The notes beneath the pieces are model-generated. The model did no database searches and was not told the origin of the DNA. It saw nothing but the letters and a program-made list of their open reading frames with translations. The translations under genes were made by a program, and so were the position numbers. Shown in pieces: positions 1-64,000 of a DNA stretch of 64,000 nucleotides (positions are counted from its first letter, which is position 1; every line of letters begins with the position of its first letter). The DNA comes from Methylotenera versatilis 7 (GTDB lineage: Bacteria > Pseudomonadota > Gammaproteobacteria > Burkholderiales > Methylophilaceae), in the NCBI RefSeq assembly GCF_000799165.1, contig NZ_JUGF01000002.1, positions 1,364,001 through 1,428,000 of the forward strand, in the 5' to 3' direction.

Positions 1-1
1 C

Positions 2-2254
2 ACCACCACATTTACGATTCAACGTTTATGGCTGATATTGGCAAGTAGCATGATTGTCATGTTCGCAGTGCTGCTTTATTACGGCCGCGAAATTTACCAT
101 CTGGCACCGCCTATTCCTGCTAGCGTGCAAACCAACGCAGGCGAAGTTCTTTATACGCGTGGCGACATCCAGAGCGGCCAGAATGTCTGGCAATCATTAG
201 GTGGCATGCAGCAAGGCTCAGTTTGGGGGCATGGCGGCTATTTAGCACCAGACTGGAGCGCTGATTGGTTGCATCGCGAAGCCGAGGCTTTGTTAACACT
301 AATTTCCGTGCGGGAAAATACACAAAGCAACGCTACCTTTGATTCACAAAAAGCGATTAATGAAGTGCTATTGCGGCAGGAGTTGCGCAAAAATACCTAT
401 AGTCCTGATAGCGAAATAATCACAGTAAGCCCCGAGCGTGCAAAGGCTGTTAGCCAAGTTGCTGAACATTATCGCGGCCTTTTTCAAGGTGATGATACGT
501 ATTTAGATTTACGGCGCGACTATGCATTTCCGCTTTATTCCACTATTAATGATGAAGATGCTCATGCGCTGAATGCGTTTTTCTTTTGGACCTCCTGGAG
601 CGCTGTCACCAATCGGCCTGATGATGATATAAGTTACACCAGCAATTGGCCGTATGACCCGCTGGTTGGTAATACACCAAGCGCAAGTGTGCTGATGTGG
701 AGTCTGGTTTCAATTTTACTTTTGCTGGCCGGTATTGGCGGCTTGGTTTGGTATTACGCGCGCCAATACGATGATTGGCGTAATGATTTAGAGCCAGAAA
801 CGGGTTTTGCAAAAACAGATAGTTTGGCGAATGTGATTGTTACACCGTCCATGCGTGCTACTGCCAAATATTTCTGGATTGTTACCTTATTATTTGCCGC
901 GCAAGTCGGACTGGGCATCATTACTGCGCATTACGCAGTCGAAGGCCAGGGACTTTATGGCCTGCCATTAGTCGATTATTTGCCTTATGTAGTTACTCGA
1001 ACTTGGCATACGCAATTGGCCGTACTTTGGATTGCAACCGCGTGGCTTGCGACAGGTTTGTATGTTGCGCCGTTATTATCAGGCCATGAACCTAAATTCC
1101 AGCGCTTTGGGGTGAATTTTCTCTTTATTAGTTTGCTGTTGATTGTGGTTGGTTCGTTTGCTGGGCAATGGCTTGCAGTGCATGGTTTTATTGATAGTCT
1201 CAAGGTTAACTTCTGGTTCGGGCATCAAGGTTATGAATATATTGATCTTGGACGTTTCTGGCAGATATATCTGTTTATTGGCCTTATGTTGTGGGTGCTA
1301 TTGGTCTTACGCGCGCTATGGCCAGCTTTACGCCAGCAATCTAGTAGCTCCTTGGTGTTTTTAGTCATCGTGTCAACGATATCCATTGGCCTGCTCTACG
1401 GAGCTGGCCTGATGTGGGGGCAGCATACACATATTAGTATCATGGAATATTGGCGCTGGTGGGTCGTGCATTTATGGGTAGAAGGGATATTTGAAGTTTT
1501 TGCGACAGCAATCATCTCTACACTGTTTGTGCGCATGGGAATACTACGTGAGAGTGTGGCGGCCATTATGGTGCTATTTGCCACCATTATCTTTCTTGGT
1601 GGCGGTGTATTGGGCACGTTCCATCACCTATATTGGAGCGGTACGCCGATTGGGGTGATGGCTTTAGGTGCAACCTTTTCTGCGCTGGAAGTCGTGCCCC
1701 TGATGGTAGTTGGGTTTGAAGCTTACAATCACGCGAAAATGGAGAAGCAGGCGCTCTGGCAAGAAGCTTATCATTGGCCATTCATGTTCTTCAGCGCAGT
1801 TTTAATATGGAATTTAATTGGGGCAGGACTCTTCGGTTTCTTGATTAATCCGCCAATTGCGCTGTACTACATGCAAGGCTTAACTACTACAGCCAATCAC
1901 GGTCACGCTGCACTGTTTGGTGTTTATGGAATGCTGGGCATCGGTTTAATGCTCTTTTGCATGCGCGGATTGACGGATGTAAAACAATGGAATCAGAAAT
2001 TGCTAAAAATCACATTCTGGTCATTGAATATTGGTCTGGCGATGATGACGTTCTTATCCTTGCTGCCCCAAGGTCTCTGGCAAACATATGCCAGCATTAA
2101 GCATCATTATGCTTATGCACGAACGGCAGAGTTTATGCATAGCAACGTGATGGAAGGCCTTGTTTGGGCACGAGTGCCTGGAGACATTGTATTTTCTGTG
2201 GGCGTGGCCACATTTGTGCTGTTCGTGTTTCAAGCCTTCAGGAGTAAAGCCTGA
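2..2254 (+). CDS. norB: Quinol-dependent nitric oxide reductase (qNOR), 5' end cut by window
   Basis: Reduces 2 NO to N2O in the cytoplasmic membrane with electrons from quinol, for denitrification or NO detoxification. The single-subunit type is recognised by an N-terminal helix, a roughly 200-residue periplasmic cytochrome-c-like region without a CxxCH haem motif, then about 12 membrane helices of the haem-copper oxidase fold. Conserved histidines are visible in TRTWHTQ (low-spin haem), WGQHTHIS, GTFHHLYW and NHGHAALF. The frame is open to the left edge with no start seen; TTG at 38 and ATG at 50 would both cut into the first helix, so the real start lies upstream. No other denitrification gene is nearby. 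The family is certain; the physiological role is inferred. Confidence 0.93.
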   Translation, partial: TTTFTIQRLWLILASSMIVMFAVLLYYGREIYHLAPPIPASVQTNAGEVLYTRGDIQSGQNVWQSLGGMQQGSVWGHGGYLAPDWSADWLHREAEALLTLISVRENTQSNATFDSQKAINEVLLRQELRKNTYSPDSEIITVSPERAKAVSQVAEHYRGLFQGDDTYLDLRRDYAFPLYSTINDEDAHALNAFFFWTSWSAVTNRPDDDISYTSNWPYDPLVGNTPSASVLMWSLVSILLLLAGIGGLVWYYARQYDDWRNDLEPETGFAKTDSLANVIVTPSMRATAKYFWIVTLLFAAQVGLGIITAHYAVEGQGLYGLPLVDYLPYVVTRTWHTQLAVLWIATAWLATGLYVAPLLSGHEPKFQRFGVNFLFISLLLIVVGSFAGQWLAVHGFIDSLKVNFWFGHQGYEYIDLGRFWQIYLFIGLMLWVLLVLRALWPALRQQSSSSLVFLVIVSTISIGLLYGAGLMWGQHTHISIMEYWRWWVVHLWVEGIFEVFATAIISTLFVRMGILRESVAAIMVLFATIIFLGGGVLGTFHHLYWSGTPIGVMALGATFSALEVVPLMVVGFEAYNHAKMEKQALWQEAYHWPFMFFSAVLIWNLIGAGLFGFLINPPIALYYMQGLTTTANHGHAALFGVYGMLGIGLMLFCMRGLTDVKQWNQKLLKITFWSLNIGLAMMTFLSLLPQGLWQTYASIKHHYAYARTAEFMHSNVMEGLVWARVPGDIVFSVGVATFVLFVFQAFRSKA

Positions 2255-2255
2255 C

Positions 2256-2299
2256 GAGTTTCAGATATCTCTGCTTGAGAGCAGAGGCATCTGAAACTC
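2256..2299 (+). terminator. Long hairpin just after norB
   Basis: An 11-bp perfect outer stem (GAGTTTCAGAT at 2256-2266 with ATCTGAAACTC at 2289-2299) continues into a second stem ATCTCTGCT/AGCAGAGGC with one mismatch and one wobble, closing on a 4-nt loop TGAG. It begins 2 nt after the norB stop. No T-run follows, so it may be a Rho-type 3' end or an mRNA-stabilising hairpin rather than a classical intrinsic terminator. Confidence 0.6.
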
Positions 2300-2406
2300 T
2301 ATGGAATAAGTATGTTTAAACCAGTTAACTGGCAACAAATTATAAGCTTGAGTCAATGCCTAATCGTTTAGGAAGACTAAAGTTGGGAAAATTATAGTTG
2401 GCAAAC

Positions 2407-3306
2407 CTATGTTCTTTTAGCTGAACTGGATAGTGAAAAATAAGCGGATATCCAGCCCAGCGCAGTTGAGATAATTAGAACAACTAAAATCTCAGCAAAC
2501 GATAAAAAGTGTAAGTTGAAATCGGATTGATAGCTGTTAGCGATGGCTTTTATCGTTTGATTAAAAAATAGTATCATCACCCACGTAATCATTAACGCTA
2601 ATGCGCCACCACCTAATCCATACAAACCACCAACATACAAAAATGGCCTGCGAATAAAGCTTTTGGTTGCACCGATAAGTCGGCTTAATTCTATCTCTGC
2701 GCTTTGGGTTAAAACCTGCATGCGGATGGTATTGCCAATCACGGCAATCAGCGCGAAGCCGAGTAGTCCAGCCAAAATAATTAAGATTTTTTTGCCTAAA
2801 AATAGCAGTGAGTTCAAGCGCTTAATCCATACACCATCCACTAAAACGGTTTCTACACCCTGTATTTTGCTTAATTCATTTTTAAGCGACTCAATAGAAG
2901 TTGCATCCAGCATCTTTGGTTCAACAAAAAATGCATCGGGCAGAGGATTGCCTTGTAAAGAATCCAGCAGTGATTTATTCGCATCGATTGCCGTCAACTG
3001 TTCAAGAGCGTCTTGTTTTGAGACAAATATTACATTTTGAATGGCTGGATTTTGTTTCAGTATTTTTTCAATGCCTGAAACAAGTGCTGTGTCATGCTTT
3101 TCCGTTAAAAATACACTGATCTGTGATTCACTCTTAACGCTACTCACCAAGCCATTTAGATTATCTAAAATAATATAAGCTACGCTAGGTAATGCAAGCG
3201 TGACGCCTATACTTAAGCAAATCAATAAAGTGCCAAGTCTGTTTTTTTGAAAGCGAGATAATACTAGCCGTAAAGCCTGCATATGGTGTATCAGCCAAGT
3301 TTTCAT
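2407..3306 (-). CDS. ftsX: Cell division protein FtsX
   Basis: Inner-membrane partner of FtsE in the ABC-transporter-like complex that couples the divisome to periplasmic murein hydrolases. The 299-residue protein has the FtsX plan: a basic cytoplasmic start, one helix around residues 25-47, a periplasmic domain of about 120 residues, and three more helices near 173-196, 222-246 and 270-292. The conserved cytoplasmic stretch IELSRLIGATKSFIRRPF precedes the third helix. Its ATG overlaps the end of ftsE by 4 bp (ATGA), indicating translational coupling. The length fits proteobacterial FtsX. Confidence 0.95.
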   Translation of the reverse strand: MKTWLIHHMQALRLVLSRFQKNRLGTLLICLSIGVTLALPSVAYIILDNLNGLVSSVKSESQISVFLTEKHDTALVSGIEKILKQNPAIQNVIFVSKQDALEQLTAIDANKSLLDSLQGNPLPDAFFVEPKMLDATSIESLKNELSKIQGVETVLVDGVWIKRLNSLLFLGKKILIILAGLLGFALIAVIGNTIRMQVLTQSAEIELSRLIGATKSFIRRPFLYVGGLYGLGGGALALMITWVMILFFNQTIKAIANSYQSDFNLHFLSFAEILVVLIISTALGWISAYFSLSSSAKRT

Positions 3307-4013
3307 ACAATCACCTCTGAATTGGTCGGATTGATTAGCTTGCCTTGATTCAGATGCAACACTTTATTTTCGTGATGTGTAATTTCATGGCCCGTTTGAT
3401 TGTCAGCATCGGTACGACCTAGCGCATCGTGTGTGGCAATAATGACGGTGACACCAACCTGTTGAAATGCTTTAAAGAGTGCCAGAATGTCCTCCGCATA
3501 GTTCTTATCCAAATTACCGGTTGGTTCATCTGCAATTAAAATAGAGGGCTTGCTTACTACAGCACGTGCAATCGCCAAGCGTTGTTGTTCGCCGCCGGAC
3601 AAGGTAATCGGCATGGATTTTTCACGGCCTAACAGGCCTACTTTATCTAGGGCTGCGCGAATACGTTTGGCGGCTTCTTGCCCGGTAATACCGTTAATAG
3701 CCAATGGCAGGGCGACATTTTGAAAGCAATTGCGGTCATAAAGCAATTTATGATCTTGAAATACCAAGCCAAATTTGCGGCGAATAAACGGCAAAGTTGC
3801 CTCTTTTAATTTACTGACGTTTTGATTGTTAATCAGCACCGTGCCATTAGTAGGGCGCTCAATCGCTGCCATCAATTTAAGTAAAGTGCTTTTGCCTGCG
3901 CCCGAATGGCCGGTGACATAAACAAGCTCGCCCTGTTCAATCGTAAAGCTCGCGTTACTAATGGCATCGATACTGCCTGGATAGCGTTTGGTGACGTTGT
4001 CAAAAACAATCAT
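3303..4013 (-). CDS. ftsE: Cell division ATP-binding protein FtsE
   Basis: ATPase of the FtsEX complex, on the cytoplasmic face of the inner membrane at the division site. The 236-residue ABC domain shows Walker A GHSGAGKST, signature LSGGEQQR, Walker B ILIADEPTGNLD and the switch histidine in IIATHD. The body is 220 residues as usual; the C-terminus carries a short extra tail. First gene of the ftsEX pair, overlapping ftsX by 4 bp and separated by about 150 bp from ftsY upstream on the same strand. The order ftsY-ftsE-ftsX is conserved in many proteobacteria. Confidence 0.96.
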   Translation of the reverse strand: MIVFDNVTKRYPGSIDAISNASFTIEQGELVYVTGHSGAGKSTLLKLMAAIERPTNGTVLINNQNVSKLKEATLPFIRRKFGLVFQDHKLLYDRNCFQNVALPLAINGITGQEAAKRIRAALDKVGLLGREKSMPITLSGGEQQRLAIARAVVSKPSILIADEPTGNLDKNYAEDILALFKAFQQVGVTVIIATHDALGRTDADNQTGHEITHHENKVLHLNQGKLINPTNSEVIV

Positions 4014-4109
4014 AAGGTCACTTGGGTAAAGGCTGGGTTGAAATATGTCATCAAAATATTATAGCGCTTAGTAAATGAAAAATTTTTAATCAAATTAAGC
4101 CAAATGTAC

Positions 4110-5165
4110 TTAATCAAACAGCGCATCCACAAATGCTTGTGCCTTAAATGGGCGTAAATCGTCTATTGCTTCGCCGATGCCAATAAAGCGCACTGGTATC
4201 GGTCTTGCTTCTGCAATCGCTGCAATCACGCCGCCTTTGGCAGAACCATCTAATTTGCTGAGTACCAAGCCCGTTATACCTAACGCGTCATCAAATGCTT
4301 TTACTTGGCTGACGGCGTTCTGGCCAGTGTTGGCATCTATCACCAACAATATCTCATGCGGCGCACCAGGATAGGCTTTATCAATGACGCGCTGCACTTT
4401 TTTAATTTCATCCATCAAGTGCATCTGCGTGGGCAAACGACCTGCCGTATCCGCGATCACGATATCGATTTTTTTTGCCATGGCAGAATTCACTGCATCA
4501 AAAATAACTGCCGCCGCATCACCGCCTTCTGATGCAATCACATGCACATTATTGCGCTGGCCCCATACCTGCAATTGCTCACGCGCAGCGGCTCTAAATG
4601 TATCGCCCGCTGCAATTAGAACGCTTTTGCCTTGCGATTGAAATTGTTTGGCTAATTTGCCGATAGTGGTGGTTTTTCCTGCGCCATTAACACCTGCCAG
4701 CATAATCACAAAAGGCGCATGAGTATTGGTTTGTAAAGGTATTTCTAATGGCGTTAATACCGCCAATAATTCTGCTTTTAATGCTTGTTTAAGTGCAGTC
4801 GTATCTTGCAGATTTTCACGTTTAACACGCTTTTTTAAATTGTCGAGTAATCGCTGGGTTGCTGCTACGCCAATGTCGGATGTCAAAAGAATCGTTTCTA
4901 ATTCCTCATAAGTATCGGCATCGATTTTCCCGCCACCAAAAAGACTATTGAGTTGACCACCAAGTTGTTGACGAGTTTTGGATAAACCTTGTTTGAGACG
5001 TTCAGTAAAGCTTAGTGCTGCTTTTTTAGGTTCCGTTTCTTTAGGCTCTGTGGCTGATACTGTTACGACAGGTACTGCTTCTGCTTGAACCTCTGTTTCG
5101 TTAACAGCGGTTTCTTTGTCAATGCTGTTATCTGGCTGGGATTTTTTCTTGAAAATATTAAACAT
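4110..5165 (-). CDS. ftsY: Signal recognition particle receptor FtsY
   Basis: SRP receptor GTPase that docks ribosome-nascent-chain-SRP complexes at the inner membrane. The start at 5165 (MFNIFKKK) gives 351 residues; an in-frame codon 30 bp upstream would add an untypical leader. Residues about 10-60 form the acidic, Glu/Thr-rich A domain, followed by the N domain and the G domain with GVNGAGKTTTIGKLA (G1), DTFRAAAREQL, DTAGR and SKLDGSAKGG. GIGEAIDDLRPF near the end is the conserved closing motif. It is divergent from the M16 peptidase pair, an arrangement common in betaproteobacteria. Confidence 0.96.
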   Translation of the reverse strand: MFNIFKKKSQPDNSIDKETAVNETEVQAEAVPVVTVSATEPKETEPKKAALSFTERLKQGLSKTRQQLGGQLNSLFGGGKIDADTYEELETILLTSDIGVAATQRLLDNLKKRVKRENLQDTTALKQALKAELLAVLTPLEIPLQTNTHAPFVIMLAGVNGAGKTTTIGKLAKQFQSQGKSVLIAAGDTFRAAAREQLQVWGQRNNVHVIASEGGDAAAVIFDAVNSAMAKKIDIVIADTAGRLPTQMHLMDEIKKVQRVIDKAYPGAPHEILLVIDANTGQNAVSQVKAFDDALGITGLVLSKLDGSAKGGVIAAIAEARPIPVRFIGIGEAIDDLRPFKAQAFVDALFD

Positions 5166-5318
5166 GGCTAACTTTAAATAACAATTAATAAGCATTTTAG
5201 TCGTAAAATCGTGAGCGTGCCATTAGTCGCTGGCAGGAACTAAATTTATTTAATCCGTGTCATTTAAGTTCTTATTTAATAAGTGCTTATCAATTTTTGA
5301 ATTTTAAGAAAGATTTTT

Positions 5319-6737
5319 GTGCGAACACATATCAAAAAAGCGAAGAAAAAGGCAAATTCGAGATTAATCTTACTATTATTGGCATTAAGTCCTTTGTTTG
5401 CACAAGCAGAGATACAAGAGTTTAAATTGCCAAACGGCATGAAAGTGATTGTGCAGGAAGACCATCGTGCGCCAGTGGTGGTGTCACAAGTATGGTATCG
5501 CGCAGGCAGTATAGATGAAGTAAATGGTAAGACGGGTGTGGCGCACGTGCTGGAACATATGATGTTCAAAGGTACAAAAAATGTACCGGCAGGCCAGTTT
5601 TCGCGCATTGTTGCAGCCGCAGGCGGCAAGGAAAACGCCTTTACCGGCACTGATTACACGTGTTATTTTCAGCAATTGGAAAAGTCGCATTTACCGCTTT
5701 CTTTAAAATTGGAATCGGATCGCATGGCGAATCTGGTGATTACCGATGCCGAATTTGCCAAAGAAATTAAAGTGGTGATGGAGGAGCGTCGCTGGCGTAC
5801 GGAAGATAAGCCGCAGTCAAAAGTAAATGAACAGTTTCAATCGACTACTTTTAAAGCACACCCATATGCCAGACCCATCGTGGGCTGGATGAATGATCTG
5901 GAAAATATGACTGCCGCAGATGCGCGCGAGTGGTACAACACTTGGTATGCACCGAATAACGCAACCCTAGTGGTAGTCGGTGATGTGAAAACACAAGAGG
6001 TATTAAAGCTGGCCAAACAATATTTTGGCGGATTAAAACCTAAAGTATTGCCCGCCAGAAAACCGCAAACAGAACCTGCACAAATTGGCGAACGCCGTGT
6101 GGTGGTGAAGGCCCCTGCCAAGTTGCCGTATCTGATGATGGGCTTCCATGTGCCTGCTTTACAAGATAAAGCAACGTTACAAGGAAAATCATCGACGCCA
6201 GAGCAGGCTTGGGAGCCTTATGCGCTGGATGTGTTGGCCGGTGTGTTAAGCGGTAATGATTCTGCTCGATTAAATCAAAAATTAGTACGCGAAAACTCAG
6301 TTGCTGTTGATGTTGGCGCTGGTTATGACAGCACTTCGCGTGGTCGCGAAGCGCTATTTGAATTGATTGGTACGCCAGCAGAAGGCAAAACAGTGGCAGA
6401 GCTGGAGGCCGCTTTAATCGCACAAATCGAGTTAATTAAAACCAATGGCGTGACACAGCAAGAACTTGATCGTGTGAAAGCTGCCGTGATTGCATCGGAT
6501 GTTTATCAGCGCGATTCGATGTTTTATCAGGCCATGCAAATCGGGCAACTTGAAACCATGGGCTACAGCTGGCGTTTGCTGAAAGAATATCCTGAGCAGC
6601 TTAAGGCGATTACATCTGAACAAATACAGGCAGTGGCAAAAAAATATCTGGTTAAAGATAACATGACCATTGCGACGCTAGACCCGCAGCCGATTGATCC
6701 GAATGCCAAGCCCGTCGGCAAACCACACATCCACTAA
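5319..6737 (+). CDS. M16 family zinc metallopeptidase, catalytic partner
   Basis: Secreted or periplasmic pitrilysin-family peptidase. GTG start with AAGAAAG upstream; residues 1-30 are a signal peptide (basic KKAKKK, hydrophobic core LILLLLAL, FAQA cleavage site). The inverted zinc motif HVLEH is at 76-80 with the distal glutamate E155 in VVMEERRWR. The C-terminal M16C domain carries the R/Y substrate-binding region. The next gene encodes a partner without the zinc motif, so the two probably form a heterodimer of active and inactive subunits as in other short bacterial M16 pairs. The substrate is unknown. Confidence 0.92.
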   Translation: MRTHIKKAKKKANSRLILLLLALSPLFAQAEIQEFKLPNGMKVIVQEDHRAPVVVSQVWYRAGSIDEVNGKTGVAHVLEHMMFKGTKNVPAGQFSRIVAAAGGKENAFTGTDYTCYFQQLEKSHLPLSLKLESDRMANLVITDAEFAKEIKVVMEERRWRTEDKPQSKVNEQFQSTTFKAHPYARPIVGWMNDLENMTAADAREWYNTWYAPNNATLVVVGDVKTQEVLKLAKQYFGGLKPKVLPARKPQTEPAQIGERRVVVKAPAKLPYLMMGFHVPALQDKATLQGKSSTPEQAWEPYALDVLAGVLSGNDSARLNQKLVRENSVAVDVGAGYDSTSRGREALFELIGTPAEGKTVAELEAALIAQIELIKTNGVTQQELDRVKAAVIASDVYQRDSMFYQAMQIGQLETMGYSWRLLKEYPEQLKAITSEQIQAVAKKYLVKDNMTIATLDPQPIDPNAKPVGKPHIH

Positions 6738-6740
6738 TGG

Positions 6741-6842
6741 AAAACTTAAACCGCGTCGCGATGCGTTGTTGCGCAATATCTTGTGTACCAAATGTACACG
6801 GCGATATTGCGCGCCTAGCTTCGCTTAGTGCTTTAAATTTTT
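6741..6842. repeat. Large nested palindrome (repeat element E1)
   Basis: Fills the gap between the two M16 genes. Outer arms AAAACTTAAA (6741-6750) and a near-complement at 6832-6841 enclose GCGCAATATC (6771-6780)/GATATTGCGC (6803-6812), then GTGTAC (6783-6788)/GTACAC (6794-6799). It resembles in size and GTAC-centred design the elements at 28752-28844 and 42482-42560, though sequence identity to them is low. It could fold into a roughly 100-nt hairpin in the M16 operon mRNA. Confidence 0.6.
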
Positions 6843-6874
6843 CAAATAAACAGAATCCATTTTAAGGTTTTAGC

Positions 6875-8173
6875 ATGAAAACAATGCAATATTTAATCGC
6901 TTTATTTATCACGCTTTTGGCATTTAATGCCAACGCCGCCGTTAAGATCAACCACTGGCAAACGACTTCAGGCAGTGACGTGTATTTTGTCGAGAATCAC
7001 GATTTGCCGATTATTGATATGAGCGTGAATTTTCCTGCGGGTAGTTCGCACGATACCAAAGCGACCTCTGGCGTTGCAGGTGTCACTAAATACATGATGA
7101 CGCTTGGTGCAGATGGTTTGAGTGAAGAGGCGATTACCAACCAGTTTGCGGATATTGGCGCTATTTTAGGTGGCGAGTTGGATTTAGACAGAGCGGCATT
7201 TAAGTTGCGCACATTAACCAGTGAGCAAGCCAAAGCATTGACTGTTTTTAATAAAATCTTGCATAAACCCGATTTTCCGCAAGCGATTTTAGAGCGTGAA
7301 AAAACGCGCATTATTGCCGGCTTGCAAGAAGCCGCAACCCGACCGGAAAGTATTTCAAACAAAGCGTTTATGCAGGCGTTATACGGCGCACATCCATACG
7401 GTTTGGATGAAAGTGGTGAAGTTGACACGATTACAGCCATGAGGCGTGAAGATTTAATCGCGTTTTATCAGCAATATTACACTGCAAAAAGCGCAACAAT
7501 CGCCTTGATAGGCGATATGACAGAAGCACAAGCGCGTGAGATCGCAGAAAACGTATCGAAAGGTTTACCACAAAGTGCAGCGGTAGCAAAAATTGCTGAG
7601 GTAACATTGCCAGAAGCCGCAAGCACACAGAATATTAACCATCCTGCTAGCCAATCGCACATTCTATTGGGCTATCCAGGTGTTAAACGTGGTGACGCAG
7701 ACTACTTTCCTTTATATGTGGGCAATTACATTTTAGGTGGCGGTGGATTTGTATCTCGCTTAACCGAAGAAGTGCGTGAAAAACGTGGCTTGGTTTACAG
7801 CGTTTATAGCTATTTTATGCCAATGGGCGAATTGGGTCCTTTTCAAATCGGCTTGCAAACCAAAAGAGAACAAGCAAGTGACGCGCTTAAAGTGGTGAAC
7901 GAAACTTTAGCCAAGTTTATGCAAAACGGCGTGACTGAGAAGGAGTTGAAAGCGGCTAAATCCAATATTACCGGCGGGTTTCCGATGCGAATCGACAGTA
8001 ATAGCAAAATTTTAGATTACTTAAGTGTGATTGGGTTTTACAAATTGCCATTGACGTATTTAGACGATTTTAATAAAGAAGTGGAAAAAGTAACCGCTGT
8101 ACAGATTAAAGATGCGTTTAATCGCCGTATCAAACCGGATCATTTTGTATCAGTGATTGTAGGCGGGCAGTAA
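6875..8173 (+). CDS. M16 family peptidase-like protein, non-catalytic partner
   Basis: 432-residue pitrilysin-fold protein with a signal peptide (residues 1-22, ending ANAA) and AAGG as ribosome binding site. At the position of the HxxEH motif it reads VAGVTKYMMTLG, so zinc ligands are missing. The C-terminal half keeps GGGGFVSRLTEEVREKRGLVYSVYSYF-type features: the glycine-rich loop, EVREKRGL and the Y/S-Y substrate-clamping residues. This is the usual pattern for the inactive subunit of two-gene M16 proteases, where it shapes the cavity of the catalytic partner encoded just upstream. Exact substrate unknown. Confidence 0.9.
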   Translation: MKTMQYLIALFITLLAFNANAAVKINHWQTTSGSDVYFVENHDLPIIDMSVNFPAGSSHDTKATSGVAGVTKYMMTLGADGLSEEAITNQFADIGAILGGELDLDRAAFKLRTLTSEQAKALTVFNKILHKPDFPQAILEREKTRIIAGLQEAATRPESISNKAFMQALYGAHPYGLDESGEVDTITAMRREDLIAFYQQYYTAKSATIALIGDMTEAQAREIAENVSKGLPQSAAVAKIAEVTLPEAASTQNINHPASQSHILLGYPGVKRGDADYFPLYVGNYILGGGGFVSRLTEEVREKRGLVYSVYSYFMPMGELGPFQIGLQTKREQASDALKVVNETLAKFMQNGVTEKELKAAKSNITGGFPMRIDSNSKILDYLSVIGFYKLPLTYLDDFNKEVEKVTAVQIKDAFNRRIKPDHFVSVIVGGQ

Positions 8174-8236
8174 AGCAAACACACCGCATCAAAACTTAAG
8201 CCATAAAATCAGGCCATAAAGCGGTAAAATAAGGTT

Positions 8237-8854
8237 TTGCCACGACGTACTTGTCTATACAAAACCTTGTCTAAATCTAAACTTAACAACAAATCCGGCA
8301 CTAAAACTGTCACCAATCAAATCCGCATCAATGCCGGTGTTTGGCGTAGCCGTTTACTGAAATTTCCTGATGCGGAAGGCTTGCGGCCTACGCCAGAGCG
8401 CGTCCGGCAAACCGTGTTTAATTGGCTAGGACAAGATTTAACCGGTAAAAACTGCCTGGATTTATTTGCAGGAACTGGCGCATTTGGATTTGAAGCATTG
8501 TCACGTAATGCCAAAAGTGTCCTGATGATAGAAAATGCGGCTATAGCGTTTAAATCGCTTTTGCAAAATCAAACATTATTAAATGCACAGAATTGCCAGA
8601 TACATCATTTGGATGCGTTGCAGTTTTTAAGTCAGAATACGCAAAAATTTGACATTATCTTTTGCGATCCACCATACAACAAAGATTGGTTTAGCAAGCT
8701 ACTCCCATTATTAAATCAGCACCTTGCTCCAGATGGCATTGTGTATGTTGAAGCTGAATTTGAAGTATTGGATACTGATGCTTGGCAAATTATCAAACAA
8801 AATAAAGCAGGCAACGTCTACTATCATTTGTTAAAATCGGTTTCAACTTCTTAA
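8237..8854 (+). CDS. rsmD: 16S rRNA (guanine966-N2)-methyltransferase RsmD
   Basis: SAM-dependent enzyme that methylates G966 of 16S rRNA. Diagnostic features are NQIRINAGVWRSRLL at the start of the domain, RPTPERVRQTVFNWL, the SAM loop LDLFAGTGAFGFEAL and the catalytic CDPPYN. No ATG is available: TTG at 8237 (AAGG at 8231-8234, rather close) or TTG at 8267 are the candidates, so the first 10 residues are uncertain. It lies after the M16 pair and before coaD; rsmD-coaD is a widespread neighbour pair. Confidence 0.93.
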   Translation: MPRRTCLYKTLSKSKLNNKSGTKTVTNQIRINAGVWRSRLLKFPDAEGLRPTPERVRQTVFNWLGQDLTGKNCLDLFAGTGAFGFEALSRNAKSVLMIENAAIAFKSLLQNQTLLNAQNCQIHHLDALQFLSQNTQKFDIIFCDPPYNKDWFSKLLPLLNQHLAPDGIVYVEAEFEVLDTDAWQIIKQNKAGNVYYHLLKSVSTS

Positions 8855-8880
8855 TATGTTGTATTGATTTAAGGCCATTC

Positions 8881-9372
8881 ATGAGTAAAAAACGTATTGC
8901 CGTCTATCCCGGTACATTTGATCCCATCACTTTAGGGCATGAAGATATTGTGCATCGTGCGGCTAATTTGTTTGATGAATTAATCGTGGCCGTTGCGGGC
9001 AGTACCAATAAAGGCACATTATTTACTCTGGAAGAGCGTGTCGCGCTTGCGCAAAGCGGCTTTAAAAAATCCAGCAATATTAGAGTAGTTGGCTTCAGTG
9101 GTTTGTTAATGCAGTTTGTGCAAGATCAAGGCGCGCAAATGGTGATTCGCGGTTTGCGTGCAGCCAGTGATTTTGAATATGAGTTTCAACTGGCAGGCAT
9201 GAATCGCAAGCTTTACCCGAAACTGGAAACCTTGTTCCTGACACCTGCCGAACAATATATGTTTGTATCTAGCAGCCTGGTACGCGAAGTCGCCAAACTG
9301 GGTGGTGATGTGCATCAGTTTGTATCATCCACGGTTGAAGATGCGATTATTCAAAAACTTAAACAAGCATAA
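8881..9372 (+). CDS. coaD: Phosphopantetheine adenylyltransferase CoaD
   Basis: Transfers AMP from ATP to 4'-phosphopantetheine, the penultimate step of coenzyme A synthesis. The 163-residue length matches the family. It has the nucleotidyltransferase signature YPGTFDPITLGHEDI (T/HxGH), VIRGLRAASDFEYE, and the closing SSSLVREVA equivalent to the ISSTxVR motif. ATG start 26 bp after the rsmD stop, with the ferredoxin gene 3 bp downstream, so the three are likely one transcript. Confidence 0.97.
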   Translation: MSKKRIAVYPGTFDPITLGHEDIVHRAANLFDELIVAVAGSTNKGTLFTLEERVALAQSGFKKSSNIRVVGFSGLLMQFVQDQGAQMVIRGLRAASDFEYEFQLAGMNRKLYPKLETLFLTPAEQYMFVSSSLVREVAKLGGDVHQFVSSTVEDAIIQKLKQA

Positions 9373-9633
<261 letters not shown>

Positions 9634-9717
9634 AATAAATTAATACAAGAATAAAACAATACAAAAAATAAAACTGTTTAAGAATAATAAATCTACAAAA
9701 CTCAAGGAGAGTTTGAA

Positions 9718-10119
9718 ATGAGAATTTTGCACACGATGTTGCGCGTCGGCAACTTAGAACAGTCTATTGATTTCTATACCAAAGTGTTGGGAATGAAATT
9801 GATACGCCAACAAGATTATCCTGATGGCGAATTTACGCTGGCATTTGTAGGATACGGCAATGAATACGACAATAGCGTACTTGAGCTTACCTATAATTAC
9901 GGTAAAACCAGTTACGAAATGGGCGGCGCATATGGGCACTTGGCACTGGAAGTGGACGATGCCTACAAAGCCTGCGAGCAAGTAAAAGCGGCTGGCGGAA
10001 AAGTGATTCGTGAGGCAGGGCCGATGAAGCATGGCACGATTGTGATTGCTTTTATTGAAGATCCAGATGGCTATAAAATCGAGTTTATTCAAAAAGGCAC
10101 TATTGAATATCCAAGATAG
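9718..10119 (+). CDS. gloA: Lactoylglutathione lyase (glyoxalase I)
   Basis: Converts the hemithioacetal of methylglyoxal and glutathione to S-lactoylglutathione. The 133-residue protein is the short bacterial, usually Ni-dependent, form. Predicted metal ligands are H5, E56, H73 and E121, matching H5/E56/H74/E122 of the E. coli enzyme. A strong GGAG ribosome binding site precedes the ATG. The gene ends inside an exact 18-bp tandem duplication (10104-10139). An A-rich 80-bp leader separates it from the ferredoxin gene, so it probably has its own promoter. Confidence 0.96.
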
Positions 10120-10139
10120 CGTGAATATCCAAGATAGCG
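10104..10139. repeat. Exact 18-bp tandem duplication over the gloA stop
   Basis: TGAATATCCAAGATAGCG occurs at 10104-10121 and again immediately at 10122-10139. The TAG stop of gloA is in the first copy, so the second copy is non-coding. Looks like recent replication slippage. Confidence 0.95.
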
Positions 10140-10167
10140 AGTAAATTAGGTCAAATTTGGTGCAAAT

Positions 10168-10431
10168 ATGGCTGACAATAAACAACAGCTGAGAATTGCT
10201 GTACAGGCGGCACTAGATGGCGATTGGGATACTTCGCATCGTATCGCGCAGGATTATTCTGACACCACCGCTAATTGGCTGCACGCGGTACTGCATAAAA
10301 TAGAAGGTGACGTAGGGAATAGTCACTATTGGTATGCGCGTACATCAAGCGTTGGTGCAGAAGCTAGAAAATATACCGATTTTAATGATATACGTGATGA
10401 GTTAACAGCGATTTTAGATAGTTTAAATTAG
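10168..10431 (+). CDS. Small conserved protein of unknown function
   Basis: 87 residues, acidic, predicted mainly helical, no signal peptide or membrane segment. The sequence starts MADNKQQLRIAVQAALDGDW and includes the aromatic stretch NSHYWYARTSS, reminiscent of short TPR-like helical-hairpin proteins (DGDWDTSHRIAQDY... ANWLHAVLHKIEGD). I do not recognise a named family with confidence. It follows gloA by 48 bp and is convergent with the next gene. Translation from ATG at 10168 is plausible; function unassigned. Confidence 0.75.
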   Translation: MADNKQQLRIAVQAALDGDWDTSHRIAQDYSDTTANWLHAVLHKIEGDVGNSHYWYARTSSVGAEARKYTDFNDIRDELTAILDSLN

Positions 10432-10443
10432 CTTATTTAAACT
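10420..10443. terminator. AT-rich convergent hairpin
   Basis: AGTTTAAA (10420-10427) and TTTAAACT (10436-10443) form an 8-bp stem spanning the two convergent stop codons. It could act weakly in both directions; low GC makes it uncertain. Confidence 0.35.
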
Positions 10444-11111
10444 TTAATCGCACTGGTTCGATTTAATGGAAACACATTATGTTTCTGCGCATCGATTTTG
10501 CTGACAAAAAACACCTGAGCCAAACGCGAGTCTTTTAAAGTTTTACCAAAAAATTGGTTTGCTGCATGGTAGTGGCGACCTTCATATAAAATCAAGGTGT
10601 TATACACATTGTTAATACGCACAATCTCATCAAACATGTTGTGATAATCCGTATTCATCGCGATTTCTCCCGCTTCAAAACGCTTATCGTTATCTTTTAA
10701 TGCTTGTTCATATTTTGCCGCATCCCAATTTTTATTGGGCTTAAATAACGAGGTGCCAGCATCTAGCGGCGCATCGGGCGATAAATATAACACTGCTGCG
10801 AAAATGGTGTTGCTATCGGTATGAATCACACCGCGTTTATATTCTGCTGAAACACTCTGAAAGCTAGTGGTAATCGCCCAGCGCATATAATCGTGCTCAG
10901 AATTGTGAAATACTGACACGATTTTACTGCAGACTTTTTCAAAGAGAGGCTTGTTGATAATGGACAGGTCTTTAGTCCGGCTGCCAGGAAACACATATTT
11001 CAGATTGTTAAGCTCATGCCGAAACTGATATTTTTGACTGAGCGCAAATTGACGCACTGCATCAGGATTTTCGTAAAAATTTTCGATGATGGTGACAGGA
11101 TATAAATTCAT
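10437..11111 (-). CDS. DUF6445-type protein, 2OG-oxygenase-like fold
   Basis: 224-residue cytoplasmic protein. The pattern HTD (H97, D99) followed by LYLSPDAPLDAGTSLF, then H182 in HYHAANQFFG and R196 in SRLAQVFF is the HxD...H...R arrangement of Fe(II)/2-oxoglutarate dioxygenases, and the whole layout fits the DUF6445 family as I know it. Substrate unknown; the family often lies near secondary-metabolite or flavin-halogenase-type genes, which are not seen here. The neighbours are unrelated, so it is probably monocistronic. Assignment by motif only. Confidence 0.75.
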   Translation of the reverse strand: MNLYPVTIIENFYENPDAVRQFALSQKYQFRHELNNLKYVFPGSRTKDLSIINKPLFEKVCSKIVSVFHNSEHDYMRWAITTSFQSVSAEYKRGVIHTDSNTIFAAVLYLSPDAPLDAGTSLFKPNKNWDAAKYEQALKDNDKRFEAGEIAMNTDYHNMFDEIVRINNVYNTLILYEGRHYHAANQFFGKTLKDSRLAQVFFVSKIDAQKHNVFPLNRTSAIKV

Positions 11112-11302
11112 GAGAGCGTTTAAAATAACAAATTTAAGATACGAGTTTGCCTATACAAAGGCAGTTGCAGTATATCCTGCGATCTGTTTTTTATCTAGTT
11201 GACGTAGGCGAGCGCGAGAAGAGGTGGTTGAATCAGAAATGACAGGAAGTTTCAGCTACTAATGATCAACACACTGCACTTATTGATGTTTTATACACAT
11301 AA

Positions 11303-11326
11303 AAATGCCCGCAATTGCGGGCATTT
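11303..11326. terminator. Intrinsic terminator, mainly for the exported-protein gene
   Basis: AAATGCCCGCAA/TTGCGGGCATTT is a perfect palindrome with A/T flanks on both sides, about 30 bp past the stop of the minus-strand gene. It would work in either direction. Confidence 0.85.
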
Positions 11327-11354
11327 CTTACTTACAACATAGAGTCAGACTCAA

Positions 11355-11708
11355 TTAAACTGCATCAGATAACGTCACGTACCTCATTTGGCCATTAATC
11401 AATACAAAGCTTGCATCCATCATGCCGCGCGCTTTTAAAACCGCATCACGGTAAACCCAAATCACACCTGCAACATCACCTGCTGCGTTTTTCATCATCA
11501 CAATTTCGTCAGGCTTACCAAAATTGCTTGCTAGTTGATTTGGCGATGTATTGTCTAACACATCCTGAAATTTAATTGATGACATGACTTTGCCATCATT
11601 TGCAGCATTTTGGTTAAAGCCTGCAGCATTGGCACTAAAAGAGCCAAATGCAAAACTTGTTAATACCAAGCTGCCAAGTAAAATACTCTTTGTTAATATA
11701 CTTTTCAT
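11355..11708 (-). CDS. Small exported protein of unknown function
   Basis: 117 residues from ATG at 11708, chosen because GGAG lies at the right distance; the ATG 15 bp further upstream overlaps that site. A signal peptide is clear (MKSILTKS, hydrophobic LLGSLVLTSFAFG, then SANAAG). The mature 85 residues contain SNFGKPDEIVMMKN, VIWVYRDAV and SFVLINGQMRYVTL, an alternation reminiscent of the BamE/SmpA-like fold (GKPD turn followed by W.Y and two strands), but this is only a resemblance. Function unknown. Monocistronic with its own terminator. Confidence 0.8.
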   Translation of the reverse strand: MKSILTKSILLGSLVLTSFAFGSFSANAAGFNQNAANDGKVMSSIKFQDVLDNTSPNQLASNFGKPDEIVMMKNAAGDVAGVIWVYRDAVLKARGMMDASFVLINGQMRYVTLSDAV

Positions 11709-11894
11709 TTTTATTATCTCCATTTAGTTAACTTAAAATGAATAATATCAAAGAGATATGTCGGTTTTATGACGTGCGTGTAACCTAAGTGTAAGCGGTC
11801 AATATTTAAAGTTAATGAATTGTTAATGAGTAAATATGAAGCATATTTAAGTTTTAACCCTGTAGTTGAAGGTTTTAAAAAACGGGAAGGGCGA

Positions 11895-12872
11895 TTAAAG
11901 CAAGTGTTTGGTTAAATGCATAGTTACCCAAGCCCGCTGTTGACTAGGGTTAAGAAAAGTCCAGGCAACGATACGGCTTTGTTTTTGACCTTGCGCCATT
12001 TCTATGGTGTTCACTTTTAGCGCATTCGCTTTTTTAAGCGCACGGTAAATGCCCGGCAGATTAGCTGCTTTTGATACAAGCGTAGTAAACCACAGGCACT
12101 GTGCGGAAAACTGCTTACTTTCGTTAATCATTGTGGTTACAAAGACTTCTTCGCCGCCTTCACAATATAGCTCTGCACTTTGTCCACCAAAATTCAATAT
12201 CGTCGATTTTTTATCTGTAGTATGTTTCGCCGATTGTTTGGCTAGTCCTTGCCATTTACGTTTTGTACCTGCCTGCGCCTCTTCTAACGAGCCATGAAAG
12301 GGTGGGTTACACATTGTTAAAGCAAAAGCGTCATCCTGACGAATCATGTCTTTAAAAATAGAAGGCGGTGAGGTTTGCAATCGAAGTTCGATCGCATTTG
12401 AAAGTCCGTTCGCATCAATTAATTGTTGCGCATTTTGTAAGGCTTTCACTTCAATATCTGCCCCTACAAAATGCCAGCCATATTCGCGATTGCCTATTAA
12501 CGGATAAATCATATTGGCTCCCACGCCAATATCCAATACACGCACACATTTGCCTATTGGCGCTTGACCGTCATTAAGTTCACTAAGTAAATCTGCAAGG
12601 TAATGTAAATAATCTGCGCGACCAGGAATCGGCGGGCAAAGATACTGTTTTGGGATATCCCAAACAGATACGCCATAAAACTGCTTTAACAGTGCCTGAT
12701 TTAAGGCTTTAACCGCTTGCGGGTTAGAAAAGTCGATAGAGGCATCACCATATTCGTTCAATCGCACATACTGCACCAATGTTGCGCTGGACTGCGTAAG
12801 CTGGTCAAAATCATATCGCTCACGATGCTGATTACGCGGATGTAGCTTACGCTTGTTGTTATCGGATTTCAC
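11895..12872 (-). CDS. rlmF: 23S rRNA (adenine1618-N6)-methyltransferase RlmF
   Basis: SAM-dependent methyltransferase that makes m6A1618 in 23S rRNA. The 325 residues begin with the basic KRKLHPRNQHRERYDF typical of the family, followed by DIGVGANMIYPLIG (SAM motif I), EVKALQNAQ, and the catalytic CNPPFHGSLEEA (NPPF). Length and motif spacing match E. coli RlmF (YbiN). Stands alone between terminators and unrelated genes. The initiation codon 12872 follows no strong ribosome binding site. Confidence 0.94.
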   Translation of the reverse strand: MKSDNNKRKLHPRNQHRERYDFDQLTQSSATLVQYVRLNEYGDASIDFSNPQAVKALNQALLKQFYGVSVWDIPKQYLCPPIPGRADYLHYLADLLSELNDGQAPIGKCVRVLDIGVGANMIYPLIGNREYGWHFVGADIEVKALQNAQQLIDANGLSNAIELRLQTSPPSIFKDMIRQDDAFALTMCNPPFHGSLEEAQAGTKRKWQGLAKQSAKHTTDKKSTILNFGGQSAELYCEGGEEVFVTTMINESKQFSAQCLWFTTLVSKAANLPGIYRALKKANALKVNTIEMAQGQKQSRIVAWTFLNPSQQRAWVTMHLTKHLL

Positions 12873-13016
12873 TAATTTGGTTAAGGTAAATTAAAAATTG
12901 ATTAAAGCATGTTAAAAATCGCGCCACAGAATAACACTGAAATTAGATTATCTAATACTTCAGCTAATTAAGCGTTGAAAACTTTTACGCGAGTGAAATG
13001 CAAATGAGAAAAAATT

Positions 13017-13040
13017 AAAGGCCTGCAATTGCAGACCTTT
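13017..13040 (-). terminator. Terminator after dnaJ
   Basis: On the minus strand AAAGGTCTGCAA/TTGCAGGCCTTT pairs with one G-T wobble and is followed by AATTTTTTCTC. It lies about 70 bp past the dnaJ stop. Confidence 0.8.
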
Positions 13041-13110
13041 AAAATAGAAAAATACAGTATTTAGATATATGAAAGTGAAGCGCGGTTAATCTTTGCTCAT
13101 ATTTTACAGC

Positions 13111-14241
13111 TTAATCAAAAAAACCTTTTACTTTATCCATCCAGCTTTTATTGCGTGGACTGTGCTTGCCTGAATCTGCTTGGGTGCTGATTTCAAATTC
13201 ACGTAATAATTCTTTTTGTTTTTCGGTTAATTTAACCGGTGTTTCAACCACCACATGCACCATTAAATCGCCAGCTTCAGATTGGCGAAGCGGTTTAATG
13301 CCTTTTCCTTTTAACCTGAATACACCGCCAGTTTGAGTTTCCGCAGGAATTTTCATTTTGGCAGAGCCGCCTAAAGTAGGCACTTCAATCTCGCCACCAA
13401 TTGCAGCGGTGCTAAAACTAATCGGCATTTCGCAATGTAAATTACCACCGTCGCGTTGGAATATCTCATGTTGTTTTAAATGCACCACGACGTACAAATC
13501 ACCAGTTGGGCCGCCATTCACGCCAGCCTCACCTTCGCCTGTTAAACGAATACGATCACCTTCGTCCACGCCAGCGGGGATTTTAACCGATAAGGTCTTG
13601 TTGATTTTTTGACGGCCAGCACCGTGGCAAGTACCGCATTTATCTTCATCTTTGATAATTTTGCCGCTGCCATGACACTTCGGGCAGGTTTGTTGCACAG
13701 AGAAAAAGCCTTGTTGCATACGCACTTGACCGTGGCCACCACAAGTAGAGCAGGTAACAGGTGATTTGCCAGTTTTGGCACCAGTACCTTTACAGGTTTC
13801 GCACGCTGCTTGAACAGGAATGCGAATCTTGGTTTCAGTGCCTTTTGCGGCATCTTCCAAACTAATTTCCATGTTGTAACGTAAGTCGGCACCGCGATAG
13901 ACATTATTACGTTGACCGCCACCTTGGCGACCACCACCAAAAATATCACCAAAGATATCGCCGAATGCATCACCAAAACCTGCGCCACCAAAACCACCGG
14001 CACCAGCGCCTTGTTCTACGCCTGCATGACCATATTGATCATAAGCCGCACGCTTTTGGTCGTCAGAGAGCATTTCGTAGGCTTCTTTTGCCTCTTTGAA
14101 GTGTTCTTCAGCATTTGGATTGTCAGGGTTGCGGTCAGGATGATATTTCATCGCCAATTTGCGATAAGATTTTTTAATCTCTTCTTCAGAGGCGTCTTTG
14201 TTAACGCCTAATACTTCGTAATAATCTTTTTTGGTAGCCAT
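13111..14241 (-). CDS. dnaJ: Chaperone protein DnaJ
   Basis: Hsp40 co-chaperone that delivers substrates to DnaK and stimulates its ATPase. In order: J domain (residues 1-70) with the HPD motif in KYHPDRN, a Gly/Phe-rich linker (about 72-115), a zinc domain with four CxxCxGxG repeats ([32 protein letters not shown]), and two C-terminal substrate-binding domains. 376 residues, typical. Lies downstream of dnaK on the same strand, but a hairpin terminator between them suggests partly separate control. Confidence 0.98.
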
Positions 14242-14310
14242 GGTTTGATATTTATCTAATCTATAGTGAATCGTCAGTTATTTTTTCATGAATAGTTAAT
14301 AACGAAAAAT

Positions 14311-14337
14311 CGTTAGCATCATATTAGGACGCTAACG
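14311..14337 (-). terminator. Terminator or attenuator between dnaK and dnaJ
   Basis: On the minus strand CGTTAGC...GCTAACG (7-bp stem, 13-nt loop) is followed by ATTTTTCG. It starts about 25 bp past the dnaK stop and may let only part of the transcription continue into dnaJ. Confidence 0.7.
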
Positions 14338-14362
14338 ACTATCGATTACTTAACTAAAAGAC

Positions 14363-16288
14363 TTAGTCTTTCTTCACTTCTTCAAACTCAGCGTCGACTA
14401 CTTCTGCATCTACCGTTTTCTCACCTTCCGGGCTAGGTTGTGCATTGGCAGCATTTGCTTGTGCTTGCTCTTCTGCATACACTTTTTCACCAAGTTTTTG
14501 CGCTGCTTCGGTCAATGCATTGGTTTTTGCTTCAATCGTATCTTTGTCGTCAGATTGCAGCACATCTTCAACATCTTTCAATGCCGTTTCGATCGCTGTT
14601 TTTTCAGCTTCATCTAACTTATCGCCATGCTCAGACAATGATTTTTTCACTGAGTGAACCATGCCATCGGCTGCGTTGCGTGCATCAACCAATTCGCGGT
14701 ATTTCTTGTCTTCATCCGCGTATTTAATCGCGTCTTCTTCCATTTGCTGAATTTCAGCTTCAGACAAGCCAGAGTTCGCTTTAATGGTAATTTTATTTTC
14801 TTTACCAGTGGCTTTATCTTTAGCAGAAACATGCAAAATACCGTTTGCATCAATATCAAATGTCACTTCAATTTGAGGCATGCCACGTGGCGCTGGCGGA
14901 ATGTCTGACAAGTTGAATTGACCAAGCGATTTGTTGGCAGAAGCCATTTCGCGCTCACCTTGCAACACTTGGATCGTCACTGCATTCTGGTTGTCATCAG
15001 CGGTTGAAAACGTTTGTGATGCCTTGGTAGGAATCGTCGTGTTTTTCTTGATAACCTTAGTCATCACGCCGCCTAGTGTTTCAATACCTAAGCTCAGTGG
15101 CGTTACGTCTAATAACAACACATCTTTAACGTCACCTTTCAGCACGCCACCTTGAATCGCGGCGCCTACCGCTACCGCTTCATCAGGGTTCACGTCTTTA
15201 CGTGGCTCTTTACCAAAAATCTCTTTTACTTTCTCTTGCACTTTTGGCATACGGCTTTGACCGCCAACTAAAATCACATCGGTGATATCGTCAACGGAAA
15301 TGCCTGCATCTTTAATCGCAGTGCGGCACGGTGCCATTGTGCGTTCAATTAGGTCCTCAACCAATGACTCTAATTTAGCTCGCGTGATTTTCACTACTAA
15401 GTGTTTAGGGCCGGTTGCATCTGCAGTGATGTATGGCAAGTTCACTTCTGTCTGTGTTGCGCCAGAAAGCTCGATTTTTGCTTTTTCGGCCGCTTCTTTC
15501 AAACGTTGTTTTGCCAATAAATCATTACGCAAATCCAGGCCACCATTGTCTTTTTTGAATTCATCGGCTAAAAAGTCGATTAAACGGTTATCAAAGTCTT
15601 CGCCACCCAGGAACGTATCGCCGTTGGTACTCAATACTTCAAATTGATGTTCGCCATCGATGCTGGAGATTTCAATGATAGAAACGTCGAATGTACCGCC
15701 GCCTAAGTCATATACCGCAATCTTGCGATCACCTTCCTGTTTATCCAGACCAAAGGCTAATGCAGCAGCAGTCGGCTCGTTGATGATACGTTTAACTTCT
15801 AAACCAGCGATACGACCAGCATCTTTAGTGGCTTGGCGTTGACTATCGTTAAAGTAAGCCGGCACAGTAATCACGGCCTCAGTTACTTCTTCACCTAAAT
15901 AGTCTTCAGCGGTTTTTTTCATTTTGCGTAATACTTCAGCAGAAATTTGCGGTGGTGCCATTTTTTGGCCGCGCACTTCCACCCATGCATCGCCGTTATC
16001 GGCTTTTGCAATGGTGTATGGCATCAGTTTGATGTCTTTTTGCACTTCTTTTTCTTCAAAACGACGACCAATTAAACGCTTAACTGCGTACAGCGTATTT
16101 TTTGGGTTAGTTACCGCCTGGCGTTTAGCTGGTGCGCCCGCTAAGATTTCGCCATCTTCTTGGTAAGCGATGATTGAAGGCGTAGTGCGTGTGCCTTCTG
16201 AGTTTTCAATCACGCGTGGTTTGCCGCCTTCCATCACGGCAACGCAAGAGTTTGTTGTACCTAAGTCAATACCAATAATTTTTCCCAT
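14363..16288 (-). CDS. dnaK: Chaperone protein DnaK (Hsp70)
   Basis: Major ATP-driven folding chaperone. The start is ATG 16288 ([14 protein letters not shown]), preceded by AGGAA on the minus strand; an upstream in-frame codon adds an untypical leader. 641 residues: nucleotide-binding domain with [21 protein letters not shown] and [13 protein letters not shown], linker [16 protein letters not shown], substrate-binding domain and helical lid, ending in the acidic EEVKKD tail. Between grpE and dnaJ, the classical heat-shock order. Only a weak sigma-32-like signal is visible directly upstream. Confidence 0.98.
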
Positions 16289-16390
16289 TTTGCTTATTCC
16301 TTTTTCTTTCAATATGACTAAATTTAATTTAGTCTTAAATTTAACTTTGTCTTAATTTAATTCGGTTAATTTAAAACCTGTATGAATGTA

Positions 16391-16418
16391 ATGTTGGGTG
16401 GTTTTTCAGCTTTTCAAT
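16391..16418 (-). promoter_or_regulatory. Possible weak sigma-32 promoter for dnaK
   Basis: On the minus strand ATTGAAA (16412-16418), a 13-bp spacer, then CCCAACAT (16391-16398). Spacing equals that of the much better site before grpE, but the -10 element is a poor match to CCCCAT. Confidence 0.35.
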
Positions 16419-16459
16419 AGCCTTAAAGAATTTGTGGCTATTCATTTATTTTGCGCCAC

Positions 16460-16969
16460 TTATTTTGCAACCATTACCAGCGCAGGCCTTAATACACGGT
16501 CATTCAGTGTGTAACCTTTTTGCAATACGCTGGTTACCGTGTTTGGCTCGCCACTATTTTCCAGCACTGAAATCGCCTGATGTTTATTCGGGTCAAATTT
16601 CTCACCTAATGGATTCACTTCTGCGATATTGAATTTTTCAAACACAGAAGTTAATTGTTTAATGGTGATTTCAATACCATCTTTGTAGCTTTTTACATCT
16701 GCTGCTTCAATCAATATCGCTGCATCCAAGCTATCTTTTACAGCAAGTAGTTCATTGCTGAATTTCTCTAGCGCAAATTTCCGTGCTTTATCAATATCGT
16801 CATTGGCGCGACGGCGAATATTTTCGCCTTCTGCTTTAGTATATAAAACGCTGGCTTTGGCTTCTTCCAGTGCTGCTTCTAGTTCAGCAATACGTTCTTC
16901 TGGTGTTTGTGCGCTGATTTCTTCAATTGGTGTTTCGCCTTGTTGTGCGTTTTCTAAATCGTCTGTCAT
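16460..16969 (-). CDS. grpE: Nucleotide exchange factor GrpE
   Basis: Releases ADP from DnaK. Start at ATG 16969 ([10 protein letters not shown]), with GGGGAA five bases upstream; the ATG at 16981 lacks such a site. 169 residues: acidic disordered head, a long helix (about 30-80) containing [19 protein letters not shown], and the C-terminal beta domain with the conserved [16 protein letters not shown] and [18 protein letters not shown]. First gene of the grpE-dnaK-dnaJ group, behind a good heat-shock promoter. Confidence 0.97.
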
Positions 16970-17002
16970 GTGTTTCCCCATTCATTAATAACACTGTTTT
17001 GA

Positions 17003-17030
17003 ACGTGGGGATAAGCGGTTTTATTTCAAG
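17003..17030 (-). promoter_or_regulatory. Sigma-32 (RpoH) promoter upstream of grpE
   Basis: On the minus strand CTTGAAA (17024-17030), 13-bp spacer, CCCCACGT (17003-17010). This fits the proteobacterial heat-shock consensus CTTGAA-N13-15-CCCCAT almost exactly and sits about 35 bp before the grpE start. No CIRCE element is seen here even though hrcA is present in the window. Confidence 0.8.
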
Positions 17031-17084
17031 TGCGCCAGTGCAAAATTGGCACAATATTTTGGATAAACTAGACTAAATTAACCA

Positions 17085-17110
17085 ATTGAATATGATTATT
17101 GAATATGATT
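17085..17110. repeat. Exact 13-bp tandem duplication over the waaC stop
   Basis: ATTGAATATGATT at 17085-17097 is repeated directly at 17098-17110. The waaC TAA (complement of 17096-17098) lies at the junction, so one copy is coding and the other is past the stop. Confidence 0.95.
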
Positions 17111-18049
17111 CAAGCACGTCAAGACATCATCCACACTCGGAGTTTTGCCAATATTACCCAAGTTAATCGCTTGCGCCTGACTACCCATTACACCAGTAAG
17201 TGCGGGGTTGGTGTCGGTGTAAATCGCGATAGTGGGAATATTCAGCGCTGCTGCCAAATGCGATAAACCCGTATCGACGCCAATAGCGGCTTTTGCTTGG
17301 CTAATCACAGATGCCAGCTCTTCAATGCTCAATTTAGGTAATACAACCGAATTATGCAACGACTTGGCAATTTGCTCTGCTCGCGACAACTCAGCTGGAT
17401 TAGACCACGGCAGCACAATGCTGACCTGTGTTTGGTTTAGCGCTTTTCCTAGATCAATCCAGTGCTCTGTTGGCCACAGTTTGCTATCGCGGCTAGTGCC
17501 ATGCAACGCGATAATGTAAGGTTTTTTTGGAATATTTTCCGAATTCGGTTTTGCTTCCAAACCATAATCCGGCACTGCCGAAGGCGGATCATAATCGATG
17601 CTTAATGCAGCTAAAGCACGATTGCGCGTAACTGCATGCTGCTGATAAGAAATGCTATATTTTCTATCATAAAAATAACTGGCAAGCGGCTCGCGAATCG
17701 ACCGTTTATCATAACCATGTTTAACGCCATGGGTGAAGCGCGTAATCAGCGCGCTTTTTAATAAACCTTGCGTATCAATCACTGCGTCGTAATTGTTTTG
17801 TGCAATTAAGTGTTTGAATCGTTTGATTTCTTCCCAAGTTTTTGCATTCAACAATTGTTTGCGCCAACGTCTGAATGCAACCGTGTAAACGCGATTAATG
17901 CGTGGGTGCAGGCGTGGAATATCAGCAAAATTTTCTTCAACCACCCAATCAATCTGCACGTCCGGATAAGCGACATGAATGTCGTTAATAACAGGTAAAC
18001 AGTGAATAACATCGCCTAGCGATGAAGTTTTAACGATGAGAATTTTCAT
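17096..18049 (-). CDS. waaC: LPS heptosyltransferase I (WaaC)
   Basis: Adds the first L-glycero-D-manno-heptose from ADP-heptose to Kdo-lipid A, at the cytoplasmic face of the inner membrane. GT9 fold: KILIVKTSSLGDVIHCLPV at the N-terminus with the SLGD motif, DTQGLLKSAL, HGTSRDSKLWP, and GVDTGLSHLAAAL near the C-terminus, all diagnostic. Start at 18049 (MKILIV); ATG 18061 is a possible alternative. 317 residues. Divergent from waaG across only 40 bp, so control elements of both must be compact. Confidence 0.94.
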   Translation of the reverse strand: MKILIVKTSSLGDVIHCLPVINDIHVAYPDVQIDWVVEENFADIPRLHPRINRVYTVAFRRWRKQLLNAKTWEEIKRFKHLIAQNNYDAVIDTQGLLKSALITRFTHGVKHGYDKRSIREPLASYFYDRKYSISYQQHAVTRNRALAALSIDYDPPSAVPDYGLEAKPNSENIPKKPYIIALHGTSRDSKLWPTEHWIDLGKALNQTQVSIVLPWSNPAELSRAEQIAKSLHNSVVLPKLSIEELASVISQAKAAIGVDTGLSHLAAALNIPTIAIYTDTNPALTGVMGSQAQAINLGNIGKTPSVDDVLTCLNHIQ

Positions 18050-18089
18050 GGTTTCAGGCATTTTCGCATACAATTGATTTTTTGTTATT

Positions 18090-19286
18090 TTGAAAGCGTT
18101 AAGTCGCTCAAAACCATCTCAATTGCACTTTGCTTTTATCATTTTTAAATATTTTCCATTTGGTGGCATGCAGCGCGATATGCTGCGCACCGCTAACGAG
18201 CTGGTTAAACGCGGGCATATTGTAGAGATTTTCACCATGAGTTGGCAAGGCGATATGCCGGCCAATATCAAAGTGCATGAATTACCACAAAAGGCCTGGT
18301 TTAATTATCAACGCTACCAACAGTTTATACAGGCTACTTTTGCGCAAATAAAACACAGTCATTTTGATTATGTGTTTGGCTACAACCGCATGGCCGGTTT
18401 GGATGCGCACTTTGCCGCAGACCCTTGTTTTATAGAGCGTGCGCACAAGCAGCGCAGTTTTTTATATCGATTATTACCACGTTTTAAATGGTTCGCTGCG
18501 TGTGAAAAAGCGGTATTTTCGGCAGAACTGAATACACAGATATTAGCGGTTTCACTCACCGAAAAACCGCATTTTCAACATTGGTACGGCACGCAAAGTG
18601 AGCGCTTTCACTATATCCCACCATTTTTATCGCCAGAGCGATTTGTATTACAAGATAAAGCGGCAATGCGCGCGCATTTGCGCAATGCTTTTGGCTTTGG
18701 TGTGAATGATTTTGTGTTTTTACTAACCGGTTCTGGCTTCGCGATGAAAGGCTTGGATCGTGCGATTCTGGCGCTTGCCGCATTGCCTGATGATGTACGT
18801 GCCCACACAAGATTGGTTGCGGTGGGGCAGGATAACCCTAAGCAATTTGAAAAAATGGCGAAAAAACTGGGTATTGAAAATCATGTTGTGGTGTCAAAAG
18901 GCCGGCCCGATACGCCACAATTGATGCAAGGTGCAGATGTGTGCATACATCCAGCATATCGTGAAAATACTGGTTTAGTGATTTTAGAGGGCATGGCTTG
19001 TGGCGCGCCAATGCTGGTTACGGCAAGTTGCGGCTATGCGCATCATGTGACGGATGCCGATGCGGGAATTGTATCGGCTTCGCCCTTTAATCAAACCCAG
19101 TTTAACCAACAGTTTTTGCAGATGATACAGACCAATGAAAAAGCACAATGGGCACAAAATGGTTTGGCTTATGTGCAGCAAATTATGCAGGCCAACGACG
19201 GTAGCGCAGAAGCTGAAATTTTAATTAAACTTGCAGAGACAAAGCTGGCCAATCAAAACGCAGCCTTGCAGAAAAAGAAATCGTGA
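18090..19286 (+). CDS. waaG: LPS core glycosyltransferase, WaaG type
   Basis: GT4 retaining glycosyltransferase expected to add the first hexose to the inner-core heptose. The N-terminal motif KYFPFGGMQRDM, YNRMAGLDAHFAADPCFIERA and the EX7E motif in ENTGLVILEGM are characteristic of WaaG. 398 residues; E. coli WaaG has 374. The start is TTG at 18090, since no ATG precedes the conserved beta strand. The stop overlaps the waaP ATG by 4 bp. Gene order waaC/waaG/waaP matches other proteobacterial core loci. The transferred sugar cannot be read from the sequence. Confidence 0.9.
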   Translation: MKALSRSKPSQLHFAFIIFKYFPFGGMQRDMLRTANELVKRGHIVEIFTMSWQGDMPANIKVHELPQKAWFNYQRYQQFIQATFAQIKHSHFDYVFGYNRMAGLDAHFAADPCFIERAHKQRSFLYRLLPRFKWFAACEKAVFSAELNTQILAVSLTEKPHFQHWYGTQSERFHYIPPFLSPERFVLQDKAAMRAHLRNAFGFGVNDFVFLLTGSGFAMKGLDRAILALAALPDDVRAHTRLVAVGQDNPKQFEKMAKKLGIENHVVVSKGRPDTPQLMQGADVCIHPAYRENTGLVILEGMACGAPMLVTASCGYAHHVTDADAGIVSASPFNQTQFNQQFLQMIQTNEKAQWAQNGLAYVQQIMQANDGSAEAEILIKLAETKLANQNAALQKKKS

Positions 19287-20104
19287 TGATGAACAGCCAT
19301 TTAGTTGTGCCTGACGAAATCAAACAACATTTAAGCGGTGAAGCCTTTAGCGCGCTGATGCAAATGCCTGGTAAAGCTTATCGTGACGTGCGTGGGCGTA
19401 AAACCATACAAGTGAAGTTGGGGAAAAAGAGCTATTTTATTAAGCAGCATTTTGGCGTGGGTTGGGCTGAGATTTTTAAGAATTTAATTGCTTTTAAAAA
19501 ACCGATTCTTGGCGCGATGACAGAGGTACATGCCATTCAAAAACTCAACGCAATTGGCATACCCACCACACCGCTAGTAGCTTATGGTCAGCAGGGCTGT
19601 AATCCCGCAACTATGCAGTCTTTTGTGATGACAGAAGATTTAGGCGAGATTGTGACGCTGGAAGATATTTGTGCCGACTGGCCTAGCTACTCGGATGGTT
19701 TCAAACAAGCGCTGATGCAAGCGATGGCGGAACTCGCCAGCAAATTACATGGCGCAGGGCTTTGCCATCGTGATTTTTATTTATGCCATTTTGTATTGAA
19801 AAAACAGGATTTAGACTTTAAAAATTCAAACATTAAAAATCTACATTTGATTGATTTGCATCGCATGCTACAAGGCCAATCAAGTAGCGGAAACGCTGTC
19901 ATGAAAGATATTGCAGGGTTATATTTTTCTGCGTTGCAATGTGGATTAAGCACAAAAGAATTGGATGTTTTTAAACAACATTATTTGCCGCAAAACACTG
20001 CTTTCTGGGCGAAGGTTGAACGCCGTGCGCAGGCTTTGTTAACTAAATTTAATAGCCAGAAATTTCAGCAACGTTTGCAAAAAGAAAAGTCTGCTATTCG
20101 TTAG
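19283..20104 (+). CDS. waaP: LPS core heptose kinase, WaaP type
   Basis: Phosphorylates the first core heptose, which strengthens the outer membrane through divalent-cation bridging. 273 residues of protein-kinase-like fold: ATP-binding K54 (YFIKQ), catalytic D164 in HRDFYLCHF, and metal-binding D191 in LIDLHRM. Three consecutive ATG codons at the start leave the exact initiator open. Translationally coupled to waaG by a 4-bp overlap. Its 3' end overlaps the convergent lpxL-type gene by 11 bp. Confidence 0.93.
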   Translation: MMMNSHLVVPDEIKQHLSGEAFSALMQMPGKAYRDVRGRKTIQVKLGKKSYFIKQHFGVGWAEIFKNLIAFKKPILGAMTEVHAIQKLNAIGIPTTPLVAYGQQGCNPATMQSFVMTEDLGEIVTLEDICADWPSYSDGFKQALMQAMAELASKLHGAGLCHRDFYLCHFVLKKQDLDFKNSNIKNLHLIDLHRMLQGQSSSGNAVMKDIAGLYFSALQCGLSTKELDVFKQHYLPQNTAFWAKVERRAQALLTKFNSQKFQQRLQKEKSAIR

Positions 20105-21002
20105 TTTGTTTTGTGGGTTTTGATTTCAATTCTGCAGTAGTTGCCGGCGTTTCTCGTTTTTCCATCGCATGTCGTCTTTGTTTGTAACGGTCATAACGCC
20201 ATAAATATTGTGTTGGATTTAGCGCGATTTGTTGTTCAATTGCATTGTTTAGTAGTGTCGTTGTGGTAATCGATTCCAAGCGGGTAATGTGAATATCATA
20301 ACCGGCACCATTTACTAGCCGCTCACCAAACGCCATTAATACTGTTGCGCCTGTTTTTTCAGCTAACTTGCTGGCAAGCGTCATTGTGTAGGCAGGTTTG
20401 CCGAAAAAATCCGCCCATTCTCCTTCGCCTGCAGCGGGGATTTGGTCAGGCAAAATGCCAATAGCTTCATTACGTTTCAATGCCTGCATCAGTTTTCGTA
20501 CACCACTTGCGTTTGCTTCTGCCAATGTGACACCTGTACGTTTACGGCCATTTAAAATAAGCCTTTCCAGCCACTTTAGTTTTGGTGGGCGATACAGCAC
20601 GGTAATCGGATGTCGGTTGCCGTAATAAATAGATGTGATTTCAAAGCAACCCAGATGTGGCGTTAAAAAGATAATTCCTTTGCCTAATTGCAGCGCGTCT
20701 TTAACCACCTCCCAGCCATGCACTTGTTTGACTAAAGGCAGGATATCCGCCTCTTTTTTTTGCCAAATCATTGGTGTTTCAAATATTGCTTTACCAAGCT
20801 CAACAAAACTTTTACGTGCTATTTCTTTTACCTCTAGGGGGGGTTTAGCCAGCTGGCTTTGCTTAATATTCGTAATGGTGCGTTTTTTAGCTTGCGGCAT
20901 ACAATAAAAAAGTAGCGTGCCTAAGCAAAAACCTAGGCCATGCAGCACGCGTAGCGGCAAGTAAGTAAACGGATTTAAAATAAATGACAACATGGTCAGC
21001 AA
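20094..21002 (-). CDS. lpxL: Lipid A biosynthesis acyltransferase, LpxL/HtrB family
   Basis: Adds a secondary acyl chain to Kdo-lipid IVA from acyl-ACP at the inner membrane. 302 residues with an N-terminal hydrophobic anchor (about 5-33). The HX4E catalytic motif appears as HLGCFE, and downstream blocks YRPPKLKWLE, GILPDQIPAAGEG and FFGKPAYTM fit the LpxL/LpxM family. LpxL and LpxM cannot be separated from sequence alone. Convergent with waaP with an 11-bp overlap and divergent from the next gene. The C-terminal 25 residues are basic and polar, probably disordered. Confidence 0.92.
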   Translation of the reverse strand: MLTMLSFILNPFTYLPLRVLHGLGFCLGTLLFYCMPQAKKRTITNIKQSQLAKPPLEVKEIARKSFVELGKAIFETPMIWQKKEADILPLVKQVHGWEVVKDALQLGKGIIFLTPHLGCFEITSIYYGNRHPITVLYRPPKLKWLERLILNGRKRTGVTLAEANASGVRKLMQALKRNEAIGILPDQIPAAGEGEWADFFGKPAYTMTLASKLAEKTGATVLMAFGERLVNGAGYDIHITRLESITTTTLLNNAIEQQIALNPTQYLWRYDRYKQRRHAMEKRETPATTAELKSKPTKQTNE

Positions 21003-21076
21003 TTATACGTGATAAGCACGAAACTGCATTTGTGCCGTTTTAAAGTGTATGTTGACTGATATAATTTACCCTTTCT

Positions 21077-21847
21077 ATGTTGGTAGAGTTTTCACCATTG
21101 TTCCAATCTAACGATTATCAAGCGCTTTTGGCACAGCATCAATTGACAGATTTTAATGCTATTTGGAACCGGGATATTGCCTGGTTTGAACCGCCGAACG
21201 AGCGTCGTGGCGGCTTTAGCGGTGTAGGTAAGCTATTGTTGCGAACGGAAGATGGCGAAAATTTCATTTTTTTTGTGAAAAAGCAGCAAAATCACGGTCG
21301 CAAAAGCTGGGCGCATCCAGTTATAGGCGAGCCTACTTTTAGACGCGAGTTTCGAAATTTAACTTTTTTGCAAAAACACAATATTGGCGCACCAAGTGTT
21401 GTGTACTACGCAGAAAGTACATCTACCAATCAGGCCATTCTGATTACAGAAAATTTAACCGATTTTGTGCCACTCGATACAATTAATTTAAGTCAATTGC
21501 AGCAGGCGCAGCAATACGATTTAGTTAAAAAAGTGGCCACGGAAATTAAGCGATTTCACGATACCGGTATGGTGCATCGCGCGCTTTATCCAAAGCATAT
21601 TTTCGTTAAAAACGCAGGGACAGGTATCGCACCCGAAGTTGCATTAATTGATTTAGAAAAAGCACGTTTTTCGCCACTGGCCTGGTATCGTGCGTATTTT
21701 GATTTGGCCGCCTTTTTAAGGCACACAGTTGATTGGGATGATGGGCGTAAGTTGTTATTAATAAAAAGCTATTTAGAAAAAATCGAGCTAAGTTTTTTTG
21801 ATAAACTGCTATTTAGTATGATTACACACCGTGCCAACCGTGTCTAA
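21077..21847 (+). CDS. LPS kinase (InaA/WaaP-like) family protein lacking the catalytic Asp
   Basis: 256 residues of the lipopolysaccharide-kinase fold. A basic HGRKSWAHPVIGEPTFRREF region and K68 or K69 in FFVKK resemble the ATP-binding part. The catalytic loop reads MVHRALYPKHIFV, with A169 where WaaP has Asp, while D192 of LIDLEKARF is kept. Similar YPKHI loops without Asp occur, as I recall, in the Pseudomonas WapP-type neighbours of waaP. Predicted to modify inner-core heptose, or to be a pseudokinase. First gene of a closely spaced plus-strand run to 26744. Confidence 0.85.
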   Translation: MLVEFSPLFQSNDYQALLAQHQLTDFNAIWNRDIAWFEPPNERRGGFSGVGKLLLRTEDGENFIFFVKKQQNHGRKSWAHPVIGEPTFRREFRNLTFLQKHNIGAPSVVYYAESTSTNQAILITENLTDFVPLDTINLSQLQQAQQYDLVKKVATEIKRFHDTGMVHRALYPKHIFVKNAGTGIAPEVALIDLEKARFSPLAWYRAYFDLAAFLRHTVDWDDGRKLLLIKSYLEKIELSFFDKLLFSMITHRANRV

Positions 21848-21858
21848 GCGATTTTGAT

Positions 21859-22644
21859 ATGACCAACGAAAAACCAAGTTTCGCCATTGTCATGGTGAAT
21901 TACAAAACATTAGAACTTACCAAGATTAGTTTGTCCTTGTTAAAGCAGCATATAGATGCCGGCTTGATTGCAAGCACAACCGAAGTTTGGGTGGTAGATA
22001 ATGACTCGCAAGACGCCAGCACAGATTATTTGCGCAGCCTGGATTGGATACATTTGATAGAGCGCAAAGCCGCTGGTAAAGAACAAGGTTTTGCTGCGCA
22101 TGGCCATGCGCTGGATGTGGTGTTGTCAAAAGTTAACTGTCAGTATTTGTTTTTGATGCATACTGACACTTTTATTTACCAGCCAAAAGTGTTTGAAATA
22201 TTATTGGCGAACTTGAAAAGTCAGCCCAATGTTGTGGCGACGGGTTGCCTAGAGCAAATTAATCGTGGCTATTTGCGCAGCTATTGGCGTTTAGTCTCTC
22301 GTTTTTGCAAGCACTATTCACGCCGTGCAGTGCGCTTTCTGGGTATTAATGGGCGTGAGCCAAAACCTTATAAAGAACAATACATTAAAAGTTTTTTTGC
22401 GTTGTGGGATGTTAGTTGGATGAAAGAGAATAAGCTCACTTTTTTTATGCAAAACCGTATTCCAGGTTATGCGCTGCAAGATATCGCGCTTGAGACAGGA
22501 CGTAATGTTAAACATATTTCTGCCATGCAATTGTTTAAATATTTAGACCATGTCGAAGCTGGCACTGTTGGGTTGGTAGCGGGCTATGATGACATGAACA
22601 GGCGAGTAAAGCGTAAGTTGGCGCTTCTGAAAAAATATCAATAA
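21859..22644 (+). CDS. GT2 family glycosyltransferase
   Basis: 261 residues with a GT-A fold: FAIVMVNYKTLELTKISL at the N-terminus, VWVVDNDSQDAST (nucleotide-sugar binding) and a DxD-like HTDTF. The C-terminal half has no multi-helix membrane domain, so this is a soluble or peripheral enzyme adding one sugar, most likely to the LPS core given the neighbours. It starts 12 bp after the kinase-like gene and ends 13 bp before the oxygenase gene. Donor and acceptor unknown. Confidence 0.88.
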   Translation: MTNEKPSFAIVMVNYKTLELTKISLSLLKQHIDAGLIASTTEVWVVDNDSQDASTDYLRSLDWIHLIERKAAGKEQGFAAHGHALDVVLSKVNCQYLFLMHTDTFIYQPKVFEILLANLKSQPNVVATGCLEQINRGYLRSYWRLVSRFCKHYSRRAVRFLGINGREPKPYKEQYIKSFFALWDVSWMKENKLTFFMQNRIPGYALQDIALETGRNVKHISAMQLFKYLDHVEAGTVGLVAGYDDMNRRVKRKLALLKKYQ

Positions 22645-22656
22645 ACGATTGCTAGT

Positions 22657-23538
22657 ATGACTAAAAAAATGACAGGCTTTTTACCGATTCAAATCCAGCA
22701 GGGTTTGCAGTTAGATGCTGAAAAAGCGCTTGAAATTGGCCAATCGCAAATGGGGGAGTATGCTTTTGCAGAGCCATTTTGCCATGCCGTAATTGATGAT
22801 TTTTTGCCGACTGATTTGGCCGAGCAGATATTACAACACTTTCCAGTAGAAAAAAAAGCACACGATAAAATTTATCAAAAAGGTTATGGCGGCCAGTATA
22901 AACGCCAAATCATGCCTGCCGATTGCGATGAGTTTACACGCAACCTATTTGGCTTTTTTAACTCATCCAGTATGCTCAAGTTTCTTGAGGGCATCACCAA
23001 TATTCAAGGCTTGTTACCAGACCCGTATTTTGCCGGTGGTGGTTTTCACGAGATTTCTACTGGTGGTCTGCTGGGTATTCATGCCGATTTCCGTGTCAAT
23101 GAAGGTTTACAGTTGATCCGACGGGTAAATGTACTCATTTATCTTAATAAAGATTGGCAAGATACTTATGGCGGAAAATTGGAGTTATGGGATAAAACTA
23201 TGCAAAACAAGGTGAAAGAAGTTGCGCCATTATTTAATCGTTGCGTAATTTTTAATACCGATGCGGATAGCTATCACGGTCATCCAGAGCCGCTAACTAC
23301 GCCCTCCGATATTACCCGTAAATCCATCGCACTGTACTATTACACCGCTTTACCCATTGCCAATGATACGGGTGAATCGCGTCACACTAATTACGTGGCC
23401 CGCCCGAACGACACAGCAAAAAATATTGCAGATGCAAAAAAACTGGCCAAAAAACGCGACAGGCGAGCAAAAAAAATGTTTGGACAGAATGAACATTGGC
23501 TAAGTAATGTAAAACAAAAAATCAAAAAATTATTTTGA
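22657..23538 (+). CDS. Fe(II)/2-oxoglutarate-dependent oxygenase
   Basis: 293 residues with a prolyl-4-hydroxylase-like core. The iron triad is H142 and D144 (GIHADF) with H207 (SYHGHPEPL), and R221 (TRKSIALYYY) is the expected 2-oxoglutarate ligand. LIYLNKDWQDTYGGKLELWD between them is the typical double-stranded beta-helix stretch. A basic tail (KKLAKKRDRRAKKMFG) may bind membrane or nucleic acid. Its place inside an LPS-decoration operon suggests hydroxylation of a core sugar or of a sugar substituent, which is inference. No signal peptide. Confidence 0.9.
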   Translation: MTKKMTGFLPIQIQQGLQLDAEKALEIGQSQMGEYAFAEPFCHAVIDDFLPTDLAEQILQHFPVEKKAHDKIYQKGYGGQYKRQIMPADCDEFTRNLFGFFNSSSMLKFLEGITNIQGLLPDPYFAGGGFHEISTGGLLGIHADFRVNEGLQLIRRVNVLIYLNKDWQDTYGGKLELWDKTMQNKVKEVAPLFNRCVIFNTDADSYHGHPEPLTTPSDITRKSIALYYYTALPIANDTGESRHTNYVARPNDTAKNIADAKKLAKKRDRRAKKMFGQNEHWLSNVKQKIKKLF

Positions 23539-23550
23539 GCTTGCTCAAAT

Positions 23551-25020
23551 ATGCCTAATTTTTTGTATCAATTTAAACAGCCGTGCCGTGCCGATTTTGT
23601 GTTGAAACTGGCTGACTTAACGGTTTTGACATGCCAGGAAGTGGTGCGTGTTGTTCCAGGAAAACGTGTTGTGTGCCAAGCTTTGTGGCAAGACAAGACT
23701 GTATATGCAAAACTATTTTTTGGTAAAAATGCCAGCAAATATGCCGCACGCGATGCAGCTGGCGTCAGGTGGTTGATGGATGTAGGTATTGATACGCCGC
23801 GCATGCTGTACCAAGGTGAGACAGTAGGAGAAAGCACGCAAGTGCTTATTTTTGAGGCGATAGCGCCTGCGAATAATGCAGAGCAAATTTGGCAGAATTT
23901 AAACCAAAATCATCGCTTAGCTTTAGCTAAAAAAATAGTCGCTGAAGTTGCCAAACATCACAACGCGAATTTGTTGCAAACGGATTTATACCTGAAGAAT
24001 TTTTTAGTCTCCGGTGACAAAATTTATACGCTTGATGGTGATGGCATACGCAAATTTTCACATTTAAGCAGCGAGCAAGCATTGCAAAATCTGGCCGTCA
24101 TCTGGTCTAAGTTTGATGTGCTGGATATTGAGAAGTGGCAAGCAGTTTTGGCAGACACCTATTCAAACGCGCGCGCATGGAATAGTGGCCTGGAACCAGC
24201 AAAGCTTGCCAATATGGCGAATCGGCACCGCCTGCAGGCAGCAAGTCGTTATGCCGATAAGAAAGTGTTTAGGCAATGTGCCGATGTGAATGTTATTGCC
24301 GTGCGAGACTTATTAGTTGCATCTTCCAGTGATGCTAATATAAATGCACCGATAAGTCTGCCCGAATTGGATGCTTTGATACAACCGCACAATCTGCTAA
24401 AAAATGGCAATACCTGTACTGTGGCTCTGGCAGAGATTGGCAACAAAAAAATTGTTGTTAAACGTTACAATATTAAGAATTTTTGGCATGGTATCAGCCG
24501 TGCGTTTCGGCCTAGCCGCGCTGCGATTTCTTGGGCTAATGCACATCGCCTCAGTATTTTAGACATAGCTACCGCCAAGCCCTTTGCGTTGATAGAGCAG
24601 AGGCGCTTGAGCTTTCTGGTGGGTGGGTTAAGAGGTAAAGCCTATTTTTTGGCGGAATATCTGGATTTACCCGATGTGACAGAATATTTTGCTTGTACAC
24701 ACGATAAAGCCCAGCGTGCTGAGGCAATCAAAAATATCGTGGCCTTGTTTTATAAGTTGTTTTTACTGCAAATTAGCCACGGCGATACCAAAGCCACTAA
24801 TATTAAAATGCAAGGAACACTGCCGGTATTAATTGATTTAGATAGTATGCGCCAGCATCGCAAAATCAATGTCGTTGCACATGTGCGCGATTTACAGCGG
24901 TTTATGCAAAATTGGCAAGACAACGCAAGCCTGTATAATGCGTTTGTGAAGACATTTAAAGTCACATATCCCGATGACTCAATGCTGATTAAAGCAGGCA
25001 TTACAACCAATAAAGAATGA
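23551..25020 (+). CDS. Two-domain LPS kinase (InaA/WapQ-like)
   Basis: 489 residues containing two protein-kinase-like domains in tandem. Domain 1 (about 1-235): K54 in VYAKLFFGK, D145 and N150 in QTDLYLKNFLV, D162/D164 in LDGDG. Domain 2 (about 280-480): K304 in IVVKRYN, HGDTKATN (D412, N417) and D429/D431 in LIDLDSM. Both have intact catalytic and metal residues, so both may be active. Length and position directly before a carbamoyltransferase gene match the wapQ-wapO arrangement of Pseudomonas. Probably phosphorylates core heptose. Confidence 0.86.
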   Translation: MPNFLYQFKQPCRADFVLKLADLTVLTCQEVVRVVPGKRVVCQALWQDKTVYAKLFFGKNASKYAARDAAGVRWLMDVGIDTPRMLYQGETVGESTQVLIFEAIAPANNAEQIWQNLNQNHRLALAKKIVAEVAKHHNANLLQTDLYLKNFLVSGDKIYTLDGDGIRKFSHLSSEQALQNLAVIWSKFDVLDIEKWQAVLADTYSNARAWNSGLEPAKLANMANRHRLQAASRYADKKVFRQCADVNVIAVRDLLVASSSDANINAPISLPELDALIQPHNLLKNGNTCTVALAEIGNKKIVVKRYNIKNFWHGISRAFRPSRAAISWANAHRLSILDIATAKPFALIEQRRLSFLVGGLRGKAYFLAEYLDLPDVTEYFACTHDKAQRAEAIKNIVALFYKLFLLQISHGDTKATNIKMQGTLPVLIDLDSMRQHRKINVVAHVRDLQRFMQNWQDNASLYNAFVKTFKVTYPDDSMLIKAGITTNKE

Positions 25021-25025
25021 ATTAA

Positions 25026-26744
25026 ATGATTGTATTAGGCATATCTGGCGCGCTGGGGCATGATGCTTCGGCGGCAATTTTAATTGATGGAAAAATCATC
25101 GCCGCGGCGGAAGAAGAGCGTTTTATTCGCGATAAACATGCGAAAAATCAATTTCCATATGAAGCAACAAAATTCTGCCTGAAACAAGCAGGCATCAAAG
25201 CTGAAGATGTCGATATTGTGGCTTTTCCGTATGCAGAGATTCCGCTAACCAGTAAGGCGCGCTGGCATTATGCAAAACGTCATTGGTACGCGCCAGATCG
25301 CGCCTTGGATGCGCTGTTTAATGGCAATAGAAGATTCCGTCGTAATCGTGATAAATTGCTAAAATTAATGGCGGATTTAGGGTTAACTAACGCTAAATTC
25401 GTACCAGTAGAGCATCATTTGGCACACGCTTCCAGTGCATATCATTTAAGTGGCTTTAAAGAAAAAACTGCCATTGTCGGTATTGATGGCAAGGGCGAAT
25501 ATGCCACGACTTTTTTTGGTTATGGCGAAAATGGCAAAATTCATAAAATTAAAGAGTTTTATGATCCCGATTCTCTCGGTGGCATGTATGGCGCGATCAC
25601 CGAATATTTGGGCTTTGAAATGCTCGATGGCGAATTTAAAGTCATGGGTATGGCACCGTATGGCGATGCCAGTAAATATGATTTATCTCGCTTGGCGACT
25701 TTTGAGAATGGTGAGTTGGTGATTGATACCACGCTGGTGAATGTGGTTGGGTTACGCCGTTATAAAGAAAATGGTAAAGGCTACTACTTCACGCCGGAAC
25801 TCATTGATTGGCTTGGACCAAAGCGTAGCGGTGACGAAATCGATAATCCATATATTCATTATGCGGCTTCTGTGCAGGCTTTGTTGGAAGACGTTGCGCT
25901 GAAAATGATTGATTATTATCTTGGCGATATTATTAAAGAAACTGGCAAAATCGTGATGGCTGGTGGTGTTGCGCTTAATGTTAAGTTAAATCAGCGCATT
26001 ATCAGCATGCCGCATGTAAAAGAGCTATTCGTGCAACCTGCATCTGGTGATGCAGGTACTTCGCTTGGCGCTGCAACTTTTGCAGCAAATGCAGCGGGCG
26101 ACACGGTTGAGCCAATGCAACATGCGTATTTAGGCCCAGCGTTCAGCAGTGAAGAATGTGTTGCTGCTTGTGAAGCACATCCGAATAAGCCGATATTCAC
26201 CAAAGTGGATAATTTCCCGCAAAAAGCCGCTGAATTGCTAGCGGCGGGTAATCCATTGGCATGGCTGCAAGGGCGCATGGAATTTGGTCCACGCTCATTA
26301 GGCTGTCGCAGTATCCTGGGCGATCCGAGCTTTCCCGGTGTAGCTGATCGCATCAATGCGCAGATTAAATATCGTGAACGTTGGCGTCCTTTTTGCCCAA
26401 GTATGTTGGATAAAGCCGCACCTGAGATATTGCAAACCAATCACCCCGCGCCATATATGACATTCACATTTGATGTGGCCGAAAGCTGGAAATCGCGTAT
26501 CCCAGAAGTGGTGCATGAAGACGGTACAGCACGTGCGCAAGTGGTCACATATGCAACAAATCCACGCTATTACGAGTTGATTGAGCATCTTGAGAAATTG
26601 CGTGGTAATCCTGTTGTGCTTAATACATCACTCAATCGCCGTGGAGAACCGATGATCTGCTCGCCAACGGATGCACTGAATATGTTTTATGGCTGCGATC
26701 TGGAGTATTTGATGATGGAAGATATTCTTGTCACCAAAAAATAG
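25026..26744 (+). CDS. Carbamoyltransferase, NodU/CmcH family (WapO-like)
   Basis: Transfers the carbamoyl group of carbamoyl phosphate, via carbamoyl-AMP, to a sugar hydroxyl. 572 residues: N-terminal Kae1-like domain with GISGALGHDASAAIL, metal-binding histidines in VEHHLAHASSAY, IDGKGEYAT and VMAGGVALNVKLN, and a C-terminal domain with GPRSLGCRSILGDP. Five bases separate it from the two-domain kinase gene. In P. aeruginosa the equivalent gene (wapO, next to wapQ) carbamoylates the second core heptose; the same role is inferred here. carAB, which makes carbamoyl phosphate, is also in this window. Confidence 0.92.
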   Translation: MIVLGISGALGHDASAAILIDGKIIAAAEEERFIRDKHAKNQFPYEATKFCLKQAGIKAEDVDIVAFPYAEIPLTSKARWHYAKRHWYAPDRALDALFNGNRRFRRNRDKLLKLMADLGLTNAKFVPVEHHLAHASSAYHLSGFKEKTAIVGIDGKGEYATTFFGYGENGKIHKIKEFYDPDSLGGMYGAITEYLGFEMLDGEFKVMGMAPYGDASKYDLSRLATFENGELVIDTTLVNVVGLRRYKENGKGYYFTPELIDWLGPKRSGDEIDNPYIHYAASVQALLEDVALKMIDYYLGDIIKETGKIVMAGGVALNVKLNQRIISMPHVKELFVQPASGDAGTSLGAATFAANAAGDTVEPMQHAYLGPAFSSEECVAACEAHPNKPIFTKVDNFPQKAAELLAAGNPLAWLQGRMEFGPRSLGCRSILGDPSFPGVADRINAQIKYRERWRPFCPSMLDKAAPEILQTNHPAPYMTFTFDVAESWKSRIPEVVHEDGTARAQVVTYATNPRYYELIEHLEKLRGNPVVLNTSLNRRGEPMICSPTDALNMFYGCDLEYLMMEDILVTKK

Positions 26745-26856
26745 CAGCTAAATTCTCATCATTGTTTGAATATACTGTCTAGTTTAGCTCATTCAAATTC
26801 AATGCGATTTTCAACCTGATTTTGCGATCAAAACCGCGTTTTTCTACACGGTTAAT

Positions 26857-26885
26857 TTGACGGATAAGGCTCAATTAGCGATAAT
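26857..26885 (+). promoter_or_regulatory. Sigma-70 promoter for edd
   Basis: TTGACG (26857-26862), 17-bp spacer, GATAAT (26880-26885), close to consensus and about 55 bp before the edd ATG. A short inverted repeat AACCG/CGGTT (26832-26853) just upstream of the -35 is a possible regulator site. The 194-bp gap holds nothing else I recognise. Confidence 0.65.
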
Positions 26886-26938
26886 CGGACAGTTAGGTTT
26901 TTATTTAAATAGCAGTTAACCATTATAAAAAAGCATTT

Positions 26939-28753
26939 ATGAAACAATCTCTAGTAGAAGTGACCGAACGTATTATTGAACGCAGTCGACCAACTCGCAC
27001 TGCTTACCTGCATCGTGTCGATGAGATTCTGAAGCGTGAAAAAGGTGCCGACAGACTGGGCTGTGCTAACGTAGCACACGCTGTTGCTGCTCTGCCAGCT
27101 AGTGATAAGTTCAAAATCGTGGTTGAAAAAGCGCCGCATATTGGCATTGTCACAGCCTACAACGAGATGCTTTCAGCGCATCAGCCTTATGTGAACTACC
27201 CGGATATTCTGCGCGATGAAGCGCATAAATGTGGCGCGACCGTACAAGTGGCGGGTGGTGTGCCTGCTATGTGTGATGGCATTACGCAAGGCGAGCCAGG
27301 CATGGAGTTGTCGCTATTCAGTCGCGATAATATTGCCATGGGCACTGCGATTGCGCTTTCGCATGATGTGTTCGATGCCGCTTTGTTGCTGGGCGTTTGC
27401 GATAAAATCGTGCCGGGCTTGTTGATTGGCGCACTGCATTTTGGACATTTACCGTGCGTATTTGTGCCTGCAGGTCCAATGAGTACGGGCTTGGATAACA
27501 CATCAAAATCTAAAGTGCGTGAAAAATATGCACAAGGTATTGTGGGGCGCGAAGAGTTATTTTCTTCAGAATCTGCCGCTTATCATGGTGCTGGTACCTG
27601 CACGTTTTATGGTACGGCTAATAGCAACCAAATGTTGTTAGAGGCGATGGGTTTACACGTACCAGGCGCGGCGTTTATTCACCCGCATGATGGTCTGCGT
27701 GAAGATTTAACCCGCGAAGCAGTTAGATTGGTATTGAATAACACACGTAAAGATAACTTTATTCCAATTGGTAAGTTGGTAGATGAACACGTGATCGTAA
27801 ATGCGATGGTAGCTTTGTTGGCAACCGGCGGCTCAACTAACCATCTTATTCACTGGGTAGCTGTAGCGCGTGCTGCAGGCATTATTATCGACTGGACAGA
27901 TTTTCATTATCTTGCAAAAGGTACGCCGTTATTGGCGAGCGTTTACCCTAATGGCAAAGCGGATGTTAATGAGTTTCAAAATGCTGGTGGCCCTGGTTTT
28001 GTGATACGCGAGCTGATTGACGGCGGTTACATGTACCCAGATGTATATACCGTAGCTAGAGGCGGTTTGCGCGAATTTGGCAAAAAACCTGTTAAAGAAG
28101 ATGGCACGTTGGTCTGGAAAGATTATCCAGCCGAGAGTGGCGATGAAACAGTTGTCAGAACTGCTGCGCATCCCTTTAACGAATCAGGTGGCTTACGCTT
28201 GTTAAAAGGTAATTTAGGCCGTAGCGTCATTAAAATTTCTGCCGTGCCAGAAGATCGACATATCATTGAAGCGCCAGCGATTGTGTTTGATGCACAAGAG
28301 GAATTATTGGCCGCGTTCGATCGCGGAGAACTTGAGCGTGATTTTGTAGCGGTAGTGCGTTTTCAAGGACCTAAAGCCAACGGTATGCCAGAATTACACA
28401 AATTAACACCACCATTAGCCGTGTTGCAAAACAAAGGCTTTATGGTTGCAATCGTGACGGATGGCCGCATGAGCGGTGCATCGGGTAAGATTCCTGCTGC
28501 GATTCATTTAAGCCCGGAAGCAAGTGCAGGCGGTGCAATTGCCAAAATTCGCACTGGCGATATCATACGTTTAAATGCAAGTGTAGGTACGCTGAATGTA
28601 TTGGTGGACGAAGATACTTGGGCAGAGCGTGAAGTGGAGGAATTATCTGATGCTAAACGCAACAATAATTCGCATGGTATTGGGCGTGAGTTGTTTGGTG
28701 GGATGCGGAAAAATGTATTATCCGCCGAAGAAGGCGCAATCACCTGGCTATAA
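26939..28753 (+). CDS. edd: Phosphogluconate dehydratase (Entner-Doudoroff)
   Basis: Dehydrates 6-phosphogluconate to 2-keto-3-deoxy-6-phosphogluconate. The 604-residue IlvD/Edd family protein has the iron-sulfur cysteines in [26 protein letters not shown] and [16 protein letters not shown], plus [17 protein letters not shown] near the C-terminus, all of which mark Edd rather than the amino-acid enzyme IlvD. eda follows 190 bp downstream. In methylotrophs of the ribulose monophosphate type this pathway can cleave hexose phosphate; that link is inference. Confidence 0.96.
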
Positions 28754-28844
28754 ACTTTGCAAATCGACTGATGTTGCAATCACTTGCCCTACTATCGTAC
28801 TGTCTGCGCTCATGTGTCTTGCTTTCAGCCGATTATCAAAGTTT
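28752..28844. repeat. Palindromic repeat element E2 between edd and eda
   Basis: Arms AAACTTTG (28752-28759) and CAAAGTTT (28837-28844), with a further AATCG/CGATT pair inside. The core TTGCAATCACT, then TACTATCGTACTGTCTGCGC (28790-28809), is shared with the element at 42482-42560, which carries about 14 extra bases in the middle. Together these are a dispersed repeat family. Confidence 0.7.
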
Positions 28845-28880
28845 AGGCTGTTGATATCGCTAAGAACTACTTAATCTATC

Positions 28881-28900
28881 ACTCCCGCGCAGGCGGGAAT
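28881..28900. repeat. dRS3-like 20-mer
   Basis: ACTCCC-GCGCAGGC-GGGAAT differs by one base from the neisserial dRS3 pattern ATTCCC-N8-GGGAAT. The CCCGC/GCGGG stem is also a small hairpin. Single copy in this window, 45 bp before eda. Confidence 0.5.
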
Positions 28901-28944
28901 CCATTTTAAAGTTTAAATATTCATTTTTTTAACTAGGTAACAAT

Positions 28945-29574
28945 ATGATTAATACATTAGATTTAGCAAAAGAAGGTCCAGTAATCCCCGTTATCGTGAT
29001 TAACAAAGTAGAAGATGCCGTACCAATGGCAGAAGCTTTGCTGGCGGGTGGTATTCGCGTATTGGAAGTGACATTGCGTTCATCTTGCGCACTGCAAGCG
29101 ATGGAACAGATTGCGAAACACGTACCAGATGCAATTTTAGGTTCAGGCACTGTGCGTAACTTAAAAGATGCGCAGGCCTCATTAGATGCAGGCTGTAAAT
29201 TTGCGGTTAGCCCAGGCTACACAACAGAATTAGGTCAATTTTCGCGCAAAATTGGTTTGCCATTATTGCCAGGCGTTTCAACTGGTTCAGAAATCATGAC
29301 AGCTAACGCAGATGATTATTTTTTCTTAAAACTATTCCCAGCAGTTGCAGTGGGCGGTGTTAACTTGTTAAAAGGTTTTGCTGGTCCTTTTGGCGATGTG
29401 AAATTTTGTCCAACTGGCGGTGTTACAGTTGATTCTGCACCACAGTTTCTAAGCTTGCCTAATGTGGTGGTTTGTGGCGGTACATGGTTAACGCCAGCAG
29501 ATGCAGTTGCGCGTAAAGACTGGGCGCATATTACCAAATTAGCTAAAGAGGCTAGTGCAATTAAACCTGCATAA
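28945..29574 (+). CDS. eda: KDPG/KHG aldolase
   Basis: Class I aldolase cleaving 2-keto-3-deoxy-6-phosphogluconate into pyruvate and glyceraldehyde 3-phosphate. 209 residues, usual length. Catalytic E41 in EVTLRS and Schiff-base K129 in FFLKLFPA correspond to E45 and K133 of the E. coli enzyme; GSGTV and CPTGGV phosphate-binding loops are also present. Separated from edd by 190 bp holding two repeat elements, so the pair may not be co-transcribed uniformly. A strong terminator follows. Confidence 0.97.
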   Translation: MINTLDLAKEGPVIPVIVINKVEDAVPMAEALLAGGIRVLEVTLRSSCALQAMEQIAKHVPDAILGSGTVRNLKDAQASLDAGCKFAVSPGYTTELGQFSRKIGLPLLPGVSTGSEIMTANADDYFFLKLFPAVAVGGVNLLKGFAGPFGDVKFCPTGGVTVDSAPQFLSLPNVVVCGGTWLTPADAVARKDWAHITKLAKEASAIKPA

Positions 29575-29595
29575 GTGAATGGTTGCGTTAAAATT

Positions 29596-29626
29596 AGGGT
29601 TTGTGTTTTAACACAAACCCTTTTTT
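29596..29626 (+). terminator. Intrinsic terminator after eda
   Basis: GGGTTTGTG...CACAAACCC stem (29597-29620) followed directly by TTTTTT, 22 bp past the eda stop. Confidence 0.92.
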
Positions 29627-29704
29627 ATTGAGCGTAGATTTTATCGAGCTTAAGTTTTATTAAGCCTGAGTTGATTGATTTTGAAATTGAAGTGAGGAAG
29701 TTTT

Positions 29705-30379
29705 TTGCACTCGTTAACTAAAACCTTGGATTTAAAAAAATATAAAGCAATCGTGTTCGATTGTGATGGCGTGATTCTGGATTCGAATGTTGTGAAAACT
29801 GAAGCTTACTTTCGCACCGCTAAAAATTTAGGTGCAACAGATGAGCAAGCACAAGCGCTGGTAGATTATCACGTTAAATTAGGTGGTATTTCGCGTTATC
29901 ACAAGTTTGATTGGTATTTGCGCGAAGTATTAAAGCAAGCTGTCACAGACGAAGCAATTCAAGTTTTATTGGATGAGTTTAGCCGCGAGTTAGAAGAAGG
30001 TTTAATGCATTGCACCATTGCCGATGGCTTGCAAGAGTTACGTGATGCCACAGCAGGTATTAAATGGATGATACTTTCTGGTGGCGATCAACAAGAAATT
30101 CGCGACTTATTTGCCAAACGTAAGCTTGCCGATTTATTTGACGGCGGCTTGTTTGGCAGCCCAGATAATAAAGATGCAGTTCTGGCGCGTGAAAAAGCCA
30201 GCGGTAATTTGCAGCTGCCCGCATTATTTATTGGTGACAGCAAATACGATCATGAGGCATCCACAAATGCAGGACTGGATTTTATTTTTGTCAGTGATTG
30301 GACAGAGGTGCCTGACTGGCAGGATTTCTGTCGTGAAAACCACATTTGTGTAGAACCCAATATAAGGTCACTGTATTAA
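29705..30379 (+). CDS. HAD-family phosphatase
   Basis: 224 residues, haloacid dehalogenase superfamily. TTG start with AGGAAG upstream. Motif I is FDCDGVILDS (nucleophile D19, acid D21), motif II LSGGD, motif III around DNKDAV, motif IV GDSKYD. The C1 helical cap suggests a small phosphorylated substrate such as a sugar phosphate. The stop overlaps the ATG of the next kinase-like gene (TAATG), so the two are coupled and probably serve the same glycan pathway. The substrate is not recognisable. Confidence 0.85.
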   Translation: MHSLTKTLDLKKYKAIVFDCDGVILDSNVVKTEAYFRTAKNLGATDEQAQALVDYHVKLGGISRYHKFDWYLREVLKQAVTDEAIQVLLDEFSRELEEGLMHCTIADGLQELRDATAGIKWMILSGGDQQEIRDLFAKRKLADLFDGGLFGSPDNKDAVLAREKASGNLQLPALFIGDSKYDHEASTNAGLDFIFVSDWTEVPDWQDFCRENHICVEPNIRSLY

Positions 30380-31074
30380 TGTTTCTTTATTTCCAGCAAT
30401 TTTATTTTAAGAGCCAACCGTTATCAAAAGTAATGTTTGATGATATGTGCATGCAGGGTAAAGTTATTGAACAGGATGAGCGTGGCATAAAAGTAATCGA
30501 ATTACCAAATGGTGACATGTTAAAAGTTTTTAGAGTTAGACACTTATTGAGCGGCACTCAGTTATATACGCATGCAAGACGCTTTTGCCGAAATGCACGG
30601 CGATTAAAAAGTATAAATATTCCGACAGTAGAGGTTAAAAAGTTATTTTACTTCAAAGATAATCGACATGCTGCTGTTTTATATTCGCCCCTTGTTGGCA
30701 TGACGTTAAAGGAATACGTGCATAAAGGCGGTGTCGACATCGAATATTTAGCACAAAAACTTGGTACGTTTATAGCTACGCTACATTTAAAAGGTGTACA
30801 TTTTCATTCCTTACACACTGGTAATGTAGTGATTACACCGCAAGGTGAAGTGGGTCTTATTGATATATCAGACATGAGCATTTATCCTTGGCCACTATTA
30901 TGTAATACCCGTGTTAGAAGTTTTAAGCGCCTTTGCCGTTATACAGATGAGATTGAAATGCTGGGTGCAGAGTTTTGGCAATCGCTACAGAAGCATTATT
31001 TCAAGCACAGTTTATGTAGCCCTTGGTGTAAAGATAAAATTGAACAGGCTAATAAGAAGCTGATTGTTTTTTAG
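30379..31074 (+). CDS. Kinase-fold LPS protein (InaA-like) with Ser at the catalytic Asp position
   Basis: 231 residues from the ATG embedded in TAATG. The fold matches the LPS/InaA kinase group: K49 region MLKVFRVRH, helix FIATLHLKG, then the catalytic loop HFHSLHTGNVV, where S144 replaces the usual Asp, and LIDISDM with D162 and D165 as metal-site candidates. Similar loops with RSLH occur in proteins sometimes called toluene-tolerance-like, as I recall. It may be a pseudokinase or use another base. Lies between a HAD phosphatase and a GT4 glycosyltransferase, so a role in the outer core is likely. Confidence 0.82.
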   Translation: MFLYFQQFYFKSQPLSKVMFDDMCMQGKVIEQDERGIKVIELPNGDMLKVFRVRHLLSGTQLYTHARRFCRNARRLKSINIPTVEVKKLFYFKDNRHAAVLYSPLVGMTLKEYVHKGGVDIEYLAQKLGTFIATLHLKGVHFHSLHTGNVVITPQGEVGLIDISDMSIYPWPLLCNTRVRSFKRLCRYTDEIEMLGAEFWQSLQKHYFKHSLCSPWCKDKIEQANKKLIVF

Positions 31075-31081
31075 AAGATAT

Positions 31082-32224
31082 ATGATGCAAAACCAGACTC
31101 AGCAATGGGTGATACAAATCTGTCATAGTTACTACCCACCGTTTTTAGACTGCGCTAGGCAATACGCAGTTTTATTTAAAGACTCACCCTACAAAGTGCT
31201 GACCGTTTATTTAACGGGCGAAGCCAATGTGGGAACTGAGCAAGGTAGTGCATCAGATAAAGTCGTTTTTTTAGGCTATAAAAGTAGCCAAGTAAGGGGC
31301 TTAAAGTTAGGCGCTATTCACAAAATTAAACAACTCAATCAAAGTTACACATTTAAATTTTGTATCGCACATCGTGTAAAGCCGACCTACGTAGCGTTAT
31401 TGGCTACTAATTTACCGGTAATTAGCGTGCACCACAACTACAATGATTACAGCAGTTGGTCAAGAAGAATCATTGTCAACTTTTTTAAATCGCGTTTACT
31501 CATGTTGGGCGTTTCTAATAGTGTGCGCAATGACTTGAGGCGCGATTTAAGGGGATGGGAGGCTGAGAAAATTCAGACGCTCTATAATCGTATCGATGTA
31601 TTTACGACACAGCTTTCTATGTTATCCAAAACTGAAGCTAGAAAAGCACTGAATTTACCACAATCCGCATGGATAGTAGGTAGCGTGGGTAGGTTGCATC
31701 ATGACAAGGACCATGCCACACTGATTCGTGGTTTTGAAAAGTCGCTGTTGCAATTGCCAAAGAATAGCTTGTTAGTGATTGTCGGTAAGGGTCCTTTAGA
31801 GGAAAGTTTAAAACGATTAGTGGCTAATCTTAAGTTGGAATCCAATGTGATTTTTACAGGTAATCTCCCTGATGCGAAACGCTATTTTAAAGCGTTTGAT
31901 GTGTTTGCATTAACATCAGATCATGAGCCGTTTGGAATGGTATTGTTAGAGGCCATGGTTGCAGAACTACCTATTATTTGTAGTGATTGCGGTGGCGGGG
32001 CCGAGGTAGTGAAGAATATAGGGCAATTGTTTTCGCTAGGAAACTCAGATGAGTTGGCGACACAGTTAGTCAATACGTATCAAGTAGATGTGCAAAACCA
32101 TCATCAAAAACAGAGCTGGCAAGACTCAAATATGCAAATTGAATTAAATCGTTACTTTTCAGATGAAGCTGCAAAAGGTTATTTTTGGTGCTTACCTTTT
32201 GTTAAGCAGTGCATATCCAATTAA
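31082..32224 (+). CDS. GT4 family glycosyltransferase
   Basis: Retaining GT-B glycosyltransferase of 380 residues from ATG 31082 (a second ATG follows directly). Visible motifs are SVHHNYNDYSSW-like acceptor region, the donor-side start VGSVGRLHHDKDHATLI, and EX7E in HEPFGMVLLEAMVAELP. It follows the kinase-like gene by 7 bp and is convergent with the OpgB-like gene 16 bp away, without an obvious terminator between. Probably extends the LPS outer core or an O-antigen unit; the sugar is unknown. Confidence 0.88.
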   Translation: MMQNQTQQWVIQICHSYYPPFLDCARQYAVLFKDSPYKVLTVYLTGEANVGTEQGSASDKVVFLGYKSSQVRGLKLGAIHKIKQLNQSYTFKFCIAHRVKPTYVALLATNLPVISVHHNYNDYSSWSRRIIVNFFKSRLLMLGVSNSVRNDLRRDLRGWEAEKIQTLYNRIDVFTTQLSMLSKTEARKALNLPQSAWIVGSVGRLHHDKDHATLIRGFEKSLLQLPKNSLLVIVGKGPLEESLKRLVANLKLESNVIFTGNLPDAKRYFKAFDVFALTSDHEPFGMVLLEAMVAELPIICSDCGGGAEVVKNIGQLFSLGNSDELATQLVNTYQVDVQNHHQKQSWQDSNMQIELNRYFSDEAAKGYFWCLPFVKQCISN

Positions 32225-32240
32225 GACTATATAAAATTCA

Positions 32241-33773
32241 TTATTTTCCAACCTGAGGTTGCCAGAACTCTAAATATTGTGCAGATGATTTAGTAGCGTA
32301 TTTATTCAGTAACTCAAATCTCGCTTTATTATCGGGGATTGCTAGCTGACTAAAGCCAGAAATACCCAAGCCGATTTTCCCACCTTCAACCGTTAAGTTA
32401 ATGCTATCTAATATTGTAGGTAGATGATCTACATGTGTGATTTCATCTCTGTTTTTAATAAGTTTGGTATTTTTTATGATGTAATTATTAAATACAAAGC
32501 GTTCGTTTGCTTTCTGTAGTTTTTTTGTCACTGGGTTGGTCATTACAAGATGATCGCCCATAATGACAACAGTAGTATTTTCTAGGTAGCCTTTTTTATC
32601 CATATAATGGACAAGATCAGCCAGCAAAGTGGAAGTACATCTTACAATATCTTTAAACTCTATTGCGCCGCTGGCTGTACATGTTTTGGAGTAGCTACCA
32701 TCAGGCATATGTGTGTCTAAGGTAAGTAAGGTCACATTGTAGAGGGAGCCTTTTTGCTCTAATAAGTCAATTTTATGCTTAGCATAATTGAGTAAATCAT
32801 CATCAAAAACTCCCCAATGATTTTGAGGCAATTTAGGATCTAATATTTTGGAGAGTTCATCTCGTCCCCAGATTTCATCATAGCCATGATCAGAGAAGAA
32901 TTTGCCTTTCCCAGCAAATGAAAGAGCTGCGCCCCCAATAAAAACATTGGTGTAATCGTGTTTTTTTAAAATATCCCCTAGACAGTCTATATTTGGTAAA
33001 AATTGGCTGGTGAGTTCAGTAGCACTATTTTTTCGACGATCTCCGCCACCAAATACAGGTCGAAGTGGAATGCCGCATTGTGTAGAAACAATGCCAGCCA
33101 TTGTCCAGCTAGTACCAGTGATTTGGCGTTGCTTTAAAAAGCTAACTCCTCCTAATGTGTGGGCCGATATATTTTTAAGCAGGTCTTCATTAAATATTTT
33201 TTTGTTATCGTAAGTGGACTCCAATGATTCTACATATATCAATACTAGGTTCTTAGGTTTATTAGCAATTATCTTTGTTTGCGAAGGCGCTTTATAATAT
33301 TGAGCATAAAAATCTAAGCTATTTGGCGACATGGAGTCAACAAAATAAGAAAATGCTGAAAAGTGAAATAGAGCATATACGAAAGCAGTTGTTAATAAAT
33401 AATATTGCTTAGGCAAAAAAATCAGTTTTTTACTCAACTTGTGCTGAGATAATAATTGCACAAGGCTTACTTTTATCGTGGTATATAGTTTTTTGATTGT
33501 GTTAAAACAGTCTGCATTAAAAAGCATTGCAATAATCGTGAGAATTAGTGGTAGTAAAAGACTTTTGTTGTAAAAAGTTCTGATAATCGATTGGTCCGCC
33601 GTAAGTAGGCCTTCGCTGCCAAACTCTAGATGATATAAAATTTGGTCAATTGAAACCTCACCAAACTCTTGACGCAACCAGATAACAAAACAAAATATAA
33701 AGAATGCGAGAAAATAAACAACAAATTTAGTGATTATTGGAATAAATTTTATTTGAGATAAGCGATAAAGCAT
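32241..33773 (-). CDS. Membrane phosphoglycerol transferase-like protein (OpgB/LtaS superfamily)
   Basis: 510 residues. Three N-terminal membrane helices (about 11-32, 70-86, 123-145) anchor a periplasmic alkaline-phosphatase-superfamily domain. Metal and nucleophile positions are suggested by VESLEST, GTSWTMAGIVSTQCG (nucleophile Thr or Ser), TLDTHMPDG and MGDHL. The organisation is that of phosphoglycerol transferase I (OpgB) acting on periplasmic glucans, but phosphoethanolamine or glycerol-phosphate transfer to LPS is equally possible in this context. Noticeably more AT-rich than the surrounding housekeeping genes, as is waaL. Confidence 0.82.
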   Translation of the reverse strand: MLYRLSQIKFIPIITKFVVYFLAFFIFCFVIWLRQEFGEVSIDQILYHLEFGSEGLLTADQSIIRTFYNKSLLLPLILTIIAMLFNADCFNTIKKLYTTIKVSLVQLLSQHKLSKKLIFLPKQYYLLTTAFVYALFHFSAFSYFVDSMSPNSLDFYAQYYKAPSQTKIIANKPKNLVLIYVESLESTYDNKKIFNEDLLKNISAHTLGGVSFLKQRQITGTSWTMAGIVSTQCGIPLRPVFGGGDRRKNSATELTSQFLPNIDCLGDILKKHDYTNVFIGGAALSFAGKGKFFSDHGYDEIWGRDELSKILDPKLPQNHWGVFDDDLLNYAKHKIDLLEQKGSLYNVTLLTLDTHMPDGSYSKTCTASGAIEFKDIVRCTSTLLADLVHYMDKKGYLENTTVVIMGDHLVMTNPVTKKLQKANERFVFNNYIIKNTKLIKNRDEITHVDHLPTILDSINLTVEGGKIGLGISGFSQLAIPDNKARFELLNKYATKSSAQYLEFWQPQVGK

Positions 33774-33821
33774 GAGTTAAACCTGAACGAAATGAGTCTG
33801 ATGATTGTAAGTTTGATGATT

Positions 33822-35051
33822 CTAATGATCAGTATGCAATGGTGTGAGTAAATCTTTTCTTATGAAGTATAAAAAACCTAGGATAAATGTTAATGGGTAA
33901 ATATTCGTGCTACTAAAAAATGGAAAGTTTAATCCATTCAGTACGATGAGAATAGTGAGTATCACTAGATTCAGCGTTGATAGGTCGCGATAAGCAGTAT
34001 AGTTTTTTCTCATACTAAGTAATTTTTGATATAAAAGATAATACATATAAAGCGTTAGTACTAAACCAATTAGCCCTGATATGTATAGCATTTCTAGAAT
34101 AAGATTATGCGGCGATCTGAAGTCTTGAATGTGATGATATCTTGAGACTTTTTTGAAGTCTTCATAAAAACTTTTCAGCCCATTTCCAACTATCCAATTC
34201 TTTGGTGCAACAGTTTTTTGTAATTGCCATGTGTCTTGCCAAATAGTTACACGTTCTTCTGTGGTGATGTTTTGTGCTAGCTCTTTGAACCTGGAAGAGT
34301 AGTTGAAAATATTGAAGCTTACCAAAAGCGCCTGTATCGCAATAAAAATCACGATAAATTTAATCCAGTTTTGCTTATTAAAATAAGTAAATATAAAAAA
34401 TAAACTTATCAGTAAGCCAATCCATACTGGTCTGGATGATGTGTAAAGAATAATTGCAGATAAAGGAATGCTGATTAATAGATAGATATAACGATATTGA
34501 GCGCTTGAACTGAAAAAGTAATAAAGTGCTACACAAAAGCCAATTGCACTGTAGAGCGCTAAGAAATGTGGATTGCTTGTTGTGCCATAAATGCCTTGAT
34601 AAGGGCCAATTTGAAAGTAGATGGTAATAATTTGCACTATAACGTAAACAAAAAGTATAAATGCACTTAGTTTTTTAGTGATGTTTTTAATCTGCGGTAT
34701 TTTAAATTCCGCTAATATCATTAAAGAGATTAATAAGCCGTAAGCGTAAAGTATGTTCCTCGCATAATTTTTAAAGCGAAATTCACCAGTGGCAAGGTAA
34801 TTTAGTGTTAAAAAAACAATAGGAATTAGTGAAAGTTTAGCGGCTGACTTAATAAAAACAAAGTTTCTTTCTGAAAGTTGCCAAGCCAAAAAAATCAGTG
34901 ATATGTAAAAATTTATTTTTAATAATCGATTGCTGACATCTTCAAATTTGAACATTAATGCAAATACGATGACTGCCAAGATTGTAAAAATAAATCCGAG
35001 TAGAATATTTCTTCTATGATGACTGAAAAGAGTTGAAAAGCACAGGGTCAT
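33822..35051 (-). CDS. waaL: O-antigen ligase (WaaL family)
   Basis: Polytopic inner-membrane protein of 409 residues with 10-12 helices and a Wzy_C-type periplasmic loop (about 255-330). Conserved elements are SSRPVWIGLLIS, the loop arginine region and SPHNLILEMLYISGLIG, whose His is typical of the ligase site. It would transfer undecaprenyl-linked O-antigen to the LPS core. Its ATG overlaps the waaF stop by 4 bp. AT-rich with many A/T-ending codons, suggesting horizontal exchange, common for this gene. A polymerase (Wzy) role is the alternative. Confidence 0.85.
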   Translation of the reverse strand: MTLCFSTLFSHHRRNILLGFIFTILAVIVFALMFKFEDVSNRLLKINFYISLIFLAWQLSERNFVFIKSAAKLSLIPIVFLTLNYLATGEFRFKNYARNILYAYGLLISLMILAEFKIPQIKNITKKLSAFILFVYVIVQIITIYFQIGPYQGIYGTTSNPHFLALYSAIGFCVALYYFFSSSAQYRYIYLLISIPLSAIILYTSSRPVWIGLLISLFFIFTYFNKQNWIKFIVIFIAIQALLVSFNIFNYSSRFKELAQNITTEERVTIWQDTWQLQKTVAPKNWIVGNGLKSFYEDFKKVSRYHHIQDFRSPHNLILEMLYISGLIGLVLTLYMYYLLYQKLLSMRKNYTAYRDLSTLNLVILTILIVLNGLNFPFFSSTNIYPLTFILGFLYFIRKDLLTPLHTDH

Positions 35052-36079
35052 TTTAATTGCCTAATGATATTGGTTGGATTTATTTTGATTAAGCAGGCAA
35101 GTTTTTTGCTATCATCTGAGAATTTACACGTTCTTTGAAAGCAAGGGCTGCATGATAAGCTCAAATATTCAATCACTGCTTTTTCACTCATCGGTGGTGT
35201 GTGGTACGGGTTGGATGAGCCAAAAATGGCAACCAGCTTTTTATCTAAAGCCGCTGCCACGTGCATCAAGCCAGAATCATTGCTGACAACGGTGTCGCAT
35301 AACGACATTAAATCAATCGCTTCGCCTAATTTTGTTTTGCCGCCAAAGTCTACACAGCGATTTTGTGTTAACTGATTAATCTGATTGGTGACTGGAATGT
35401 CTTTATCTGAACCAAATAGCCACACTTGCCAGCCCTTTTTAATCGCATCATTAGCCACTTCTGCATAATATTCCGTTGGCCAGCGTTTGGCTTCGCCGTA
35501 TTCTGCACCCGGGCATAAGCCCAGTATTTTATCTTGACTTGATTGAATGCCAAGTTTAGCCAGTGTTACAAAAGCGGTTTGCGCGTCGGTGATCAATTGC
35601 GGATTTGGAATATTTTTTGGTAAAGCTTCGTTCGCGTTTAAACCCAAAAACACAAAGCGCTCAACGGTTTTCTTCAAAGTCGTTTTATCTAGTGGGCGAA
35701 TATCATTAATCAAGCCATAACGCATCTCGCCTAAAAAACTGGTGCGTTTTTTAATGCCAGCAGCCCAAGGCAGTAGTGCAGATTTAAATGAGTTGGTGAG
35801 GATGATTGCTTGGGTGTAACCGGCTTGCTTCAAGCTCCTGCCAAATGTTATTCGTTGCCAAAAAGCCAATTCGCCATGCTTAAATGGTAAGGCTATTTTC
35901 CCGCTGACTTCTGGCATACGCTCTAGCAGAGGTAATGTCCATGCCGGTGCGGCAACGTCAATGATGCAATTTGGCCGATTAGCTTTAAGTGTTTTAAACA
36001 AGCTTTGGGCTAAGACCATATCGCCTACCCAAGCTGGGCCTAGTACTAGTATTTTCTCAGGTTTTTTTGGGGCAGACAT
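35048..36079 (-). CDS. waaF: LPS heptosyltransferase II (WaaF)
   Basis: GT9 enzyme adding the second heptose to the inner core. 343 residues: KILVLGPAWVGDMVLAQSLF at the N-terminus (GD motif), ILTNSFKSALLPWAAGI, LGLCPGAEYGEAKRWP, and SNDSGLMHVAAALDKKLVAIFGSS, all diagnostic of WaaF. The closing block LSCSPCFQRTCKF with cysteines is also typical. Overlaps waaL by 4 bp; hldE lies 19 bp upstream. Part of the operon hldD-gmhA-hldE-waaF-waaL. Confidence 0.96.
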   Translation of the reverse strand: MSAPKKPEKILVLGPAWVGDMVLAQSLFKTLKANRPNCIIDVAAPAWTLPLLERMPEVSGKIALPFKHGELAFWQRITFGRSLKQAGYTQAIILTNSFKSALLPWAAGIKKRTSFLGEMRYGLINDIRPLDKTTLKKTVERFVFLGLNANEALPKNIPNPQLITDAQTAFVTLAKLGIQSSQDKILGLCPGAEYGEAKRWPTEYYAEVANDAIKKGWQVWLFGSDKDIPVTNQINQLTQNRCVDFGGKTKLGEAIDLMSLCDTVVSNDSGLMHVAAALDKKLVAIFGSSNPYHTPPMSEKAVIEYLSLSCSPCFQRTCKFSDDSKKLACLIKINPTNIIRQLK

Positions 36080-36098
36080 TTGCGAATGAATGACTAGC

Positions 36099-37583
36099 TT
36101 AGCTATTCATTTTTTTGATGATGTTACTGGTGCTTCTGCCTTCTACTAAATCGATAAGCGCAATTTCACCGCCCCAGGAAAGCACTTCTTTGCCACCGAC
36201 TACTTGGTCTGCAGTGTAATCGCTGCCTTTGGCGATAATGTTCGGCTGAATGGCGTTAATCAAATTAAGCGGGGTGTCTTCATCAAACAAGACGACCGCA
36301 TCTACGCTTTCCAGCGCGGCCAATACACGGGCACGGTCATTTTCTGAAACAACTGGGCGTGTTGGTCCTTTGATGGCGCTTACGGAGCGATCGGTGTTTA
36401 AGCCTAAAATCAATTTATCGCCACGTTTTTTTGCGGCCTCTAAATAGGTGACATGTCCTGCATGTAGTAAATCAAAGCAGCCGTTGGTAAATACGATGCT
36501 TTGCTTGTCTTTTTTCCACGCGCTTACTTTAGCTTTTAATTGGCTGATATCGCAAATTTTATGTGCTTGTTCGCTGCTTTGCTGGCTGGCAAGCGCTTCT
36601 ATTAAATCTGCTTGCGAAATAGGCACGGTGCCGACTTTCCCCACAACCACAGCTGCTGCAATATTCGCCAGTTGCAAGCTTTGCAGCACCGAAAGGTTGT
36701 GCATTAGGCCTGCGGCTAATGTGGCAATCACGGTGTCACCAGCGCCTGAAACATCAAATACTTGCTTGGCGGTAGCGGGTAAATGATGAGTTGCCTCGTC
36801 AATGAGTGTAATGCCTTCTTCACCACGCGTGACGGCCAGAAAATCTAAATCTAATTGTTCTTTAAGTGTCGTGGCTTTGCTGATTAAATCGGCGTCATCA
36901 GTCGTACTATTACACGCTTCTGCGGTTTCTTTTTTGTTGGGAGTGAGTGCGGTAGCACCATTATATTTGCTGTAATCGCGTCCTTTTGGGTCAACTAATA
37001 CTGGAATATTGGACGTTTTGCATTGCATAATAATCGCTTGGCAGGTTTTTTCGCTTAGCAAGCCTTTTGCATAATCTGACAAAACAACCACGCTGGGTTT
37101 CAACGCTAATTGCTGTTGAATCACAGCCGTTAGGTCTGTATTTTCAGCAGCATTAAAGCTTGCATTGCTTTCCTGATCCAGTCGTAACATCTGTTGATGG
37201 CCGCTTAAAACACGAGTTTTGGCAATAGTAGGGCGGTTAACCGAGGTGTAAATGCCATTTACATCCACGTTCATTTGTTTTAATAAACGTATCAACGTTG
37301 CACCTTCGCTATCGTCGCCGACGCAACCGATAATATGCGTTTTGATGCCGAGCAGTGATAAGTTCGCGGCTACGTTAGCCGCGCCGCCAGCACGTTCATT
37401 TTGCTGATTCAACAGCACGATAGGCACAGGCGCTTCTGGTGAAATGCGACCAACAGAGCCAATTAAATAGCGATCCAGCATGACATCGCCGATAATTAGC
37501 GCATGGTGTTTATTGGAGTCGAGATGAATGCTACCGAATTGTTTAACGGCGGATAGCAGTGGATCAGTTAAATGTTGCGACAT
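36099..37583 (-). CDS. hldE: Bifunctional heptose 7-phosphate kinase / heptose 1-phosphate adenylyltransferase HldE
   Basis: Makes ADP-D-glycero-beta-D-manno-heptose in two non-consecutive steps. 494 residues: an N-terminal ribokinase-like domain (about 25-335) with NERAGGAANVAANLSLLG and the anion-hole motif DVSGAGDTVIA, then a C-terminal nucleotidyltransferase domain (about 355-494) with FTNGCFDLLHAGHVTYL and EDTPLNLI. The fused form, rather than separate hldA/hldC, is typical of beta- and gammaproteobacteria. 21 bp from gmhA and 19 bp from waaF. Confidence 0.97.
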   Translation of the reverse strand: MSQHLTDPLLSAVKQFGSIHLDSNKHHALIIGDVMLDRYLIGSVGRISPEAPVPIVLLNQQNERAGGAANVAANLSLLGIKTHIIGCVGDDSEGATLIRLLKQMNVDVNGIYTSVNRPTIAKTRVLSGHQQMLRLDQESNASFNAAENTDLTAVIQQQLALKPSVVVLSDYAKGLLSEKTCQAIIMQCKTSNIPVLVDPKGRDYSKYNGATALTPNKKETAEACNSTTDDADLISKATTLKEQLDLDFLAVTRGEEGITLIDEATHHLPATAKQVFDVSGAGDTVIATLAAGLMHNLSVLQSLQLANIAAAVVVGKVGTVPISQADLIEALASQQSSEQAHKICDISQLKAKVSAWKKDKQSIVFTNGCFDLLHAGHVTYLEAAKKRGDKLILGLNTDRSVSAIKGPTRPVVSENDRARVLAALESVDAVVLFDEDTPLNLINAIQPNIIAKGSDYTADQVVGGKEVLSWGGEIALIDLVEGRSTSNIIKKMNS

Positions 37584-37604
37584 AAAAAGCTCAATATCAA
37601 GACC

Positions 37605-38165
37605 TTAAGACTCTAGAATTTCACATAGAGAATGACCAACAAAGATATGCGCTTCCTGAATACGCGCGGTGACTGAGGATGGCATCACTAAATTAAATTC
37701 GCAAATCGCATTCAGTTTTCCGCCGTTACCGCCGGTTAAGCCGACTGTTGTTGCGCCAATTTCTTTGGCCGCTTCCATAGCGCGCACAACATTGGCACTA
37801 TTGCCGCTGGTGGTAATGCCAATGACTAAATCTTCCGGGCGGCAAAGCGCTTCAACTTGGCGTGCAAAAATATAATCGTAACCATAATCATTGCCTACGG
37901 AGGTGAGAATGGATGTGTCGGTTGTGAGTGCGATTGCAGGCATACCTTTGCGTTCTTTTTTAAAGCGCCCGACAATTTCTGCCGCGATATGCTGACTATC
38001 TGCCGCGCTACCGCCGTTGCCCATAATTAAGATTTTTCCACCAGATTTAATGCAATCTTGCATCTTAATACCGACCGCGCTAATCAATGGGAAAAGCGGT
38101 TCAAGCGCGTTAAACATTGCCATGTGGGCGGCATGTTCACCTCTTAGATAGTTAATGTAATCCAT
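37605..38165 (-). CDS. gmhA: Sedoheptulose 7-phosphate isomerase GmhA
   Basis: First step of ADP-heptose synthesis. 186-residue SIS-domain protein with [43 protein letters not shown] and [14 protein letters not shown], which are the substrate-binding loops of GmhA; a histidine in the closing [12 protein letters not shown] is a known zinc-site region. The paralog DiaA shares the fold, but the neighbours hldE and hldD decide for GmhA. Its ATG overlaps the last base of the hldD stop codon. Confidence 0.94.
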
Positions 38166-39157
38166 TAGCAGTATTTGTCCTCACTTAATAGATAGTTCTG
38201 AACATAGTCTTTCACCCCGTCTTCAAGGCTGGTGAATGGCGCAGAATAGCCCGTAGCGCGCAATTTAGACATAGTGGCTTCAGTAAAGTATTGGTATTTA
38301 CCTTGCAAATCTTCTGGCATGGCAATGTAATCGATTTGCGGTGTTTTGCCCATGCTTTGCATCACGGCAGTGGCTAAATCCTTAAAGCTGCGTGCTTTTC
38401 CTGTGCCAATGTTATATATGCCATTGGAGGCTGGTTTTTTTGCAATCACTGCTTCGTTTAAAAAGTGCGCGATAATATTGGCGCAGTCTTTCACATAGAC
38501 AAAATCACGCATTTGCATACCATCATCTATATTGGCTTTGTTGCTTTTAAATAGCTTCATGCCACCAGTGGCCTGTACTTGATTAAACGTGTGAAAAGCC
38601 ACGCTTGCCATGCGTTCTTTATGGTATTCGTTAGGACCATACACATTAAAAAACTTAAAACCTGCCCATGCGGGTGGCTGTGGGAGGTTGTTGGCTACTT
38701 GGCGTAATGCCCATTGATCAAAAAAATGTTTTGAATAACCGTAGCCATTAAGCGGGCGCAGATTTTCAATACTCGCGTCGTTATAACCAGCGGCGCCATC
38801 ACCATAAGTAGCAGCAGAACTAGCGTAAAAGAAAGGCACTTTTTTTGCTGCGCACCAAGTCCATAAATTTTGGCTGTAGTGAATATTGTCGGCAACCAGC
38901 TTACTGAAATCACGCTCAGTCGTTGCGCTAATGGCACCCATATGTATGACCGCGTCGATATCATTTCTATCTTGCAGCCATTCCATTAATTGATCTTTTT
39001 GCAGATATTGCGCATATTGGCGTTTAACTAGGTTTTGCCATTGCGATTCGTGCGCGAGATTGTCAACAATGACTAAATCATCACGGTTAAGTTTGGTATT
39101 AAGGTGCCATGCGATGATTGAACCAATCATCCCCGCGCCGCCTGTAATTACTATCAT
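38165..39157 (-). CDS. hldD: ADP-L-glycero-D-manno-heptose 6-epimerase HldD
   Basis: Last step of ADP-heptose synthesis. 330-residue short-chain dehydrogenase-type epimerase with TGGAGMIGS for NADP binding, the active-site [11 protein letters not shown] (YxxxK) and [22 protein letters not shown], which is the HldD signature. First gene of the minus-strand operon hldD-gmhA-hldE-waaF-waaL. Its start codon lies 37 bp from the hemH stop, so an independent promoter would overlap hemH or read-through is possible. Confidence 0.96.
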
Positions 39158-39194
39158 AGGTGCAGTTTACTCACTAAAAAGTAGAGTATAACGC

Positions 39195-40313
39195 TTATTG
39201 TTTAGCACCCAAAGCTTGGGCTCTTAATTTAGACATTTCTGCCTCTTTTTTCGCCTGTGCGTTATCCCAATTGCCAAAGGAATCAGTAGTCACCCAGCCT
39301 TGCAGGTTTTCCAGCGCAATCTCTGTCATCGCGTGTATCCAATCCTCATTTTCATTGAGCGCAGGAATGTAATGATATTCACCGCCGCCAGCGTGGGTGA
39401 ATATTTCTTTACCTTCCATGGCGATTTCTTCTAAAGTTTCCAGGCAGTCACTGCTAAAGCCGGGGCAAATGACATCGATGCGTTTGGTTTTTTTCTTGCC
39501 TAAATCTTCCAGGGTTGCTGCCAAGTAAGGCTTTAGCCATTCCTGCTTACCAAAGCGCGATTGAAAAGCGATGACATAATCATCCTTACCCAAATCCAAT
39601 GCTTCCGCCAATAAGCGCCCGGTTTTCTGGCAAGCGCAATGGTAAGGGTCACCCTTGCTCAAATGCACTTTTGGAACACCATGAAAACTCATGACCAACT
39701 TGCTCGGCTTACCGTTGATTTGCCAATGCGCTTGTACGCTTTTTGCCAACGCGGCAATATAAGCAGGATGGTCGTGATAGCTGCGAATGGTGCGTATGCC
39801 GGGCATATTGCGCATTTTAAGCAGTACGCGCCAAACTGAATCAAAAGAAGATGCGGTGCTGCTGGCGGCGTATTGTGGATACAGCGGAAATACCAAAATA
39901 CGGTCGCAATGCTGGGTTTTGAGTTTTTCAATCGCAGATTGCATACTTGGGTTGCCGTAGCGCATGCCCAACTCAATCGCAAATGGCGATTTGATTTTCT
40001 GTGCTAAAAATCCGCGTAATAATTGAGTTTGTTTTTGCGCATGTACCAGCAAAGGCGAGCCTTCGTTTGTCCATACTTGCGCATATTTAGCAGCTGATTT
40101 TTTGGGACGAATAAGCAAAATAATGCCGTTTAAAATAAACCACCAAATGGCACGTGGAATTTCCACTACGCGCGTGTCGCTTAAGAACTGCCGCAGATAA
40201 GGTCGCAAAGCTTTTGCAGTTGGCGCATCTGGCGTACCTAGATTGGCGATTAATATGCCAACTTTAAGTTGGTCGCCGTGTGAAAAGGGTGGTTCGGGAT
40301 TGTAATAGGCCAT
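39195..40313 (-). CDS. hemH: Ferrochelatase
   Basis: Inserts Fe(II) into protoporphyrin IX, the last step of haem synthesis. 372 residues from ATG 40313 (MAYYNPEPPF); an in-frame TTG 30 bp upstream is less likely. Motifs: GILIANLGTPDAPT, LVMSFHGVPKVHL (catalytic His), FQSRFGKQEWLKPY, CPGFSSDCLETLEEI with the conserved Glu. Cysteines in YHCACQKTGR and CPGFSSDC could carry an iron-sulfur cluster but this is not established here. Lies 99 bp after hrcA on the same strand. Confidence 0.95.
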   Translation of the reverse strand: MAYYNPEPPFSHGDQLKVGILIANLGTPDAPTAKALRPYLRQFLSDTRVVEIPRAIWWFILNGIILLIRPKKSAAKYAQVWTNEGSPLLVHAQKQTQLLRGFLAQKIKSPFAIELGMRYGNPSMQSAIEKLKTQHCDRILVFPLYPQYAASSTASSFDSVWRVLLKMRNMPGIRTIRSYHDHPAYIAALAKSVQAHWQINGKPSKLVMSFHGVPKVHLSKGDPYHCACQKTGRLLAEALDLGKDDYVIAFQSRFGKQEWLKPYLAATLEDLGKKKTKRIDVICPGFSSDCLETLEEIAMEGKEIFTHAGGGEYHYIPALNENEDWIHAMTEIALENLQGWVTTDSFGNWDNAQAKKEAEMSKLRAQALGAKQ

Positions 40314-40412
40314 ATCGGTAATTTTAGTGTAATCGCTTGCCAATAGCTATTAACAAAGCATAGTGGAGAATTAAGCTGACGCAGAATGAAGCTTACGTGT
40401 TTATCATGACGT

Positions 40413-41423
40413 CTAAGAGTTAGACAGCGCATTAGAAAGCAGTTTTGAGGTCACGTCCACAATCGGAATCACCCGCTCATAAGCCATTCTGGTGGGGCCT
40501 ATGACACCAAGAGTACCGACCACCTGACCATCTGCTTCATAAGGCGCGGTAATCATGCTGCATTCGTCCAATGGCAGATAACCGCTTTCGCCACCGATAA
40601 AAATCTGGATGCCTTCTGCGTGCTGGCTATTATCTAGCAGTTGCATTAACGAAGTACGACGCTCAAATATCTCAAATAATTTGCGCAGACTATTCACGTT
40701 TGTAGATAGCTCGTCGACTTGCAGTAAATTGCGTTCCCCCGCAATCACCACGCCATCATTGTCGGCCGTTTTGCTGCTGGCTTCTAACGCGGCCGTCATC
40801 AACGTGCTGATATCGGTTTGCATCTGTTTAAGTTCAAGGTGCAACTTCTGTTGTACCTCTGTAAAGGTTTGCCCTGAAAAGTTAGCATTAAAATAGTTGC
40901 TGGCATGTGTTAACTCGCTGGCCGAATAAGGTTTTTCGGCTAGAATAATGCGGTTTTGCACATTGCCATCGCTGGTCACAATAATCACTAAAATGCGCTT
41001 ATCGCTCAGCGGTAAGAACTCCAGATGCTTAAACGCAACGCGCTGACGCTTGGGAATCATCACCACGCCTGCAAATTGAGTGAGCTGCGACAGCATATCT
41101 GCTGCATTGTTAATTAGCTCATTTTGGTTAGGCGAGTTTAAGCCTTGTTTCATTTGTTGAATGGCTTGGTTCTCAAGTGGCTGAACGGTTAATAATGAGT
41201 CAACAAAAAGGCGATAACCTTTTTGCGTGGGAATGCGCCCAGCGGAAGTGTGTGGGCTAGCGATAAAACCTAATTGCTCCAAATCGGACATCACATTGCG
41301 AATCGTGGCGGGGCTGACATCAAGTCCGCTGTGTTGTAGCAAGGTGCGCGAGCCGATTGGCTGACCATCACTAATGTAATGTTCTACCAAGGTTTTTAAT
41401 AAGATTTGTGCGCGTTTGTCCAA
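40413..41423 (-). CDS. hrcA: Heat-inducible transcription repressor HrcA
   Basis: Represses class I heat-shock genes by binding CIRCE. 336 residues: N-terminal winged helix (about 1-75) with RAQILLKTLVEHYISDGQPIGSRTL and VSPATIRNVMSDLEQLGFIASPHTSAGRIPT, then the GAF-like HrcA domain ending in MAYERVIPIVDVTSKLLS. TTG start at 41423. No CIRCE is visible anywhere in the window, so its targets (likely groESL) lie elsewhere, while grpE here has a sigma-32 promoter. Divergent from nadK. Confidence 0.95.
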   Translation of the reverse strand: MDKRAQILLKTLVEHYISDGQPIGSRTLLQHSGLDVSPATIRNVMSDLEQLGFIASPHTSAGRIPTQKGYRLFVDSLLTVQPLENQAIQQMKQGLNSPNQNELINNAADMLSQLTQFAGVVMIPKRQRVAFKHLEFLPLSDKRILVIIVTSDGNVQNRIILAEKPYSASELTHASNYFNANFSGQTFTEVQQKLHLELKQMQTDISTLMTAALEASSKTADNDGVVIAGERNLLQVDELSTNVNSLRKLFEIFERRTSLMQLLDNSQHAEGIQIFIGGESGYLPLDECSMITAPYEADGQVVGTLGVIGPTRMAYERVIPIVDVTSKLLSNALSNS

Positions 41424-41597
41424 GTTGAATCAGCTTAATAAATCGTTAATTAACGGTTATTATATCGCTTAAGTCATGTTTGAATCTTCAGTTTTAAGCA
41501 GTGATTTAAAAGCTAGCGCTATTCACGTAGGTTCAGATTCTGCCTATTTTCATACGCTCACTTTTTCAAATATCCTAATCTATGATTTAATAGTGAG

Positions 41598-42467
41598 ATG
41601 ACTCAACCATTCAAATCTATCGCCATTATTGGCAAATACATGAATCAACATGCCTTGCAGCAAATGCAGGCAGATTTAGCAGATTTAGCGCGACATTTAA
41701 GAGCAAAAAAAATCGAAGTTTGGATAGAGGATAATACGGCACAACATGCTGAGTTGTCTGGTTTTAAAACCGCATCGCTGGCAAAAATTGGCAGCAAAGT
41801 GGATTTAGCCATTGTGATGGGCGGCGATGGCACTATGCTAAGTGTCGCCAGAAGCCTCATTGATAACAATATTCCGCTTGTAGGCATTAACCGCGGCCGC
41901 TTTGGTTTTTTAACTGATTTACGCGCAGAGGATATGCTGCGGTCGGTCGACAAGATTTTATCCAATCGCTACCAAATTGAATCGCGCATGCTGATTAATG
42001 CCAAAATTTTGCGTGGCGGTAAAACTTTGCATCAAGGCCTGGCGTTTAACGACGTGGTAATTAAAGGTGGTTTGCGTTTAATCGAGATGGCGGTTGAGAT
42101 TAATGGTCAATTTGTTCACAAGCAGCGTGCAGACGGTTTGATTTTAAGTACGCCAACCGGTACTACCGCTTACGCCTTAAGCGCAGGCGGCCCAATCTTA
42201 CACCCGAGTTTAGAAGCTATTGCGATTGTACCTGTTAGCCCGCATACGCTAAGCAATCGGCCAATTGCAGTCAATAGCTCCAGCTTGATTCAGATCACAT
42301 TAGTACAAAGCGATGACGGACAGGTGAGCTATGATGGTCAGTTTCAATTAATGTTAGAAAGCGGTGACAAGATTTTAATTCAGCGTGCAGAAAAGGAAGT
42401 GAAGCTGCTGCATCCGAGCGAGTACTGTTATTTTGATATGTTGCGCAACAAACTCAACTGGGGCTAG
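41598..42467 (+). CDS. nadK: NAD kinase
   Basis: Phosphorylates NAD to NADP. 289 residues with the GGDGTMLSVAR motif, INRGRFGFLTDL, SKPTGTT-like LILSTPTGTTAYALSAGGPI and the closing beta-sandwich domain. The arrangement hrcA (divergent)-nadK-recN is widespread in beta- and gammaproteobacteria. ATG start 174 bp from hrcA; the gap contains a perfect 12-bp palindrome near 41446-41457 and no operator I can name. Confidence 0.96.
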   Translation: MTQPFKSIAIIGKYMNQHALQQMQADLADLARHLRAKKIEVWIEDNTAQHAELSGFKTASLAKIGSKVDLAIVMGGDGTMLSVARSLIDNNIPLVGINRGRFGFLTDLRAEDMLRSVDKILSNRYQIESRMLINAKILRGGKTLHQGLAFNDVVIKGGLRLIEMAVEINGQFVHKQRADGLILSTPTGTTAYALSAGGPILHPSLEAIAIVPVSPHTLSNRPIAVNSSSLIQITLVQSDDGQVSYDGQFQLMLESGDKILIQRAEKEVKLLHPSEYCYFDMLRNKLNWG

Positions 42468-42481
42468 TTATTCAATGCAAC

Positions 42482-42560
42482 AATTTGCAATCACTGTGTT
42501 AACTGCAGCTTGCCGTACTATGTGTACTGTCTGCGCCTTGTCGCCTTGTGCTTGCAAATT
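42482..42560. repeat. Palindromic repeat element E3 between nadK and recN
   Basis: Arms AATTTGCAA (42482-42490) and TTGCAAATT (42552-42560). The core contains TTGCAATCACT and, after 14 bases not present in E2, TTGCCGTACTATGTGTACTGTC then TGCGC, matching the element at 28752-28844. It occupies most of the leader of recN. Confidence 0.7.
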
Positions 42561-42608
42561 CTTCCAATGAATATGCATTTTATAAAGTTTTAATGAGCTA
42601 TTAAACCT

Positions 42609-44258
42609 ATGCTACAAGTACTTTCCATTCGTGATTTCATTATTGTCGACTCTCTCGATTTAGAGTTTGAAAACGGCTTTACCACGCTCACTGGCGAAAC
42701 CGGTGCAGGTAAATCCATTTTAATCGATGCGTTATCGCTGGCTTTGGGTGCGCGAAATGATGGTTTGATTGCGCGTGCAGGTACAGATAAAGCTGACATT
42801 AGTGCGACTTTTTCGATTGACCAAAATGTTGCTGCAAAAAACTGGTTAAGTGAAAATGAGATTGAAGCGGATGATGCGCTGATGTTACGGCGCGTGATTT
42901 ATGCCGATGGGCGTAGTCGCGGATTTATTAATGGTGCCTCAGCAACCGTTAATCAGATGAAAGAGTTAGGCGAGTTTTTGGTGGATATTTATAGCCAAAA
43001 TGCCCACCACTCTTTACTTAAACCATCTACGCAACGGCAAATTCTGGATGACTTTGCTGGCAGTTCAACATTAGCCAACCAAGTCGCGAAACAATATAAA
43101 ACCTGGGCGCAATTGAATAGCCAGCGCATCGATGCTGAAAAAAATGCAGCCGCTTATGCAGATGAATTGGCAGAATTGCGCGACCAAACACGCGAATTGC
43201 AACAGCTTAATTTTTCGCTGGAAGATTGGCAAGAAACGCAATTGGAACATCATCGTTTGGCTAATGGCGCCAGCTTGTTAACAGGTTTGGAGACATGTAT
43301 CGCGCTACTAGATGAAAACGATATGAATGCGAGTGCAATGCTGGCCCAGGTGCAGCAGAAATTAACCGCATTGGTGGAGTTTGATGGGCAATTAAAAGAA
43401 GCGGCAGATGGTGTGGATTCTGCACTGATACAACTGGAAGAAGCCAGCCGTGCTTTAAACCGCTACTTACAAAAAGCAGAGCTAGACCCTGCAAGACTGA
43501 TTGAAGTCGAAAACCATATTCAAGCAGTACACAACATTTCGCGCAAATATCGCAGCAAACCAGAAGAGTTGCCTGATTTGCTAGTGGTATGCCAGGTGCG
43601 CATGGCGGAGTTAGAAGGATTTGCCAACGATGGCGCGTTAGCGAAACAAGAGGCGGAGGCGCTAAAAATATACCAAGATTTAGCCAAGCAATTAAGCCAA
43701 AAACGCCAAGATGCCGCCAAAATATTAAGCCAAAAAATCAGTGCGGAAATGCAACGCCTATCATTAAGCGGCGGCAAATTTGATGTGGCATTAACTGCAT
43801 GCGAGCCGTCAGTTAATGGCTTGGAAACAATAGAGTTTCTGGTAGCAGGCCATGCAGGTGTTGAGCCGCGACCATTAAACAAAGTCGCATCAGGCGGCGA
43901 ATTGTCACGCATCAGCTTGGCACTGCATGTAACAACCGCAAGTCAGGGCAGCGTGCCATGCATGATTTTTGATGAGGTGGATGTAGGCATCGGCGGCGGC
44001 GTGGCAGAAGTGGTCGGGCAATTGCTCAAACAATTAGGTGCAGAACGGCAAGTATTAGTCATTACGCATCTGCCGCAAGTCGCATCACAAGCCACACAAC
44101 ACTTACAGGTAAGCAAAACTCAAAGTAATGGTGCAACTTTAAGCCATATTCAAGCGTTAAGTGTAGCGGAGCGTGTAGAAGAGATCGCGCGTATGTTAGG
44201 TGGTTTGAATATAACTGAAACCACGCGTATTCATGCAAAAGAGATGCTGAATGTTTGA
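42609..44258 (+). CDS. recN: DNA repair protein RecN
   Basis: SMC-like ATPase acting in double-strand break repair. 549 residues: ATP head with Walker A LTGETGAGKSILIDAL at about 30-45, a coiled-coil middle (about 155-370), and the second half of the head with the signature VASGGELSRISLALH, Walker B MIFDEVDVGIGG and VITHLPQVA. Second gene after nadK. RecN is SOS-induced in many bacteria, but no clear LexA box is visible upstream; the leader is instead filled by repeat element E3. Confidence 0.95.
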   Translation: MLQVLSIRDFIIVDSLDLEFENGFTTLTGETGAGKSILIDALSLALGARNDGLIARAGTDKADISATFSIDQNVAAKNWLSENEIEADDALMLRRVIYADGRSRGFINGASATVNQMKELGEFLVDIYSQNAHHSLLKPSTQRQILDDFAGSSTLANQVAKQYKTWAQLNSQRIDAEKNAAAYADELAELRDQTRELQQLNFSLEDWQETQLEHHRLANGASLLTGLETCIALLDENDMNASAMLAQVQQKLTALVEFDGQLKEAADGVDSALIQLEEASRALNRYLQKAELDPARLIEVENHIQAVHNISRKYRSKPEELPDLLVVCQVRMAELEGFANDGALAKQEAEALKIYQDLAKQLSQKRQDAAKILSQKISAEMQRLSLSGGKFDVALTACEPSVNGLETIEFLVAGHAGVEPRPLNKVASGGELSRISLALHVTTASQGSVPCMIFDEVDVGIGGGVAEVVGQLLKQLGAERQVLVITHLPQVASQATQHLQVSKTQSNGATLSHIQALSVAERVEEIARMLGGLNITETTRIHAKEMLNV

Positions 44259-44273
44259 CTGCTTTGTTAAGTT

Positions 44274-44795
44274 TTATAGCACAGAAACCAACTTTTTCCT
44301 TTTTTCTTCAAATTCTGAATCTGTGAGCAGACCCGATTCGTGAGCCTTTTTCAACTTCATTAGCAAGTCTAGCGAGGAACTTGCCTTATTTTTAGACTCT
44401 AAATTTTCGTTGGATTTACTCTTTGAAACTTTTTGCTTTAATTCAGACTTGAGTTGTTTCAGCTGTTCTTGAAGATGCTTTAAATGTGACTGCCTTTCCA
44501 ATTTTAATTCTGCTATTTTGCTGCGCTTTTGCGCAACTTCTTTGGATATAGAAGCATTAGATGCCGCCGCAGCTGAGCGCATAACGCCACGATATTTGGA
44601 ACCCAAAAATGCACCAAGCAATCCACGCCCAGAGCCTTGATTTTTTGCTCTTGCCTCGGCAGCACTTAAAGACAATGCAGAGTTTGCATCAACACATTCT
44701 TGAATTGATGACTTTGCTAGAGTAATTCTTTGCTCAAGTTGACCAATATCTTTTTCAAGGGCAGCCAGCTCATTATTAATATTTTCATTTGTCAC
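44274..44795 (-). CDS. Coiled-coil protein with C-terminal SHOCT-like domain
   Basis: 173 residues. Coiled-coil segments at about 5-45 and 85-125 (ELAALEKDIGQLEQRITLA; KIAELKLERQSHL) flank a Gly/Ala-rich stretch (GSGRGLLGAFLGSKYRG) that may insert into a membrane. The last 32 residues, LDLLMKLKKAHESGLLTDSEFEEKRKKLV, are a SHOCT-type short C-terminal helix pair seen at the end of many bacterial membrane or phage-linked proteins. No known function. Convergent with recN and alone on its strand. Confidence 0.75.
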   Translation of the reverse strand: MTNENINNELAALEKDIGQLEQRITLAKSSIQECVDANSALSLSAAEARAKNQGSGRGLLGAFLGSKYRGVMRSAAAASNASISKEVAQKRSKIAELKLERQSHLKHLQEQLKQLKSELKQKVSKSKSNENLESKNKASSSLDLLMKLKKAHESGLLTDSEFEEKRKKLVSVL

Positions 44796-44911
44796 GACTT
44801 GCTTCCTAGTTACTTAACGCGAAGTCGGCCCCAAATACAAACTTAATTTGGATAGATTGTTAAATTAACAGTTGTTTATTTAATCATTTTTAAATCAACT
44901 GGTTAATTATT

Positions 44912-46471
44912 TTATTTCGCCAATTCTGCCGCTTCAACTACCACCTTATAAAGCTGTACTTCTTGCGCTGTTCTAACCCGCTCACCAACTGCAACTTGAT
45001 TACGTTTTCCTGCTGCAACGCCATTAATCATCATCGGCCTGCTTTGTCCAATGGCGCGGCCTGTTTGTGCGTCGTATTTCACTACGCGTACTTGCACTCG
45101 GCCGATTGGCACAGAAGTGCCATTTTGCACAATCGCGTATAGATTACCTGCGTTATCTGCTTGCACGCCAGATTGTATGTATTTGGCTGGGTTGCGCGGT
45201 AAGTCAATGCGCATAGCACGCTCAGCGGCCTCTTTACCAATATCAGAGTTGGAGCTGGCCGCCATTTGGTAGTTTTGTAAGGCTAAATCGGTTTGGCCGC
45301 GACTTTCGGCAATTTGCCCCATTAGCGCATAACCTGGCGCGGTGGGCAGTAATTCATTTGCACGTTTTAAGTAAGGTTCGGCTTCGGTTTTTTTACCTAA
45401 GTTAAATAAGGCAATGCCCGTTTGAATATGCGGTTTGAAATAATCCGGTTGCATTTTGATGGCTTTTTCATAATAGCCAATTGCTTCTTGCGATTTTTTA
45501 TCGGTTAAAGCGATATCGCCTAATAATTCTTGAAATCGTGCTTCGCGCGGCTCACCTGCAATGGCTTGTTTTGCCAGTTTGGTTGCGGTAACGGTGTCCT
45601 TTTTGGCTAGCGCTTTTACGCCATCGTCATAAGCTTTGTAGGCGGCTTCGGTCGACTTTAATTTTTTTACTTTTTGTGCATACAACTCTTTGCCCCAGTT
45701 GCCACCTGCGCCGATTTTGGCAAGCGTTGCTTTATTGGCGGCTACACGCTCTGGTGAGGGCGGATGGCTGGCAAATAGTCCAGTAATAAAATCACTTTTT
45801 TTGTCTGCGCTCAGGCGTACAAACGTTTCCTGTAAAGTGACTGCGGCGGCTGGGTCGTAACCGGCTTTTTTCATATACAGCATGCCGTAGTAATCAGATT
45901 CTGATTCTGCATCGCGACCGTATTTGCTAGTGGTTAATTGTGCGCCAAGCTGTGATGCGCCGACAATTAAGTTGCCGTAATTACTGTTTTGCGCACCAAT
46001 ACCCACTGCAATCATGGCACCTTGCAATAGAATGCCGCGTTCCATGCCTTTTGCACCGTGGCGCGCGGCGGCATGTACAATCTCATGGCCCATCACAGCA
46101 GCTAATTCAGCTTCGCTATTTAACTCATACAATAAGCCACGATTAAACGCGATTTTCCCACCTGGCATCGCCCAGGCATTTGGCACCGAATCGTTCAATA
46201 CTACAAATTCATAAGGTAATTCTGGCCGGTCAGAAACCGCACCGAGGCGTTTTCCAATATCTTGCACATAGGCGGTTAATTCGGGGTCAATAATGTAATC
46301 ACCGCCTTGCGATTGGCGGGCAGGGGAGTAATTTTCTTTACCAATGGCGATTTCTTTGTCTTCAGATACAAACTGAAACTCTGTTTTTTTTGTGACAGGG
46401 TTTGTACCGCAGGCAGAAAGGCTTAAACCAATAGCGACTGTAATCAGTAGCGCAGAAAAGTGTTTAGACAT
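44912..46471 (-). CDS. M48 family metalloprotease with TPR repeats, lipoprotein
   Basis: Periplasmic or outer-membrane-attached zinc protease similar to BepA/YfgC and LoiP, which control quality of outer-membrane assembly. Start at ATG 46471, preceded by a strong GGGGGAG site. Signal peptide with lipobox LSAC (C21). The catalytic HEIVHAAARHG follows, then the third zinc ligand in ESESDYYG. From about residue 285 onward TPR units are readable (KQAIAGEPREARFQELLGDI, YYEKAIKMQPDYF, ANELLPTAPGYALMG). 519 residues. Near bamE in this genome, which fits an outer-membrane role. Confidence 0.9.
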   Translation of the reverse strand: MSKHFSALLITVAIGLSLSACGTNPVTKKTEFQFVSEDKEIAIGKENYSPARQSQGGDYIIDPELTAYVQDIGKRLGAVSDRPELPYEFVVLNDSVPNAWAMPGGKIAFNRGLLYELNSEAELAAVMGHEIVHAAARHGAKGMERGILLQGAMIAVGIGAQNSNYGNLIVGASQLGAQLTTSKYGRDAESESDYYGMLYMKKAGYDPAAAVTLQETFVRLSADKKSDFITGLFASHPPSPERVAANKATLAKIGAGGNWGKELYAQKVKKLKSTEAAYKAYDDGVKALAKKDTVTATKLAKQAIAGEPREARFQELLGDIALTDKKSQEAIGYYEKAIKMQPDYFKPHIQTGIALFNLGKKTEAEPYLKRANELLPTAPGYALMGQIAESRGQTDLALQNYQMAASSNSDIGKEAAERAMRIDLPRNPAKYIQSGVQADNAGNLYAIVQNGTSVPIGRVQVRVVKYDAQTGRAIGQSRPMMINGVAAGKRNQVAVGERVRTAQEVQLYKVVVEAAELAK

Positions 46472-46596
46472 GATTGACTCCCCCAATGCGAAGTTATTTA
46501 AAGCAGGCAAGGTAAATTCAACGTTTTGGCATCAAACAGGGCTGACGAGATGGCTATTTATTTTGCTACGCTTATTTTTTACTGTTTTTTGGTTAT

Positions 46597-47022
46597 TTAT
46601 TTTTTCTTGCCGCAAGGTTGGTCTGTGCAAATGCCATAAATCATCAGGGAATGTTCTTGCATTTTGAAGCCGCGAGATTCGGCCGCCTTTTGCTGGCGTT
46701 TTTCAATCTCTTCGTCGTAAAATTCTTCTACGCGACCACATTTAACACAGACGATATGGTCATGGTGCGTGCCTTCATTTATCTCAAATACCGCTTTTCC
46801 GCTTTCAAAATGATGGCGTGATAGCAAGCCGGCCTCTTCAAATTGCGTTAGTACGCGATAAACCGTTGCCAAGCCAACATCTTCACCCGTGGTAATTAAA
46901 ATTTTGTATACATCTTCTGCCGATAAATGGCGTTCTTTGCTGTTTTCAAACAACTCCAAAATTTTTAAACGTGGCAGGGTGGCTTTTAATCCAGCGTTTT
47001 TTAAATTGTTTTGATCATGCAT
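46597..47022 (-). CDS. fur: Ferric uptake regulator Fur
   Basis: Iron-responsive repressor. 141 residues: N-terminal winged helix with [18 protein letters not shown] and [18 protein letters not shown], dimerisation domain with the metal-binding [16 protein letters not shown] and a C-terminal Cys in QPCGKKK. Length and motifs match Fur rather than Zur or PerR. Divergent from bamE across 95 bp, an arrangement common in beta- and gammaproteobacteria. Confidence 0.95.
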
Positions 47023-47117
47023 GATAGGTACTCAATAATAATAGGATGTTAATTTGTAGTTTTAGGCTGTTAGCCATCGTGGTATATTAACGCCAATTCA
47101 GTAATAAGTCTTTACCC

Positions 47118-48101
47118 ATGCATAAAACCATGCGCAGTTTATTGTTCCCTTTGTTCATTGCTTGCAGCACACTCATTGTTGGCTGCGGATCAAGCGTGCC
47201 TGTGATTAAGCCGTTTAAAATGGAAATCCAACAAGGCAATGTAGTCACCTCTAAAATGTTATTGCAGTTGCGCCCGGGCATGACCAAGTCGCAAGTGAAA
47301 TTTATTATGGGTACGCCGCTAGTCATTGATAGCTTTCATACCAATCGCTGGGATTATTTTTACCAGTTGCGTCAGGCAGGCAAAGTGGTTGAGCAGCGTC
47401 GGGTTATTTTAGACTTTGAAAAAGACTTATTAGCGCGAGTGCGTGGCGATGTTGTGCCACAGGGAACACCTGGCGCGGATACGGGCGCGGTTGTTTTATC
47501 TAAAGAACCGGCACCAGCAGCAGCGAAACCAGCAGAAAAAGAAGGGATTCTGGAGAATCTAAAGTTCTGGAAAGATAGCGAGGCTCCAAAGAATGGTGAA
47601 ACCCCAGAAGCGAAACCAAGCACTGAGTCCATAACGCCAGAATCAAAATCAGTGACGAATGAAATAGCACCAAACGATGCTGTTAAACATGAGCCGGCAT
47701 CAGAAATGACTGCGCCTGTTAACGAGTCGCCTGAAGCGTTGCCCGCTGCAGAAACGCCATCTATGTTAGCTGTCCCGATTCCAATTGCACCGGTTGAAGA
47801 TGCGCCAGTGATTGAATCTAAACCAACAGAAACTAAGCCGGTAGTTGCTCCAGCAGAAGCAATTCCGGCGGCCGATTTGCCGGTTAAGTCTGGTTCACCA
47901 GCCAAGCAGGATGAAGAGCGTATTTTTAGATTGGATCGAAATTTAGATGCTAAAAATATTGATTCGAGTAATGCAGCGCAAGAGCCTGCTAAAAATACAT
48001 CCAAACCGGCTGAACAACCAAATGCGGCAGAAGGCAAGCCGCAACCAGATGAAGAAGAGCCGGGTTATTTTGAAAGGATGTTAGAAAAGATCGGCTTTTA
48101 G
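47118..48101 (+). CDS. bamE: Outer-membrane assembly lipoprotein BamE with long C-terminal extension
   Basis: Component of the beta-barrel assembly machine. The signal peptide ends in the lipobox LIVGC (C23). Residues 30-118 form the BamE/SmpA domain: IQQGNVVTSKMLLQLRPGMTKSQ, VKFIMGTPLV, RWDYFYQLRQAG, RVILDFEKDLLARVRGD. About 200 further residues are Pro/Ala/Glu-rich and predicted disordered, ending in the short amphipathic GYFERMLEKIGF. E. coli BamE has only 113 residues in total, so the tail is the unusual part. Divergent from fur, upstream of dapB. Confidence 0.92.
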   Translation: MHKTMRSLLFPLFIACSTLIVGCGSSVPVIKPFKMEIQQGNVVTSKMLLQLRPGMTKSQVKFIMGTPLVIDSFHTNRWDYFYQLRQAGKVVEQRRVILDFEKDLLARVRGDVVPQGTPGADTGAVVLSKEPAPAAAKPAEKEGILENLKFWKDSEAPKNGETPEAKPSTESITPESKSVTNEIAPNDAVKHEPASEMTAPVNESPEALPAAETPSMLAVPIPIAPVEDAPVIESKPTETKPVVAPAEAIPAADLPVKSGSPAKQDEERIFRLDRNLDAKNIDSSNAAQEPAKNTSKPAEQPNAAEGKPQPDEEEPGYFERMLEKIGF

Positions 48102-48204
48102 TCTATTAAATTAAAGACGATTGATATTGTTAAGAATCAGCTGGATTTAGGAGCAAGTTTTAAAGCTTAAGCTGAAAATTAAATTTTAAGAATTAAATAT
48201 TAAA

Positions 48205-49011
48205 ATGATTAAAACAAAAATTGTAATTGCCGGCGTGACTGGGCGTATGGGACATGCGTTGCTAGAGGGCGTTTTTGCTGACCATGAGCTGCAATTGCAT
48301 GGCGCATTAGATCGCGCTAGTAGTCCGCAAATTGGCCGCGATGCGGGTGAGCAGTTTGGTCAAAATACGGGGGTAAAAATTACCAGCGATATTGACGCGG
48401 CACTGAAAGGTGCAGATGTTTTGATTGACTTTACAAGGCCAGAAGCGACTTTGCAGTATCTTGAAGCTTGTAAAAAGGCAAATGTAAAACATGTGATTGG
48501 TACCACTGGTTTTACAGCGGAAGAGAAGTTAACCATTGATGCGGCTGCCAAAAACATTGCCATTGTATTTGCACCCAATATGAGTGTTGGCGTGACTTTA
48601 TTGATTAACTTGGTTGAGCAAGCAGCAAAAATACTCAATGATGGGTATGACATTGAAGTGGTTGAAATGCATCACCGACATAAAGTGGATGCGCCATCAG
48701 GCACGGCGCTAAGGTTAGGCGAAGCTGCTGCGCAAGGCTTGGGCAAGGAGCTTAAAGATTGCGCGGTTTATGCGCGCGAGGGCGTTACCGGTGAGCGCGA
48801 AGCTGGCACAATTGGTTTTTCCACTTTACGTGGCGGTGATGTGGTGGGTGACCATACCGTGGTGCTGGCTGGTGTTGGTGAGCGCGTCGAGCTTACACAT
48901 AAAGCCAGTAGTCGCGCCACGTTCGCGCAAGGCGCTTTGCGTGCGGCCAAGTATCTAGGTGCTAAATCTTCTGGTTTATATGATATGAGAGATGTGCTGA
49001 GTTTGCGTTAG
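48205..49011 (+). CDS. dapB: 4-hydroxy-tetrahydrodipicolinate reductase
   Basis: NAD(P)H-dependent step of lysine and meso-diaminopimelate synthesis. 268 residues with the nucleotide-binding [31 protein letters not shown], and the substrate-binding [16 protein letters not shown] that carries the catalytic His and Lys. ATG at 48205. In related genomes dapB is directly followed by carA; here four minus-strand genes intervene. Confidence 0.97.
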
Positions 49012-49064
49012 TTAAGCATTGAATGCTGATAGTTTGCTTATTTAAAGTGTAAGTAAGCTTAAAT

Positions 49065-49092
49065 AAAAAAGCCGCATTTATGCGGCTTTTTT
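49065..49092. terminator. Bidirectional terminator between dapB and the PEP-CTERM gene
   Basis: AAAAAAGCCGCA / TGCGGCTTTTTT with a TTTA loop: a 12-bp stem with A-tract and T-tract on either side, usable for both converging transcripts. Confidence 0.93.
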
Positions 49093-49114
49093 ATTGGTTA
49101 ATAACAATGTGTTA

Positions 49115-49645
49115 TTAAACTGATTTACGTCTAAAGCCAGCAAAGCCTAATAATGCAGAGCCAAATAGCCAAGCTGCTGCTGGAACTGGAACTGCTGATG
49201 GATTACCAAACTCTGCTTCGCCATTACGTGAAGCGATTGTAACATCTACATAACCATCGCTGCTGTTGTCTACTGAGCCATTGTAACCATTAACTGCTTC
49301 AAATAAACTAAAATTGAATGTTGAAACAGCAAGTACATAGCTGCCAATATTCAAATTGCGGTCAATGAATGAGCCTAGACCTACACCGCTATCGTCATCA
49401 GACTCGATGAACGTACCAACGCTTAATGGGCTAGCAAATAAATAAATGTACGGATCAACCTGACTACCAAATGCAGAGTTAGCAAAAATATCAAATGACC
49501 CTGCATCTGTCACGTTGAAATTAATGTATGCTACCGTTTGATCTGTTGGAAAGTTGTCCACTAAAACTGATGTGCTGATTGTATTTGCTTGTGCTGTGCC
49601 TGCAACTAAAGCAACTGACGCTAATAAAAGCTTAACTAGTTTCAT
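49115..49645 (-). CDS. PEP-CTERM sorting-domain protein
   Basis: 176-residue secreted protein. Signal peptide MKLVKLLLASVALVAGTAQA, a beta-rich middle with the Asp/Ser-rich SDDDSGVGLGSFIDRN, and a C-terminal PEP-CTERM tail: VPVPAAAWLFGSALLGFAG followed by FRRKSV. Such proteins are handled by an exosortase (EpsH/XrtA-type) and usually anchored or released with exopolysaccharide. A strong AAGGGGG ribosome site precedes the ATG. The exosortase is not in this window. Function of the mature part unknown. Confidence 0.9.
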   Translation of the reverse strand: MKLVKLLLASVALVAGTAQANTISTSVLVDNFPTDQTVAYINFNVTDAGSFDIFANSAFGSQVDPYIYLFASPLSVGTFIESDDDSGVGLGSFIDRNLNIGSYVLAVSTFNFSLFEAVNGYNGSVDNSSDGYVDVTIASRNGEAEFGNPSAVPVPAAAWLFGSALLGFAGFRRKSV

Positions 49646-49795
49646 TTTGTACCCCCTTAATGATAATAACTGCCCTTGATAAATCGGTAATATTTCACTA
49701 CAGCCCTATCATATTGGACTAATTTACATAAGAAAATAGCCCGTTTGGGTCACAGGCTATTAGGGTGAATTGCACTGAATTTAATTACATCAGGT

Positions 49796-50230
49796 TTATG
49801 TGCGCCATGGGTGTTTAGGCACGTTACAGACGCCCGCTACATCCACGCCAGCCTGCGCCACAAGATGGTCATTCTCAACGGTATCGCCACTTACGCCAAT
49901 GGCGCCGACTAAAATACCTTCGTTGTCGACGATGGGTAAGCCGCCAGGAAATGTAATTAATCCGTCATTCGAGTGCTCTATTCCGTATAGTGGCGAGCCT
50001 GGTACCGAAAGCTTGCCGATTTCACCGGAAGGCATAGCAAAATAACAGGCGGTTTTTGCTTTTTTAATCGCAATGTCAATACTGCCAACCCATGCATCAT
50101 CCATTCTGCTAAAGCTTTTTAAGTTGCCGCCAGAGTCCAGCACTGCGATACACATCTTAACGCCAATTTCTTTCGATTTTTCTACTGCTTTATCAATGAT
50201 TTGTTGCGCTTGTTCAAAGCTTACGTGCAT
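49796..50230 (-). CDS. GlcG/HbpS family (DUF336) protein
   Basis: 144 residues covering one complete GlcG/HbpS domain: [19 protein letters not shown], the conserved [31 protein letters not shown], and [20 protein letters not shown] near the C-terminus. Known members bind haem (HbpS), act in cobalamin or propanediol metabolism (PduO C-domain) or sit in glycolate operons (GlcG); none of those partners is next to it, so its role is open. No signal peptide. Alone on the minus strand with an AAGGA site. Confidence 0.85.
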
Positions 50231-50291
50231 GTAAATATCCTTTGGTTGTTAGAGATTATTAAATTTGTTGCTGTAAATATTGAGTTTCACC

Positions 50292-50468
50292 TTATATTTT
50301 CTTGCCGCCAGGGCCCGCAAAAAACCAGACAATCAAACCTAGCACTGGAAATATTAACACACCAAGAATCCACAATATTTTTTCGATGCCAGAAGCTGTG
50401 CTTTGAATGATTTTAATAATGGCGAAGATATCCAATATAAAAATGAGTAAGCCAATAATGGAGTACAT
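50292..50468 (-). CDS. Small membrane protein with PLDc_N-like domain
   Basis: A 58-residue protein, beginning MYSIIGLLIFILDIFA, starts at ATG 50468 behind a strong AGGGGAAG site. Two membrane helices (about 3-19 and 31-51) flank QSTASGIEKILW, and the end reads FPVLGLIVWFFAGPGGKKI. This matches the PLDc_N (phospholipase-nuclease N-terminal) domain that also occurs as stand-alone small membrane proteins. Function unknown; possibly envelope stress, since a CsbD gene lies next to it. Confidence 0.85.
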   Translation of the reverse strand: MYSIIGLLIFILDIFAIIKIIQSTASGIEKILWILGVLIFPVLGLIVWFFAGPGGKKI

Positions 50469-50593
50469 GTTACTTCCCCTTTTTGATCGTGCCGTTAATT
50501 TAATTAAGTTATTTTAATATTTTTGCTATTACACGTTTTTCAAGCATAACAGCTAAAAACAGCACAAAATTTATTTGTACTGTGGAATTAATG

Positions 50594-50800
50594 TTATTTA
50601 TATTTTTGTCTGTCTTGCCAATCGGCAATCTGCTTTTCAGCTTCCTCTTTATTTATACCGTAGGTTTCTTGGATTTTTCCTGCCAATTGATCGCGTTTAC
50701 CTGCGATTACATCTAGGTGGTCATCGGTAAGCTTTCCCCACTTTTCTTTAACACTCCCTTTTAATTGTTTCCAGTTACCTTCTACTTGATCCCAATTCAT
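50594..50800 (-). CDS. CsbD family general-stress protein
   Basis: 68 residues, hydrophilic, with the family pattern MNWDQVEGNWKQLKGSVKEKWG, LTDDHLDVIAGKRDQLAGKIQETYGI and KEEAEKQIADWQ. CsbD-like proteins are abundant, intrinsically flexible stress proteins (YjbJ in E. coli) without known activity. Strong AAGGA ribosome site. Part of the four-gene minus-strand set placed between dapB and carA. Confidence 0.9.
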   Translation of the reverse strand: MNWDQVEGNWKQLKGSVKEKWGKLTDDHLDVIAGKRDQLAGKIQETYGINKEEAEKQIADWQDRQKYK

Positions 50801-50907
50801 GATGTTATCCTTAACTTAAAATGATAATTAAATAGTAAATAGCCGTTTAAGTAGTTTTAAATGGCTTGTGGTCATTTAAAGCTTAAATCATGCAGCAACA
50901 CATCAGC

Positions 50908-51000
50908 TTAAGGCTTAACTTTATGTCAGAATCGTCTGATAGGTTTGTATTTCAGGCTGACTAAATGACAATCTTCAGGTGGAAATTGTTAAGCCTTAAC
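50908..51000. promoter_or_regulatory. Pair of operator-like repeats upstream of carA
   Basis: TTAAGGCTTAAC at 50908-50919 and TTAAGCCTTAAC at 50989-51000, 81 bp apart and differing by one base. Each is itself nearly palindromic (TTAAG-N-CTTAA), and the two also form a perfect 12-bp inverted repeat. The second abuts the -35 box of the carA promoter. Confidence 0.55.
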
Positions 51001-51029
51001 TTGAGGTTGGGGCGAATTGCGGCTATAAT
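51001..51029 (+). promoter_or_regulatory. Sigma-70 promoter for carAB
   Basis: TTGAGG (51001-51006), exact 17-bp spacer, TATAAT (51024-51029). Predicted start near 51036, which leaves a leader of about 115 nt before carA. Confidence 0.75.
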
Positions 51030-51041
51030 GTCTTAATTCTG

Positions 51042-51076
51042 AAAACGGGAAGAGTTTATAAAGCTTTTCCCGTTTT
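51042..51076 (+). terminator. Attenuator-like hairpin in the carA leader
   Basis: AAAACGGGAAGAG pairs with CTTTTCCCGTTTT (13 bp, one G-U) over a 9-nt loop. It starts just after the predicted transcription start. The T-tract is inside the stem, so it may terminate early or shield the 5' end; either would regulate carAB. Confidence 0.6.
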
Positions 51077-51149
51077 GCGCATCTGCTCAAAGGTGTGTGT
51101 AAAGTGATGCCAGCAATGCTGTGCAGTGTCGAAATAAAGGAGCTCTAAG

Positions 51150-52301
51150 GTGTCGAAAACAATTCCAGCGGTTTTAGTGTTAGCAGATGGGACTGTTTTT
51201 AAAGGCATTTCAATTGGCGCTTCTGGGCATACAGTCGGTGAGGTGGTTTTTAATACCGCGATGACTGGCTATCAAGAAATCCTCACTGATCCTTCCTATA
51301 CCAAACAAATCGTCACACTTACTTATCCGCATATCGGCAACACAGGGACCAATGCGGAAGATGTAGAATCCAATCAAGTTTACGCAGCGGGTTTAATCAT
51401 TCGCGATTTACCACTTTTAGAATCTAATTTCCGTAGCAATCAAACTTTATCTGAATATTTAGTCGCCAATAATGTTGTGGCGATTGCAGATATCGATACG
51501 CGCAAGTTAACACGTATTTTGCGTGAAAAAGGTGCGCAAGCTGGCTGTATTCTGGCTGGTGAAAATGCTACTCAAGAAATTGAGATAAAAAAAGCGTTAA
51601 GTCTGGCGCAAAGCTTTCCTGGCTTAGCAGGTATGGATTTAGCAAAAGTCGTTAGCTGTAAAACAGCTTATGAGTTTAACGATGGTGAATGGTCGTTGGG
51701 TAAAGGTTTTGAAGCGCCCGAGAAAACCAGGTTTCATGTTGTCGCTTTTGATTACGGTGTTAAGCAAAATATTCTGCGCATGCTGGTTTCACGCGGCTGT
51801 AAAGTAACTGTGCTACCGGCGCAAGCTACGGCAGAACAAGCATTAAGCTACCAACCAGACGGCATCTTTTTGTCGAACGGACCTGGTGATCCTGAACCCT
51901 GCGATTACGCGATTAAAGCGATTAAAACATTGGTGGATTCAGGTATTCCGACATTCGGCATTTGTTTAGGCCATCAATTGTTGGCTTTAGCCAGTGGCGC
52001 GAAAACCGTGAAGATGAAATTTGGACATCATGGTGCTAATCATCCAGTGCAAGACGTTGAAACAAAGCGCGTTTATATCACCAGTCAAAACCATGGCTTT
52101 GCGGCAGACCCAGCCACTTTGCCTGTCAATATCAAGATAACGCATATCTCGTTATTTGATGGCAGTTTGCAAGGCATTGCACGCACAGATAAGCCTGCAT
52201 TCAGTTTTCAGGGACATCCTGAAGCGAGTCCAGGTCCAACAGAAATGAGTGAATTATTTGATCAATTTATATCGCTTATGCAGAAAAAGGAAGCAGCGTA
52301 A
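51150..52301 (+). CDS. carA: Carbamoyl-phosphate synthase small subunit
   Basis: Glutaminase subunit that feeds ammonia to CarB for carbamoyl phosphate, precursor of arginine and pyrimidines. 383 residues: N-terminal CarA domain and a class I amidotransferase domain (about 195-375) with the nucleophile Cys in [12 protein letters not shown] and the His/Glu pair in [13 protein letters not shown] start with AGGAG upstream. Overlaps carB through TAATG. The carbamoyl phosphate could also supply the WapO-like carbamoyltransferase in this window (inference). Confidence 0.97.
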
Positions 52302-55300
52302 TGGCTAAGCGTACCGACATTAAATCTATTCTAATCATCGGCGCAGGGCCGATCGTTATTGGTCAAGCTTGCGAGTTTGATTATTCTGGCGCCCAGGCGT
52401 GTAAAGCATTGCGCGAAGAAGGTTATCGCGTTATTTTGGTTAACTCTAATCCTGCCACGATTATGACCGACCCTGAAATGGCAGATGCGACTTACATTGA
52501 GCCAATTACCTGGCGTGTCGTTGAAAAGATTATTGCCAAAGAAAAGCCAGATGCCTTATTGCCGACAATGGGTGGGCAAACTGCGCTTAACTGTGCCTTG
52601 GATTTAGATAAGCACGGCGTATTGGCTAAATACAATGTTGAGCTAATTGGCGCCTCAAAGGAAGCGATTGATAAAGCGGAAGATCGCCAAAAATTTAAAG
52701 AAGCCATGACTAAAATTGGCTTGGGTTCTGCACGCTCCAGCATCGCGCATTCAATGGAAGAAGCTTTGCAGGTGCAAGCCAGTATTGGTTATCCAGCGAT
52801 TATTCGCCCATCATTTACCATGGGCGGTAGTGGCGGCGGTATTGCTTATAATCGTGAAGAATTCATCACGATTTGTGAGCGCGGTTTGGATGCATCGCCA
52901 ACCAAAGAGCTGTTGATTGAAGAATCAATGCTGGGCTGGAAAGAATATGAGATGGAAGTGGTGCGCGATAAAGCGGATAACTGCATCATCATCTGTTCGA
53001 TTGAAAATCTAGACCCGATGGGCGTACATACGGGCGACAGTATTACCGTTGCGCCAGCACAAACATTGACGGACAAAGAGTATCAAATCATGCGTAATGC
53101 CAGCTTGGCTGTGTTACGCGAAATCGGTGTCGATACTGGTGGTTCTAATGTGCAGTTTGCCATTAACCCTGTTGATGGTCGCATGATTGTGATTGAGATG
53201 AATCCGCGTGTATCGCGTTCATCTGCATTGGCTTCAAAAGCGACGGGTTTCCCCATTGCAAAAGTGGCGGCTAAATTAGCTGTTGGCTTTACGTTGGATG
53301 AGCTTAAAAATGAAATTACTGATGGCCAGACCCCCGCTTCGTTTGAACCGAGTATTGATTATGTAGTGACTAAAATACCGCGTTTTGCATTTGAAAAATT
53401 CCCGCAGGCGGATTCGCGTTTAACGACGCAAATGAAATCTGTTGGTGAAGTGATGGCGATTGGACGTACATTTCAGGAGTCATTTCAAAAAGCATTGCGT
53501 GGACTTGAGGTTGGTGTAGATGGACTAGATTCCATCACGACGGATATTGACCGTATTACCAAAGAGTTGGGTGAGCCTGGCCCAGAGCGTATTTGGTATT
53601 TGGGTGATGCGTTGCGTCAGGGTATGACAATCGCACAGATTTTTGATATATCAAAAATTGACCACTGGTTTTTAGCGCAAATTAAAGACATTATCGAGCG
53701 CGAAACTGCGTTAAGTGGCAGAAATATTATAGATTTGGATCGTGACGCGTTGTTTCAATTAAAGCGCCGTGGTTTCTCTGATAGACGATTAGCGAAGTTG
53801 TTGGCGACAGATCAGCATACAGTACGTGCATATCGTCAAAATCTGAATATTCGCCCTGTGTATAAGCGCGTCGATACTTGCGCGGCAGAGTTTGCAACGG
53901 ATACGGCTTATATGTATTCCAGCTATGAAGAGGAATGCGAAGCGCAACCAACCAACAAGAAAAAAATCATGGTGTTGGGCGGCGGACCAAATCGTATTGG
54001 CCAAGGTATTGAGTTTGATTATTGCTGTGTACATGCGGCATTTGCCATGCGCGAAGATGGTTACGAAACCATCATGGTCAACTGCAATCCTGAAACGGTT
54101 TCTACCGATTACGATACATCAGACCGTCTGTATTTTGAGCCTGTGACATTGGAAGATGTGCTTGAAATCGTGCATATCGAAAAACCCGTGGGGGTGATTG
54201 TGCAGTATGGCGGACAAACGCCATTGAAACTGGCGCGTGATTTAGAAAAAGCCGGTGTACCGATTATAGGTACGACACCGGACGCGATCGACAGAGCAGA
54301 AGACCGTGAACGTTTCCAGAAAATGCTACAGGATTTAGGCTTAAAACAACCACCAAACCGTACGGCGCGTACGCCAGAAGCGGCATTGATTGCCGCGGCG
54401 GAAATCGGTTATCCATTAGTTGTTCGCCCAAGCTATGTTTTAGGTGGCCGTGCGATGGAAATCGTCCATGAGCAAAGTCAGCTAGAACGTTATATGCGTG
54501 AAGCGGTGAAGGTTTCTAACGAATCTCCAGTATTATTGGACCGCTTTTTAAACGACGCGCTGGAAATCGATGTGGACGCGATTTGTGACGGCGAAGATGT
54601 GCTGATCGGCGGCATTATGCAGCACGTCGAGCAAGCTGGCGTGCATTCTGGCGATTCTGCCTGTTCATTACCGCCTTATAACTTAAGTGAAAAGTTGCAA
54701 GATGAGTTGCGTGTACAAACCGTACAAATGGCCAAAGCATTAGGCGTAAAAGGTTTGATGAATGTGCAATTTGCGATTCAAGGCACGACTGTTTATGTGC
54801 TTGAAGTGAATCCGCGTGCATCGCGTACCGTGCCATTTGTGTCAAAAGCCTGTGGATTGCAATTGGCTAAAATCGCTGCACGCTGTATGGCAGGTCAAAG
54901 CCTAAAATCGCAAGGTGTGACAAAAGAAGTGATTCCGCCTTATTTCTCAGTAAAAGAAGCGGTATTCCCGTTTATTAAGTTTCCTGGTGTTGATACGATT
55001 TTAGGCCCGGAGATGAAATCAACTGGTGAAGTGATGGGCGTGGGCGCTACTTTTGCAGAAGCGTTTGTCAAATCGCAACTAGGCGCATCGGCTAAACTAC
55101 CTAAAGGTGGTCGTGCGTTTATTAGTGTGCGCAACGAAGACCACCAAAAAGTAGTGGATATTGCACAAGATTTAGCCAAGCTGGGCTTTACTTTAGTAGC
55201 GACCAAAGGCACGGCTAAAGCGCTAGTAGAGCATGGCTTAACGGTTACACCCGTGAATAAAGTAGCAGAAGGTCGCCCGCATATCGTCGATATGATTAAA

Positions 55301-55504
55301 AACAATGAAATCAATTTTATTGTGAACGTGACTGAAGACAAAAAGGCGGTTGCTGACTCTTATGAAATTCGTCGCAGTGCTTTGCAAAATAAAGTCACGT
55401 ATTACACGACGCTTGCAGGTGCTAAGGCTGCATGTATTGGCATGGCGCATATGGAAGAGCTTAATGTGGAGTCGCTGCAAGAATTACACAAAAAGCTGGC
55501 ATAA
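52301..55504 (+). CDS. carB: Carbamoyl-phosphate synthase large subunit
   Basis: 1067 residues, the standard length. Two homologous ATP-grasp halves: the first (carboxyphosphate, about 1-400) with [19 protein letters not shown] and [16 protein letters not shown], an oligomerisation domain, the second (carbamate kinase, about 550-935) with [19 protein letters not shown] and [14 protein letters not shown], then the allosteric MGS-like domain (about 935-1067) that binds UMP or ornithine in relatives. Start codon overlaps the carA stop, so subunits are made in balance. Confidence 0.98.
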
Positions 55505-55602
55505 AATACTGCACAAAATCTGGAGTTAAAAAGCCCAAATCAGAAAGCTTGGACTTGCATAAAAAGCTTATCTAAAATACACTTTAGCTTAACAATTACC
55601 TA

Positions 55603-55637
55603 AAACCACGCTCATCTTGGGTGTGGTTTATTTTTTT
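55603..55637 (+). terminator. Intrinsic terminator after carB
   Basis: AAACCAC (55603-55609) and GTGGTTT (55623-55629), then A and a run of seven T. Lies between carB and greA, so greA probably has its own start. Confidence 0.85.
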
Positions 55638-55663
55638 ACCACTATTTAGAACGGTCTTACAGC

Positions 55664-56146
55664 ATGGCATTAAATCAAATTCCCGTCACCATTAAAGGCG
55701 CAGAGCTACTCAAAGAAGAGTTACAGCGTTTACGTAGCACTGATCGCCCTGCGGTGATTCAGGCGATTGCAGAAGCGCGCGCGCAAGGTGACTTATCTGA
55801 AAATGCAGAATATGAAGCGGCCAAGGAAAAGCAGAGCTTTATTGAAGGTCGTATCGCAGAACTGGAATCAAAGCTATCTAATTTATTGGTGATTGATCCT
55901 ACTACTTTGCATGCTGAAGGTCGCGTAGTGTTTGGCGCTACTGTCAATATTGAAGATTTAGATTCAGGCGACAATAAAACCTACCAAATTGTTGGTGAGG
56001 ATGAGGCTGACATTAAAGGCGGTAAGATTTCGGTAGGCTCACCCATTGCGCGCGCATTGATTGGTAAATCAGCAGGTGAAGTAGCAGAGGTTTCTGCACC
56101 TGGCGGCATTAAAGAGTATGAAGTACTTGATGTGCTTTATATTTAA
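55664..56146 (+). CDS. greA: Transcription elongation factor GreA
   Basis: Rescues backtracked RNA polymerase by stimulating cleavage of the nascent RNA. 160 residues: N-terminal antiparallel coiled coil with the acidic tip sequence GDLSENAEYEAAKE, then the FKBP-like C-terminal domain with VGSPIARALIGKSAGEV. Length and motifs separate it from GreB. Follows carB as in many proteobacteria. Confidence 0.97.
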   Translation: MALNQIPVTIKGAELLKEELQRLRSTDRPAVIQAIAEARAQGDLSENAEYEAAKEKQSFIEGRIAELESKLSNLLVIDPTTLHAEGRVVFGATVNIEDLDSGDNKTYQIVGEDEADIKGGKISVGSPIARALIGKSAGEVAEVSAPGGIKEYEVLDVLYI

Positions 56147-56177
56147 AACTCGATAGCACACTTGGATATTTAAACGA

Positions 56178-56615
56178 ATGTTATCTAGACTAAACTTGAT
56201 TGTTGTGACGCTTTGGGTTGGCGCACTTTGGGCAATCGGCCTGTCTGCTTATGTGTTATTTGATGTCTTGCAAGATAAGCGGTTGGCGGGCAGTTTAGCT
56301 GGGCGCTTATTCACTATTGTCAGTTACATTGGCATGGTAAGCGCAATTTATTTGCTGATTCAACGCCTGCTGGATTACGGCACTGCTGCATTAAGACAAA
56401 GTTTTTTTTGGGCCGTGTTTGTTATGCTGCTTTTAGTATTAGCAGGACATTTTGGTATTCAACCTTTGCTCGCACAGTTGAGAAGCGCAGCGCTGCCAAA
56501 CGATGTGATGCAAAGCGTTTTTGCCAGTAGGTTTAGAAACTGGCACGGTGTAGCTAGTGTGGCTTATTTGTTAGAGTGCTTGCTGGGCTTTGTGCTGGTA
56601 TTAAAAGTACGATAG
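56178..56615 (+). CDS. DUF4149 family membrane protein
   Basis: 145 residues with four predicted membrane helices (about 5-28, 43-62, 76-93 and 120-142). The start LNLIVVTLWVGALWAIGL and the conserved NWHGVASVAYLLEC before the last helix fit DUF4149, a family often found next to greA or yhbY in betaproteobacteria. Function unknown. ATG 31 bp after greA, likely same transcript; convergent with yhbY. Confidence 0.85.
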   Translation: MLSRLNLIVVTLWVGALWAIGLSAYVLFDVLQDKRLAGSLAGRLFTIVSYIGMVSAIYLLIQRLLDYGTAALRQSFFWAVFVMLLLVLAGHFGIQPLLAQLRSAALPNDVMQSVFASRFRNWHGVASVAYLLECLLGFVLVLKVR

Positions 56616-56659
56616 CATTAGAGTGAATAATGCTTTAGATTAAACCTAAAGCGTTAAAT

Positions 56660-56968
56660 TCAAAGCTTTGGAATGATAACTTTAGCTTTTTCTTTTACGG
56701 TATTGCTTGCACGATAAAATACTAATTGTTTGCCAATATGATGTACTGCAACTGCGTTGGTTTTCGTGCAAACTTCTAAATATAAAGCCTTTCGCGCATC
56801 ACGGTCATCACCTGCTACCTGCACTTTAATCAATTCGTGGGCATTTAAGTTAAGCTCAATTTCTTTTAGAACACTTTCGGTCAGGCCGTTATTGCCGATC
56901 ATGACAACAGGGTTTAAGCTGTGCGCTAAGCCGCGTAAATGAGCAATTTGTTTGGTGCTAAGTTTCAT
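56660..56968 (-). CDS. yhbY: YhbY-type RNA-binding protein (CRM domain)
   Basis: 102-residue single CRM domain: LSTKQIAHLRGLAHSLNPVVMIGNNGLTESV with the RNA-contacting GxxG-like loop, then ELIKVQVAGDDRD and AVHHIGKQLVFYR. E. coli YhbY associates with pre-50S ribosomal particles. Opposite in direction to rlmE, which encodes another 50S maturation factor, the arrangement seen in most proteobacteria. Confidence 0.94.
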   Translation of the reverse strand: MKLSTKQIAHLRGLAHSLNPVVMIGNNGLTESVLKEIELNLNAHELIKVQVAGDDRDARKALYLEVCTKTNAVAVHHIGKQLVFYRASNTVKEKAKVIIPKL

Positions 56969-57020
56969 TTGTTAACCTTTTAAATAATGCACTATTTTAT
57001 CATGAACAGCTGTTGTTGAT

Positions 57021-57110
57021 TTGAAGCCATTTTACTTTGAAATTTGTCACATATTAAAAGAGGCTTTATTTTGAAAGTTGTTATAACTTGAAACAAACTA
57101 TATTTTGAAA
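57021..57110. repeat. 17-nt-phased TTGAAA array before rlmE
   Basis: TTGAAA or a one-base variant occurs at 57021 (TTGAAG), 57037, 57054 (TTAAAA), 57071, 57088 and 57105: steps of 16, 17, 17, 17 and 17. The last hexamer contains the TTG start codon of rlmE. Looks like a degenerate tandem repeat filling the yhbY-rlmE gap. Confidence 0.6.
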
Positions 57111-57725
57111 CCTACTAGAACCAGTAAAGCCTGGATGCAAGAGCATCTGAATGACGAATTTGTAAAACGTGCTCAAAAAGAAGGCTATCGTGCGCGTGCT
57201 GCTTATAAATTAATCGAAATTGATGATAAAGATAAGTTAATCAAGCCGGGTATGACAGTGGTTGATCTAGGTTCAACACCCGGAAGCTGGTCGCAAGTGG
57301 TGGTGCAGCGCTTAAAGGGCCAAGGCAATGTGATTGCTTTGGATATTCTTGAGATGCAAGCGATTCCTGGTGTGACTTTTATTCAAGGGGATTTTCGGGA
57401 AGATGCGGTTTTAAAAGAACTCGAAAATAGTCTAAATGGTAAAAAAGTAGACCTTGTAATTGCGGATATGGCCCCCAATATAAGTGGTATTAAAGATGTT
57501 GACTTGGCGGGTTCGGCTTATTTAACTGAATTGGCCTTGGCATTTAGTTCCGTATGGCTGAAACCAGATGGGCATTTTTTAGTCAAAGTTTTTATAGGCT
57601 CAGGTTTTGAAGAGATTGTAAAAGTGATGCGATTACAATTTGCTAAGGTAGTTACCCGCAAGCCAAAAGCATCGCGTGATCGCAGTAGTGAAGTGTATTT
57701 ATTAGGCTTAAATAAAAAGGCTTAA
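57105..57725 (+). CDS. rlmE: 23S rRNA (uridine2552-2'-O)-methyltransferase RlmE
   Basis: Methylates U2552 in the A-loop of 23S rRNA. 206 residues: SKAWMQEHLNDEFVKRAQKEGYRARAAYKL, the SAM motif VVDLGSTPGSWSQV (with DLGSxPG), and catalytic residues K-D-K-E (ADMAPNISG and VKVFIGSGFEE among them). TTG at 57105 is the only start that keeps the conserved N-terminus; there is no clear ribosome binding site. Upstream of ftsH, as usual. Confidence 0.94.
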   Translation: MKPTRTSKAWMQEHLNDEFVKRAQKEGYRARAAYKLIEIDDKDKLIKPGMTVVDLGSTPGSWSQVVVQRLKGQGNVIALDILEMQAIPGVTFIQGDFREDAVLKELENSLNGKKVDLVIADMAPNISGIKDVDLAGSAYLTELALAFSSVWLKPDGHFLVKVFIGSGFEEIVKVMRLQFAKVVTRKPKASRDRSSEVYLLGLNKKA

Positions 57726-57862
57726 GAATAAGAACTTAAGTAATAACTGAATAATATAGACTGGCGTAATGTTAGTAATTTAACAATGCGTGTAAGTGAA
57801 TTAGTTTAAAATAAGTCATCTGTTTAATGACTTGAATTCCCCAATTTTTAAGGAATGGGCAC

Positions 57863-59758
57863 GTGAATAATATCGCAAAAAGTATCGCAATTTGGCTAGC
57901 AGTAGCGCTTGTGTTGATGATGGTGTTCAACCAATTTGGCGCAACCAGCAAAGCAGATAGCCAAATGGTCTACTCACAATTCATGCAGGAAGTGAAAAAT
58001 GGCCGTATTGCCAAAGTGCAGATCGACGGCCGTGTCGTGCATGGTAAAACGCAAGATGGCAAAGAATTTAGTACCTACGCGCCGAATGATTTATGGATGG
58101 TGAACGACTTATTAAAATACAACGTAGTCGTCGAAGCGAAGCCAGAGCAACAACGCTCTGTATTGTTAGAGCTATTCATGTCCTGGTTCCCAATGATTTT
58201 ATTGATTGGTGTATGGATTTTCTTTATGCGTCAAATGCAAGGCGGCGGCAAGGGCGGTGGACCGTTTTCGTTTGGTAAAAGTAAAGCGCGTCAATTAGAC
58301 GAAAGTTCAAATCAAACGACTTTTGCCGATGTGGCCGGTTGCGATGAGGCGAAAGAAGAAGTTACTGAGTTGGTCGACTTTTTAAAAGAGCCGACCAAAT
58401 TCCAGAAACTAGGTGGCCGTATTCCACGTGGCGTATTGCTTGTTGGTCCTCCTGGTACAGGTAAAACCTTGCTTGCGCGTGCAATCGCAGGCGAAGCAAA
58501 AGTGCCATTTTTCTCAATCTCTGGTTCAGACTTTGTGGAAATGTTTGTCGGTGTTGGTGCGGCGCGTGTACGTGATATGTTTGAAACAGCCAAGAAAAAC
58601 TCGCCTTGCATTATCTTTATCGACGAGATTGATGCGGTAGGACGTAGCCGTGGTGCGGGTACTGGCGGCGGCAACGATGAGCGCGAGCAAACATTGAACC
58701 AGTTATTGGTGGAAATGGACGGTTTTGAAGCCAGTTCTGGTGTGATTATTATCGCGGCAACCAATAGGGCGGATGTATTGGATAAAGCCTTGTTACGTCC
58801 AGGTCGTTTTGACCGTCAAGTAATGGTTGGTTTGCCTGACATTAAAGGCCGTGAGCAAATTTTATTGGTGCATATGCGTAAAGTGCCAATTGATCCAGAT
58901 GTGAAAGCTGATATTTTAGCGCGCGGTACGCCTGGTTTTAGTGGTGCAGATTTGGCTAACTTAGTGAATGAAGCCGCTTTATTTGCGGCACGTCGCAGCA
59001 AACGTACGGTTGATATGGAAGATTTTGAAGATGCTAAAGACAAAATCTACATGGGTCCTGAGCGTAAATCGATGGTGATGCGCGAAGAGGAGCGTCGCAA
59101 TACGGCGTATCACGAAAGCGGTCATGCTGTAGTAGCTAAGTTGTTACCAAAGGCAGATCCTGTACATAAAGTAACCATTATGCCGCGTGGTTGGGCGCTT
59201 GGATTAACATGGCAGTTGCCTGAGTTCGATCGCATCAGTAACTATAAAGATAAGATGCTGGAAGAAATTTCGATTCTATTTGGCGGGCGTATTGCTGAAG
59301 AAATTTTCATGCATCAAATGAGTACTGGCGCATCGAATGACTTTGAGCGTGCAACTAAATTAGCGCGTGATATGGTGACTAAGTACGGCATGAGTGACGC
59401 ACTTGGCACGATGGTTTATGCAGGTAGCGAGCAGGATTCGTTTTTCGGCAACATGAGCTCTAAAACGGTGAGTGAAGCGACGCAGCAAAAAGTAGATGCT
59501 GAGATTCGCCGTATTTTGGATGAGCAATATGGTATTGCGCGCAAATTGCTGGAAGACAATCGTGATAAAGTTGAGGCGATGACTGCGGCGTTGATGGAAT
59601 ATGAAACCATTGATGCTGATCAGATCAACGATATTATGGCAAGTTTGCCAGTGCGTGCGCCTAAACCTCGCCAGCCAAAAGTAAAGCCAACGGATAGCGG
59701 CGGATCTTCTGGCACCACGGCAACGCCAGCGCCGCAGCCTGCGGCAAAAATTGAGTAA
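57863..59758 (+). CDS. ftsH: ATP-dependent zinc metalloprotease FtsH
   Basis: Membrane-anchored AAA+ protease that degrades regulatory and misfolded membrane proteins, including LpxC and sigma-32 in E. coli. 631 residues: two membrane helices (about 5-24 and 103-122) around a periplasmic domain, Walker A GPPGTGKT at 195-202, Walker [13 protein letters not shown], zinc motif HESGH at 417-421, and a Pro/Ala-rich disordered tail from about 605. GTG start with AAGGAA upstream. Its presence near LPS genes is probably coincidental. Confidence 0.98.
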
Positions 59759-59808
59759 TTTAATGTGTTAAGTCTACGTTAATATTCAAATATAAGTGGT
59801 GTTAAAAT

Positions 59809-59847
59809 AAGGGTTGATTCCAATATTGATTGGCTCAACCCTTTTTT
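59809..59847 (+). terminator. Intrinsic terminator after ftsH
   Basis: AAGGGTTGA (59809-59817) pairs with TCAACCCTT (59835-59843), extended inside by CCAAT/ATTGG, and runs into TTTTTT. Confidence 0.93.
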
Positions 59848-59899
59848 ATTATCTAGAGGTTTTATTGTCTAGCATTCTTATTACCTGGCGATTATCGAT

Positions 59900-60724
59900 A
59901 TGATTTTTAATTGCGGAAAATTTCAGCTCAATTTAAATCGCCCACACGTGATGGGCATTGTGAATGTCACGCCGGATTCATTTTCGGATGGTGGAAAGTT
60001 TGCGCAAACGAATCTAGCGGTTGAGCACGCGTTAAAGCTGGTGGAAGAAGGTGCTGATATTCTGGATGTTGGCGGTGAATCTACCCGACCAAATGCAGTG
60101 CCGGTGAGTTTGCAAGAAGAATTAGACCGCGTGATTCCTGTGATTGAAGTTTTGGTTAAGCAAATCAATATTCCGTTATCGATAGACACTTATAAATCGC
60201 AAGTGATGCAAGCAGCGATTGCAGCTGGTGCTAGTATTGTGAACGATATACGTGCATTACAGGAAAGTGATGCTTTGAGTATCGTTGCGGCTTCTGATGC
60301 AGGTGTGTGTCTGATGCATATGCAAGGCACGCCACAAAGCATGCAAATCAACCCGCAATACACTGATGTTGTGAGTGAAGTAAAAGCATTTTTGCAGCAG
60401 CGGCTAGAGGTGTGTGAAGCAGCAGACATTGCAAGAGATCGAATTTTGCTTGACCCTGGTTTTGGATTTGGAAAAACGCGGGCACATAATATTGCCTTGA
60501 TTCAACATCTTGCTAGTTTTTCATCGCTGGGTCAGCCTTTGCTGGTTGGTCTGTCACGTAAATCTGTATTAGGCCAAGTGACTGGACATGATGTGGATGC
60601 AAGGCTATACGCCAGTGTCGCGGCATCGGTTATCTCGGCAATGGTTGGTGCTAAAATATTACGTGTGCATGATGTAAAAGCAACAGTGGAAGCATTAAAA
60701 GTAGTGGTGGCAATCCAGCAATAA
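59900..60724 (+). CDS. folP: Dihydropteroate synthase
   Basis: Joins p-aminobenzoate to dihydropterin pyrophosphate in folate synthesis; target of sulfonamides. 274 residues of TIM-barrel with MGIVNVTPDSFSDGGKF, DVGGESTRPNAVPV, SIDTYKSQV, VNDIRALQ, DPGFGFGKT and GLSRKSVLG. All are canonical. Lies between ftsH and glmM, the usual order. Confidence 0.97.
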   Translation: MIFNCGKFQLNLNRPHVMGIVNVTPDSFSDGGKFAQTNLAVEHALKLVEEGADILDVGGESTRPNAVPVSLQEELDRVIPVIEVLVKQINIPLSIDTYKSQVMQAAIAAGASIVNDIRALQESDALSIVAASDAGVCLMHMQGTPQSMQINPQYTDVVSEVKAFLQQRLEVCEAADIARDRILLDPGFGFGKTRAHNIALIQHLASFSSLGQPLLVGLSRKSVLGQVTGHDVDARLYASVAASVISAMVGAKILRVHDVKATVEALKVVVAIQQ

Positions 60725-60775
60725 TCACCAATGATTAATCAGCATAAACGGCAATTACGATAAGAGTAAAACAAT

Positions 60776-62131
60776 ATGAGTAAACAATATTTCGGCACTG
60801 ACGGTATTCGTGGAAAAGTAGGGGAGCACCCGATTACACCTGATTTCGTCATGCGTCTGGGTTATGCCGCTGGTCGTGTCTTGGCGGTCCGTGCCGGCGA
60901 TTTAGCAAAAGGCGCACGCCCTGCTGTACTGATAGGAAAAGACACACGCATTTCTGGCTACATGTTAGAAGCCGCGCTGGAGGCAGGTTTGTCGGCTGCT
61001 GGCGTTGATGTCTTACTGACAGGGCCAATGCCGACACCTGCGGTTGCTTATCTCACGCGCGCTTTGCGTGCGCAGGCAGGGATCGTCATTTCTGCCTCAC
61101 ATAATCCTTATTACGATAATGGCATTAAGTTTTTCTCTAGTTTGGGCGCTAAATTGCCGGATGAGATTGAGCATGCAATTGAGGCTGAATTAGATAAGCC
61201 AATGCAGGTGATGGAGTCGGCAAAGCTAGGCAAAGCGCGCCGTATTGATGATGCGGCTGGACGTTATATTGAGTTTTGTAAAAGCACTTTTCCCAATCAT
61301 TTAGACTTGCGCGGTCTAAAAATCGTACTGGATTGTGCGCATGGTGCAACTTATCATGTGGCACCACCTGTTTTTCATGAGCTGGGTGCAGAAGTCATTA
61401 CAATCGGTAATAAGCCGGATGGTTTGAATATCAATGAGCAAGTTGGCTCAACGCATCCGCAGGCGCTACAAAAGGCAGTTGTAGAACAGCAGGCGGATTT
61501 GGGCATTGCTTTTGATGGTGATGGCGACCGTGTGATGATGGTGGATAACCTTGGTAATTTATTGGATGGTGACCAGCTTTTGTACATTATTGCGCTAGGT
61601 TTATATGCTAAAGGTAAATTGAAAGGCGGCGTGGCGGGCACGTTGATGACCAATTTAGCGCTTGAACATGCGCTGCAAAAACATCAAATACCATTTGCGC
61701 GTGCCAATGTGGGTGACCGCTATGTGCTGGAATTGCTGAATCAGAAGAACTGGAAATTAGGTGGCGAGAACTCTGGCCATATTTTAACGCTGGATAAGCA
61801 TAGCAGTGGCGACGCAATCATCGCGGCTCTGCAAGTACTGCAAGCGCTGGCAGATAGCGGTAAAACGCTGGCAGAAATTGGCGCGAGTTTAAGTTTGTAT
61901 CCACAAGTGTTAATCAATGTGACGACTAAAGATAAGTTGGATTTACAGCATACTGATATTCAGCGGTCAGTTAAAGCTGCTGAAACAAAACTGAATGGTT
62001 CAGGTCGTGTATTGCTACGTGCTTCTGGTACTGAACCGAAAATTCGCGTGATGGTGGAAGGCCAAGATGCTGCGTTGGTGCAAAAACTGGCTGAAGACAT
62101 TGCGGCCGTTGTTAAAAAAGCTGCAGAATAA
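60776..62131 (+). CDS. glmM: Phosphoglucosamine mutase
   Basis: Converts glucosamine 6-phosphate to glucosamine 1-phosphate for UDP-GlcNAc, needed for peptidoglycan and lipid A. 451 residues: [19 protein letters not shown], the phosphoserine loop [16 protein letters not shown], metal loop [10 protein letters not shown], sugar loop GGENSGHI and the phosphate-binding [15 protein letters not shown]. Standard length. VOC gene follows after 2 bp. Confidence 0.98.
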
Positions 62132-62133
62132 AA

Positions 62134-62499
62134 ATGAATTTAAACGCAGTTGAGATTAAGGCGTTTGTGCCTGCAAAAGACTTTGCATTGTCCAAACAGT
62201 TTTATCAGGAAATTGGCTTTGTATTGGCATCAGAGGGCGGTGGTGTTGCCTATTTTCATCATCAACATGTAAGTTTTTTATTACAAGATTTTTATGTAAA
62301 AGAGTTTGCTGACAACTTGATGATGCATTTACTAGTGGAAGATGTGGATGCATGGTGGAGCAAAATACAAAGCGCTAATATTGCCAAAAAATACGGCGTC
62401 AATGTTGGCGCTATAGAACAACAGCCATGGGGCATGCGTGATTTTGTGATAGCTGATCCTAGTGGTGTGCTTTGGCGAATCGGGCAAAATACGGATTAA
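62134..62499 (+). CDS. VOC (glyoxalase/bleomycin resistance-like) family protein
   Basis: 121 residues with one pair of beta-alpha-beta-beta-beta modules: VEIKAFVPAKDFALSKQFYQEIGF, VAYFHHQHVSFLLQDF, MMHLLVEDVDAWW and the closing MRDFVIADPSGVLWRIGQ. Resembles bleomycin-resistance-type members more than true GloA, whose glutathione and metal ligands are not all apparent. Starts 2 bp after glmM and is probably its operon partner. Function unknown. Confidence 0.87.
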   Translation: MNLNAVEIKAFVPAKDFALSKQFYQEIGFVLASEGGGVAYFHHQHVSFLLQDFYVKEFADNLMMHLLVEDVDAWWSKIQSANIAKKYGVNVGAIEQQPWGMRDFVIADPSGVLWRIGQNTD

Positions 62500-62501
62500 A
62501 C

Positions 62502-62524
62502 CTACTATTTAATTTAAATAGTAG
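62502..62524. terminator. AT-rich perfect palindrome after the VOC gene
   Basis: CTACTATTTAA, T, TTAAATAGTAG: two 11-bp arms around one base. Immediately past the stop codon at 62499. No T-run; may be a 3'-end hairpin or a regulator site near the FNR-type box. Confidence 0.5.
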
Positions 62525-62542
62525 AAACAATATTATTGTTTA

Positions 62543-62556
62543 TTGATATATATCAA
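62543..62556. promoter_or_regulatory. Perfect FNR/ANR-type box
   Basis: TTGATATATATCAA matches the consensus TTGAT-N4-ATCAA exactly, 90 bp before the PAP2 ATG. It suggests activation or repression by an oxygen- or NO-responsive CRP/FNR family regulator. Confidence 0.65.
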
Positions 62557-62645
62557 TAAGTTACGTCAAAAAAACTTCATTTAACTGACACTAATCATTC
62601 ACATTATCCTGACACACTGCCAGCATCAACAAGTGTAAAGAGATA

Positions 62646-63185
62646 ATGATGTCAAATAAAATGCGAATTTACCTTAGCCGCATGCATGCGTTAGATAGCG
62701 CAGTGTGCGTGACCGTGAGTCATACCAATCAATATCGACTGATTCGTGATTGGTTCAGGTTAATCAGTCGTCTGGGTGATGGCGTATTTTGGTATGGACT
62801 GATGCTGGCGATTATATTAACGCAACAGGCGAATGGTATTCAGCCCGTTTTGCATATGCTGGCTGCTGGTTTAACGGGCACGTTAATCTATAAATGGTTG
62901 AAAAAAGCAACGCATCGGCCACGTCCTTTTCAGGTGAGGCAAGATGTTTGGGTGGTGGGAAAGCCGCTGGATCGCTTTAGTTTCCCCTCGGGCCATACTT
63001 TGCATGCGGTAGCCTTTAGCGTGGTGGCAATGCATTATTACCCGCAATTGGCCATTATATTAATGCCGTTCACGCTTATGGTTGCAATGTCTCGCGTGAT
63101 TTTAGGTTTGCATTATCCAAGTGATGTATTGGCTGGTGCAAGTATTGGTTACGTGATCGCGCAGCTATATTTAATGTTGATTTAA
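62646..63185 (+). CDS. PAP2-family membrane phosphatase
   Basis: 179 residues with five to six predicted membrane helices and the three acid-phosphatase motifs: KKATHRPRP (KX6RP), FPSGHTLHA (PSGH) and SRVILGLHYPSD (SRX5HX3D). Candidates for the substrate are undecaprenyl diphosphate, phosphatidate or phosphatidylglycerol phosphate, and lipid A phosphate; the sequence does not decide. ATG-ATG start with AGAGA upstream. A perfect FNR-type box 90 bp upstream suggests redox or NO control. Confidence 0.9.
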   Translation: MMSNKMRIYLSRMHALDSAVCVTVSHTNQYRLIRDWFRLISRLGDGVFWYGLMLAIILTQQANGIQPVLHMLAAGLTGTLIYKWLKKATHRPRPFQVRQDVWVVGKPLDRFSFPSGHTLHAVAFSVVAMHYYPQLAIILMPFTLMVAMSRVILGLHYPSDVLAGASIGYVIAQLYLMLI

Positions 63186-63248
63186 TGCAGCAGTTTTGAA
63201 ATTTAACCCAGATTGTTAGTCTGGACTTTTAATTAATAGTTATACAAC

Positions 63249-63998
63249 TTAATCACTTGCAGCATTATAAAAATGAATCGGCGTAGCTAAACGCCTGGTT
63301 AAATCTCTCAAGCATTTCTCCCTCCAAACAATCATCTCTGCTGCGTTAAGATGATTTAGTTCTGGTTCCCACAAAGGTCTGTTACCTTGAACAGACTGAT
63401 CAAAATGCACCAAAGCATTTTTAGTTTTAGCCAAGTAATATTCCAGACTTTTCACCAGTCGTTTGTCTTTCAACTGGGTTAATCTTAATACAGCAGAAGA
63501 CAGCCGACTTTTTCTTAACACATAATCAGCCCATGCCAATCGGTTTAAATGGACAGATACGTGTGTTGTTGAGCGGTTAAAACCATCATGGTTACCATCA
63601 AAAAAACAAGGCATGACAAACGCACTTAGTTCGTTTATATGCATGCGTATTAACTGATGCGGCGTGTATTTTATGTGCTGGGCAATATGCGCATCCATCG
63701 CCCATTCAGAGGTGATATGCGTAATCAGCGCGTTGTTCAGCCATGGAATACGTTTCCATTTGGCTTCGAATGCCGGCACAAAATGATTGTGTGCTACTAC
63801 GTCGACAAATAGATGGCTGGTGTAACCGACTGCAATCGCTATCTCTTGCTCGGAATTAGCATTTTCCATCATCCATTCCGCTTTTTGCCATTGATGCGTG
63901 GTGTGAAAATGTTTTGAAATGATTGCTAAATCTGGCAAACAGGCGCCAGCCAAAACTAATGTGGGGAATCTTTTTATCGCTTGCTGGATTTTTGGATC
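63249..63998 (-). CDS. Zinc-dependent phospholipase C-like protein, 5' end cut by window
   Basis: The minus-strand frame stays open to the right edge, beginning in the window with an in-frame Asp-Pro-Lys; TTG at 63953 is not needed as a start. Features resemble the zinc-dependent phospholipase C/S1-P1-like family: CLPDLAIISKHFHTTHQW, VGYTSHLFVDVVAHNHFVP and ITHITSEWAMDAHIAQH supply His/Asp pairs suitable for zinc. At least 249 residues are present. No signal peptide can be judged. Substrate unknown. Confidence 0.65.
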   Translation of the reverse strand, partial: DPKIQQAIKRFPTLVLAGACLPDLAIISKHFHTTHQWQKAEWMMENANSEQEIAIAVGYTSHLFVDVVAHNHFVPAFEAKWKRIPWLNNALITHITSEWAMDAHIAQHIKYTPHQLIRMHINELSAFVMPCFFDGNHDGFNRSTTHVSVHLNRLAWADYVLRKSRLSSAVLRLTQLKDKRLVKSLEYYLAKTKNALVHFDQSVQGNRPLWEPELNHLNAAEMIVWREKCLRDLTRRLATPIHFYNAASD

Positions 63999-64000
63999 TA

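Follow-up and report, generated by a model that had tools for sequence, protein, structure and literature searches.

Homology and gene order show that the window, by which is meant the whole 64,000-nucleotide stretch of Methylotenera versatilis 7 DNA analysed, carries a predicted WapO-type lipopolysaccharide (LPS) inner-core operon. Its unusual features are a module formed by a GT2 glycosyltransferase and an Fe(II)/2-oxoglutarate (2OG) oxygenase, here called OGO, and the variable slot which accommodates this module, not the cluster as a whole. The full model, in which GT2 would add a sugar and OGO would subsequently introduce a hydroxyl group, both encoded in a slot of a WapO-type core operon, seems to us evenly poised between right and wrong. 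The genes concerned are the following (Leaf48 is Pseudomonas sp. Leaf48).

18090..19286, plus strand: waaG-like GT4 glycosyltransferase (PF00534, 5.2e-30; 42 % identity to its positional counterpart in Leaf48)
19283..20104, plus strand: waaP heptose(I) kinase (NF011703 RfaP, 267 bits, cut-off 170)
20094..21002, minus strand: member of the lipid A / lysophospholipid acyltransferase family (PF03279, 4.9e-37; PRK08905, 324.7 bits, cut-off 281)
21077..21847, plus strand: K1, WapQ/InaA-type Kdo/WaaP-fold kinase (PF06293, 5.2e-29)
21859..22644, plus strand: GT2 glycosyltransferase (PF00535 Glycos_transf_2, 6.5e-07, 29.9 bits, cut-off 23.3)
22657..23538, plus strand: OGO, Fe(II)/2OG oxygenase (PF13640 2OG-FeII_Oxy_3, 2.9e-17)
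23551..25020, plus strand: K2, two-domain PA5006-type kinase (PF06293 in two stretches, 3.4e-14)
25026..26744, plus strand: CAR, WapO-type O-carbamoyltransferase (PF02543 Carbam_trans_N, 1.6e-43; PF16861 Carbam_trans_C, 1.6e-65)
31064..32224, plus strand: wapH-type GT4 glycosyltransferase, 3' of edd-eda (PF00534, 2.6e-33; 51 % to the Leaf48 gene)

The five plus-strand genes at 21077..26744 are indeed tightly spaced open reading frames, as originally predicted, with intergenic gaps of 11, 12, 12 and 5 bases from K1 to CAR, and Pfam matches bear out the classes assigned to them (kinase, GT2, 2OG oxygenase, two-domain kinase, carbamoyltransferase). Upstream of K1 are found waaC (minus strand), waaG and waaP. 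The operon had been placed just after waaG-waaP, which is correct for these two genes but overlooked the intervening minus-strand acyltransferase gene. No tRNA or other functional RNA was found in the window. The place of the waaG-like gene is the GalN-transferase position of Pseudomonas.

The order of the Pseudomonas core cluster, with gene names taken from PMC8005017, is waaF-waaC-waaG-waaP-wapP-wapQ-PA5006-wapO-wapH, and the name wapH used here is borrowed from the same gene order. The window and Leaf48 have in common waaC, waaG, waaP, a WapQ-type K1, a PA5006-type K2, a WapO-type CAR (71 %) and a WapH-type GT4 (51 %), which bears out the prediction of a waa/wap inner-core cluster of the Pseudomonas type into which GT2 and the Fe/2OG oxygenase are inserted. 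However, in the window waaC is divergent, the acyltransferase gene is an additional insertion, GT2 and OGO are placed between K1 and K2, and edd-eda-HAD separate the wapH-like gene from CAR, whereas its Leaf48 counterpart directly follows the carbamoyltransferase gene. Leaf48 WapP has no match within positions 17001-36000 of the window. In Methylophilus-type relatives, a waaP match lies 3' of edd-eda.

K1, K2 and CAR are the ordinary part of a Pseudomonas-type inner-core cluster, although both kinases had to be renamed. K1 had been considered wapP-like, but in alignments it is 32 % identical to Leaf48 WapQ and only 20 % to Leaf48 WapP (18 % to the window's own WaaP), and its place in the cluster also matches WapQ. 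It carries Ala instead of the HRD Asp (alignment A3) and reaches 54.1 bits with the InaA model, below the cut-off of 235. The two-domain kinase, previously likened to WapQ, instead matches PA5006 (33 % to the Leaf48 gene at the corresponding position). The identification of CAR as a WapO orthologue stands: it shares 71-72 % identity with the Leaf48 copy, and its neighbours match. CAR also matches TobZ (1.2e-92) and, according to PF02543 and PF16861, combines a Kae1-like N-terminal domain (3-350) with a YrdC-like C-terminal domain (402-571). By alignment with TobZ, H12, H130, H134, D154 and D342 represent the general-base His and four metal ligands, probably equivalent to GdmN H27, H133, H137, D156 and D333, the residues given these roles in PMC9633730. 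CAR has retained both domains, the general base and the metal ligands of the class III O-carbamoyltransferases TobZ, GdmN and NodU, but unlike these it falls within the WapO group (62-96 % identity); carbamoyltransferase copies outside this group show 33-41 % identity, apart from one 73-residue piece at 51 %. The combination as a whole had been regarded as unusual, which holds for the GT2-OGO module and its slot but not for the cluster itself, as a sample of 369 genomes from the class contains 25 with WapO-type genes, among them the genome of the window.

A search of genome neighbourhoods for a GT2 plus 2OG oxygenase between kinases, proposed along with the original prediction, recovered the order GT2-OGO-K2-CAR in 14 of 80 loci containing the oxygenase (L082-L085, L087-L096), a recurrence exceeding what chance would produce. 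K1 is also present in 13 of these 14 loci, the fourteenth contig beginning within GT2, and edd is found in 13, partial in L092 and absent from the short contig L094. The position directly upstream of the PA5006-type kinase is a variable decoration slot, as shown by a survey of 60 Methylophilaceae genomes, 39 of which have a CAR orthologue (38 readable). Among these 39, the slot contains GT2 and OGO in 4, GT2 alone in 3, a GT9 in 5, an ArnT-like transferase in 7, a phosphoethanolamine-transferase-like gene in 4, a methyltransferase in 2 and no extra gene in 13, with 1 unread. GT2 is found at 47 % identity or more in 7 of the 60 genomes. All seven also possess OGO (54 % or more), which in three of them (G031, G072, G083) lies away from GT2. 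These family counts leave out weaker matches (GT2 up to 37 %, OGO up to 40 %), as in G029 and G082, which carry both at 30-36 %, and G071, with GT2 at 30 % and no OGO match at the threshold.

GT2 and OGO show module-like behaviour and are co-inherited even when the two genes are far apart. In 398 Pseudomonas genomes, a close OGO is present in 54, every one of which has GT2 (33 linked, 21 unlinked), GT2 occurs without a close OGO in 36 of the remaining 344, and none of the six genomes with only a distant OGO has GT2; since related genomes are not independent, Fisher values overstate this association. A prediction from the OGO tree also held: L086, a member of the GT2-tied clade that lacks an adjoining GT2, has one in its LPS cluster, and GT2 is absent from eight further named genomes whose OGO falls outside this clade. 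On the trees, linkage switched at least three times, GT2 and OGO both being retained; a linked ancestor would imply four losses of linkage. An apparent GT2-OGO fusion in G567 was rejected, as its 558-codon open frame resolves into two ORFs (269 and 272 aa). The Leaf48 GT2 has no match in plasmids, and the Leaf48 OGO matches 44 plasmid records (28 from Sinorhizobium) and the window OGO six phage records, all below 60 % identity.

In Pseudomonas, the pair stands outside the core cluster in the loci read (by itself in Leaf48), an observation which counts against the LPS model, and LPS as its target there rests on analogy. Together with the finding, judged by eye, that some other OGO relatives lie amid exopolysaccharide-like gene clusters (L097, L028), this would fit a pair acting on another glycan (O-antigen, exopolysaccharide or glycoprotein), its place in the Methylophilaceae core operon being secondary. 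We consider this explanation rather unlikely, because the Methylophilaceae GT2 remains in the core cluster where OGO has moved off (L187, L246, L247, L273) and because distant GT2 relatives (23-33 %) accompany WapO genes in 5 of 14 other genomes of the class, within 3 kb of WapO in four and next to a K2-type kinase in the fifth. Against the LPS model, no WapO orthologue was found at the threshold used in 9 of these 14. The surroundings of OGO at large were not retained as support: among the top 25 families, the 121 proteins encoded next to OGO (63 of the 64 non-Methylophilaceae loci) and 88 proteins encoded at a distance of more than 6 kb do not clearly differ in glycan-related content, with Glycos_transf_2 at 6/121 vs 5/88, Sulfotransfer_3 at 5/121 vs 2/88, PMT_2 at 7/121 near OGO but not among the top control families, and Bac_transf not among the top families near OGO but at 4/88 in the control. 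In this sample, L104 belongs to the GT2-linked clade, and L158 was dropped as it has no fitting ORF.

The dependence between the two genes is one-way, which suggests that OGO acts on the product of GT2, with GT2 probably first and OGO second. In mechanistic terms, GT2 would work on the cytoplasmic side, transferring a sugar from an activated donor onto the nascent lipid A-core, and OGO would then hydroxylate this sugar or a residue dependent on its addition. Judging from orthology, the flanking kinases would phosphorylate and CAR would carbamoylate heptoses, as proposed for Pseudomonas, heptose II being the residue expected of a WapO. The reverse order is imaginable if OGO modified a pre-existing Kdo or heptose residue and the new hydroxyl became the attachment site for GT2. 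Its location inside the core operon would suit such a role, for which there is a precedent in KdoO, the Kdo 3-hydroxylase of Yersinia and Burkholderia, described in PMC8533242 as an Fe/2OG oxygenase acting in LPS inner-core assembly. OGO resembles KdoO in being an Fe/2OG oxygenase tied to the inner core; however, KdoO works between the Kdo transferase and WaaC, whereas OGO accompanies GT2. Moreover, an OGO that made the acceptor would be needed by GT2, yet 36 of 90 GT2-bearing Pseudomonas genomes are without a close OGO, so hydroxylation is not required for GT2 function. In addition, no chain named as a Kdo hydroxylase was present among the 40 PDB profile matches, a search that could miss one; the 50 fold rows contain none so named either, and such absence is no evidence against kinship. 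This reverse order is, in our estimation, slightly less probable still than a different target glycan.

The DxD-like motif HTDT of GT2 (101-104) is invariant in 16 aligned rows, and in OGO the HxD...H triad (H142, D144, H207) and the 2OG-binding R221 are invariant in 31. The 2OG active site of OGO is intact, and its superfamily fold is confidently predicted, with a mean pLDDT of 92.0 for the AlphaFold2 model. Its best structural matches are Tpa1/OGFOD1 and PHD2, which are protein prolyl hydroxylases, a point against the proposed model. OGO is 16-21 % identical to the prolyl-hydroxylase-like Tpa1/OGFOD1, PHD2, PolD and PasI, from which substrates cannot be deduced. We hold it to be improbable that OGO is a protein hydroxylase (of the prolyl hydroxylase type acting on ribosomal proteins or EF-Tu) co-inherited with GT2 by chance. 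Least probable of all is mere shared descent with hitchhiking of neighbouring genes and no joint function, which would agree with linkage in 33 of 54 Pseudomonas genomes and a single OGO clade tied to GT2 but not with trees in which linked and unlinked states alternate (G868; the G500/G543/G877 group; genus g18; L086), both genes being retained.

Taken more broadly, GT2 and OGO could form a portable module which first attaches a sugar to the carbamoylated and phosphorylated WapO-type LPS core common to Methylophilaceae and Pseudomonas and subsequently hydroxylates this sugar, with the slot as a hot spot where lineages swap core decorations, a generalization we put forward tentatively and with rather more doubt than the model for the operon itself. 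Among the open PMC papers listed, judged by title and opening of the abstract, none describes a GT2 plus 2OG-oxygenase pair on an LPS core or a core structure from Methylophilaceae. If the proposal is true, OGO would be the first described 2OG oxygenase tailoring a non-Kdo core sugar, as far as the literature was searched. An odd operon thereby becomes a two-step pathway that can be put to the test and that named genomes of Methylophilus, Methylotenera and Pseudomonas contain. The one-way dependence hints at which reaction comes first and implies that a specified mutant should differ in mass by 16 Da. The survey of the slot locates a source of core diversity across the family: under the same proposal, the alternatives would be a hydroxylated sugar, a GT9-added sugar, an aminoarabinose-like sugar, phosphoethanolamine or a methyl group, their exchange perhaps being driven by phages. 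As a conjecture, such diversity could affect phage and tailocin receptors and the charge of the outer membrane.

The five genes originally predicted to form an LPS-core operon like Pseudomonas wapP-wapQ-wapO, with an inserted glycosyltransferase and oxygenase, were borne out in both their coordinates and their protein families. They are separated by 11, 12, 12 and 5 bases:

21077-21847, plus strand, K1, WapQ-type kinase
21859-22644, plus strand, GT2, glycosyltransferase
22657-23538, plus strand, OGO, Fe(II)/2OG oxygenase
23551-25020, plus strand, K2, PA5006-type two-domain kinase
25026-26744, plus strand, CAR, WapO-type carbamoyltransferase

On their 5' side lie waaC (minus strand), waaG and waaP, with an acyltransferase gene (20094-21002, minus strand) between waaP and the five genes. 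Named loci with this operon belong to Methylotenera, Methylophilus, a further member of the Methylophilaceae and a record labelled only as Betaproteobacteria, which points to a Methylotenera-like origin for the window. The genome carrying the window measures 2.5 Mb in 3 contigs. Since the G+C content of GT2 and OGO (41.0-41.7 %) is similar to that of K1 (41.0 %) and the window (42.8 %), composition gives no sign of recent arrival. LPS-type genes appear again after edd-eda-HAD, at 30346-35051:

31064-32224, wapH-type GT4
within 30346-35051, small Bud32/RIO-like kinase
within 30346-35051, sulfatase-family protein
within 30346-35051, minus strand, membrane protein, at a guess a ligase

The comparison cluster of Pseudomonas sp. 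Leaf48 (L189) runs waaC, waaG, waaP, WapP-place kinase, WapQ-place kinase, PA5006-place kinase, carbamoyltransferase and wapH-place GT4. Identities between window and Leaf48 are 42 % for waaG, 39 % for waaP, 31 % for K1 against the WapQ-place kinase, 33 % for K2 against the PA5006-place kinase, 71 % for the carbamoyltransferase and 51 % for the wapH-place GT4 against the gene at 31064-32224. In PMC8005017, PA5005 is the putative carbamoyltransferase wapO, PA5006 a kinase, PA5007 wapQ, PA5008 wapP and PA5009 waaP, and the carbamoyl group is tied to HepII. Methylophilus-type loci differ in that their waaP match lies downstream of edd-eda, not upstream.

CAR has an orthologue (71-96 %, one match partial) in 38 other Methylophilaceae genomes, i.e., 39 of 60 including the window's own, and in 24 other genomes (62-75 %, one partial) of 369 sampled from the class. 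Further carbamoyltransferase copies are 33-41 % identical to CAR, except for one 73-residue piece at 51 %. In CAR, the catalytic His and the metal ligands align with those of TobZ and, going by description, with those of GdmN. Of the 14 class loci read, 8 place K2 beside CAR (L226-L229, L233, L234, L236, L237). The Pseudomonas-like order, the conservation of CAR and its proximity to K2 thus make core phosphorylation and carbamoylation the ordinary part of the locus; what is unusual in this Pseudomonas-type cluster is the insertion of two genes, GT2 and OGO.

The catalytic loop of K1, like that of the other WapQ-type proteins in the alignment, has no HRD Asp (HRALYPKH in the window, HGCFYPKH in Leaf48). 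PMC6147952 reports no growth with WaaP D163A. WapQ-type proteins may be pseudokinases or users of another base.

The stretch upstream of K2 (the slot) is variable. In each of the 39 Methylophilaceae genomes with a CAR orthologue, reading began at K2 and ran to K1, waaP or the acyltransferase gene; families of inserted genes were determined on representatives and other copies assigned by similarity.

Slot content in Methylophilaceae genomes
GT2 and OGO: 4 genomes (G000, G033, G073, G076)
GT2 alone: 3 genomes of one genus (G031, G072, G083)
GT9-family gene: 5 genomes (G007, G008, G013, G014, G062)
ArnT-like membrane transferase: 7 genomes (G010, G011, G016, G017, G021, G032, G074)
PEtN-transferase-like protein: 4 genomes (G020, G024, G067, G079; the G067 copy precedes K1)
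Methyltransferase: 2 genomes (G001, G026)
No extra gene: 13 genomes
Not readable, contig ending within K2: G036

PF00884 and context point to a PEtN transferase, and PMT_2, with an ArnT-model score short of the cut-off (103 bits against 567), suggests an ArnT-like protein. At all seven ArnT-like loci (L173, L175, L177, L181, L243, L250, L251; the contig of L181, from G017, stops before waaP) the stretch covered showed no K1, as if K1 and this transferase were alternatives. The complete GT2-OGO arrangement occurs in 14 of 80 named loci, two of which come from the genomes G073 and G076.

Within the family, GT2 (at least 47 %) is present in 7 of 60 genomes, all seven of which have OGO (at least 54 %; Fisher 8.9e-06); an OGO at that level also occurs in 7 of the 53 genomes without such a GT2, all from the window's genus. 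In three of the seven genomes with both genes, GT2 occupies the slot and OGO is distant from the core cluster. In the OGO tree, 15 slot copies, locus L086, Leaf48 and three unlinked copies form a clade (94/91), in which Leaf48 groups with the unlinked copies (100/99) and from which four OGOs of the window's genus are excluded. The GT2 tree, where Leaf48 groups with the genus of the unlinked copies at lower support (89/63) and slot sequences sit in an open fork, is compatible but not decisive; the program warned of long branches in these trees. As L086 belongs to the OGO clade without a nearby GT2, a GT2 was predicted elsewhere in its genome, and one was indeed found in the core cluster (52 %). 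All 10 clade genomes searched have GT2, against 0 of 15 searched with an OGO outside the clade (7 from the family sample, 8 others; G006, G008 and G014 placed outside by identity, not by tree, and the L097 genome omitted as a repeat of G012).

The Leaf48 proteins were then searched against 398 genomes of Pseudomonas, a genus possibly narrower than usual in the database. GT2 was found in 90 and OGO in 60, 54 at 69 % or above (close OGO) and 6 at 40-46 %. GT2 accompanies close OGO in 54 of 54 genomes, against 36 of the 344 others (Fisher 7e-43, kinship ignored), and none of the six genomes having only the 40-46 % OGO. By gene coordinates, the pair is adjacent in 33 of the 54 and on separate contigs or more than 500 kb apart in 21; OGO adjoins GT2 in all 30 best-scoring GT2 loci. 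Unlinked copies occupy at least two separate places on the Pseudomonas tree, with three more unplaced, and two among Methylophilaceae. Linkage has changed at least three times; a linked ancestor would imply four losses. In G868, an OGO without GT2 lies near an ABC-transporter-like gene that the sister genome G567 also carries, 5' of its linked GT2 and OGO (by eye, first residues). The pair was not in the core cluster in the Pseudomonas loci read. In G513 it is flanked by two similar transposase-like ORFs, presumably IS5-like (L352:4996-9606); such flanks may account in part for the variety of places in which the pair is found. G486 and G848 each hold two pairs, the second OGO match in G848 spanning residues 1-140 only.

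Among the 369 class genomes, 14 besides the window's carry a more distant type of GT2 (23-33 %). WapO is present in five, or in six of 15 once the window's genome is counted (expectation about 1; Fisher 1.7e-4), and was not found at the threshold used in the other nine. The distant GT2 lies within 3 kb of WapO in four genomes and beside a K2-type kinase in a fifth, which favours, but does not establish, the LPS core as target of the wider group. No OGO was seen in the 14 loci (flanks of up to 1.5 kb), and OGO relatives at large show no clear tie to glycan genes. Genes of the Streptomyces phages Zuko and KimJongPhill (H15-H18) are 30-35 % identical to OGO, and the Zuko match overlaps an annotated glycosyltransferase gene.

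In the Pseudomonas genomes searched, close OGO never occurs without GT2, whereas GT2 lacks a close OGO in 36 genomes. Judged from gene content, this one-way dependence is most simply read as GT2 supplying OGO with its substrate. GT2 would transfer a sugar to lipid A-core, and OGO would then hydroxylate that sugar or a residue dependent on its addition, a mechanism to which, taken whole, we give an even chance. Weighing against it are the position of the pair outside the Pseudomonas core cluster, the lack of a clear tie between OGO relatives and glycan genes, and the non-independence of counts from related genomes. Somewhat less probably, the two genes would constitute a portable module placing a hydroxylated sugar on cores of the WapO type.
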